Shown here: piece after piece, positions 1-30,905 of the stretch
Position numbering within the stretch: the stretch's first letter is position 1
Layout: every line of letters begins with the position of its first letter
Virus record (IMG/VR): IMGVR_UViG_3300013099_000058
Location: 1-30,905 of that record
Source: a virus
DNA length: 30,905 nucleotides
Strand: one strand, 5' to 3'
Translations under genes and position numbers: made by a program
Notes under the pieces: generated by a model
What the model was told of the DNA's origin: nothing
Databases searched by the model: none
What the model saw: the letters and a program-made list of their open reading frames with translations, nothing else

Positions 1-1
1 C

Positions 2-28
2 TATTTTTGCGGGATTAAAAGTGGCTAA
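2..28 (+). CDS. C-terminal end of an upstream gene (partial)
   Basis: Frame 2 from the window edge reads eight residues ending Tyr-Phe-Cys-Gly-Ile-Lys-Ser-Gly and a TAA stop, overlapping the GTG start of the next gene by 8 bases. The stretch is too short to identify. It is called because its nucleotides (TTGCGGGAT) and its Cys-Gly-Ile ending match exactly the end of giant protein A at 19655-19664, where the same bases also precede the next start codon. The alternative is that frame 3, which is also open to the edge, is the coding frame and the 21-437 gene simply starts outside the window. Confidence 0.4.
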   Translation, partial: YFCGIKSG

Positions 29-437
29 TAGTCCTACTAGTCTCCTTGGAAACTTAGGAGTGTCTGCATACATTGATGATTACTCTACAGCGAGCTCAGT
101 GGCTATGAGTACTAACGCAGTAAGTGGGGAGTTAACATGCGTTGTCACAGGAACGTATAGAGTTAATATAGCATTTGACCTTGCGTTTGATAATGTTGCA
201 GGTGCAGGTAAGAAAGAGATATACTTAGGTGTACGAAATACAACTACTGATACATTGATTGAGGAGATTAAGGGTTTTATACTTAAAGACGCAGAGACTT
301 ACAGCTTTAGTGCTAACTCTTTAGTGGACTTAGCAGCTAACTCAGATTATGCATTAGAGCTTAGAAGTGAGATAGCACTAACTAACTTAGAGTTTACTCA
401 GTCTAACTTTGACTTAGAGAGCGTACATATAAGGTAA
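21..437 (+). CDS. Small beta-rich virion/tail protein, hypothetical
   Basis: A 138-residue protein read from a GTG start. GGGAT lies 5 bases upstream and could serve as the ribosome binding site. The frame is also open to the window edge, so a longer protein cannot be excluded. The sequence is rich in alternating Thr, Val, Ser and aromatic residues and ends in predicted beta strands, resembling the jelly-roll or C1q-like tail domains of phage fibres. No enzyme motif and no cysteine except one near residue 40 are visible. Its place directly before an 81-residue protein and an adhesin suggests a tail or receptor-binding accessory. The function is inferred from context only. Confidence 0.6.
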   Translation: MANSPTSLLGNLGVSAYIDDYSTASSVAMSTNAVSGELTCVVTGTYRVNIAFDLAFDNVAGAGKKEIYLGVRNTTTDTLIEEIKGFILKDAETYSFSANSLVDLAANSDYALELRSEIALTNLEFTQSNFDLESVHIR

Positions 438-475
438 GTACCTGCTAGTATATAAATAAAATTAAAGGATATTAA

Positions 476-721
476 ATGACTACAACACACGGATATACAA
501 ATGATACATGGGTTACTATAGTGAGTGATGAGGACTACTTATTACAAGTAAAAGGTAAGAAGCCTATTGAGTTGGTGGCAGGTACATTGCCTACAGATAT
601 ACATACTAAAGGCGTTACATTAAACCCAGGTGATGCTATTACGTCTCAGATGCTTGCCGGTACACTACATATACACTCAGCTGTGGAGAATACAGTTGGT
701 GAGTACACAGTAGCGGTGTAA
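476..721 (+). CDS. Small virion-associated protein, hypothetical (81 aa)
   Basis: An 81-residue ORF preceded by the extended ribosome binding site AAAGGATAT (about 467-475) used before many genes here. It is rich in Thr, Val and Gly and looks like a small beta-sandwich, without cysteine, membrane segment or recognisable motif. Its stop at 719-721 lies two bases before the ATG of the adhesin gene, so the two are probably co-translated. It could be a small tail or head decoration protein. This is based on position and composition, not on a recognised family. Confidence 0.65.
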   Translation: MTTTHGYTNDTWVTIVSDEDYLLQVKGKKPIELVAGTLPTDIHTKGVTLNPGDAITSQMLAGTLHIHSAVENTVGEYTVAV

Positions 722-723
722 TA

Positions 724-2544
724 ATGCTGTGCCTTGATAAAGTATTTAGACCTTTTAAATGCCCTTCAGGGTATGGTGGGTATGGTGATGAGTATAGGAT
801 AAAATCAATAGTGGAAACCGTAGAAGGTTCATGTACATTTACATCAGGAGATACTTGTGTAGCTACATCAACAGTATTAGCTTCAACAGTTAATGCTGCA
901 GGTGCAGAATCATTTACATGGAGTGGTTATGTAGAGGGAGCAACTAGACCTTACGAAGAAGATGGTACTATGATAACAGATGTAGATGGAAAGAGATATT
1001 TACAAGATGTTGGAGATGCACCAGCTACAGATACAGTTAGTAATAATGGGCAAGGATTGAAGTTTAATGGTGTTGACCAGAATATATCACTATTTGAAGT
1101 TGTGGCTAATGATAGCTACACAATGATAGCTGACAATGGAGCTACTAGAGTTTGCAGCTTAGACAATAACTTATTCAATAATGGTAATGTAGTCGCCTAT
1201 TTTAATGGAGAAGGGGGTTATGTAACTATTGATAGCGTACCTACTGGTATCAGAGCAATAGTATGTAGACCAACAGAATTTGATATATATGTTAATGGAT
1301 TACTCTTCAAGACAGAATCTGTGCCTCTAGGATATAGCCAAACTGTATATCCTGACATAGGTAAAAGAAATACATTCTATACTGAAGGGATTGTATCAAA
1401 CTATATATTCATTAAAGGTAATCTTACCCCAACTCAAATAGCATACCAATTCAACAACCCAGAGAAATTCTTATACAGACAAAATAATATCCTAAAGTCA
1501 GATATACTTACTCAAGGGGAGATAGATAATGTAGTTGCTTATTTACCTTTATGTGAGAATGATGGTTATTGTAGAGACTTGGTTGGTTATAGTGAGGGTA
1601 GTGAAGAAGTAACTAATGGTACTTTTGATACTAACCTTGATGGTTGGTCTGTAGCAGCAACATCAAGAGGTACTTATAGTTGGGATAGTGGTAGAGCTAA
1701 GATTATTAATAATGGTGCTGATTCATACCCGAACATTACAACCTATGTAGCTTGTACGATAGGAAGCACTTATAAGATTAGCTTCTCTGCTGATATGGGT
1801 ACAGCAGATGCAGTTGAACTTAGACTGGTTGATGGAGTATCTGGAAATGTAAACTACCAAGTTACAGAGTCTGGTAACTACGAAGTTATATGGGAATGTC
1901 AAGCAACAGACAACTACCTTATTCTATTGTATCTATGGGAAACTGGTAATACTGGTCATGATTGTTGGTTTGATAATATATCAATCAAAGAGCTATCAGC
2001 CACATACCCAATAACAAACTACCTAGATACTATGAGGACTAATGCAGAGAACTTAGATACTGGATTACAAACAAGCTCATTAGTTAGAGATAGCTTAGGA
2101 GTACCAATAGATATTCCACATGGTACTAATCATAGAGAGGGTCAGATATTTGAAACTGGTATGACTATTACAGCACCATATACAGCAGTTGAATATTGTA
2201 TTAAAGATGGAGTTACTACTAAGTATGTACTTGTAGATGATGGTTCTACTCAGACTTTATTCATTGATAATGCTGTTGGTAAACCTGGTGTAGCTATTCA
2301 TAATCCAGTAGTGTTTAAAGGCTTTAGTTTACTGAACCTTACTGATGAGATAGATGAGAGAATTCTATTTGCATATAGTGATACATTAGCTAATATAACA
2401 AGTGGTCAAGGTACTAAGCAGATTACAGTAGCTAGTGATGCTGATGAAGATATTAGTATTCACTTAACTTGTGAAGCATTTGATACTGTTACAACACTAG
2501 AGAAGACTAAAAACATCATACAGGAACACACATTAGCTCCTTAG
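724..2544 (+). CDS. Tail adhesin with lectin-like and carbohydrate-binding domains
   Basis: A 606-residue protein. Residues about 100-255 read like a concanavalin-A/laminin-G-type lectin fold, with the typical ending seen in phage fibres (Gly-Lys-Arg-Asn-Thr, then Leu-Thr-x-x-Gln-Ile and an Asn-Pro-Glu-x-Phe-Leu-Tyr stretch). Residues about 296-427 look like a CBM4/9-type carbohydrate-binding module: the opening Val-Thr-Asn-Gly-x-Phe-x-x-x-x-x-Gly-Trp and the closing Trp-Phe-Asp-Asn-Ile-Ser-Ile-Lys are hallmarks. The C-terminus is beta-rich. It probably binds surface polysaccharide of the host. No hydrolase motif is visible. It begins two bases after the preceding stop, with only a weak ribosome binding site, which suggests translational coupling. 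Unlike the neighbouring virion genes it contains many cysteines. Confidence 0.7.
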   Translation: MLCLDKVFRPFKCPSGYGGYGDEYRIKSIVETVEGSCTFTSGDTCVATSTVLASTVNAAGAESFTWSGYVEGATRPYEEDGTMITDVDGKRYLQDVGDAPATDTVSNNGQGLKFNGVDQNISLFEVVANDSYTMIADNGATRVCSLDNNLFNNGNVVAYFNGEGGYVTIDSVPTGIRAIVCRPTEFDIYVNGLLFKTESVPLGYSQTVYPDIGKRNTFYTEGIVSNYIFIKGNLTPTQIAYQFNNPEKFLYRQNNILKSDILTQGEIDNVVAYLPLCENDGYCRDLVGYSEGSEEVTNGTFDTNLDGWSVAATSRGTYSWDSGRAKIINNGADSYPNITTYVACTIGSTYKISFSADMGTADAVELRLVDGVSGNVNYQVTESGNYEVIWECQATDNYLILLYLWETGNTGHDCWFDNISIKELSATYPITNYLDTMRTNAENLDTGLQTSSLVRDSLGVPIDIPHGTNHREGQIFETGMTITAPYTAVEYCIKDGVTTKYVLVDDGSTQTLFIDNAVGKPGVAIHNPVVFKGFSLLNLTDEIDERILFAYSDTLANITSGQGTKQITVASDADEDISIHLTCEAFDTVTTLEKTKNIIQEHTLAP

Positions 2545-2562
2545 GCTATATGGCTTTAAGTG

Positions 2563-2571
2563 TGGTATAAT
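2563..2571 (+). promoter_or_regulatory. Extended -10 promoter before the portal gene
   Basis: TGGTATAAT is a perfect TGnTATAAT extended -10 box in the 54-base gap after the adhesin gene. No TTGACA-like -35 element is seen 17 bases upstream, which extended -10 promoters do not need. Transcription would begin about 2578 and read the head genes. Confidence 0.65.
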
Positions 2572-2598
2572 GCGTAGATTAAATAAAGGACTATGATA

Positions 2599-4854
2599 AT
2601 GACAGATAATGAAGATACAACTTCTGAAACACCTGTAAAGAGGCGTAAGAAACTACAGCCCTCATGGCACAACTGCCCTACACAGGCTGATTTAGATAAT
2701 GACTACAAGTCTGCAGAATCTAGCCAAGACGCATTTAAGGCTAAGCTAGAAGAGTGGTTAGAGACTCGGTCTGGTGGTGATGATATAATTGTTAGTGGAG
2801 TTGGTAAGTCTAAGGCTAGGCCTCTTGTTGTTCGTAAGAATAACGAGTGGAAGTACCCTGCATTAGAGGAGCCATTTCTAAATACAAGCGACTTGTTTAG
2901 AGTTTCCCCTGCAACACATGCAGATACAGAAGCTGCAGAACAGAATAGTCAGATACTTAACTACCAGTGGAACACTAAAGTACAGAAGACTAAGATTGTT
3001 AGTGACATAGTACACACTGTAGTTGATGAAGGTACAGTTATTGTTAAGACTGGCTGGGATGCTGAGTACGATATTGAGGTAGTAGATGAAGAGGTACCTG
3101 TGTATGCAAGTCCTGAAGAATCTATTATGCTTATGCAACAAGCTGTGCAGTCAGGGCAGATGACTCCTGAGCAAGCTAGAGCTATGCTAGAGACTGGTGA
3201 GCCTATGACTGTAGGTTCTGAGATAGAGAAAGTTGAGCGAGAAGTACTTGTTAAGAATCAACCCACATACGAGGTATGTGTAACAGCTAATGTTACAATA
3301 GATCCTACATGCGATGGTGTGGTTGCTGACGCACTTTTTGCTATACATGAATATGATACGTCATATGCCGATCTGAAGAGCAATGAGCACTACGTAGATG
3401 AGGAAGGTAATGAGCATGGAGTTTATTACAATTTAGACTTTATTACACTTGATAGAGGGGCTGATGATAGTTACGACGAGTCATTATCTGATGCTTCTAA
3501 TAACTTTGAGTTTAAAGATAAGGCTAGACGTAGACTAAAAGCTTACGAGTACTGGGGTTATTGGGATATTCAAGGTGATGGTGAGCTTGTAAGTATTGTA
3601 GGTACATGGATTGGTACAACTTTAATTAGACTAGAGGAGAATCCATTCCCGCATAAACGTATACCATTTAGTGTGGCCACGTATATGCCTGTAAGTAACA
3701 ACGTACACGGTGAGCCAGATGCAGAGTTACTTAGAGAGAATCAAGAGTCTATAGGTAAGATGACTAGGGCTATTCATGATATAACTGCTAGGCAGGCTGT
3801 AGGGCAAGAGTTTATAGATGAGAACTTTTTCCCAAGTCCTTCTGTTAAGAATGCTTATGAGAAGGGTCAAACAGTTTACTACCGTTCAGGGTTTAAAGCT
3901 AGTGATGCTGTGTACCGTAAGGATATACAGCAAGTTGGCAGTACTCCTTTTGATGTTATTAAGTGGCAAACAGCTGATGGTAATGAGTTAACTGGTACGA
4001 AGCCCTTTGGTGGTGCTGGTGGTGCTAGAATGGAAGGCAGTGCACAAGTCCGAGACTCAATGGATGCAACTGCTAAGAGAGAGCTGAGTATACTTAGACG
4101 CCTTAGTGATTTACTTTTTGTAGATATGGCTAGGATGACAGTTGCTATGAATCAAGCTTGGCTATCTGAAGAAGAAGTTATCCGTATTACAGATAAAGAG
4201 TTTGTAGTTATTAAGAGAGATGACCTTCAAGGTGATTTCGATTTAAGAGTACAGGTATCCACCCCTGAGAAGGACGATGACCAAGCTACTAAGATTATGA
4301 AGTTGATGCAGACTAATGGTGCTAGTATGTCCCCTGAGATAGCTAAGATGCATTATGTACAGTTAGCTTCATTATGGAACTTGGATGCATTAGCTACCGC
4401 TGTTAAAGAGTATGAGCCTCAGCCTAATCCTAAAGAAGAAGAACTTATGGACTTACAGCTTGAAGAGCAGAAACTTAAAAATGCACTTGCGGCTAAACAA
4501 CTTGAAGATTACGATAGTAAAATCTACGAGAGATTATCTAGAACTGAAGAGAACGCACAGGGCGATGCTAAGCTTAAACAAGCTAAGGCACAACAAGCTA
4601 TTAGTACAGCTGCTAAATTGGATGAAGAGACAGATATCTTGTCACAGTCTTTTCTATTCCTACAGGATGGTACTAAGCGACAGCAAGATATAGAAGACCA
4701 GGAGTATAAGCTACAAGGTGAGATGGCGAAGCAACAACAGAAGGATGTTAATGCAGAGTCTAAAAGTAAAACAGATGATTTACGTCAGGCAGGTATAGAG
4801 CATATTCAGAACGCTTACACACGTACTCCTGGCAAAACACTAGCAGAGATATAA
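2599..4854 (+). CDS. Portal protein, N4-like
   Basis: About 751 residues, close to the length I recall for the N4 portal (763). This protein forms the dodecameric ring through which DNA enters and leaves the capsid. The middle region (residues about 330-510) has the conserved feel of this family: the Glu-Pro-Asp-Ala-Glu-Leu-Leu-Arg-Glu-Asn block, followed by a Gly-rich loop and an Arg-Asp-Ser-Met-Asp-Ala-x-x-Lys-Arg-Glu-Leu helix. The C-terminal 150 residues are a Gln/Lys/Glu-rich coiled coil. A start at 2593 is also possible, but AAAGGA at 2585-2590 is only 2 bases from it and 8 bases from the ATG at 2599, so 2599 is preferred. It lies just downstream of an extended -10 promoter and upstream of the head assembly genes. 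Confidence 0.85.
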   Translation: MTDNEDTTSETPVKRRKKLQPSWHNCPTQADLDNDYKSAESSQDAFKAKLEEWLETRSGGDDIIVSGVGKSKARPLVVRKNNEWKYPALEEPFLNTSDLFRVSPATHADTEAAEQNSQILNYQWNTKVQKTKIVSDIVHTVVDEGTVIVKTGWDAEYDIEVVDEEVPVYASPEESIMLMQQAVQSGQMTPEQARAMLETGEPMTVGSEIEKVEREVLVKNQPTYEVCVTANVTIDPTCDGVVADALFAIHEYDTSYADLKSNEHYVDEEGNEHGVYYNLDFITLDRGADDSYDESLSDASNNFEFKDKARRRLKAYEYWGYWDIQGDGELVSIVGTWIGTTLIRLEENPFPHKRIPFSVATYMPVSNNVHGEPDAELLRENQESIGKMTRAIHDITARQAVGQEFIDENFFPSPSVKNAYEKGQTVYYRSGFKASDAVYRKDIQQVGSTPFDVIKWQTADGNELTGTKPFGGAGGARMEGSAQVRDSMDATAKRELSILRRLSDLLFVDMARMTVAMNQAWLSEEEVIRITDKEFVVIKRDDLQGDFDLRVQVSTPEKDDDQATKIMKLMQTNGASMSPEIAKMHYVQLASLWNLDALATAVKEYEPQPNPKEEELMDLQLEEQKLKNALAAKQLEDYDSKIYERLSRTEENAQGDAKLKQAKAQQAISTAAKLDEETDILSQSFLFLQDGTKRQQDIEDQEYKLQGEMAKQQQKDVNAESKSKTDDLRQAGIEHIQNAYTRTPGKTLAEI

Positions 4855-4864
4855 AGGATATGAT

Positions 4865-5317
4865 ATGATAAACCAAGTACCACAACACGCAGGCAACCAA
4901 GCACCTCAAGTAGGGCTAGGAGGCCCTCCAGGAGCTCCACAAGGGCAACCAGCACCTAATGCATACATAACACCTAGCGTGCCTCTAACGGCTGTTAATG
5001 ACGAGCTGACAGGTAAGCAAGGTATGATGCTAGAAGCTGCTGGTCAGCAAGGAATGCAAGCAGGAGCACAAGCTGGCTATCAGCAAGCTAATGCAGAACA
5101 AGCGCAGGCTGCAGCGCAAGAGCAGTTACAAGGTCAGATGATGCAAGCAGCACAAGCTATAGCTTCAGGACAGTTAGATCCTGCTATGGTTATGCAGATG
5201 GCTCAGCAAGAAGCTCAGCAAGGCAACCCAGCAGCTATTCAAGAAGCTCAGCAAGTAATTGCTATGGCTCAACAGATGGCACAGCAAGGCCAGCCGGGTC
5301 AAAGAGGTTTAGTTTAA
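4865..5317 (+). CDS. Gln/Ala-rich low-complexity head protein, hypothetical
   Basis: A 150-residue protein, 10 bases after the portal stop, with AAAGGA 6 bases before its ATG. The N-terminal 30 residues are Pro/Gly/Gln-rich. Residues about 45-145 are dominated by Gln, Ala and Met in helical repeats of the Ala-Gln-Gln-Met type. No known domain is recognised. Its position between portal and scaffold matches the slot of the small uncharacterised N4 protein next to the portal, so a role in head assembly or as a portal-associated plug is plausible but inferred. Confidence 0.75.
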   Translation: MINQVPQHAGNQAPQVGLGGPPGAPQGQPAPNAYITPSVPLTAVNDELTGKQGMMLEAAGQQGMQAGAQAGYQQANAEQAQAAAQEQLQGQMMQAAQAIASGQLDPAMVMQMAQQEAQQGNPAAIQEAQQVIAMAQQMAQQGQPGQRGLV

Positions 5318-5465
5318 ATTAAAGCTATACTTAAGGTTATGAAGTGTATACTCCCGTTACTTAATACATAGTGTATAAAGTAACCTAGGCCAAATAGCGA
5401 AGCCTATTAAAACTCTGGCATAACATATACGGCAATGCGAAAGCACCCGTTAAAGGATACAGACA
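5318..5465 (+). ncRNA. Folded intergenic RNA segment (leader of the scaffold operon)
   Basis: This 148-base gap contains at least three stem-loops on the + strand. The first is a 13-bp stem with one A-A mismatch and a TAG loop (5356-5368 with 5372-5384). The second is a 5-bp stem TAGGC/GCCTA (5386-5390 with 5402-5406). The third is a nested hairpin with ACGG/CCGT outside and TGC-GAAA-GCA inside (5429-5450), carrying a GNRA tetraloop. The last stem ends one base before the AAAGGA ribosome binding site at 5452-5457. A TATACT box at 5347-5352 might start transcription within the gap. A translation-control element or processing site is possible. No known riboswitch is recognised. Confidence 0.4.
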
Positions 5466-5849
5466 ATGGATGAAACATCTACTCTGAGAGCAACACTCAA
5501 GACTATAGACGCTGTAATTGAGACACAGTATGAAGCAATCAAACGTGGTGAGGATTTAAAGATCCTTATGAATGATTCTCGATTTAAACGAGTTATACTA
5601 GATGGTTATATTGAAACGGAAGCTAAGAGGTTATTTGATATCTTAACTGACCCTTCAGGAGCTAGTGCTTATACAGCTGCAGAGATTCATCTGAAGCTAG
5701 AAGCTATTAGTCACTTTAAAGGTTATGTAGGTACTGCAGATTTTGCAGGGACTGTGAAGATGGACGCGGAAAGTGCTCCTCTCAAAATTATGAGAGAAGA
5801 GAACTTCCGTAAAGAAGTAACAGCTACGGCTGATAGAAGTGGAGAATAA
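5466..5849 (+). CDS. Small helical protein before scaffold, hypothetical
   Basis: A 127-residue, mainly alpha-helical protein (helices around residues 5-60 and 70-95), charged and without cysteine, membrane segment or enzyme motif. AAAGGA lies about 8 bases before the ATG, just behind a folded leader. The next gene starts two bases after its stop, so the pair is one translational unit. The position in the head assembly cluster suggests a small head or connector factor. No family is recognised. Confidence 0.75.
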   Translation: MDETSTLRATLKTIDAVIETQYEAIKRGEDLKILMNDSRFKRVILDGYIETEAKRLFDILTDPSGASAYTAAEIHLKLEAISHFKGYVGTADFAGTVKMDAESAPLKIMREENFRKEVTATADRSGE

Positions 5850-5851
5850 TT

Positions 5852-7216
5852 ATGGCAGATAACATCGAGAAAGAAGCAGAGTTCACAGAGGATATCTTTG
5901 ACTCTATGCTACATGGAACGTTTGAGGAGCCAGAAGCGGAAGCTGAGGGTGAGGACGAAAGTGTTGAAGAAGATGCAGATACTGCTGAAGACTTTGACAA
6001 TAATGACGAAGACCACGAGGACACAGACCAAGAAGACGAGTCTGAGACTGAAGAGGAACCTGATGATACTGGCGACGGTGAGGATGATGAGGACTCTGAG
6101 GAATTAGACGAAGATGAGGAAGAAAACTCTCCAGTAGACGAAGATAGTTCAGATGATGAAGGTAGTGATACTGAAGGCGAAGAGGAAGACTCAGACGATG
6201 AGGAAGACTTAGAAGCTGATGAAGGCACTGACGAGGAATCAGAAGATGAAGCAGACACAGAGGACGAAGCTGACGTAGCTGACCCCGAGACTACTGATGG
6301 AATCGACTATAAGGCATTCTACGACACTGTAGTTAATACAGAATTTGTTGTTAATGGTAAGAAGACTAAAGGCTTTTCAGATCCACAGAAAGTTATACAG
6401 TCCATGCAAATGGCTGGTGGCTTTAGTGAGAAGATGGCCGGATTTAAGCAGTATCGCCCGTTTATGTCTCCTTTAAAAGATAGAGGTATGCTGGACGACC
6501 AGTCTAAGTTTGACTTAGCTATGAACCTTATCGATGGGGATAAGGAAGCGATTAAGCAACACCTACAGTCACTAGATATCGACCCGTTAGACTTAGATAT
6601 GGAGCAAATTGACTACGCTGGTAAATCCAACGTAGCTAGTAATGAGTCTCTTGTTATCGAAGATGCAATGGAGAGAGCTAGAGGTATGGGTATTGAAGAT
6701 CGTGTGAGACAAGTTATTGGGAAGGAATGGGATGCTGCAAGCTTCCAGGAGTTCGTCAGTAACGATGCAGTACGTAATGACTTACTAAACCACATGTCCA
6801 CAGGCGATTACGATCGTGTGCAGGATAAGATGGCTGAGTTAAGTAGACTTGATTATAATGGTGCTTATGGTAACATGAACACTATTGGCAAGTACCGCGC
6901 TGCTGTTGGAGAGTTGCAGAGAGAGCAGGCTAATAACCCTGCCCCTGCAGCACCAACACCTCCTGTAAAGGCTGTTAAGAAAGCACCATCAGTTAAGGCT
7001 GAGAAGGCTAAGATAGAGCAAGCTAGGAAGGAGGAGAAGTACAAGGTTGCTGCTGCAGAGCAGGAAGCTAAACGTACTCAACAACGTAAGAAGGCCTCTT
7101 CAATGAGTAAGAAGAAAGCTAAGGCTAAGCCTAAAGCTAAATTCGACCCATTGAAGGTAGAAGGCGAGGAACTAGATGGTCTTATGGACTTTCTAATATC
7201 AGGCGATAGAGGGTAA
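5852..7216 (+). CDS. Scaffold-like head assembly protein with polyacidic N-terminus
   Basis: A 454-residue protein with three blocks. Residues about 10-145 are almost entirely Glu and Asp with Ser, Thr and Gly. Residues about 150-370 are a mixed helical domain. Residues about 370-435 are Lys/Ala-rich and strongly basic. The position directly before the major capsid gene, the acidic disordered arm and the basic helical tail fit a capsid scaffolding protein, the slot of N4 gp57. The polyacidic arm could occupy the capsid interior and exclude or mimic DNA. The extreme composition makes shadow reading frames on both strands. A protease for scaffold removal is not seen nearby, though protein C carries a protease-like motif. 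Confidence 0.75.
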   Translation: MADNIEKEAEFTEDIFDSMLHGTFEEPEAEAEGEDESVEEDADTAEDFDNNDEDHEDTDQEDESETEEEPDDTGDGEDDEDSEELDEDEEENSPVDEDSSDDEGSDTEGEEEDSDDEEDLEADEGTDEESEDEADTEDEADVADPETTDGIDYKAFYDTVVNTEFVVNGKKTKGFSDPQKVIQSMQMAGGFSEKMAGFKQYRPFMSPLKDRGMLDDQSKFDLAMNLIDGDKEAIKQHLQSLDIDPLDLDMEQIDYAGKSNVASNESLVIEDAMERARGMGIEDRVRQVIGKEWDAASFQEFVSNDAVRNDLLNHMSTGDYDRVQDKMAELSRLDYNGAYGNMNTIGKYRAAVGELQREQANNPAPAAPTPPVKAVKKAPSVKAEKAKIEQARKEEKYKVAAAEQEAKRTQQRKKASSMSKKKAKAKPKAKFDPLKVEGEELDGLMDFLISGDRG

Positions 7217-7254
7217 CACCTCGTCCCTAAAACAATAATTTACAAAGGATTCAA

Positions 7255-8583
7255 ATGTCTACAAAATCATTATTTAACCAAGGTGGTTATACTTCAACTG
7301 GAATTGACGAACAATATAATGACAAGTTCTGGTCAAAAGGTGCTATCCGTGAAGCTGCTAAGAAGAGAACATTCACACAACTAGGTGACCGTTTAACTCA
7401 ACCTAAGCACTACGGTGATGAGATTGTTAAAGAGCGTCAGTTCCCAATCTTACACGAGCTTAACCGTTTAGACGGTGGTGTTGATGCAACAACTGCGTCT
7501 GTAATTTTAGAGACTTTCTACTCTTATAACACTTCAGGTGTATTAGTTGGAACATTCGAGACTAGAGACTATGCTGACGCTGCTGCTGCTGAGACTGCTG
7601 CAATTGCTGCTGCTGGTGGTGGTAAAGTACTTAATGGTGCTGGTGCGTTATATGGTGGAGATGCAGATTATTCTGTTGTTACTGGTACATTCCCAGCGTT
7701 AGGTGAAGAGGGTGGAAACGTTAATGGCGTTAATACTAAATCTGTTACTGTTCGTGGTAATGTTTCTGAGTTTGGTATTCACATGAAATTTACTCAAAAG
7801 TCTATTGATATGGATTCTAGAGTTGGTATCCTTGCACAGAAGACTCGTGCGCTTGGTGAAGCTAAGGGTGACCTATATGAGGCTCAAGTTCAGTCTGATT
7901 TAATTGCTGCTTCTGAGTTAAACAGAACGTTTGCTGGTACTACTGCTACTTCTTTACTTACTTGTAATAGAGATGCTGTACTTACTTTTGCTGACCTCCG
8001 TTTAATGGAGCAAGAACTTAAGAGATTATTAGTGCCACGTGATACTAAAATCATTACTGGTTCAACTAAGATTGATACTAAAGTAGTTGGTAAAGCTTAC
8101 TACGTTTATGTTGGTCAAGAGTTAACTCCAATGCTAGAAGACATGCAACACAATGGTGTTAATGTATGGGTACCTGTTGAAGCTTATGCTGATGCTGCTA
8201 CTACTGCTGATGGAGAGATTGGTAAGATTGGTCGTTTCCGTTTCATCGAAGTTGATAACATGCAAAAATACCGTGGTGTTGGTGTTGCTGATGGTACTGC
8301 TGCTTCTGCAGATGATACTGATGGTTACCACTCTTCTAAAGCCGCTGGTGGTGGTGCAGACTCTTTTGATGTTTTCCCTGTTTTATTCGTCGGGTCTGAT
8401 TCATTTGCTACTGTTGGTTTTGAAGGTGATTCTTCTAAGATTAAGACTGCTATGCCTAAAGCTGATGCTCACAATGACCCTTTCGGAAAGAATGGTTCTA
8501 TGTCAATCGCTTGGTACTTTGGTACTCTTATCTATAGAGCAGAACGCATAAGACAAGTGGCTTGTGTAGCACCAATTAGTTAG
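7255..8583 (+). CDS. Major capsid protein, N4-gp56 family
   Basis: A 442-residue protein with AAAGGA 6 bases before the ATG. The N-terminus (a Lys-Phe-Trp-Ser-Lys block, then a Lys-His-Tyr-Gly-Asp segment introducing the first strand) and the C-terminal Ile-Ala-Trp-Tyr-Phe-Gly-Thr-Leu-Ile stretch are typical of N4-gp56-type HK97-fold capsid proteins. The length fits the family (N4 gp56 is about 400). An Ala/Gly-rich insertion at residues about 100-130 may be an extended loop. Codon choice is visibly more uniform (GGT, GCT, ACT) than in its neighbours, as expected for the most highly expressed virion gene. It lies directly after the scaffold gene and before an inserted endonuclease gene. Confidence 0.9.
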   Translation: MSTKSLFNQGGYTSTGIDEQYNDKFWSKGAIREAAKKRTFTQLGDRLTQPKHYGDEIVKERQFPILHELNRLDGGVDATTASVILETFYSYNTSGVLVGTFETRDYADAAAAETAAIAAAGGGKVLNGAGALYGGDADYSVVTGTFPALGEEGGNVNGVNTKSVTVRGNVSEFGIHMKFTQKSIDMDSRVGILAQKTRALGEAKGDLYEAQVQSDLIAASELNRTFAGTTATSLLTCNRDAVLTFADLRLMEQELKRLLVPRDTKIITGSTKIDTKVVGKAYYVYVGQELTPMLEDMQHNGVNVWVPVEAYADAATTADGEIGKIGRFRFIEVDNMQKYRGVGVADGTAASADDTDGYHSSKAAGGGADSFDVFPVLFVGSDSFATVGFEGDSSKIKTAMPKADAHNDPFGKNGSMSIAWYFGTLIYRAERIRQVACVAPIS

Positions 8584-8602
8584 GTCTAGTTAGGTCAATT
8601 CA

Positions 8603-8619
8603 GTAGCCATTAAGGCTGC
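8603..8619 (+). other. Stem-loop after the capsid gene
   Basis: GTAGCC and GGCTGC pair around an ATTAA loop, giving 6 bp with one G-T pair, 20 bases after the capsid stop. There is no T-run behind it, so it is only a weak terminator candidate. It could instead protect the 3' end of the capsid mRNA. Confidence 0.4.
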
Positions 8620-8622
8620 CTC

Positions 8623-8631
8623 TGGTATACT
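8623..8631 (+). promoter_or_regulatory. Extended -10 promoter before the endonuclease gene
   Basis: TGGTATACT matches TGnTATAAT in all but one base and sits between the post-capsid stem-loop and the GIY-YIG gene, whose AAGGAG ribosome binding site follows at about 8641. It gives the inserted gene its own transcription start. Confidence 0.55.
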
Positions 8632-8651
8632 CCTTACTTCAAGGAGATACT

Positions 8652-9362
8652 ATGGAATTAGTCAATGAACTAGGTATACTAGGTGTAGGTAGTGCTCGTA
8701 GAGCTTGGGGCACGTTTCTATGTCCTGCCTGTGAGGTAGAAGTAGATAAGCCACTTAATAGTGGTTATCGCAATAAGAGCTGTGGTAATAGTGTCTGCAG
8801 ACGTAGTATGTTTACACCTAATAAAAGCTGTAAAGGTAACACAAAACTGATACCTGACTACTCTCTACCATTTTACTCTTCAATTAAAGAGCGCTACAGG
8901 TTAATTAAACTAGAACATAAACTATGTAGTGAGTGGGGAACTTTAAAAGGCTTCATGGACGATATGTATGACTCATATGTTGAGGCTAGAATCAATTGTA
9001 AGTACCTTGCGTTTAATGTGGATGGTGCTGTGGCTTCTAAAGCCTCATGTATATGGACACCTAAAAGTAAGTACGCTAGATTTGATAAGTTAACAGCTTC
9101 TAAATCTTCGTATGTGTACATTGTGAGTGTTGAAGGGTTTTACAAAATAGGCATGACCAAACGTCTTGCAGATCGGATGGAGGCTTTCAATACCTCTAAC
9201 CCTTATGAAGTAAAGGTAGTCACAGCTATTCCTGTAAGTAATGCTTCTTCCATAGAGAAGAAGCTGCACTTACTATATGCAGAACACAACGTAAAAGGTG
9301 AGTGGTTTAACTTAACAGAGTCACAAGTTGAGGATATTATTAAATACCTTAACGACTTATAA
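8652..9362 (+). CDS. GIY-YIG (MUG113/T5orf172-type) homing-like endonuclease
   Basis: A 236-residue protein. The N-terminal part has four cysteines (24, 27, 44, 49) that probably form a zinc-binding DNA-recognition unit. The C-terminal 85 residues are a GIY-YIG nuclease of the MUG113/T5orf172 type: Tyr154-Val-Tyr156 and Tyr164-Lys-Ile-Gly167 form the signature, Arg175 is the expected catalytic arginine, and a Gly-Glu-Trp-Phe near residue 218 supplies the metal-binding glutamate. Such proteins cut DNA and often behave as free-standing homing endonucleases. It interrupts the head gene order between the capsid protein and the next virion protein, and has a promoter on both sides, as expected for a mobile insertion. 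Cysteine-rich composition also sets it apart from its neighbours. Confidence 0.85.
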   Translation: MELVNELGILGVGSARRAWGTFLCPACEVEVDKPLNSGYRNKSCGNSVCRRSMFTPNKSCKGNTKLIPDYSLPFYSSIKERYRLIKLEHKLCSEWGTLKGFMDDMYDSYVEARINCKYLAFNVDGAVASKASCIWTPKSKYARFDKLTASKSSYVYIVSVEGFYKIGMTKRLADRMEAFNTSNPYEVKVVTAIPVSNASSIEKKLHLLYAEHNVKGEWFNLTESQVEDIIKYLNDL

Positions 9363-9366
9363 GTTA

Positions 9367-9375
9367 TGCTATAAT
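9367..9375 (+). promoter_or_regulatory. Extended -10 promoter inside a dyad, after the endonuclease gene
   Basis: TGCTATAAT is a perfect TGnTATAAT box, starting 5 bases after the endonuclease stop. It is centred in the dyad GTTAT-6-ATAAC (9363-9378). A further small hairpin, ATAGG/CCTAT (9427-9441), lies before the AAAGGA ribosome binding site of the next gene. The promoter would restore transcription of the virion genes behind the insertion. Confidence 0.6.
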
Positions 9376-9460
9376 AACACCAGTTAAAAAGTAAGCGTAG
9401 TTTGAGATAACTGCAGATATATGGCAATAGGTAAACCCTATCCAATAAAGGAAATTAAAT

Positions 9461-10036
9461 ATGAGTAATACATTCGAAGATATGACTAACCCACAGCTTA
9501 AAGAAGCTTGTGAAGATTTTGGTTTAGAAGTGAAAGCAAAGAACCCTGCAAAACCTAATAAGACTGAGTACCTTGAGGCACTTAACACGTTTAAAGCTGC
9601 GCAAGATGCAACACATGGTGTTGATGAGGTAGAGGATAAAGAGGAAGAAGTTGTTACTTCTAAGCCTAAAGTAAAGGTACAGACACCTGCACAGTTAATG
9701 AAGTTAGACCTGTTTAAGAAAGATAGAGTTATTGTACATGACCAACAAGAGTCCCAAACTAAGGATGAGATGGTATCTATTTCTTGGGGTAATAGACGTA
9801 TTGGTGGTCAAACTGATTGGGTAGATGTGGGAAGTGGTGAACCACAATATATTAGACGTGGAGCTATTGGTAATTTAAAAGAGGCTACAATGGTTACACA
9901 CGTATCTAAGACTAACGGTGGTGCATCACAAGCACGTAAGAAGAGATTCATTGTTGTTGAAGTTGATAACTTAACTCCTGTTGAGTTTGATGACTTAAAA
10001 GCTCAACAGAAGATGCGTGCAAGCAAAATAGCATGA
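9461..10036 (+). CDS. Virion protein with HeH/SAP-like N-terminus
   Basis: A 191-residue protein with AAAGGA 9 bases before the ATG. The first 45 residues read as a helix-extension-helix (SAP/HeH-like) unit with the pattern Leu-Lys-Glu-Ala-Cys-x-x-x-Gly-Leu and Pro-x-Lys-x-Glu-Tyr-Leu-x-Ala-Leu, a small DNA- or protein-binding fold seen in several phage head proteins. A Glu/Lys-rich linker (about 55-80) joins a beta-rich C-terminal domain. It occupies the slot behind the major capsid protein, where N4 has gp55. A head or head-completion role is inferred. The family assignment of the C-terminal part is not known to me. Confidence 0.7.
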   Translation: MSNTFEDMTNPQLKEACEDFGLEVKAKNPAKPNKTEYLEALNTFKAAQDATHGVDEVEDKEEEVVTSKPKVKVQTPAQLMKLDLFKKDRVIVHDQQESQTKDEMVSISWGNRRIGGQTDWVDVGSGEPQYIRRGAIGNLKEATMVTHVSKTNGGASQARKKRFIVVEVDNLTPVEFDDLKAQQKMRASKIA

Positions 10037-10049
10037 TCTAAGTACTTAT

Positions 10050-10073
10050 AGAGGGCTGTCACAGCTCTCTTTT
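10050..10073 (+). terminator. Intrinsic terminator
   Basis: AGAGGGCT and AGCTCTCT form a stem with one G-T pair around a short GTCAC loop, followed by a T-run. It lies 13 bases behind the stop of the 191-residue gene and closes the capsid transcription unit. The next operon starts only 20 bases later, so either read-through or an unseen promoter must serve it. Confidence 0.75.
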
Positions 10074-10094
10074 AAATACTTATAAAGGATATGG

Positions 10095-10193
10095 ATGGGA
10101 CGTACAAAATGGTCTGAAAGTAATATAGTAACTGGTACTATCACATACACGATGTGTACTGATAGTACTTGGAAACTAAATAAGGAGTCATAA
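10095..10193 (+). CDS. Small coupled ORF, 32 residues
   Basis: ATG at 10095 follows AAAGGA (10084-10089) by 5 bases, the same extended site used before other virion genes. The 32-codon frame ends in TAA that shares its last base with the ATG of the next gene (TAATG), a strong sign of real, coupled translation. The peptide has one cysteine (residue 21) and two tryptophans. Its Lys-Trp-Ser-Glu start resembles the Lys-Trp-Ser-Asp at the start of the next protein. It could be a small virion protein or, given the radical SAM enzyme 1.2 kb downstream, a substrate peptide. The latter is speculation. Confidence 0.6.
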   Translation: MGRTKWSESNIVTGTITYTMCTDSTWKLNKES

Positions 10194-10498
10194 TGGCGGA
10201 TATAAAATGGAGTGATATTGTAGGCAATTGCACTGTAAGTGATGGAGGCTATGTTGGCTGTTTGATGCAGTTAGCTAGTGCTCACATAAATGCTGCTGTT
10301 GAGGCTTCCAGAATCACACAGGATCATGCAGGGGAAGTGTACACAACTATGATACCAGCTGCTATGCAACATGGTATAGGTTTTGCAATGCAGGATGAGT
10401 TGACTGAGGCTGAAATAGAGAAAGCTTTAGCTGAAACTGTTGTTGTGCAACAGAAGATCGTTGGACGTAAGCAACTACCTGCAGAGAGTGGTGACTAA
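10193..10498 (+). CDS. Small protein of the radical SAM operon (101 aa), hypothetical
   Basis: A 101-residue protein, coupled to its neighbours by TAATG overlaps on both sides. GGAG lies 5 bases upstream of the ATG. Two cysteines (residues 12 and 22) sit in a Gly-rich N-terminal stretch. The rest is helical and Ala/Glu-rich, ending in a basic-acidic tail. No domain is recognised. The tight coupling suggests that it works with the following proteins, probably in virion assembly. Confidence 0.75.
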   Translation: MADIKWSDIVGNCTVSDGGYVGCLMQLASAHINAAVEASRITQDHAGEVYTTMIPAAMQHGIGFAMQDELTEAEIEKALAETVVVQQKIVGRKQLPAESGD

Positions 10499-10794
10499 TG
10501 GCTAGGGGATTTGGACGTGATAAGTCTAGAACAGCGTTAGCAGTATCTGCACAGACTAAAATTACTATTGAGGGTGATTATGAAGATGATAGAATTAAAG
10601 CTTCTAACGTATTTCACGCCCTAGGTGTTACATTTAGTGGTAATGCTGTATCCAGTATACAAGTACTTGAGGACATCGATGATTTACAGTTAAGAGTTCA
10701 AGTACTCGAAGATTGGATATCCAATATATACCCAGCACACATACACCAGTATGATGATGATGGAGTTACAGAAGAAACTACAGGAGTAATCTAA
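10498..10794 (+). CDS. Small virion-operon protein (98 aa), hypothetical
   Basis: A 98-residue, cysteine-free protein in the TAATG-linked chain. The N-terminus is basic, the centre holds a short helix with heptad leucines and valines (residues about 60-80), and the C-terminus is acidic with a His-Ile-His-Gln-Tyr segment. The heptad stretch could mediate oligomerisation. No family is recognised. Confidence 0.75.
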   Translation: MARGFGRDKSRTALAVSAQTKITIEGDYEDDRIKASNVFHALGVTFSGNAVSSIQVLEDIDDLQLRVQVLEDWISNIYPAHIHQYDDDGVTEETTGVI

Positions 10795-11420
10795 TGGGAT
10801 TAATGAGTACAACACAGGCAATAAAAACAGTATCTACATATATAAAGAACTTTGACGGAACTACTAGTATCGATGAGAGCAAGGTTGAGATTGACACATT
10901 CACTGGGTACAGTAGAGTTGTTGTTACAACAGTTGATGCACCACTTCCAGGTGACTCTACTACTGTTACTACAGAGATAGCACCATTTCAACTAGTGGAT
11001 ACTGTTGAAGTAGACAGAGTATTTGATGCGATGATTACATCAGTATCTGACTCTTTAGATACATTATATGGTGCTGACAAACTAGATGCTGAACTGTACT
11101 CTAAGGTACTGGCTTCAATGATGCAAAGTACATTAGATTTAGCTACTAAGTCTGCTCAACAGCAACCAACACTAGATGCACAGTTACTCAAGACTGAGGC
11201 TGACACATCGTTTGTTAAGACACAACAGAATGAGTTAAGTAAGTCTGTAGGGTATAACAATAAGATTAAAGCACTTGATGCTTACTCAGACCTTATTGGT
11301 ACTATGGGAGCGGGTGGATTGACTATTTCGGAAAATATGTGGAGTACAGAGTTTGACATGATAGCTGATTTAAATACGTCTGGTACGTTCACAGGAACAC
11401 CGGTAGTAAGTAAGCTGTAA
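10794..11420 (+). CDS. Virion protein (208 aa), hypothetical
   Basis: A 208-residue, cysteine-free protein. AGGAG lies 6 bases before the ATG, which overlaps the previous stop (TAATG). The N-terminal half is Thr/Val-rich and probably beta. Residues about 95-175 are helical with Gln/Ser/Lys. The C-terminal 25 residues are Thr/Gly-rich. It ends two bases before the radical SAM gene. Its place among virion genes and its composition suggest a structural or ejection component. It is one candidate partner of the radical SAM enzyme. Confidence 0.75.
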   Translation: MGLMSTTQAIKTVSTYIKNFDGTTSIDESKVEIDTFTGYSRVVVTTVDAPLPGDSTTVTTEIAPFQLVDTVEVDRVFDAMITSVSDSLDTLYGADKLDAELYSKVLASMMQSTLDLATKSAQQQPTLDAQLLKTEADTSFVKTQQNELSKSVGYNNKIKALDAYSDLIGTMGAGGLTISENMWSTEFDMIADLNTSGTFTGTPVVSKL

Positions 11421-11422
11421 CT

Positions 11423-12373
11423 ATGAGCGGCTTTACTATTATAGACGAAGCTGTAACTATTGAGCTTACAACCAATTGTAACCTTAACTGTAGCTACTGC
11501 TACTTAAGTGAGGAAGCACGTACTGCTAAGTACAGTGCTGTTGAGGTGGGTATTAAAGCCATGAATCATTGCAGGGATATAGTTCGTACAATGAAGAGGG
11601 ACGGAGTTATACTTCGTTCAGTTATGCTACTTTCAGCAGAGCCTACGGTTCTGAATGCAAATCACCTAGCTATGTGTATTAATATATTGAGTGAACGTGT
11701 TGAACACATTCAGATTATGACTAACGGAGTTAGACTTGCAGATGAGGATTACTATAATTCACTTTTTAAGTTAGTGAAAGATGTAAGAGTTACTATAGGT
11801 GTAACTATAGATGGTTATAAGGAACTACATGATGCCGCTAGAGACAATAGTTATGATGACGCTGCTAGCACTGTTGCTAGGTTATATAAAGACAAGAGAC
11901 TAGAGCGCGTTAATATAGTGGTAGGTACAGAGGCTATTAAGGACCCTGAGAGGTTCAAAGCTTGGTATAAGGAGTTTATCCTTGATAGAGGTATTCTTCA
12001 CATAGCGAGCTCCGTAGAGCCTCCTGTGATACTAAGTATGCAGGAGCGTATGGCTATTATAAAGCTACTGCGTGATATGACTGATATGCATGGAGAAGCT
12101 ATTGATACAGACGTTGATATGTGTAGTAATGTACATATACTGCTTGATCGAGCTATAGCTCAATGTACCAATGACTGTGCTACGGTATCAGGTAAGTACA
12201 TTAACCTGGATTCAGACTTTAAACTGTTACTAGCCTCAAGGCAGTATTACACTAAAGTGATGAATGAAGAGTGCAAGACTTGTGATAAACAGGATATATG
12301 TAATGTGCATTGTCATTGGCATACAGCACCTAATGGGTTCGCTTTTAATTGTGCGTATGGTAGGAATGATTAG
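11423..12373 (+). CDS. Radical SAM enzyme with SPASM-like auxiliary cluster domain
   Basis: A 316-residue protein. Cys19-x3-Cys23-x2-Cys26 is the canonical radical SAM motif that binds the [4Fe-4S] cluster reducing S-adenosylmethionine. Later features fit the fold: the Thr-Ile-Asp-Gly-x-x-x-x-His-Asp strand of peptide-modifying members lies near residues 130-141. The C-terminus has Cys284-x2-Cys287-x5-Cys293-x3-Cys297 and Cys310, the exact spacing of the SPASM auxiliary-cluster region, although the usual Gly-x4-Cys upstream is not conserved (Cys248 and Cys252 may substitute). SPASM proteins modify peptides or proteins (for example anaerobic sulfatase maturases, PqqE, sactipeptide maturases). 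QueE is excluded by motif spacing and length. The gene is embedded in, and coupled with, virion genes, so a virion protein is the likeliest substrate. The substrate itself is unknown. Confidence 0.88.
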   Translation: MSGFTIIDEAVTIELTTNCNLNCSYCYLSEEARTAKYSAVEVGIKAMNHCRDIVRTMKRDGVILRSVMLLSAEPTVLNANHLAMCINILSERVEHIQIMTNGVRLADEDYYNSLFKLVKDVRVTIGVTIDGYKELHDAARDNSYDDAASTVARLYKDKRLERVNIVVGTEAIKDPERFKAWYKEFILDRGILHIASSVEPPVILSMQERMAIIKLLRDMTDMHGEAIDTDVDMCSNVHILLDRAIAQCTNDCATVSGKYINLDSDFKLLLASRQYYTKVMNEECKTCDKQDICNVHCHWHTAPNGFAFNCAYGRND

Positions 12374-13215
12374 TGGGTTTAAGAAGTCCTAAGTTTAGAA
12401 CCCCTGGTGCAATAAAGAGCTTAAGTAACAGCTTTTTAGGTGATATATTCGGTGCACTGCTCGCTGCATTTACCAACCTAGCGCTAGCCGTTTACGGTTT
12501 TGGGGAAACTATCGTGGATGTGATTAAAGAAGTTAATCATATAGCTATCGATGCAGTAGTTGATGTGCATATAGAGTTAACAGAGCTGGCAGGAAGCACA
12601 ACTGACGCCCTTGTAGGCAGTGAGTTTGAAGCAGGTACGTTAGTGAATGCTGCTGAAGGCGCGAGATGGGTAAGTCATGGTATTGTTGAAGGGGATAAAA
12701 ACGCCATACTGATGGGTGCTATACTGGCTGCTTCTATTGCGCTGGCTGTATTATCTGCAGGGGCTGCAACAGGTTTAGTTATGACCGCTATTGCTTACAT
12801 ATCTGTAGCCTACACAATCTACAATGTTACTATGACACTTGCAGAGCTTGGAGAGATGATCACTCAGCGTCCGGACTTATTCTACGACTCCTACGGTAAC
12901 CTGACCATGCAGTATATGCACGAGTACTGGCAAAGTATGCGAGATGCTATGAACCTTAATATAGCCCTTGGCTTTATTACAGGCTCTATTTACAACTGGT
13001 ACCCAGGGCAGCTACTATACGATGCACCTAGAGCAGGGGATATACTATTCGCTGCTGATGGTGCTCAAGACACGGTAATGTTCTATGGAGGGCAAAACAA
13101 CAACATAAAGATGCTGAACGAAGTTAACGTAACAAATAGATACTCAGAGCCATGGACTAACCACATAGATAATCTAGCAGGTGAGAATGACTTTAACTGG
13201 ACGACAATAACGTAA
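12373..13215 (+). CDS. Hydrophobic internal virion/ejection protein candidate
   Basis: A 280-residue, cysteine-free protein. The GTG start at 12373 shares a base with the radical SAM stop (TAGTG), and AGGA lies 7 bases upstream. Residues about 20-50 form an amphipathic to hydrophobic helix, and residues about 115-155 hold two membrane-type segments rich in Ala, Ile, Leu and Gly. The C-terminal 100 residues are soluble and aromatic-rich. This resembles phage ejection proteins that enter host membranes (T7 gp14/gp15 type) and the position of the N4 30-kDa internal protein. Translational coupling to the radical SAM gene makes it a candidate substrate or partner. Confidence 0.65.
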   Translation: MGLRSPKFRTPGAIKSLSNSFLGDIFGALLAAFTNLALAVYGFGETIVDVIKEVNHIAIDAVVDVHIELTELAGSTTDALVGSEFEAGTLVNAAEGARWVSHGIVEGDKNAILMGAILAASIALAVLSAGAATGLVMTAIAYISVAYTIYNVTMTLAELGEMITQRPDLFYDSYGNLTMQYMHEYWQSMRDAMNLNIALGFITGSIYNWYPGQLLYDAPRAGDILFAADGAQDTVMFYGGQNNNIKMLNEVNVTNRYSEPWTNHIDNLAGENDFNWTTIT

Positions 13216-13216
13216 T

Positions 13217-13231
13217 ACGCTATAATAGCGT
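13217..13231 (+). promoter_or_regulatory. TATAAT promoter inside a dyad
   Basis: ACGCTATAATAGCGT is a dyad of 6+6 bases with TATAAT (13221-13226) at its centre, in the 43-base gap before the glycine-rich gene. It is either a promoter whose -10 box sits in an operator-like palindrome or a short hairpin. A TATAAT at 9370-9375 has the same arrangement. Confidence 0.45.
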
Positions 13232-13258
13232 TAAAATAAAATAATAGAGAGGTAATAC

Positions 13259-14098
13259 ATGTGGGCTGAATTAGGAAATGCGTTAACTAGTGGTGTAACA
13301 GGTCAAATAATGCAGACACTTGGTGGTGCTGCAATTGGGTATGGTATAGACAGGTTATCAGGTGGTAATGGCGGTATTGGTGCCGCACTTGGAGGACTCG
13401 GCGGATTAGGTAACTCTTTCTCTAGTGGCTTCGGTGGTGTAGCAGGAGGATTCTCAGACACTTTTATAGGTGGAGGTGTGTTAGGCCTGGGTGGTGAGGT
13501 TGCTGCCGATGCGGCTGTTGATGGTGCTATAAGCCCTATAACAGGAAATGCTGACAAGCTAGTCCTACAGTCTAATGGTTCGTATGCACTCCCAGGCACA
13601 GCTCAAAGGCTTGCCCAGGACGGATTTGCCGGAGCAGCTGTGCCTCAGGTCCAAATCGGAGCGGTTGGCCTTAACCCAGGGACAGACGCGGCATTAGCAG
13701 AAGTTGCGGCGGGTACTAGCTATCCTTCAGTGTTTAACCAGCCTCACGCTGTACAGCCGGTAAACCCAGATACAGTTGTTAAAGGCCTCACACCTATGGA
13801 GAACGTAGGGCTTGGTATTAAAGGCTTGACAGACATGGGTGGGATGTACCTTAGGTACGATCAAGGTAAAAATGAGAGTAAGGCCGCTAAAGATGCTATG
13901 TACACAAACCTAGCTATGCATAATAGTCAATTGGCAGAGACTAAACGTTACAACGACTTTCAAGAGAATAGACTTGTAGCTGGGGATGATAGACGTGACA
14001 CTACTAACAGTGGAGCGATAGGGGCATTTGATAACAGTGCATTAGCAATTGGTAAGAAGAAGAAGAGACCAGTGCCTACTTCATCAACGGCGATGTAG
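13259..14098 (+). CDS. Glycine-rich internal virion protein
   Basis: A 279-residue, cysteine-free protein with GAGG 8 bases before the ATG. Residues about 5-110 are extremely rich in Gly, Ala and Ser with hydrophobic spacing, such as might insert in a membrane. Residues about 180-250 are a helical, charged segment, and the end is Lys-rich. The plan is like T7 gp14-type internal core proteins that form a channel in the outer membrane. Only composition and position support this. The next gene begins two bases behind its stop. Confidence 0.65.
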   Translation: MWAELGNALTSGVTGQIMQTLGGAAIGYGIDRLSGGNGGIGAALGGLGGLGNSFSSGFGGVAGGFSDTFIGGGVLGLGGEVAADAAVDGAISPITGNADKLVLQSNGSYALPGTAQRLAQDGFAGAAVPQVQIGAVGLNPGTDAALAEVAAGTSYPSVFNQPHAVQPVNPDTVVKGLTPMENVGLGIKGLTDMGGMYLRYDQGKNESKAAKDAMYTNLAMHNSQLAETKRYNDFQENRLVAGDDRRDTTNSGAIGAFDNSALAIGKKKKRPVPTSSTAM

Positions 14099-14099
14099 T

Positions 14100-15629
14100 A
14101 TGCAGGGTTTTAATTATACAGTAGACAATGGTCCAAGACGCCAGCTTACACCCGCGTTTCGTGTAGATGCTAACTTAGTTAAGCAATCAGCTACATCAGG
14201 GGCTCTCAACGCTTTTAAACAGTACGAGAAGAACCAGGCAAGAGACGCAACTGCGGAGCAGTTGGCGTTGAATAACGCTAGAGCTGATGAGACTCTTAAG
14301 TTACAGCAAGCTGCTAATACTAGAGCTATTAATGCTGATAGTAGAGCAGCGGCACAGGAGACTGACAGAGTAAGTGCGTTAGCACAGAAAGCTGCTCAGG
14401 AGAAAGCACTGGCTGGTATATATGATAATATGCCTGATAAGCAATTAGTAGATAAGACTGTTGTTACTCAAAAAGCAATACCAGGTACAGTGGACAACTT
14501 AGCTGCGGTGCAGAATGCACAGCGTGCTAACGCTATGACTGCGTTATCACAGGATGCGTTGAACAGTGGTAGATTCTCTATGCCTGCTGTGGCACCAGGT
14601 AAGGTACTGCCAAGTACGATACCTACCCACCCGCAGTCGAATGCGCTTGGGGACAGGGTTAAACCTGGGGTTGTGTTAAAACAGTATCCACAAGTGTACG
14701 GGGAAAGTCCCCATACATACTATGAAACGGCTGATGGTGAGGAGATGAGCTTAGTAGGTAAGTGGCTAGGTGGGTACGAAGAGGTTGACAACTTTGATAG
14801 GGTAAATCCTCTAGGTACAGAAACTAACCCTGTAGCACCTAACGTAATACGTGAGATTGATGTTGTTAAATCACCTGCTAAATCGAAAGAAGATACTACT
14901 AAAGACGATTACATTGCGAAGCAATTAGTAGCACTTGATAAGCAATTGAAGAAAGTACCAAAACGTTCAGTAGGCACTAAAGGTACCGCTGCACAGACTA
15001 AAGTTGTACAAGAAGAGATTGCTATGGATAGAGAAGGCAGGTTACAATACCTTGCAGATACTATTAGAGCTGATAAGACACTTACAGGTTCGGCTAAGAT
15101 AAATGCACTTAAGAACTTAGAGGTAATGGTACCTGAGACTAAGTCTGAGAAGGAAGCTGCACGTAAAGCGCGTATTAAGTGGGATGCTGAGACTCAGCAG
15201 CAGATTAAGGCTAAGTACGCTTCTAAGACTCCTACAGTATCTGAGCAGATAGCAATGCAGAAATACGCTGCAGGACTAGTTGATGAGGCTACCACGGTTA
15301 CCGAGTTAAAGAATATACACCCTAAGATGCCTGCTACAATTAAGACTCTCAAAGGTGCTGAGGCATATATTGCTAAAGTCAGTAAGAAACCTAAAGGTTC
15401 TTTTAACTTAGCCGAGTCTATGTACAGTGGCCTTAGCGGTAAGGATGCCGAGGATACACAAGCTGTTACTAAGTTCCTTAAAGATAATGCTAAAGCACTA
15501 AGTGCTATGAGCGCTGGGGAGCAAAAAGCTCTTGTGGCTAGGTATGTAGCGCAGTACTCTACTGAGAGTGGGTGGGATCCTACTGACTTCGTTGGTGGCT
15601 CTGCCGCTGGAGATGCCTTCAGTTACTAA
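14100..15629 (+). CDS. Helical internal virion protein (509 aa), hypothetical
   Basis: A protein of 509 residues from the ATG at 14100. A longer reading from 14049 would overlap the preceding gene and begin with an unlikely Arg-rich stretch, so 14100 is chosen, with coupling across a one-base gap. Residues about 25-110 are coiled-coil-like (Ala, Gln, Lys, Asp), residues about 115-260 are Pro/Gly-rich and extended, and residues about 270-470 are again helical with Lys. No cysteine and no enzyme motif are seen. Its position right before the three giant proteins suggests an ejected or internal core protein. Confidence 0.7.
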   Translation: MQGFNYTVDNGPRRQLTPAFRVDANLVKQSATSGALNAFKQYEKNQARDATAEQLALNNARADETLKLQQAANTRAINADSRAAAQETDRVSALAQKAAQEKALAGIYDNMPDKQLVDKTVVTQKAIPGTVDNLAAVQNAQRANAMTALSQDALNSGRFSMPAVAPGKVLPSTIPTHPQSNALGDRVKPGVVLKQYPQVYGESPHTYYETADGEEMSLVGKWLGGYEEVDNFDRVNPLGTETNPVAPNVIREIDVVKSPAKSKEDTTKDDYIAKQLVALDKQLKKVPKRSVGTKGTAAQTKVVQEEIAMDREGRLQYLADTIRADKTLTGSAKINALKNLEVMVPETKSEKEAARKARIKWDAETQQQIKAKYASKTPTVSEQIAMQKYAAGLVDEATTVTELKNIHPKMPATIKTLKGAEAYIAKVSKKPKGSFNLAESMYSGLSGKDAEDTQAVTKFLKDNAKALSAMSAGEQKALVARYVAQYSTESGWDPTDFVGGSAAGDAFSY

Positions 15630-15654
15630 CTTCTTGCAGAAACCTTCGTAATAC

Positions 15655-15662
15655 TGTATAAT
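15655..15662 (+). promoter_or_regulatory. Promoter before giant protein A
   Basis: TGTATAAT with perfect TATAAT (15657-15662), and a weak TTGCAG at 15634-15639 with a 17-base spacer. It lies in the 57-base gap before the TTG start of protein A and probably drives the A-B-C transcript. Confidence 0.6.
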
Positions 15663-15686
15663 CCTTTATTAATTTAAAGGATATAC

Positions 15687-18600
15687 TTGAGCAATATTGA
15701 TATAAGTAAATATTTAGCAGATGCACAGATTGCTGCAAATGATGTATATAACAACTCCTCACAACGTAAATCAGACAGACTACAAGAACGTACCGCTTCA
15801 AAGCAGGAACGTATAGGTACTTATGATAACCTAGTACAGACTGGGTATTTTGACCCTACTCAAAGCGTAGTGTCTAGTAACAACTTCAGAACCATAGACG
15901 GTGACACATTTGATCTTGGGCGAGATCATAGTACACGTATACTCGGTTCAGATACCTATGAGTCTACTAAGTCTAACTACAGTCAGTGGATAGCTGACCC
16001 TAAGAACCAGGATAGGATGAATAGACAAGTTGCTGCACTAACTGCAGCCACTGGTACACCTGCTACATACGCTGATGTCTTCGCTGCTGGTGATAAGCAG
16101 AAAGCAGAAGCCGATGCGGTCCTCCATGGCAACCTTCCCGTAATGCTTCAAGAAACTCTCCTACAGAATGCTGGTACACACGTAATGAAGAACGGTAAAC
16201 CTGTTAACTACGGCAGAGATCTAGGACATTACACCACATTAGGTGGGCAGTACTCTAATCCTGATGGTACTACTGGTAATGGTGCTATTGAAGTACTAGG
16301 AAGTAATGAACAGCAAGCGTTGGCTGATATGCAGAAGTATGGTACAGCTAAGTACGCTGGAGATACTTCTGAACATACAGCTGCTAACTTTGTACCAGTT
16401 ACGTCAGATGATGGCTTCTTCGATAGCCTTCTGAGAGTTCCACAGGCGATGCTGGCAGGAGCTGGTAAGAGTACCTATGATTTAGCAGATACAGCAGTTG
16501 AGGCTGTTGGTAACATTGCTGCACGTGGTGCTGAAGCTACAGGGTTTGACTCTATTGCGGACACCGTAGATAAAATGGATATTGCTACTGACAAAGAGAA
16601 GACTTCCCAGGTTAACTCCCTTATAGGGTACGACAACAAACACTCAGATAGTATTATGAAAGAATCAGGAGATAAGTACGTTAAGGCTATGAAAGATGTT
16701 GATCTATTTAGCCCTTCTACTTGGGGTAATATAGATACTGAGGCGCTAGGGGATTCAATCACTACTGCACTCTCTACTCCAGAGACAGCAGGTTATAGTT
16801 TTGGGTACTTAGCACCTGCTCTTATGGGTATACTTGAAAAAGGTGCGGTTAAACTGCTTAGTGTTGCCGGACAGCAAAGTGCTAAGAAGGTTGCAACTAT
16901 AGCGTCTAGTAAGACGTTATCTAAGGCTGCTAAGCGTAAACGTATTGCAGCAACTACTAGGAATATGTCATTAACTGATAAGTCTAAGATGGTACTAGCA
17001 GATCATGCTGATGCCCTTGGGTATGGTGCAATGATGACCAATGACCAACTAGATGAAGTTATGGTAGCTAACGGTGGTGAGAGAGAATCTCTATTTAAAG
17101 TCGGTTCAATGCTTGCACTAAACGCGGCAGGTATGAAGTTAGATATGGCTTCTGCTAGGGCTATAACTACTGGGCCTGGTGCTGCAGATAAACTAGTTAC
17201 AGCTCTAAAAGGTATGGGTAAAACTAAAGCTACACAGGTAATGGCGGCAGTAACTGCGTACGCTGCTAAGTTAGGCGCTGCCGGGTTAACGGAGATGCCT
17301 CAAGAGTTTACACAGTCATACATAGAAGCATTCAATAAGGCGTACGGAGTTAAGCAAGCTGATGGTACTAAAATGTCAGCTAAAGAGGCTGCGTTGTCAG
17401 AAGAAGTTCGTACAGAGGCTGGTCAAGGCGCTATAGCAGGGCTTACCAGTGCACCATACATGACGGCAGGTGCCTCAGTCGTAGGAAAGGTAAAAGAAGG
17501 CTTAGGACTAGCTGTAGGTAAAGCAGGGGAGAGCCTACAAGCACGTAAAGATGCTAAGGCTGTAGACACTGGTTGGAAGACTCCTGAGAGCATTCCTGAT
17601 GAAGATCTAGGTAGTGCTGTTGAAGCAATACATGAGGCTGAAGCTGGTATAGAAAGAGATGAAGAGCAGCCTTACAATAGAGAAGCGCATGCAGCTGCAG
17701 TTGTTAAGATTGACGAGAGAGAGGCTCCTATAGCTGAGTTAGATACAGATGATGTAGCCAACCTTCAAGAGGGCCAAACAGCTGAGATACTTCAAGAGAC
17801 TGCTAAAGGGTTTGACCATGACTATGCTATGGGTATGGAAGTACTTAAAGAGCAAGCAGCTATGGCTGTTGATAATGGTATTACAGATGTACACCCTAAC
17901 TTCGTGGAATTTGTTAAGCAAGGGATAGGAGGGTTGCAGGCTGATGCTGATGCCGTACTCGCAGCTGGTGGTACTAACAAGGCCGCAGCTATGCAGGCTA
18001 AGATAGATAGACTTATACCACTACTTACTGCTAACACTACACAGGAACTCAGTGCTATACTGAATGCACCTGGTATGGACGATAATACTAAGATTGCCCA
18101 GATAATGGGTAGTTCAGCTACTAGTACAGAGGATATAGATAACATCCTTAAAAGTACAGAACCTACAGAGAAGCAGAAGAAGTTACTAGAGTTAAAAAGA
18201 CAGACTATTATAGATGTTGCTGGCGTTAAGGAACAGAAGCTGACTGGTGGAGGAGCTAAGCCTGGTGTTATGCAATGGGCTGCAATGCTTATGGATGGTA
18301 AAGAGAATCCTGCTGCTATTAAACGTATTAATAACTTTGCAGATGGTCAGAGAACTAAGCTTAAAGAGTTTCAGAAGGTTATAGATGACTGGGATGTTAC
18401 GAATGGTATGGAGTGGACTAAAGAAGGTAATACCAAAGTGTATCCTCACAGTGACACTACACTACAGAATAAGATGCACTTACGTTCTAACTCTTCCATA
18501 AATTCTAAGTTAAGCTCCCCTATTACTTATAAGGGTAGTACTTATAAAGACATAGGTACTATTGCTAACCTAGCTAATGAAATGGAGAACGAACAAGTAA

Positions 18601-19667
18601 GACTAGATGAGTTACAGGCACTAGCTAATGATACGTCACCAGCAGCACAGCAAGGTGCCCAGGAGACACAAACAGGAACTAAGGGTAAAGATACTAGTGT
18701 AGCACCTGTAACGCCTTCAGCGCCAGCTGAGGATGCACCTGGTACTGGTGAAGGGCCAATGACTGGACAGGAACGTAGGGATAACCAGAACGGTAGCATT
18801 GCTAGGGACATTGCCAGTGGTAATGGTATAGCTAAAGATGACTTCCAACACTACGAGGCTAATAAGGCTGCGATAGATGAGTTAGTTGCTAGTATTAATG
18901 AAGCTAACAAGCCTACTGTAGAGGATCCTGTAGACACGTCACCAGAGACCCCTACGGAGCCCGTGAAGGCACCGGAGAAGAAACCTGAGGTAAGTACTCC
19001 TGTTAAGCCTGATAATGGCACTGACACCAACAGTATAACGTTAGAAGAAGCTAAGGCTTGGAAGAGACCTAAGATGCCTGACTGGTTAACCCCTGGTAAG
19101 GTAAGTAATTGGAATAAGGCAGTTGAAGAACTTGGAGCGGCCTATAAGAAGTTACCTGGTCTTGTGTACATGGCTGATAGTGGCAGGACTGCTGCTATGA
19201 GAAGGGATGCTAAAAAAGAACTAGATGCCCTCAACAAAAAGATCACAGCACGTAAGAATACTATTCAAACTCTAATGAAGAAGCCTAAGAAGTCTGATAG
19301 ACAGAATAGGATTGAGGATGCTGGCATTGAAAACTCTACCACTACTACCGATCCTGAGCAGGCTGCTAAGGATGTTAAGAATGCTATGAAGGGAGATCCT
19401 GTTAAGGTTAAGGAAGAAGATGCTGAAACTATAACAGAGCTGGACAAGGACTACGTGAGCCCAGACATAGACTATGCTGCTGAGATAGCTAAGCTGGATG
19501 CTAAAGAAACACCGGTTAAAAAGCAACCTACAACAGAAGATGCTATAATTGCACCAATAGAAGAAGACTCTACTACGATTGTAGAGAGTATAAACACAGA
19601 CCTAGACGCTATATTCAATTCATTTGAAACCGACGCTGTCGATGGTACTAAACCTTGCGGGATATAA
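15687..19667 (+). CDS. Giant virion protein A: N-terminal part of split vRNAP, SNase-like motif
   Basis: 1326 residues from a TTG start, with AAAGGATAT (15677-15685) directly upstream. Residues 70-92 match the staphylococcal-nuclease active site: Ile70-Asp71-Gly-Asp73-Thr74, Arg84, then Asp89-Thr90-x-Glu92 (compare SNase Asp19/Asp21, Arg35, Asp40-Thr41-x-Glu43). Tyr175-Gly-Arg177 could be the second catalytic arginine (SNase Arg87), after a longer insertion. Residues about 368-395 and 577-610 are hydrophobic or amphipathic. Pro/Thr/Glu-rich linkers lie at about 980-1030 and 1075-1110. The only cysteine seen is Cys1324, third from the end (Cys-Gly-Ile). Protein B follows one base behind the stop. 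By order and size it corresponds to the N-terminal third of the N4 vRNAP polypeptide. That equivalence is inferred. Confidence 0.7.
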   Translation: MSNIDISKYLADAQIAANDVYNNSSQRKSDRLQERTASKQERIGTYDNLVQTGYFDPTQSVVSSNNFRTIDGDTFDLGRDHSTRILGSDTYESTKSNYSQWIADPKNQDRMNRQVAALTAATGTPATYADVFAAGDKQKAEADAVLHGNLPVMLQETLLQNAGTHVMKNGKPVNYGRDLGHYTTLGGQYSNPDGTTGNGAIEVLGSNEQQALADMQKYGTAKYAGDTSEHTAANFVPVTSDDGFFDSLLRVPQAMLAGAGKSTYDLADTAVEAVGNIAARGAEATGFDSIADTVDKMDIATDKEKTSQVNSLIGYDNKHSDSIMKESGDKYVKAMKDVDLFSPSTWGNIDTEALGDSITTALSTPETAGYSFGYLAPALMGILEKGAVKLLSVAGQQSAKKVATIASSKTLSKAAKRKRIAATTRNMSLTDKSKMVLADHADALGYGAMMTNDQLDEVMVANGGERESLFKVGSMLALNAAGMKLDMASARAITTGPGAADKLVTALKGMGKTKATQVMAAVTAYAAKLGAAGLTEMPQEFTQSYIEAFNKAYGVKQADGTKMSAKEAALSEEVRTEAGQGAIAGLTSAPYMTAGASVVGKVKEGLGLAVGKAGESLQARKDAKAVDTGWKTPESIPDEDLGSAVEAIHEAEAGIERDEEQPYNREAHAAAVVKIDEREAPIAELDTDDVANLQEGQTAEILQETAKGFDHDYAMGMEVLKEQAAMAVDNGITDVHPNFVEFVKQGIGGLQADADAVLAAGGTNKAAAMQAKIDRLIPLLTANTTQELSAILNAPGMDDNTKIAQIMGSSATSTEDIDNILKSTEPTEKQKKLLELKRQTIIDVAGVKEQKLTGGGAKPGVMQWAAMLMDGKENPAAIKRINNFADGQRTKLKEFQKVIDDWDVTNGMEWTKEGNTKVYPHSDTTLQNKMHLRSNSSINSKLSSPITYKGSTYKDIGTIANLANEMENEQVRLDELQALANDTSPAAQQGAQETQTGTKGKDTSVAPVTPSAPAEDAPGTGEGPMTGQERRDNQNGSIARDIASGNGIAKDDFQHYEANKAAIDELVASINEANKPTVEDPVDTSPETPTEPVKAPEKKPEVSTPVKPDNGTDTNSITLEEAKAWKRPKMPDWLTPGKVSNWNKAVEELGAAYKKLPGLVYMADSGRTAAMRRDAKKELDALNKKITARKNTIQTLMKKPKKSDRQNRIEDAGIENSTTTTDPEQAAKDVKNAMKGDPVKVKEEDAETITELDKDYVSPDIDYAAEIAKLDAKETPVKKQPTTEDAIIAPIEEDSTTIVESINTDLDAIFNSFETDAVDGTKPCGI

Positions 19668-19668
19668 T

Positions 19669-22600
19669 ATGAGCTGTACAACATTTAAAGATTTAAATAC
19701 AATAGAATTAACACTTAATAATAAAGTATTAAAGGGTAACGCTAAAGACGCTACACCTAAAGTTAAGGCTGAAGGAGAGGCTGCTCAGAGAGACTTAGCA
19801 AGAGTTGAGCAAGCTAGAGAGTTACTAGAACAGCAAGCGTTCTACGATGACCTAGGTGTTACCATAAACGAGGCTGTATTATCCGTAGCTGATGACTTTA
19901 CTGAGGAGTATGAGAGTGATCCTGAGTACATTAAGTTACAGGAAGAGTTAGAGGCTATTATGGCTAATAAGACTGCAGCTGTAAATAAAATACTTAAAGC
20001 AACATACTACAATTCAAATAGTAAGTTCGGTAAGGTTAAAGGGGAGTATAAAGATGGTAAGTTTCAAATAGAGAATGCCGCTAATTATAATGAAACTCTA
20101 GACTCTTGGATAGATGGTAAGAATGAGTACATAGCTTCCCAGCAAGAAGCTGTTGAGAAGTTTAACTACATCTTAGCTAACTCTCCGAAGCTATCTGCAG
20201 ATAACAGAGCAGCTGTTGAGAGTAAGAAGTTTGATACTCAGGAGTCTATAAAGAAGGCCCAGGGTAAAGTTAAAGAGTGGGGAGGCTACAAGGCTTCTAA
20301 TGAGGCTAGAGCTAAACAAGCATCTAAGAATGTCAATGCTAAAGCTAAGGCCTTAGAGGAGAGTAAGGCACAAGCCGCTGCACTACAATTAAAGAATATA
20401 GAGATAGAGGATTACAAGGCATCTAAGACTGCAGGTGCTAAAGTGTTAAACACTGCCCCTGGTAACCATGGTTCTAGACTTAGTGATTTCTTAAAGCCTA
20501 AAGTTGTATTCAATAGGCTTAAAGAATACACTAATAATATAAGTGCTGCATTCACATCAGCTATGACATCTGCTATGTCTATTATGGAAGTGAAGGCTGT
20601 TAAGAACTCAGAAGCTATACTCACAAGAGTTGTAGCAAATGTAGAGGCCTCAGTTAAAGAGTACATGAATAAAGATATGGCTATTATAGATGTAGCTTAC
20701 CCTAAGGTTGGTGAAGGTTACCAAAGTATCTCCCAGTTATTACTAGTAGATGGTAAGCTAAGTGATGAAGTAACTTTAGCTATTGCTGTTGCTTCTACTG
20801 AATGGATGGCTAATGTGTCTTCAATGAGAGCAGGGCACCGTACTGAAAAGGTTGCCAAGCAGTTGCTTAAGAAGTCTGCAGGAGACTCTATGACACCAGC
20901 GGAATGGGATGCCATAGCTGATGTTGATATGTTTTTAACTACAGCTGCTAACTCTTTAGGTGCTGATATATCTAAGATAATTGGATGGTCTATAGATTTA
21001 GAGAATGATCCAGAAGCTGATCTAAAGAAAAGAAAGCTAGATAATGAGTTGGGACTAATTGCCCTACATGCACTAGCTCGTACTACTAAGGATAAGGACG
21101 GTAAGAAAGTACCTGGTATTATCACTATTAAGACTAAGGATAGTGCTGACATATTTGTTAAGAATAACACACTAGTTGAGAACGGTAGAAGTCGCCAGCT
21201 CAATGTAATAAAGTTTACAGCTAAAGGTAATGCGTATTTAGACAATAAGTCTGGTATTGCTTCACGTACAGCAAGGCTAATCTCGGATATATTTAATACT
21301 GAGAAGAAGTTGAAGCCTCCACGAGGTGCTAAAGCCAAGAAGAAGGTATTCAAGAATAAGTCTGGTATTCAGAATAAGCATACTACAGTTAATCCTACAG
21401 TACAGAGTGGCTTAAATGCTGCACAGAATGTTAAGTGGAACTGGAATGATGACTTTATAGGTGATGTGTTCCTAATGCTTGAAGATGAGGCCGGTAGAGA
21501 ACGCTTAGAGAAGTTAATGGGATATGTAGATCCAGCAACTAAGCACGTTAGGTACGCTAAGGCACTTACTTCTGAGAACAACAGGATTAAGAGAGAGATA
21601 ACAGAGCTTGAGGCTGCAAGAGCAGAGGCTATGCGTAAGGGTAATACATCAATATTCTTTGACTACTTTTATGGTAAGAATGGTAGAGTTTATGTAGAGA
21701 CTAATACTCTTAACCCTCAGCTATCTAAGTTACAGCTAATGGCCCTCTCATCTGAAGAAGGTGTAGTAACATCTGATAGAGATGTTGATATGTATGATAA
21801 AGCAATGGCTGGTGCATTTGGAGTTAAAACAGATAAGTTAACTTTACAAGATGATGTTAATGGTACACCAGGTATATTAACTACTTGGGCTAAGACCGAA
21901 GCTAAGTTACAAGAGCTAGAGATAAATACATTAGGCCTTGAAGATGCTATTACAGCTGTTGAAGACTACAATAGTGCTATTGATAGTAATAAAGATATGA
22001 GTAAAGCTGAGAAGAAGGCTGCTAAGATTGGTGGCTATGGCCCGCTACTTTTTGCAGGATTAGTTGAGTATCGTAAGTATGCTAATGCTAAAGCACTAAA
22101 TGGTAGTACTAAAGGGGTTAACCCTACTATTATTATGGAAGTTGATGGTGTTACTAATGGGTATGTACTTAAATCACTACAGATGCCTCTATTAGATGAT
22201 ATGAAGACATCACTGCAAAGTGGTGGGGTTATGATAGGTACTAGGTTTGATAAGAAGCCTAAACTAAGTAAGTACCAAGTGTGGGAGCAAGATGCAGAAG
22301 GTACTAGTGGAGTTATGTTTGAGTACGGAAGTACTACACAGCAGATAATGGATCCAAGTACACTAGATGCGTATGAAGTGCCTGCTAAGAAGATGGATGT
22401 GATGTTTCAAGCTATCTTTGGCAAGAAGAACACACAGCCAGAGTCTCTTAAAAGGTTTGCAGAGTTAGCTACATCGTCTAGCTTGTTTGCACTTAACAAT
22501 GACGGTAGTACGGAAATGCCTGAGATTACTAGAGAGTTTATGAAGCCTCCGTTTATGACGTTTAACTACGGTGCTGGTATGACTGGTATTATCCAGGATA

Positions 22601-24243
22601 TGGCTGACACTACCATAGATGAAGTATACAGCCTTTTAGAGCAATTACATGCAGCAGAGTTAGCTAATGATAAAGATGCCTCTAAGGCTCTTACAACACG
22701 CCTTGAGGCACTGTTTAGAGCTAGTAATGATACATGGGTTAAAGGTGAGAAGGGCTGGGAAGCTACTTCTACACCAATTGATTCAGAGCAGTTAATTAGA
22801 GAGTTACATACAGCTATAAGTAACGGTACTTTACTGCAGTTTAATATACCTCAGCCAACAATAGATGCCATGGGCTCTAGTGTTAAGGCTAGTGTAGGTG
22901 AAATGGTTAAGGAAGTATTCCAAGACTATAAGCCATTCATTGATGCGTCTACTACGATTAATGATTCATTTAAAGTTATGTTTAGATTGTTTAAAGCTAG
23001 ATTAGATGATGCTATAGAGTTTAGAGAGAAAGAGTTAAGTAGACCTCTTACAGAGAATGAAGTAGATGCAATTATCAGTGTACTAGGTGACTCGATGCCA
23101 GCTATTCAAACAGCACTTGCTGAAGGTGCTAAGGATAATCTAATTATTATGGACGAGTCTGCATCATTAGTTGATGCTGGTGAGGACGGAAAGATTACAG
23201 GTCAGACTAAGTATAGATACAACACTGCAACTGCTACTGCTCGTAATAAGACTAAGATTAACGCGTTAGAGCAGAAGCTCGCTACTGCTGCGAAAGGGCC
23301 TGAGTACAATAAGATTGCTGCAGAGATTAAGACCTTAAAGAACGGCTACACCTCTTCACAGGCTAAGCAGTACATATTGATTGAAGCTATGGCAGCTGGG
23401 TCAGTTATCCCTATTCACTTTATAGATGGTGTGTTAATGGCTAGTACGTTATCACAGACTAATGGCATGGGTAATCACGATGCTGTATATGAGTCGCCAC
23501 TAAATGTAGATCAGACTAGTAGCCACTACGATATGAAGATGGCACAGATAAGTAAAGAGTACAGTTTAACTGCTGAGATACTTAAAAGTCTCATATCAGC
23601 TATTAATAGTGCAGAGCCTGGACAGGTTAAGAAAGTTAATGAGCAGTACTTAGTAGAAGCGTACGATGTAACTAATAGTACAACTGTGCAGTCTGTAATT
23701 AGTGACATGAAGGACTTATATAGAAACTCAGAGAGAGGGCGTACAGAGGTATTAAGTAACCCTATACGTTACGACCACTTAGCTAATGAAGGTGGACACT
23801 ACGATTGGAATATGAGTGGGGAGGACTACGTAACACCTCCACTAGGTGCTAAGCTTTCATACAAGTTCTCTCAGGCTGATGAAATAGAGATGGAGAGTAG
23901 TACGTTTACAGACTCTGCTTTTGTAGAGATGTCATACCCTAAAAGTAACAATCCTGACAGAGTTAACCGTAAGAACACTGTTAGTTCAGTAGCTAAGCTT
24001 GGAGGCAAGTATATAGTGCATGTTGATGGGTGGGGTAACGCTGCGATTGTTGATGGCAAGACTGGGTTAAACAAGACTGGTAAGGTTAAGTTTGATATAG
24101 CGGAACTGGAGAGGCTACTTAAGATAGCACCGGTAGATCCTGCTATAATACCAGTTAAAAATAAAGCTACGTTAGATGGTTATAGTGATGCAGCAACAAG
24201 TGCAGCTCAAAGTATACTAGATAACGCGTGTGGGAGTAAGTAA
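19669..24243 (+). CDS. Giant virion protein B: virion RNA polymerase, N4 vRNAP-like catalytic part
   Basis: 1524 residues from the ATG at 19669. A longer reading from 19624 overlaps gene A and is rejected. It has the phage-type single-subunit RNA polymerase motifs in order. The Gly-Arg motif is Gly672-Arg673-Val-Tyr with Asn-Pro-Gln behind it. Motif A is Asp826-Gly-x-x-x-Gly831. Motif B is Arg955-x3-Lys959-x3-Met963-Thr964-x2-Tyr967-Gly968. Motif C is His1270-Asp1271. The two catalytic aspartates are thus Asp826 and Asp1271. The distances are wider than in T7 RNAP and nearer to those I recall for N4 vRNAP. The enzyme would be injected with the DNA and transcribe early genes. The first 600 residues are helical and lysine-rich. 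Only two cysteines are seen, Cys3 and Cys1521 (four from the end). No N4-like polypeptide of 3500 residues surrounds it. A and C take those places. Confidence 0.9.
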   Translation: MSCTTFKDLNTIELTLNNKVLKGNAKDATPKVKAEGEAAQRDLARVEQARELLEQQAFYDDLGVTINEAVLSVADDFTEEYESDPEYIKLQEELEAIMANKTAAVNKILKATYYNSNSKFGKVKGEYKDGKFQIENAANYNETLDSWIDGKNEYIASQQEAVEKFNYILANSPKLSADNRAAVESKKFDTQESIKKAQGKVKEWGGYKASNEARAKQASKNVNAKAKALEESKAQAAALQLKNIEIEDYKASKTAGAKVLNTAPGNHGSRLSDFLKPKVVFNRLKEYTNNISAAFTSAMTSAMSIMEVKAVKNSEAILTRVVANVEASVKEYMNKDMAIIDVAYPKVGEGYQSISQLLLVDGKLSDEVTLAIAVASTEWMANVSSMRAGHRTEKVAKQLLKKSAGDSMTPAEWDAIADVDMFLTTAANSLGADISKIIGWSIDLENDPEADLKKRKLDNELGLIALHALARTTKDKDGKKVPGIITIKTKDSADIFVKNNTLVENGRSRQLNVIKFTAKGNAYLDNKSGIASRTARLISDIFNTEKKLKPPRGAKAKKKVFKNKSGIQNKHTTVNPTVQSGLNAAQNVKWNWNDDFIGDVFLMLEDEAGRERLEKLMGYVDPATKHVRYAKALTSENNRIKREITELEAARAEAMRKGNTSIFFDYFYGKNGRVYVETNTLNPQLSKLQLMALSSEEGVVTSDRDVDMYDKAMAGAFGVKTDKLTLQDDVNGTPGILTTWAKTEAKLQELEINTLGLEDAITAVEDYNSAIDSNKDMSKAEKKAAKIGGYGPLLFAGLVEYRKYANAKALNGSTKGVNPTIIMEVDGVTNGYVLKSLQMPLLDDMKTSLQSGGVMIGTRFDKKPKLSKYQVWEQDAEGTSGVMFEYGSTTQQIMDPSTLDAYEVPAKKMDVMFQAIFGKKNTQPESLKRFAELATSSSLFALNNDGSTEMPEITREFMKPPFMTFNYGAGMTGIIQDMADTTIDEVYSLLEQLHAAELANDKDASKALTTRLEALFRASNDTWVKGEKGWEATSTPIDSEQLIRELHTAISNGTLLQFNIPQPTIDAMGSSVKASVGEMVKEVFQDYKPFIDASTTINDSFKVMFRLFKARLDDAIEFREKELSRPLTENEVDAIISVLGDSMPAIQTALAEGAKDNLIIMDESASLVDAGEDGKITGQTKYRYNTATATARNKTKINALEQKLATAAKGPEYNKIAAEIKTLKNGYTSSQAKQYILIEAMAAGSVIPIHFIDGVLMASTLSQTNGMGNHDAVYESPLNVDQTSSHYDMKMAQISKEYSLTAEILKSLISAINSAEPGQVKKVNEQYLVEAYDVTNSTTVQSVISDMKDLYRNSERGRTEVLSNPIRYDHLANEGGHYDWNMSGEDYVTPPLGAKLSYKFSQADEIEMESSTFTDSAFVEMSYPKSNNPDRVNRKNTVSSVAKLGGKYIVHVDGWGNAAIVDGKTGLNKTGKVKFDIAELERLLKIAPVDPAIIPVKNKATLDGYSDAATSAAQSILDNACGSK

Positions 24244-27200
24244 TGGCATGTAATACTAAACAGGAAACTATAAATAAGTTAACAAAGGTTCTAATGAAGG
24301 ATCTTAAAGCAACTAATACAGGAATGTCACATAGTGATATTAAAGCTAAAGCTACTACAGATGCAGAAGCGTTAGTGGCTGCTAGTATTGCAAACATGGA
24401 AGAAGATTTTGCAGATGAAGCAGACGCCCGTAATGCACTCCCAGGTGGAGCTGTGCAGGAGCTTAATGCTGCTAACCCTAAGGTTGGTAAGGCAAAGGTT
24501 ACTGTTACTGAAGTGAATAATGGGCAGGTGTATGTTAAGTTCCCTAATGGGACTAAAGAGTACCCTTATAGTCCAGGTGAAGTAGCACTAGACCAGAAAA
24601 GCACTGAAGGTGTTATAAATAAGTATATAGGTTCATCTGATACAAGTACAGAGGATACATTCCAAGATACTTATGTAGATAGTGATGGGTCTATGAATAA
24701 GTCAGCCAACCTGAATGAAGAGTTCGTAGCTCAAGATAAAGTTAACAACGGTGTGAACTTTGACACAGATCATAGTGAGCATTTAACAGGTATACTTGAG
24801 AGAATGGTAGCTATGGTAAACAGCTTACAGGATGGTAAGGTTAAGATTCGTAAGAAGGCTATGGAGAAGGCTATTAGAGAGATGGGTGCATCAGGTTCCC
24901 TTAATACTAGCACTGGTGAAGTAAGTGTTGATATGGATACACATGGCCCAGGAGCTGAGTTCAGAACTAAGTTTAGCATGGGTAACCAGGAAGTGTATGT
25001 TCATGAGTTAGTGCATGCTGCTATGAACTTCATGTTTGATAAGAGTAATTTAAATGTAGCTAAAGATCCAGAGCTTCTAGCTATGATTACAAATCTTGAG
25101 AATCTACATGCTAAGGCTAGAAAGAATAGTAAGTGGCAGGACTTGTTACCAGGGTATGAGAACAAGAGTCAACAATACTCTAAGAGAGAAGTAGCCCAGG
25201 CTAAGGGTTACAAAAATAAGCATGGTGACTGGGTACAGGGTAAGTGGGACTACATATTCAATAACAAGACACCAGGTAATGGGTTACATGAGTTCATGGC
25301 TGGATTACTGACTAATAGCGCCTTTAAGGAAGCTATGGAGAAGGTAAGTACTTTAGACCTTAAAGCGGATAAGGCTGACGAGAAGTTAGTTGAGAAGATA
25401 CAGAACTGGTTTAACAATATACTAGAGAAGATATTTGGGTATGCTACTAATAAGAGAGATAACAGTATTACTAAAGAAGGTACCAGATTAATATTTGATA
25501 TTATGAGAGCTAACAGTAATGCTGTGGATAGAGTAGCTAGGAAGAGTCCTATGGAGTCTGTTAACAAGGCTTTAGATAAAGCTGCTGCTAAGATTGAAGT
25601 AGCTAATGATCAAGTGAAGAAGATAACTGATCCATTTGTAACACTAGGAGGCTTCCTAGATACTGCTATAGCGAATAAGAGTGAAGTATTAGATGCGAAG
25701 GGTGTAGAGGAGTTTGTTAAGCTACAACGCAAGGTGGCGAAGTTAGTCAACAGGGGAAGAGAGGCTAAGGATGGTAAAGGTTTAATAGGCCTTATGAATA
25801 ATGTAATTACAACTATTGATGCAGTACAGCGGCTACTGCGAGCATTGCCATCTATCTATAAGATGAATAAGTATGCACAAGGTTCTAAGGCTAATAAGAG
25901 TATGGGCAAGGCATTTGAGAAAGCTAATAACATGCTACTAGAGTCTATACACTTAGCACAAGATGGTATGGTACGTGGAATTGTTAGAGACTTTATGGAT
26001 AAGCCAGGTATATACAACTATTTAGCAGACTCAATACTAAGATTAACTAAGAGTGTAGATAGTGCGCGTGAGGCTGCTTATGAAGGAACACTTAAAGGAC
26101 TTAATGATGGATTTGGTGATGTAAGTATTGCTAATGATATAGTTAATAAGAAGCACAATGAGGCCCTTACAGACGTCGTACTACGTACAGACATACAAAG
26201 CCTAGGGTTAGATGCAAAAGACCTTGAGGAGCTTCTACGTGATCCTGGGGAGGTATCTCAAAGAGTAGCTGAACTTGAGCAAGGTTTGAGCTATGAGCAG
26301 ATACAAGATGCTGAGTCATTAGCTAATTATATGGTAACTGGTGTAGGTACTGCTAGTAATGCTTCTAATATTGCTTCTAAGTTTGGGCATGATAGACCTA
26401 ATTTAGATATGGATGCAGCTACGATAAAGCAGATAGATCAATTAGTTAGTTATAAAGCATTAGAGATGACGCCACAAGAGTCTAAAGAGACTCTAGCTAG
26501 CTTCTTAGCAGGAGAGCAATATGTAGACTACTCTACGTCACTATGGAATAGAGCACTTAAGAAGTCACAACTATCATCTAAGACTCCTCTTAGTAAGAGT
26601 GAGTACAAGAAGCAAGTACTAGAAGGTACACAGCACTTCATAGATAGAAGTAGAGGCCTGCAGGCAGCTTCTGAGAGAGAGATGCGAAGTAACCCTCATA
26701 ACGCTATAAAAGGCTATGTTAAGGATACGTACCAATCTGATGCTTCATTAGAGATGCATCCTATTAAGGATATGCAGAAGTTAGAGAGAGAAGGTTTTAA
26801 GTTTGTAAGACCACTTAAGGCAGTACCAGGTACTAACACTATATATGGATTATATGTAAGTACAGTCCCTGCTGTTAAGAGAGCTAATGGTGCATTAGGG
26901 CTACAAGATAGAAAGTCTAGAGGATTCACATTACAGGATGTTATATCTAGAGAGTCTGCTAATGATACTACTGGAAAGTGGGATGGTATTAGAAAACATG
27001 AGGCTTTTAGAAAGTTATTGAAGCAAACTAAAGCAGATTACAAAGAGAATAAAGATGTAGGTATGAGCCCTATGTATGATCAATATGGTAATATAATTAA
27101 CTTTAGAGCTACAATGAGTATAGCTGAGAAGCAAGAGCATTTAGATCTAGAGACTAGAGGTACTGAGAATCTAGCTAGATCATATAGTACTATGGGAACA

Positions 27201-28574
27201 GCTGCAACAACTGATAGACATAATAGAGAAGTGATTGATTTATTGTATAAAGATTTCTTGGACAATTATAAAGAGAATAGTGAGGATTATGTAGTTATTA
27301 AGCCTGATGACTTAACTGCTGAGGATTATGGGATGCCTATGGCGACAGCTCCACAGAGTGTTGAAGAGTACAGCCGTTTATGGGCTAGACTGCCTAAGGG
27401 TGCTAAGCAGTACGCTACAGAGAAGTTTCAGGGTAACCAGATAGTTATTAAGAAGGAATTGCTACAGGTAGCGTTCGGAGAGGATAATTATAGTATTACA
27501 CAGAGCAAGTTATTAGAAGGTTTAAAGCCGAGTACACTAGCTACACTTAAGAAGGTGGAGAGTGTTTGGCAAGATACTATGCAGATAGCTAAGTCTAATA
27601 TTGTTATTAAGACTCCTGAGGTACTTTTAGGTAACTTGGTGTCTAACTTTAAGATACTACTGTACTTAGGAATTCACCCTGTTAAAGGTGCTAAGTTAAT
27701 GTTAACTGGTGCTAGGGAGTTGAAGAAGTATGAGGCCGATAGTAAAGAGCTGGCTAGTGCTTATAGGAATAAGGATGCTGGTGTTGATGTAAGTGAGAGT
27801 TATATTAATGATTTGAAGAGGTCATTACAGCAGAATACTGTAACGCCGTTAATGGATGCTGGTTTATACCAGTCTATTGTGGAGGATGTTAATACTGCTA
27901 ATGAAAGTAATCAAGTAGCTAAATGGTTTAGTGATAAGACTGATAGATACATTACTAATGAGACAGCAAATACTGCTATTCAGTACTTATTCATGACTCA
28001 ACGTACTAAGCCTTACCAGCAGTTATTGAAAGCCACTCAAGTGAGTGACTTCTATTTTAGATATGCACAGTACTACAGTGCTATTGATAAAGCGGATACT
28101 GGGTTAGATAATGCTAATACTTTAGAGGAAGCGTATACACAGATACTAAAACATACGTCACCTGAGTTTAATAGTAAGTTAACTATGGATGAGACTGGCT
28201 TAGCTAAGGTTAAGGCTGATCCTAAGTATAGGGAAGCTTTTAAAGCCAAGGCTATGAGAGATGCTATAGATAACTATATTAACTACGAGGCACCTCTTGA
28301 GAAGCATATCCGGTACGGAGATGCTATGGGTACTTGGTTCTTTGTTAAGTACTTTGTGAAGTCACAGAAGGTTATTAAGAAGTTAGTTAAAGACAATCCA
28401 CTTAGAGTAGGTGCTGATATATTAGCTCAAACGTTTATTACAGGTGATACTGCAGATGTACTTGATTCTAGTATTCTAGATAAAGGTTTAAATACGTATA
28501 ACCCACTTAAAATAGTTAGTAGGTTAGGAGAGTTTATCGACCCTTCACTGCGTGGAGTGGTGTCTAATATTTAG
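24243..28574 (+). CDS. Giant virion protein C: C-terminal part of split vRNAP, zincin motif
   Basis: 1443 residues. The ATG overlaps the stop of B (TAATG), with GGGAG 6 bases upstream. Residues 254-258 are His-Glu-Leu-Val-His, the HExxH zinc-protease motif, preceded by a strand (Glu-Val-Tyr-Val). His349-Glu350-Phe-x-Ala-Gly could supply the third zinc ligand as in gluzincin-like domains of large polyvalent phage proteins. The remaining 1100 residues are mostly helical, Lys/Glu/Ala-rich, with a hydrophobic stretch near residue 1140. The only cysteine seen is Cys3 (Met-Ala-Cys). It takes the place of the C-terminal part of N4 vRNAP, which I recall being needed for packaging the polymerase. Protease activity is unproven. 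Possible targets are the host periplasm, the scaffold, or A and B themselves. Confidence 0.7.
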   Translation: MACNTKQETINKLTKVLMKDLKATNTGMSHSDIKAKATTDAEALVAASIANMEEDFADEADARNALPGGAVQELNAANPKVGKAKVTVTEVNNGQVYVKFPNGTKEYPYSPGEVALDQKSTEGVINKYIGSSDTSTEDTFQDTYVDSDGSMNKSANLNEEFVAQDKVNNGVNFDTDHSEHLTGILERMVAMVNSLQDGKVKIRKKAMEKAIREMGASGSLNTSTGEVSVDMDTHGPGAEFRTKFSMGNQEVYVHELVHAAMNFMFDKSNLNVAKDPELLAMITNLENLHAKARKNSKWQDLLPGYENKSQQYSKREVAQAKGYKNKHGDWVQGKWDYIFNNKTPGNGLHEFMAGLLTNSAFKEAMEKVSTLDLKADKADEKLVEKIQNWFNNILEKIFGYATNKRDNSITKEGTRLIFDIMRANSNAVDRVARKSPMESVNKALDKAAAKIEVANDQVKKITDPFVTLGGFLDTAIANKSEVLDAKGVEEFVKLQRKVAKLVNRGREAKDGKGLIGLMNNVITTIDAVQRLLRALPSIYKMNKYAQGSKANKSMGKAFEKANNMLLESIHLAQDGMVRGIVRDFMDKPGIYNYLADSILRLTKSVDSAREAAYEGTLKGLNDGFGDVSIANDIVNKKHNEALTDVVLRTDIQSLGLDAKDLEELLRDPGEVSQRVAELEQGLSYEQIQDAESLANYMVTGVGTASNASNIASKFGHDRPNLDMDAATIKQIDQLVSYKALEMTPQESKETLASFLAGEQYVDYSTSLWNRALKKSQLSSKTPLSKSEYKKQVLEGTQHFIDRSRGLQAASEREMRSNPHNAIKGYVKDTYQSDASLEMHPIKDMQKLEREGFKFVRPLKAVPGTNTIYGLYVSTVPAVKRANGALGLQDRKSRGFTLQDVISRESANDTTGKWDGIRKHEAFRKLLKQTKADYKENKDVGMSPMYDQYGNIINFRATMSIAEKQEHLDLETRGTENLARSYSTMGTAATTDRHNREVIDLLYKDFLDNYKENSEDYVVIKPDDLTAEDYGMPMATAPQSVEEYSRLWARLPKGAKQYATEKFQGNQIVIKKELLQVAFGEDNYSITQSKLLEGLKPSTLATLKKVESVWQDTMQIAKSNIVIKTPEVLLGNLVSNFKILLYLGIHPVKGAKLMLTGARELKKYEADSKELASAYRNKDAGVDVSESYINDLKRSLQQNTVTPLMDAGLYQSIVEDVNTANESNQVAKWFSDKTDRYITNETANTAIQYLFMTQRTKPYQQLLKATQVSDFYFRYAQYYSAIDKADTGLDNANTLEEAYTQILKHTSPEFNSKLTMDETGLAKVKADPKYREAFKAKAMRDAIDNYINYEAPLEKHIRYGDAMGTWFFVKYFVKSQKVIKKLVKDNPLRVGADILAQTFITGDTADVLDSSILDKGLNTYNPLKIVSRLGEFIDPSLRGVVSNI

Positions 28575-28590
28575 GCAGTTGTAACCTTAA

Positions 28591-28621
28591 CTCTACCTTA
28601 ATGTGAACTTTAAGGTTAGAG
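28591..28621 (+). terminator. Stem-loop behind the late operon
   Basis: CTCTA-CCTTAA (28591-28601) pairs with TTAAGG-T-TAGAG (28610-28621), an 11-bp stem with a one-base bulge and an 8-base loop, 17 bases after the stop of C. AACCTTAA at 28583-28590 can compete for the same right arm. The lack of a T-run makes it an imperfect intrinsic terminator or a 3'-end protecting hairpin. Confidence 0.45.
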
Positions 28622-28628
28622 GTGTAAA

Positions 28629-28748
28629 ATGTGTAATAAGGGATACGTAGTATTCCTTATACTTCTTATAAAACTAAAATCCTCTAATTTCCCTGTATTT
28701 ATCTGTCATATTCACCTATTTAGGCTTAAGGTTAAGACCGCATATTAG
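28629..28748 (+). CDS. Possible 39-residue hydrophobic peptide
   Basis: ATG at 28629 follows GAGGTG by about 5 bases and opens a 39-codon frame with a hydrophobic run (Val-Val-Phe-Leu-Ile-Leu-Leu-Ile) at residues 7-14 and two cysteines. Codon choice differs from the late genes, and the frame overlaps a strong stem-loop (28636-28660). It may be chance. If real it would be a tiny membrane peptide expressed at the end of the late transcript. Confidence 0.22.
   Translation: MCNKGYVVFLILLIKLKSSNFPVFICHIHLFRLKVKTAY
28636..28660 (+). terminator. Second stem-loop behind the late operon
   Basis: ATAAGGGATAC (28636-28646) pairs with GTATTCCTTAT (28650-28660) over 11 bp with one G-T pair and a GTA loop. 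A T-rich but broken stretch follows. Together with the previous hairpin it probably ends late transcription. Confidence 0.45.
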
Positions 28749-28815
28749 TGTGTAGAAGGCCGTAAAGTCCCGTAGTAAGGGAAGTAGCCGGCTTAAGCTA
28801 GCACAGTGTTTAGCG

Positions 28816-28824
28816 TGGTATACT
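28816..28824 (+). promoter_or_regulatory. Extended -10 promoter of the structured intergenic region
   Basis: TGGTATACT is identical to the box at 8623-8631 before the endonuclease gene. The palindrome at 28829-28843 starts 5 bases downstream, about where transcription would begin. A similar but weaker TGGTATACG occurs at 28889-28897. Confidence 0.5.
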
Positions 28825-29161
28825 CTTCGTAAACTGAGTTTACTCAGCGCGTGTAAAACACATAGAAGTAGTGTTAATTAAGGTGTAGTGGTATACGATT
28901 CATACAGGTACCTAGGAGGCTTAGAGAGCTCAAGACGATGAATCATACCAGGTAAGGTGTAAAAGTTGCTTAGAGGTAAGCTATGGAACTCCTAAGAGGT
29001 ATTAAGCTGCCACCAGGTTTCTAGGAAGAGCTGTCCACAATTTATAAAATATGGTGAGTGTCTTGTATATATGTAAGCACTAGGTGTTTAAGGAAACTCC
29101 CTCAAAACGCACGGGATACCGTGTACTTTACAATTACTAGGGTAGTGCATGGTTGGAGTAG

Positions 29162-29181
29162 TGTGAATAAGTTGTGAATAA
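29162..29181 (+). other. Two DnaA-box-like sites, 11 bp apart
   Basis: TGTGAATAA occurs at 29162-29170 and again at 29173-29181. Both match the DnaA-box consensus TTATNCACA on the opposite strand. The 11-bp period puts them on the same helical face. An A+T-rich stretch follows (29182-29207). A replication origin or a DnaA-responsive site is possible. Confidence 0.4.
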
Positions 29182-29200
29182 CTTAAGCATAAAACTGTAT

Positions 29201-29224
29201 AAAAATTAGGCAGTTAGCTGCTTA
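29201..29224 (-). terminator. Intrinsic terminator of the helicase operon
   Basis: Read on the - strand, TAAGCAG and CTGCCTA form a 7-bp stem with one G-T pair and a 4-base loop, followed by a T-run (the A-run at 29201-29205 on the + strand). The stem overlaps the stop codon of the 38-residue ORF, so this is the end of the leftward transcript. Confidence 0.7.
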
Positions 29225-29338
29225 CTTATTAATCATAGCTATTTCATTAATCATGCCTATCACTTCCTCTAAAGTATAAGTGGTAAGTAGTTCAGTAATT
29301 ATTTTGCCTAGTAAGTGTATATCTGTAGAGGATGTCAT
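29222..29338 (-). CDS. Small ORF coupled to the helicase, 38 residues
   Basis: The ATG overlaps the helicase stop by ATGA, and GGAG lies 8 bases upstream inside the helicase end. The 38-residue peptide is helical and Leu/Ile-rich, with the look of a short amphipathic helix (Leu-Leu-Gly-Lys-Ile-Ile-Thr-Glu-Leu-Leu and a Glu-Glu-Val-Ile stretch). The intrinsic terminator begins at its stop. Overlap, ribosome binding site and terminator together support a real gene. The function is unknown, perhaps a helicase-associated peptide. Confidence 0.6.
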   Translation of the reverse strand: MTSSTDIHLLGKIITELLTTYTLEEVIGMINEIAMINK

Positions 29339-30786
29339 AGTGTATCTCCATCTGGTAATGCAGTTGCATTATTTAACTCAACCATTGCTCTAGATGTAGC
29401 AACATAGTAAAGTCTTAGTTCTTCTTCTAATTTATTTAAAACCGACTCGTACCTATAAGAGCCTTCCTTAAGTCTTGCCAAATCACCTAAAGCTTCATTA
29501 ACAGATTCATTTAAATCATCAGCTATTGTTACTGATGAGAACTCAAGGCCTTTGCTACTGTGAGCAGTTGTTAGTGTTAATGTACAAGCCTTCTTAGAAC
29601 ACTCAGTGGCGTATCTAGTTAGCTCATTTAGAGATCTAGGGCCGTGGTTATGTACAAGGCGAAAGGCATTATGCACTTCCTTATCCTCTTTTACGTTAGC
29701 CTCTACATAGCGTTGTATAGAGTTGTAGTTATCACGAATAGCTTCATGCTCTTCATACTCTTTACGTAGCTTCTCTAAGTGTTTGTACTGGAAGCCCTCT
29801 ATAGGAACACCATTCCCTAGGTTTGCTAGGATTAGAGGTAACTCTAACATGGCACCTATCTTACGAGTAGAGTGGAACGGTATACCTGCCTTCATTAGTC
29901 CAAGCATTTCAGATAACAAGGCAGTGTTACCTCTAGATATAAAAGCTTTAGTAGTTATTACATCGTCATCATAGACTCTACCTAGGAACTCAAATGAAGG
30001 ATCTAGAGAGTCTCTTACAAAGGTTTCTATACGGTAAGCAATCCTATCAGAGACTCTGAAAGACTCGGTAAGGTTTACTGCAGCCCCTTCTGTTAGTACG
30101 TTGAAGGCATTGACTGTGTGGTTAAAGCTGTAGATGTTCTGCATAGGATCCCCTACGGCAATCTTCTTCTTAGCTTTAAGTAGTCTAAAGACGTCTATAG
30201 TTAACTCACTTAAATCCCCACACTCATCTACAAGTAGTAAGTCTACTTCTGGTACTTCTATTGCACCTGTAGCAAGGTAGATATGATATAGCTTGAGATA
30301 GAAGCTATGACTACATTGAATATCACCTTGAGACATAAGCTCTAGGTGCTCTTTGACTAATGGTAATAGTACAGGATTGATGTGCTCTTCGTCAAAGAAC
30401 GTAGTTACTGATAGGTGTTTAGATAGGCAGAATCTATCAAGTGTGTTTACTACTTCCATCTTAAGTCTGTAAGGAGTGCTAGATGGCCGTACGTTACGTA
30501 CTCCAAAGTACCCTACACTTAGTTGGTATTGCCTTACAACTGCGTTGTAGGCAAGGGAGTGGATTGTTGAACACTTAATGTTAGTGCCTTTAAACTTAGC
30601 TGCGGCTTCTTCACTAACTGATTTGTTGTACGCAAGATAAATCCCAGATGACGGGTTTAGGGCACGTACAAGTTCTACAAGTGTATGTGTTTTACCAGCT
30701 CCAGCACATGCTTGCACCGTTAACATGTGTACGTCATCTTTTTTTATAGTATCAACTACTAGCTGTTGTTGTTGTGTTAATGCCAC
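29335..30786 (-). CDS. SF1 (UvrD/Dda-like) DNA helicase
   Basis: 483 residues from a GTG start, with AAGGAG 7 bases upstream. Motifs in order: the Q-motif (Thr4-Gln5-Gln-Gln-Gln), Walker A Gly29-Ala-Gly31-Lys32-Thr33, motif Ia near residues 50-56, motif Ib around Ser73-Thr-Ile-His-Ser, Walker B Asp187-Glu188 (Asp-Glu-Cys-Gly-Asp instead of the usual Asp-Glu-Ala-Gln-Asp), motif III Val211-Gly-Asp-Pro-x-Gln-x-Ile-Tyr219, motif V Thr-Ala-His-Ser-Ser-Lys-Gly-Leu-Glu (about 404-412), and motif VI Tyr-Tyr-Val-Ala-Thr-Ser-Arg466. It would unwind DNA during phage replication or recombination. It belongs to a leftward transcript that meets the late genes head-on, as the replication genes do in N4-like genomes. 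Confidence 0.9.
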   Translation of the reverse strand: MALTQQQQLVVDTIKKDDVHMLTVQACAGAGKTHTLVELVRALNPSSGIYLAYNKSVSEEAAAKFKGTNIKCSTIHSLAYNAVVRQYQLSVGYFGVRNVRPSSTPYRLKMEVVNTLDRFCLSKHLSVTTFFDEEHINPVLLPLVKEHLELMSQGDIQCSHSFYLKLYHIYLATGAIEVPEVDLLLVDECGDLSELTIDVFRLLKAKKKIAVGDPMQNIYSFNHTVNAFNVLTEGAAVNLTESFRVSDRIAYRIETFVRDSLDPSFEFLGRVYDDDVITTKAFISRGNTALLSEMLGLMKAGIPFHSTRKIGAMLELPLILANLGNGVPIEGFQYKHLEKLRKEYEEHEAIRDNYNSIQRYVEANVKEDKEVHNAFRLVHNHGPRSLNELTRYATECSKKACTLTLTTAHSSKGLEFSSVTIADDLNESVNEALGDLARLKEGSYRYESVLNKLEEELRLYYVATSRAMVELNNATALPDGDTL

Positions 30787-30904
30787 TTAGTAACTCCTTT
30801 TTTAATATTGTGTTTAAATGTACAGTACTACCTATAGAGTAGCATTCCTTACATCCATTAAATGGTAGTAGTGTACACACCTTATACTCTTCTAAAGCAC
30901 TGTG
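30752..30904 (-). CDS. C-terminal end of a leftward gene (partial)
   Basis: An open - strand frame enters from the right edge and runs for 50 codons to a TGA at 30752-30754. The peptide has a Cys-x8-Cys-x2-Cys pattern that could bind zinc. It overlaps the helicase start by 35 bases, somewhat long for a phage overlap, and the helicase ribosome binding site lies inside it. No other frame is open here, so it is probably the preceding gene of the same operon. The identity cannot be judged. Confidence 0.42.
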   Translation of the reverse strand, partial: HSALEEYKVCTLLPFNGCKECYSIGSTVHLNTILKKELLSGINTTTTASS

Positions 30905-30905
30905 C

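Follow-up and report, generated by a model that had tools for sequence, protein, structure and literature searches.

The open reading frame at positions 11423-12373 (+ strand) of the 30,905-base virus record, analysed here in its whole length (the window), is intact, opens with ATG and encodes a radical SAM protein of 316 amino acids. With slightly better than even confidence, this protein is considered to be a divergent SPASM-type maturase whose substrate is a virion protein encoded in the same operon. The SPASM enzymes known so far act mainly on small peptides and on a few proteins. The original prediction knew of no characterised phage enzyme of this type in such a place, and this agrees with a literature search in which, among sources available in part and with most subscription papers outside its scope, a phage radical SAM enzyme modifying a virion protein was not found reported; this is not proof of absence.

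The window derives from a distant environmental N4-like (Schitoviridae-like) virus, as evident from its portal, capsid and virion RNA polymerase genes and from its gene order, which matches that of N4 from gp59 to gp50. The order in N4, an Escherichia phage of the Schitoviridae, is portal-58-57-capsid-55-54-53-52-51-vRNAP. In the window, the portal, gp57-like, capsid, RNA polymerase and g11 to g16 genes lie on the + strand. The portal protein (gp59-like, 2593-4854; phrog_1216, E = 4.6e-155) is followed by a gp57-like protein (5852-7216; phrog_2120) and by the major capsid protein (gp56-like, 7255-8583; phrog_1357, E = 1.8e-74), which is about 33% identical to the capsid proteins of Schitoviridae. 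In N4 the virion RNA polymerase forms a single piece, whereas in the window it is split into two open reading frames (19624-24243, phrog_2206, E = 1e-65; 24243-28574, phrog_2206, E = 9.8e-117) with a 1-nt overlap; separate-frame matches were also recorded in several relatives. Directly after the capsid gene, at 8652-9362, there is a T5orf172/MUG113 domain gene (PF13455, 1.6e-18), likely a homing-endonuclease-type insertion, which has the same place in some relatives. A fibre-like protein of 606 aa (724-2544) carries 13 Cys, four of them within its first 45 residues.

The radical SAM cluster motif CX3CX2C is formed by C19, C23 and C26. The seven SPASM positions are filled in the alignments by C234, C248, C284-x2-C287-x5-C293-x3-C297 and C310, the subfamily being defined by seven Cys (C..C, CX2CX5CX3C, C). 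The motifs named in the original prediction, CX3CX2C and CX2CX5CX3C with a last Cys, are thus present as described. The Pfam match to PF04055 (E = 2.2e-11) places the protein in the radical SAM superfamily, and phrog_1802 matches residues 11-304 (E = 5.6e-18). The Pfam SPASM model PF13186 gave no report for the window enzyme at E<=0.1, while it matches the relative in contig L018 at 2.3e-5. The Gly of CX9-15GX4C is absent by reading, and the extra Aux-I-side Cys that the family rows hold upstream of C234 is missing as well, leaving the Aux-I ligands incomplete. The absence of this Gly and Cys, together with the missing Pfam match, suggests that the auxiliary clusters may be unusual.

Structure prediction from a 26-row alignment gave a radical SAM plus SPASM-like fold with a mean pLDDT of 81.3 and a pTM of 0.84, an earlier 7-row model having had a poor SPASM half; as the 26 rows contain other SPASM proteins, the fold is not independent proof of that half. 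When residues 6-312 of the predicted fold were compared with solved structures by VIA-align, the matches were led by the peptide- or protein-modifying SPASM enzymes anSME and ChlB (Z 21) and SuiB, SkfB and CteB (about 20), in line with the enzyme type proposed originally. Substrates other than peptides are the subject of a quite improbable alternative, in which the enzyme is metabolic or directed at the host, its target being a small molecule or lipid or its chemistry viperin-like on nucleotides, and lies in the late operon by chance. Putative metabolic radical SAM genes do occur in phages, twelve radical SAM genes being recorded in one T4-like genome (PMC5332604) and PQQ-related ones being described too (PMC7678222), according to the parts of these sources available. 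Weak matches to tetraether synthase (3.2e-11), GDGT-MAS (0.0054) and viperin (3.1e-8) were also obtained. However, every curated cut-off is missed by far, the structural scores favour peptide SPASM enzymes (21) over GDGT-MAS (16) and viperin (19), and both the recurrent siting of the relatives by virion genes and a fused form, described below, speak against it. Viperin itself was rejected (NF038283, 28.1 bits against a cut-off of 180; PADLOC pVip, 31 bits), and QueE was ruled out on scores.

Among the characterised systems, anSME (PDB 4k36-4k39) resembles the window enzyme in its radical SAM plus SPASM architecture and is matched by the family profile at E = 3e-30. It differs in that the window enzyme reaches only 45.8 bits against the TIGR03942 cut-off of 349, and in the residue after the second SPASM Cys, which in anSME is an Asp that acts as the base, but Thr in the window enzyme and Asn or His in the relatives. 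There is also no sulfatase-type motif nearby: [CS]x[PA]xR is absent from the neighbours, and two Ser-type motifs only were found, in the virion RNA polymerase and a helicase. The earlier suggestion of formylglycine is therefore not upheld. Cyclophane-forming maturases (YhhB, AmcB, FxsB, GrrM) target aromatic-x-Asn; they rank among the top NCBIfam hits (5.4e-14 for YhhB), and one W-x-N lies in the C-terminal tail of g15, the gene after the enzyme. The window enzyme is nevertheless far under their cut-offs, with virion-gene neighbours and no short precursor gene seen. The fold is also shared with the structurally solved RiPP maturases ChlB, SuiB, SkfB and CteB (Z 20-21), but identity to them is about 15%, and the core of the window enzyme starts near residue 10, which leaves no space for a leader-binding domain at the N-terminus.

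Searches with the single sequence gave no relative of the enzyme in phages (E<=1e-5) or in viral contigs; relatives were reached via portal relatives, L059 first and then L085 and L090, the Campylobacter phage CAM-P21 and L018. In the window enzyme, Ala72 replaces the second Gly of GGE. This replacement is common to 7/7 family members in alignment A5 (the window enzyme and 6/6 family rows) as against 0/19 other enzymes, all 19 of which keep the Gly. The window enzyme matches a family profile built without it at E = 1.7e-28 (96.6 bits), a profile on which some bacterial enzymes score alike (102.8 bits), and in the tree it joins the phage family on a long branch (2.86) with 86/85 support, below the 95/80 mark. 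The marker Ala, the profile match and the common clade, all features of sequence, assign the putative maturase to the phage family with Ala for Gly (phrog_1802). A family member accompanies 2/80 portal relatives (L018 and L059; 37 + 43 records, most of them fragments), which indicates that the enzyme is dispensable for N4-like virions.

Gene neighbourhoods, one of the checks proposed originally, support the original prediction in that the relatives recur beside, or fused to, virion genes. In L059 the gp53 position is taken by an Ala-rich domain fused to the radical SAM domain by way of a Gly/Ser/Asp linker (GCGCGGCGG...). In L085 and L090 the order is TerL, portal, radical SAM, with one 73-aa gene intervening after the portal in L085, and the gene after the enzyme opens with a conserved CGC...C/Gly-rich segment (MYCGCS...GGDAAC). 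The L018 enzyme lies about 4 kb upstream of the portal; the second gene before it encodes a fibre-like protein with a Cys-rich tail, STCALCASCSGCPCSYSFPAC..., at its end. The gp53-position protein of L018 has the Gly/Ser/Asp linker and no Cys; the motif FxxMAGGxxYxAxFxGGI is common, by eye only, to it and the L059 domain, and pairwise phmmer between the 502-aa L018 protein and the L059 C-terminal domain was not significant (E = 1). In Campylobacter Mu-like phages, e.g. CAM-P21, the gene is flanked by tail fibre and tail sheath. These phrog_1802 proteins are like the window enzyme in the Ala of GGE, the SPASM Cys and the tail-gene neighbours; they differ in their length (585-606 aa) with a C-terminal extension, and their fibres have an Asn-rich tail. 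The siting of the sampled lineages beside or fused to tail or particle genes suggests that these phages may chemically modify their own particles.

The L059 fusion would also fit an enzyme that is itself a virion component, serving either as an Fe-S protein of the tail or, after ejection, as an enzyme in the host, a role that might be confined to this fused type. Iron-sulfur clusters are described in siphophage tail tips in the literature available in part. The enzyme and g15 are separate genes in the window, and those of L085, L090, L018 and the Campylobacter phages are separate too, which argues against such a role. [4Fe-4S] enzymes are, moreover, oxygen-labile. This explanation is regarded as a little less probable still than the metabolic one.

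The preferred reading, a maturase for virion proteins, draws also on the operon. The gene sits without gaps in the late operon, between gp54-like genes and g15. Upstream lie g11, a gp54-like virion protein (10193-10498; phrog_2050 'virion structural protein', E = 8.5e-9; BUCT194 gp072, E = 4.6e-9; N4 gp54, E = 1.9e-4), g12 (98 aa, 10498-10794), whose homologues stand beside g13-like genes in the L018 and L059 contigs, and g13, a second gp54-like protein (10794-11420; phrog_2050 'virion structural protein', E = 8.4e-6; L018, E = 2e-10). The TAA stop of g13 ends 2 nt ahead of the ATG of the enzyme, whose TAG stop shares 1 nt with the GTG start of g15 (TAGTG). Downstream follow g15 (12373-13215), a 280-aa protein without Cys, with a hydrophobic middle and an Asn-rich C-terminal stretch of 45 aa, and g16 (13259-14098, 279 aa), which has a long Gly-rich N-terminal half and a C-terminal part weakly resembling N4 gp52 (E = 0.0015). 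Coupling to structural genes on both sides, as predicted originally, thus stands for the upstream side, where g13 and g11 match the virion structural family phrog_2050; on the downstream side g15 qualifies by position only.

The N4 tail tube is formed by gp54, the tail plug by gp53 and the ejection channels by gp52 and gp51, gp52 being an outer-membrane pore ejection protein (preprint PMC12633501, available in part). In the N4 record gp53 follows gp54 immediately, whereas the window has the radical SAM gene at this site. Profile searches gave no significant family match for g15, and no homology to gp53 was detected (hhalign, E = 0.05). In close relatives, the gene after the equivalent site is gp53-like (against BUCT194 gp073: L024, 2.5e-13; L049, 6.5e-10; L012, 1.4e-6), and in one-sequence comparisons g15 has a short resemblance to the L059 and L018 proteins (E 0.0055 to 0.04). 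By its position and the short motif that it weakly shares with the L059 and L018 proteins, g15 would take the place of the N4 tail plug gp53.

A clue to the substrate comes from the Campylobacter phages, in which the fibre two genes upstream of the enzyme ends in ...NNNNY, ...GNNF or similar. A C-terminal NN[YFN] was found in 12/1753 distinct open reading frames of at least 100 aa from all collected loci, and all 12 are at the fibre position of Campylobacter phages. In a search of 150 host-family genomes, the enzyme was present in six and the phrog_14531 fibre in 33, the fibre profile having been built from the N-termini of five enzyme-linked fibres. NN occurs in the last 10 residues of 14/14 distinct complete fibres linked to the enzyme as compared to 0/7 homologous unlinked ones (Fisher p = 9e-6, a value that overstates independence because the fibres are related, with about eight distinct tails). 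The linked set includes near-identical fibres; L102, L106, L162 and L163 stand outside the 14, though their tails hold NN. The unlinked fibres come from 26 loci without a radical SAM gene in view, several of them cut; seven distinct fibres were complete and had the required 1200 bp of sequence downstream.

The window has a possible counterpart. Within its 21 proteins the Asn-richest 45 residues are the last 45 of g15, with 10 Asn (Asn is 5.3% overall), and the only NNN in 9783 aa lies in the same tail. The Asn density of this tail has a within-protein shuffle value of 0.00025, but the tail was spotted after the Campylobacter result, and such a post hoc match could be chance at the percent level. 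The single W-x-N of the tail (W261-T-N263) is one of seven across all window proteins. The window neighbours lack both the CGC motif and a C-terminal NN[YF]. The g15 tail is named as the modified part with much reserve, as the first but still doubtful candidate.

Another virion protein may instead be the substrate of such a maturase, modified by thioether formation or another change; the candidates are g11 at Cys13 or Cys23, g16 in its Gly-rich N-terminal half, and the fibre-like g03 at its N-terminus, which bears Cys. The Cys of g11 are rare in its relatives (Cys13 in 2/32, Cys23 in 0/32), and in L059, L085 and L090 the enzyme occurs together with Cys/Gly segments. Furthermore, Cys-dense frames (at least 6 Cys in 30 aa) make up 12/144 of the plus-strand open reading frames within three genes of a radical SAM gene as compared to 1/178 of the distant ones in 21 viral contigs (p = 4e-4). 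These contigs are a distinct set, from which L086 (a near-duplicate), L097, L098, L100, L102-L104, L106, L115, L116 and other duplicate or near-identical loci were omitted. Ten of the 21 have Cys-dense neighbours, some of which may themselves be Fe-S enzymes, and N4-like loci lacking a radical SAM gene have 4/984 such frames. L018 is the only member of the window's family above this threshold. The window itself has no Cys-dense neighbour of the gene, and the two scattered Cys of g11 may have arisen by chance; substrates of this kind are considered unlikely. The predicted Cys thioether in particular is doubtful because g12, g13, g15 and g16 contain no Cys. No convincing short Cys-rich precursor gene lies by the enzyme, which does not have the make-up of a RiPP maturase with its precursor; a Cys-dense frame at 12699-12896 was rejected, as it falls within g15 but out of frame with it, and similar frames arise elsewhere in the window by chance.

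Cys-repeat proteins beside phage radical SAM genes were observed in L087 (11079-11690), L108 (5578-6126), L099 (8055-8567), L111 (7902-8627 and 14585-15526) and L114 (11228-11899), examples being one of the form (CTCDCNY)n ending in SDIRLK and one with 47 Cys in 313 aa. They are candidate phage RiPP-like virion proteins. Arrays of many radical SAM genes occur in the single viral contigs L108 and L109 (8 and 10 profile matches).

At the site of the window's enzyme, four N4-like contigs carry a ketosynthase-like gene instead (L049, 17401-19044, PF02801 3.2e-11; L024, 14442-15765; L012, 15853-17425; L015, 17448-18976). An acyltransferase-like gene stands alongside in all four, and in L049, L012 and L015 there is also a small protein whose DSFG motif is ACP-like, both by eye; the set might serve lipidation or acylation of the virion.

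In the maturase mechanism proposed for the window enzyme, SAM bound to the [4Fe-4S] cluster at residues 19/23/26 would be cleaved to a 5'-deoxyadenosyl radical, an activity expected from the motif. This cleavage is established for the radical SAM superfamily. The SPASM clusters, as suggested by the seven conserved Cys and the fold, would hold and oxidise the substrate, which would be a flexible segment of a virion protein encoded by a neighbour, the likeliest being the Asn-rich tail at the C-terminus of g15. The product may be a backbone or side-chain modification, speculatively an aromatic-to-Asn carbon-carbon crosslink at W261-T-N263, which would stiffen or cap the tip or plug region. Members of the phage family would modify virion proteins in this way during their synthesis. 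As a broader and tentative proposal, held with well below even confidence, a single radical SAM family in tailed phages may mature virion proteins via low-complexity tags, these being the Asn-rich tails of receptor-binding fibres and, in proteins at the tail-plug position, Gly/Cys segments or Asn-rich tails. In N4-like viruses the gp54-gp53 junction would be a slot for alternative virion-modifying cassettes, either radical SAM or an acyl-carrier-like protein with a ketosynthase and acyltransferase-like set.

The Campylobacter Mu-like phages have isolates, so the idea is open to mass spectrometry now. If the family does work on phage tails, parts of the particle would carry radical-made crosslinks or caps that the sequence does not reveal, and receptor binding, stability and ejection would be affected.

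Follow-up and report, generated by a model that had tools for sequence, protein, structure and literature searches.

It is still not understood how a protein of at least 3,500 residues passes a phage tail. The virion RNA polymerase (vRNAP) of phage N4, gp50, has been described as beads on a string, and about four copies of it pass through a tail channel of ~35 angstrom (PMC12633501). It is also known that vRNAPs are free of cysteine, for which earlier authors proposed periplasmic disulfide formation, or a hindrance of tail passage by disulfides, as the reason (PMC3715699, PMC3915230). The window analysed here, a viral fragment of 30.9 kb (IMGVR_UViG_3300013099_000058, 30,905 nucleotides), raises the question of how such a protein could act as one string when it is encoded in pieces. 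A preliminary description of the window had proposed that a giant vRNAP is cut into N-terminal, catalytic and C-terminal chains, here called A, B and C, and had made no mention of cysteines at the junctions.

The ORF check showed that the coordinates and frames given there for the three genes were correct, as were the single base between the stop codon of A and the ATG of B, the TAATG overlap of B and C, and the total of 4293 residues (Table 1). Each ORF has its own start and stop, and a single polypeptide of ~3,500 residues is not encoded. A longer TTG start for B at 19624, proposed by the ORF caller, is unlikely; we preferred the ATG at 19669 because a Met-X-Cys start at this place is common to the relatives. 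Chain C contains an HExxH motif at residues 254-258, within C1. The polymerase genes sit in a structural cassette, after the genes for the portal, the capsid and a candidate ejection protein, with matches to PHROGs 1216 and 1357 for the portal and the major head protein. Based on its position, the upstream neighbour is likely the second ejection protein; it is cysteine-free if translated from the ATG at 14100, an inferred start, and the matching gene lacks cysteine in nearly all relatives. N4-type polymerases are packaged in the virion, ejected into the host and read the early genes from single-stranded hairpin promoters; the early region lies outside the 30.9 kb covered here. Three further regions of the window are recorded here. 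Directly after the major capsid gene, the C-terminal part of the product of 8652-9362 (+) matches phage families including a homing endonuclease, and this protein is possibly a homing endonuclease within the cassette, perhaps of the GIY-YIG type judging from its motif pattern. A radical-SAM protein with a cysteine-rich C-terminus is encoded at 11423-12373 (+), inside the cassette. Finally, ~750 bases without a clear gene (28575-29330) separate the polymerase genes from a convergent helicase gene, and neither an Rfam family nor unusual folding was found in them.

Table 1. Features of the split vRNAP locus, in positions of the window.
Feature	Position	Strand	Description
Upstream neighbour, candidate second ejection protein	14100..15629	+	assigned by position (place of N4 gp51)
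Chain A	15687..19667	+	1326 aa, TTG start; N-terminal module of virion RNA polymerase
A Cys1324 codon	19656..19658	+	..TKPCGI-stop, third residue from end; upstream half of junction 1
Chain B	19669..24243	+	1524 aa, ATG start; catalytic T7/N4-type RNA polymerase
B Cys3 codon	19675..19677	+	MSC..; downstream half of junction 1; invariant
Motif A Asp826 codon	22144..22146	+	invariant in 24 vRNAPs
B Cys1521 codon	24229..24231	+	..NACGSK-stop; upstream half of junction 2; invariant
Chain C	24243..28574	+	1443 aa; C-terminal module (C1 + C2)
C Cys3 codon	24249..24251	+	MAC..; downstream half of junction 2; invariant

When we compared the chains with known proteins, Pfam alone was insufficient, giving a weak N4_RNAP_helical match for B and none for A and C, and a direct PDB sequence search with B returned no match, so that PHROGs, profiles and folds were needed. 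B and C both matched PHROG 2206, 'virion RNA polymerase' (9.9e-66 over profile positions 865-1891 and 9.8e-117 over 2217-3379, respectively), in the right order along the profile, and A had no match among the PHROGs. When 24 vRNAPs, among them intact ones of Schitoviridae, were aligned (positions offset by 329), R673, D826, R955, K959, Y967 and D1271 proved invariant, and five B chains all share G968 and H1270. The catalytic residues had been assigned rightly. For B residues 330-1324, modelled with AlphaFold (mean pLDDT 69, pTM 0.63), the best solved match is the N4 RNAP domain (9pnq, E 2.1e-18, TM 0.61), followed by the N4 mini-vRNAP crystals and T7 RNAP; B is therefore folded like the N4 RNAP domain. 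The flanking chains had also been expected to correspond to the N4 flanks. For C this held directly, since its profile matched residues 2697-3444 of N4 gp50 in the PDB at ~1e-47. For A the direct comparison with the N-terminus of N4 itself gave no match, and the link runs through intermediates: the A-chain profile hits the part that precedes the RNAP in the fused chains of AD45-like phages (1.2e-14) and a short stretch in the N-termini of intact Schitoviridae vRNAPs (1.9e-7), which in turn match the N4 N-terminus (1.1e-15).

Fused relatives, whose existence the preliminary description had taken as a check, were found at both levels. Alteromonas phage AD45-P1, like many relatives from metagenomes, has A and B as one chain of ~2,400-2,900 residues, and A, B and C form one chain in Schitoviridae. 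Since relatives carry these modules in one, two or three chains, the three genes are parts of a single ancestral string, and the split of the virion RNA polymerase is confirmed. In N4 gp50, the N-terminal domain, the RNAP and the C-terminal domain are linked flexibly at 907-1006 and 2104-2123 (PMC12633501). The A|B junction of the window aligns to ~982 of gp50 and the B|C junction, across relatives, to ~2115-2280, where the alignment is loose, which places the cut sites in the N4 linkers or close by.

The cysteine-free character of vRNAPs does not extend to A, B and C. Their 4,293 residues contain four cysteines, A Cys1324, B Cys3, B Cys1521 and C Cys3, all located at the two junctions. Each lies at most four residues from a chain end that faces another chain, and the free ends, the start of A and the end of C, have none. 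Besides Met1, Cys3 is the sole invariant residue of B before residue 295 and Cys1521 the sole one after 1387; in C, again besides Met1, no residue other than Cys3 is invariant before 181.

We then examined this pattern in 31 split loci with 44 junctions, which include AD45-P1 and loci from IMG/VR scans and are mostly metagenomic; as the loci are related, the 44 junctions are not independent observations. On the upstream side, a cysteine is present within the last four residues at 44 of 44 junctions. On the downstream side, it is found at residues 2-4, in each case residue 3 or 4, at 42; at the remaining two, counted from the called start, it is residue 6 and residue 10, which become 3 and 6 when inner ATGs are used. 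Elsewhere in the split chains there are three cysteines in 117,985 residues (C666 of locus L009, C371 of L012 and C1274 of L051), a count that leaves out two cysteines of L044 lying before its probable true start. Neither the free N-terminus of A nor the free C-terminus of C ever carries a cysteine. The pattern tracks the number of chains: inserted middle chains (L029, L051 and L055) have cysteines at both ends, two-chain relatives have a single pair, and fused A+B chains lack cysteine where the junction used to be. In AD45-P1, AB ends with ..SKHCKQ before the stop codon, C starts with MTIC.., and there is no other cysteine. Among 300 control ORFs of the same loci, in which cysteine makes up 0.9% of residues, a cysteine was found in the last four residues of 27 (9%), at positions 2-4 of nine (3%) and at both ends of none. 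No cysteine occurs in the 66,472 residues of an initial set of 20 unsplit vRNAPs, which includes those of N4, LUZ7, S6, JA-1, Pollock and R7L, and in a larger unsplit sample 67 of 72 chains have none, four have 2-5 and one, L030, has 25, indicating that cysteine avoidance was lost there. L030 (1-13104) and L154 (761-13399) are fused single-chain vRNAPs within the split clade. We rejected the idea that the terminal cysteines merely result from the ribosome-binding site or from stop-start overlap, as they are kept across gaps of 187 and 613 bases. As a separate observation, L047 contains an in-frame TGA at 1105, in the region of polymerase motif C, with the frame running on to a C-terminal ..NCKK and stop, which may reflect an error, readthrough or recoding.

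N4-type polymerases were thought to avoid cysteine for the sake of tail passage, and the exception described here supports that rule: cysteine returns only where the chain is cut, which points to end-to-end joining by disulfides and to passage as a linear string. Based on these observations, we suggest that A, B and C, the N-terminal, catalytic and C-terminal modules of an N4-type giant vRNAP, are quite probably joined head to tail by two terminal disulfides. The bonds would link A Cys1324 with B Cys3 and B Cys1521 with C Cys3 (A-S-S-B-S-S-C), giving a linear string of ~4,290 residues in the order of the fused polymerase and holding the modules at 1:1:1. Because the cytoplasm is reducing, the bonds would have to form late, the cysteines being oxidised probably in the finished virion, or else during entry, in the host periplasm. 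Cysteines so close to the termini would leave almost no side branch, which would suit a joint, single-file pull through a tail channel of ~25-35 angstrom. After entry, the reducing host cytoplasm could open the bonds and free the polymerase from its flanking modules; since the C-terminal domain of N4 inhibits the N4 RNAP (PMC12633501), such a release might even activate the enzyme, which is speculation. The sequence forbids none of the wrong pairings (A-A, C-C, A-C or ring closure of B), so that correct pairing would need contacts between domains. A search of the relatives for a phage oxidase of the Erv/Alr sulfhydryl-oxidase type, run without a positive control, found none, and a thioredoxin-like gene is present in the AD45 group only.

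Here, we need to consider whether the three genes, or their cysteines, could be explained otherwise. One gene broken by frameshifts through sequencing or annotation errors would imitate a split, and the GenBank record of AD45-P1 (NC_021532.1, 1606-13288) indeed has no CDS there and is annotated 'potential frameshift'; the region nevertheless holds two intact genes. Clear frameshifts do occur in some of the vRNAPs from metagenomes (L070, L083, L120 and the A|B gap of L073). However, their breaks look different, since in L073 and L083 the frame continues open in another frame, those of L070, L083 and L120 lie inside domains, and none of the frameshifted genes carries junction cysteines. We accordingly rejected L073 as a cysteine-less split, its frame being open across the gap, and also PA152, whose split exists in the annotation only and stems from opposite-strand miscalling. 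The true splits are found repeatedly, in 31 loci, and lie between domains; their chains have their own starts, with gaps of up to 187 and 613 bases, and this recurrence refutes the artefact, to which we assign practically no probability. The tight coupling of the window junctions would also fit programmed frameshifting or reinitiation, the functional product then being a fused polyprotein. This reading is very unlikely, since junctions are spaced by anything from -11 to +613 bases and share no slippery site, while the cysteines are always kept.

The other two explanations accept the separate chains and give the cysteines another role. The RNAP and the C-terminal domain of N4 form a tight non-covalent complex (PMC12633501), and other modifications of terminal cysteines are possible; A, B and C might likewise be non-covalent subunits, with the cysteines serving a metal, anchoring to a virion protein, or a lipid at Met-X-Cys. 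However, the single pair in two-chain relatives is too small for the usual four-ligand metal site, which makes a site of four cysteines unlikely, and no conserved His or Cys was found near the junction cysteines of the split loci. The cysteines stand solely at ends that face another chain, and the middle chains, with one at each end, also argue against a metal, anchor or lipid role. We thus consider non-covalent subunits improbable, while leaving them a small share. The radical-SAM enzyme of the cassette, whose gene lies upstream of the polymerase genes, could in principle crosslink the ends by a thioether or another carbon bond, but no homologue of it was found in 12 relatives in which the junction cysteines are retained, in a search without a positive control, or in the phage collection, and such a role is hardly probable.

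Most of the splits group together in a tree built from the C-terminal module. On a larger tree, the split or unsplit state has to change ~3 times, A|B ~3 times and the extra middle chain ~4 times, counts that are approximate given the recombination of beads. The neighbours of L029, L051 and L055 that lack the middle chain mostly have one junction and one cysteine pair. A metalloprotease-like bead with HExxH is a free middle chain in L029 and L055, whereas in L003 and L020 it forms the N-terminal part of B and in L043 that of C; from these differing places, beads seem to have been swapped between chains along with the terminal cysteine. The middle chains, L029:13197-14423, L055:7361-9691 and L051:7520-9445, lie between AB and C and have HExxH-type motifs, and that of L055 shows a further pattern resembling 2H phosphoesterase motifs. 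In L012 (1536-10001), chain B has 2821 aa and carries NADAR and AAA_30/PIF1-like helicase domains, suggesting that the ejected string can carry additional enzymes. New modules, e.g. metalloprotease-like beads, could be added or swapped simply by means of a cysteine at each end.

Taken as a whole, we lean towards an undescribed kind of assembly, in which cysteine-ended, swappable modules would be clipped together by disulfides, pass through the tail in single file and be separated by cytoplasmic reduction; the balance is only slightly in its favour. It would be a possible design for building very large injected proteins out of modules. The absence of cysteine from vRNAPs was already known, and the split and the junction cysteines are apparently unreported: we found no report of either in the open-licence literature, and an earlier report elsewhere is possible.

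Compared with known systems, the polymerase described here has the same three modules, order, catalytic residues and fold as N4 gp50, the vRNAP of Schitoviridae, whose flexible linkers coincide with, or lie close to, the cut sites seen here. The difference is that gp50 is a single cysteine-free chain of 3,500 residues, whereas here there are three chains with cysteines at chain ends only. The Alteromonas phages AD45-P1 to P4 share the split vRNAP with a cysteine on either side of the junction, in two chains (AB + C) instead of three. Schitoviridae have genomes near 59-80 kb and the N4 core gene set; the relatives with a split vRNAP include genomes of 90-119 kb as well as AD45, which is not placed in Schitoviridae. 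T7-type single-subunit RNA polymerases share the catalytic fold and motifs A, B and C, but they are single compact chains that are not packaged in the virion. With regard to the bonds, inter-chain disulfides join virion proteins in the particle of the tailed phage crAss001 (PMC10172136). Disulfides between different virion proteins were seen there, and we infer them here; in crAss001 they lock parts of the tail and portal vertex, whereas in the present virus they would join the chain ends of an ejected cargo.

Follow-up and report, generated by a model that had tools for sequence, protein, structure and literature searches.

Split N4-like virion RNA polymerases with cysteines at their facing ends, which may join the pieces head to tail

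We define here a group of N4-like virion RNA polymerases (vRNAPs) which are split into several proteins with a Cys at each facing end. We will start with a viral DNA of 30,905 nt (IMG/VR record IMGVR_UViG_3300013099_000058, positions 1 to 30,905), which we call the window. It has three consecutive genes, A, B and C. A head-to-tail link between the facing ends appears by far the best reading of these sequences. The features of the window to be discussed are the following:

14100..15629, + strand: ORF at the position of gp51 (ejection protein), directly 5' of A; it is Cys-free if the start is set at the ATG that follows the frame's two Cys codons
15687..19667, + strand: A, N-terminal piece of a split vRNAP (position of the N4 NTD), TTG start, 1326 aa
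19656..19658, + strand: Cys codon A1324, facing end A/B (A ends ..GTKPCGI*)
19669..24243, + strand: B, RNA polymerase piece, N4-type single-subunit RNAP, ATG start, 1524 aa
19675..19677, + strand: Cys codon B3, facing end A/B (B begins MSCTT..)
22138..22161, + strand: RNAP motif A of B, EVDGVTNG, with the catalytic Asp826, aligned with N4
24229..24231, + strand: Cys codon B1521, facing end B/C (B ends ..DNACGSK*)
24243..28574, + strand: C, piece with the C-terminal domain (N4 CTD, C1+C2), ATG start, 1443 aa
24249..24251, + strand: Cys codon C3, facing end B/C (C begins MACNT..)
25002..25016, + strand: HELVH, a zincin-like HExxH motif of C, also present in subdomain C1 of the N4 CTD

The translations of A, B and C add up to 4293 aa and contain four Cys, one at each facing end. 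The outer ends, the N-terminus of A and the C-terminus of C, have none. The original prediction had called attention to these four residues, to the free ends without Cys and to a placement improbable by chance; all three points are confirmed, and with uniform placement the probability of finding four Cys at the four facing ends is about 1e-10. There is an alternative in-frame ATG upstream in B (MVLNLAGYNMSC..); we prefer the ATG at 19669, because it comes directly after the stop of A and yields the conserved M-x-C start. Outside the ejection module the ORFs of the window have an ordinary Cys content, for example 13 in the ORF at the terminase position and 13 in the radical-SAM ORF. When seven B C-termini are aligned, B1521 is one of only two invariant columns; C3 is unchanged in an alignment of eight C pieces, and the N-terminus of A can be aligned with the A pieces of loci L219 and L235. 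AlphaFold models of the start of C and of the end of B have a low confidence (mean pLDDT 57 and 44): residues 1-3 of C are uncertain and followed by a helix (3-24), a helix is also found near the Cys of B, and the models give no information on any link.

Their homology identifies A, B and C as the three successive parts (N-terminal, RNA polymerase and C-terminal) of a vRNAP of the N4 type, cut at its two inter-domain linkers. In a search of this record B matches phrog_2206 with E 2.7e-71 and C with E 2.1e-119; another search places the match of C at positions 2217-3379 of phrog_2206, with E 9.8e-117. With tblastn, B matches the AD45 phages (E 4e-24) and C has matches in 267 phage records. The catalytic motifs of B (KNGR, EVDGVTNG, KPPFMTFNYG and HDA) align with N4, so that the T7-like motifs DxxGR, A, B and C are present. 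The cuts coincide with the N4 linkers 907-1007 and 2102-2123 or lie close to them, and an HExxH motif has also been described for N4 (PMC12633501). From homology and gene position we infer that the three proteins travel in the virion and enter the host by ejection. Profile matches to N4 structures are circular, since N4 is within the profile. No relatives were found with B alone as scan query, phmmer found no match in the PDB for B or C taken singly, and broad alignments were too divergent to be used as a search query.

We have studied 43 split vRNAP loci with two to four pieces each, which gives 65 junctions. A junction was tested for a Cys no more than five residues from the upstream C-terminus and no more than six residues from the downstream start. 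It is present in 65/65 upstream ends (exactly one Cys in 64 of them) and in 65/65 downstream starts, 62 of them as called automatically and three after correction of the start. The terminal Cys are thus conserved in homologues, as the original prediction had proposed to check, and the contrary case which it had named, homologues with the same split and no terminal Cys, does not occur in this set. Outer ends of the split vRNAPs have a Cys in 1/38 and 0/39 cases and their interiors have 7 Cys in 167,141 aa; junctions account for 130 of all 136 Cys in 169,321 aa. Upstream the Cys is found 0-4 residues from the C-terminus; downstream it is residue 3-6, mostly 3 or 4, never 1 or 2. The window locus belongs to this group, with a Cys near every facing end, Cys-free outer ends and an interior almost without Cys.

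Some loci have additional middle proteins, unrelated to the RNAP and mostly carriers of a zincin-like HExxH motif, which have a Cys at both ends. Locus L228 has another split architecture and lies outside the main clade, and it follows the same rule. Complete single-chain vRNAPs have no Cys at all in 61 of 66 cases (227,887 aa); a near absence of Cys has been published for the vRNAPs of N4-like phages (PMC2784036, PMC3715699, PMC4837373, PMC3915230). L198 is a Cys-free single chain nested in the split clade (SH-aLRT 98): it has lost both Cys-bearing tails.

A break was excluded as an artefact when homology ran on in another frame, or past a stop codon that had no start close by; Cys content was not a criterion. 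Frameshift or nonsense artefacts excluded in this way are L017, L022, L041, L160, L186, L251, L254 and pSb-1, together with the first breaks of L203 and L227. In L022 the break is a change from TAT to TAA, apparent by comparison with a relative 99% identical. The breaks of L249 and L256 look like frameshifts, and the terminal 'CDC' of the single-chain L108 was rejected for the same reason, as the next frame continues with the ending of L151.

Crassviruses are abundant viruses of the human gut. In their virion polymerases we find a Cys at 14/14 junctions and at 0/7 and 0/7 outer ends, the inserted gene gp037 of phi17:2 being left out as a bead. In crAss001 the rule holds even for gp47, although its gene and those of gp50 and gp49 lie on different strands; a sequence common to the junctions or a coupling of translation therefore cannot explain it. 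The exclusion of Cys is weaker than in vRNAPs: the gp50 and gp49 proteins have some in their interior. No homology is detectable between the crassvirus and N4-type RNAP pieces (hhalign probability 0.2%); one short match is a zincin-like segment at the gp49 position (E 1e-7).

Judging from the sequences, the pieces are probably joined again in the virion by head-to-tail disulfides; the resulting linear chain would pass through the tail as a thread, and its disulfides would be reduced once it is in the cytoplasm. The head-to-tail reading of the original prediction is supported by the lack of any exception in 65 junctions, and the middle proteins, L228, the crassviruses and the lost tails of L198 fit with it. 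In the oxidised packaged virion each facing Cys pair would form an inter-protein disulfide, and A-S-S-B-S-S-C would again be one essentially unbranched chain. As the Cys are at the very ends, the link would add almost no width. The chain could then pass the tail channel of about 35 A in a fixed order and with 1:1:1 stoichiometry. The reducing cytoplasm of the host would open the links, which would free B from the membrane-associated A and from C; the C-terminal part of the N4 polymerase inhibits transcription. A chain otherwise free of Cys would prevent wrong disulfides, and the same connector would permit further proteins as extra beads. A point against this reading is that a DsbA gene was not detected in any of 25 phage records; oxidation would then have to come from air once the cell has lysed, or from enzymes of the host, an uncertain route in the case of phages with anaerobic gut hosts. 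In the search for Erv1 the positive controls gave no signal.

It is also reasonably likely that this is a general rule, in which ordered ejected proteins threaded through the tail are joined by disulfides at their ends and separated in the reducing cytoplasm. It would apply to N4-like as well as crass-like phages, whose polymerases are unrelated, and modules could be added, fused or swapped as beads.

The terminal Cys of neighbouring pieces might instead bind a metal or an Fe-S cluster, either in a single chain or shared by the several vRNAP copies of a virion. One Cys per facing end is also predicted in this case, and four of them might meet, given that about four vRNAP copies per virion have been reported in N4 (PMC4496689). 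We find this improbable, since an end usually has exactly one Cys, with no enrichment of His, Asp or a second Cys nearby: His is 0.6% at the ends vs 1.3% inside and CxxC is absent. Such a site would not require an extreme terminal position either. Neither would a contact inside folded domains, which weighs against a role of the Cys pair in the cell rather than in the virion, either as a short-lived disulfide introduced during passage by oxidoreductases of the host periplasm or in a redox-sensitive assembly of the polymerase after entry. The vRNAP does pass the periplasm and facing ends would suit assembly after entry, but it would still have to be explained how two to four giant pieces are ejected separately and in the correct order; we consider a role of this kind unlikely.

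Three other explanations have almost no probability. If new chain ends simply drifted and gained Cys by chance, as the poorly conserved C-terminal tails could suggest, junctions should resemble control ends; however, the non-vRNAP ORFs of the same loci (0.92% Cys) have one in the last five residues in 9% and in the first six in 4.5%, the outer ends are practically devoid of Cys, and at junctions Cys is invariant while the remaining tail varies, so that we reject this possibility. Sequencing or gene-calling errors or stop-codon read-through, a view proposed for AD45 and pSb-1 (PMC10654107), do account for pSb-1 and the several contigs with frameshift or nonsense breaks, but those breaks have no facing Cys pairs, whereas in the genuine splits an ATG or GTG of the downstream gene lies close to the stop of the upstream one, and such splits occur in about 39 lineages with less than 60% RNAP-core identity; for the 43 loci an artefact is rejected. 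A nucleotide signal at the junction (ribosome binding, coupling or RNA processing) which incidentally encodes Cys could be suspected from the use of TGT in 120 of the 130 junction Cys codons, but TGC is also used, the facing codons are 10 to 199 nt apart, crAss001 gp47 keeps the rule on the other strand and the gp51/A junction of the same operon has no such pattern (any Cys in 0/36 upstream ORFs). Inteins, native chemical ligation and lipidation can be set aside, since in no case is the Cys N-terminal and no such domains were found.

How a giant polymerase passes through a narrow channel is an open question raised for N4 (PMC12633501): a polymerase of 400-700 kDa faces a channel of about 35 A. 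If the disulfide-linked chain is true, a redox-reversible end-to-end covalent chain would account for order, stoichiometry and release together, and the avoidance of Cys in these ejection proteins would be explained. Some, at least, of the split vRNAPs that had been put down to gene-calling mistakes are real. It also suggests that the order of ejected proteins might be predicted from sequence alone, crassviruses included.

Among known systems, N4 gp50 (the vRNAP of Schitoviridae) shares with the window the order NTD-RNAP-CTD, the catalytic motifs, the HExxH of the CTD, the near absence of Cys and the location after ejection-protein genes. It differs as one 3500-aa chain without Cys, whereas the window departs from this description of an N4-type vRNAP (one chain of about 3500 aa, no Cys) by three ORFs with their own starts and stops and by four Cys, each at a facing end. 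We found in the literature no published account of a Cys-flanked split vRNAP or of linked pieces. Split inteins and native chemical ligation also have Cys at protein-piece junctions, but no Pfam intein family is found in A, B or C and the Cys never occupies position 1 or 2. Alteromonas phage AD45-P1 (Efbeekayvirus) has the split at the RNAP/CTD linker, with ends ..SKHCKQ* and MTICTNP.., in two pieces instead of three; it is labelled 'potential frameshift' in GenBank, and the pieces have been concatenated, the split being taken as a gene-calling mistake or read-through (PMC10654107). The cargo of crassviruses (crAss001 gp47, gp50 and gp49; phi14:2 g067-g065) differs by an RNAP piece without detectable homology and by some interior Cys. 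Disulfides have been reported in the crAss001 tail, and the searched text of that paper has no mention of cargo cysteines (PMC10172136). The likeness is in the design: the giant ejected RNAP comes as several proteins, every facing end has a Cys nearby and the outer ends have none.

In the window, a contig of 30,905 bases from an uncultured virus, portal and major head protein families lie upstream of the three virion RNA polymerase (vRNAP) genes:

15687–19667, + strand: ORF A, sole cysteine A1324
19669–24243, + strand: ORF B, cysteines at B3 and B1521 only
24243–28574, + strand: ORF C, sole cysteine C3

The original prediction gave exactly these cysteines and no others; its claim that chance is an unlikely cause agrees with a probability of about 1e-10 for this pattern if four cysteines are placed uniformly. 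B matches the central part and C the C-terminal third of the virion RNA polymerase family phrog_2206. With tblastn both retrieve N4-like vRNAPs, while A alone as query gives no match. The motifs of single-subunit RNAPs are present in B and align with those of N4. The cuts were placed by aligning the pieces with six whole vRNAPs, N4 gp50 among them; A/B falls near N4 residue 989 and B/C near 2173, approximate values as linkers are poorly conserved. Compared with the N4 linkers (NTD-RNAP, residues 907–1007; RNAP-CTD, 2102–2123; PMC12633501), these positions indicate a vRNAP cut at its linkers. The virion gene cluster also contains a radical-SAM protein gene (11423–12373; PF04055, E 2e-11). Adjoining the major head protein gene, positions 8652–9362 code for a MUG113/T5orf172 (GIY-YIG-like) domain protein with a cysteine-rich N-terminal half.

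vRNAP loci were collected from IMG/VR (eight scans) and GTDB genomes (one scan), using RNAP or CTD sequences as queries, not cysteines. A first de-duplication left 144 vRNAP loci. Once duplicate fragments and artefact breaks were removed there were 43 split loci with 65 junctions (facing ends of neighbouring pieces): 23 loci have two pieces, 17 three, and 3 are listed with four, among them L267, whose middle piece is interrupted by a nonsense codon. All 65 upstream pieces have a cysteine 1–5 residues from their end (20, 22, 11, 10 and 2 cases). Downstream pieces have one at residue 3–6 in 62/65 with automatic start choice; the exceptions are B of the window, which begins MSC if started at 19669 instead of the upstream ATG, L175 (MAC inside an overlapping upstream ATG) and L235 (a GTG start, VAC, beyond a 180-nt gap). 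With these starts corrected, homologues with the same split and no terminal cysteines, a test set by the original prediction, are absent among the 43 loci and 65 junctions. The conservation that it proposed to check is found in the nearest relatives of the window: Cys3 of C and Cys1521 of B are invariant, the former among 17 such residues which include the HExxH motif, the latter one of two such columns in the B tail.

Outer ends are different: a cysteine is found in 1/38 N-termini (L266, where the second ATG follows it) and 0/39 C-termini. Piece interiors have 7 cysteines in all (167,141 aa); junctions hold 130 of the 136 cysteines in split vRNAPs. These loci represent 39 lineages below 60% identity (60 junctions), or 24 below 40% (38 junctions). 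Other ORFs of the same loci contain 0.92% cysteine, present in the last five residues of 9% of them and the first six of 4.5%. The ORF at the gp51 position upstream of A is cysteine-free in 36/36 cases, leaving A without a partner at its outer end. That N4-like vRNAPs lack cysteine is known, and has been ascribed to their way through the tail and the periplasm (PMC2784036, PMC3715699, PMC4837373, PMC3915230). In 66 full-length single chains (227,887 aa) we found 7 cysteines, with none in 61; the other five include L108, a frameshift artefact, and L038, with both cysteines near a probably over-extended start.

Some loci have peculiarities. L207 has a vRNAP piece starting MASCIEN (8141–10339) and upstream neighbours unlike an A piece, which may lie elsewhere in its genome; its ORF ending is a likely frameshift. 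The split vRNAP of AD45 has a close relative in L264, whose contig was assigned to a Sulfolobales archaeon MAG, probably by contamination. L098 and L173 are one 124.7-kb contig (IMGVR_UViG_3300026544_000001), with about 125 bases of overlap between its ends; it is probably a circularly permuted near-complete genome, larger than those of N4-like phages, which usually have 70–80 kb.

The breaks of L017, L022, L041, L160, L186, L251 and L254 are artefacts and have no facing cysteine pairs. The same applies to Shigella phage pSb-1, where homology continues across frames. The vRNAP of L022 shares 99% identity with the intact one of L020; its RNAP-CTD linker holds an in-frame TAA (5991–5993), either a nonsense mutation or a sequence error. 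For the vRNAP of Alteromonas phage AD45-P1 the annotation reads 'potential frameshift', yet there are two clean ORFs: the first ends ..SKHCKQ, the second starts MTICTNP.., and neither has any further cysteine. An earlier study held that its split probably came from a gene-calling mistake or read-through, and joined NC_021532 (AD45-P1) and NC_023589 (pSb-1) each into one vRNAP (PMC10654107). From the sequences, the AD45 split is genuine and that of pSb-1 is a frameshift artefact. The length and ExDGxxxG filters of that study would drop many split members.

Four changes of the split state are needed (unrooted count) in a tree built from 139 RNAP cores; the branches of two or more of them are well supported. 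The architectures found are AB/C, A/B/C, AB/X/C, A/B/X/C and A/BC, the last in L228, which does not belong to the main split clade; L221 is truncated where its contig ends. X are extra proteins between RNAP and CTD pieces, with cysteines at both ends. They have no detectable vRNAP homology, and most have their own zincin-like HExxH motif. Besides L225, L234 and L244, they are found in:

L181, 12453–13676
L182, 12610–14937
L183, 12277–13356
L210, 12299–13420

L198 (5771–15193) is a single cysteine-free chain of 3147 aa inside the split clade, sister to L195 and L196 (SH-aLRT 98). Both junction tails are gone; it is apparently a fusion which lost both cysteine tails, so the cysteine pair goes with the split.

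The same rule is obeyed by crassviruses, whose giant virion RNAP proteins were detected in crAss001 virions (PMC10172136). No homology between their RNAP pieces and those of the N4 type is detectable; the match is limited to a short zincin-like segment. In crAss001, gp47 ends ..RCNS, gp50 is MSKRC..ICGANTLYEL and gp49 starts MAKKC..; in phi14:2, g067 ends ..TIC, g066 is MACK..QECK and g065 starts MSCK... It is also found in cr128_1, DAC15, cr106_1, cr111_1 and phi17:2. Without gp037, an inserted gene of phi17:2 that is unrelated, cysteines are found among the last 10 residues upstream and the first 8 downstream at 14/14 junctions; outer ends have none (0/7 N-terminal, 0/7 C-terminal). Two-protein versions agree: cr1_1, cr4_1 (TAG read as Gln) and crAss002 (later ATG assumed). 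Crassvirus and Lightbulbvirus loci with facing terminal cysteines are L270 (crAss001), L271, L272 and L275–L279. An origin in the junction sequence is excluded, since crAss001, cr128_1, DAC15 and cr106_1 encode gp47 on the other strand. The predicted chain order is gp47-gp50-gp49.

These data demonstrate that the sequence rule exists, is conserved and is tied to the split. In the virion a disulfide would join the facing ends: there is one cysteine per end, its only partner in an otherwise cysteine-free chain is the facing one, metal-ligand residues are not enriched, extreme terminal placement gives an unbranched chain, and the fixed destination has a reducing milieu. Reduction would then free B from the N-terminal part, which associates with the membrane, and from the C-terminal part, which is inhibitory; the N4 CTD inhibits transcription (PMC12633501). 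As a source of the oxidation, DsbA was not found in 25 phage records; an Erv1 search was run without a control. In the open-access literature we found no description of cysteine-flanked splits. The vRNAPs themselves are of an already known kind. We know of no previous account of the connector rule, and there is a strong case for it as a general new principle.
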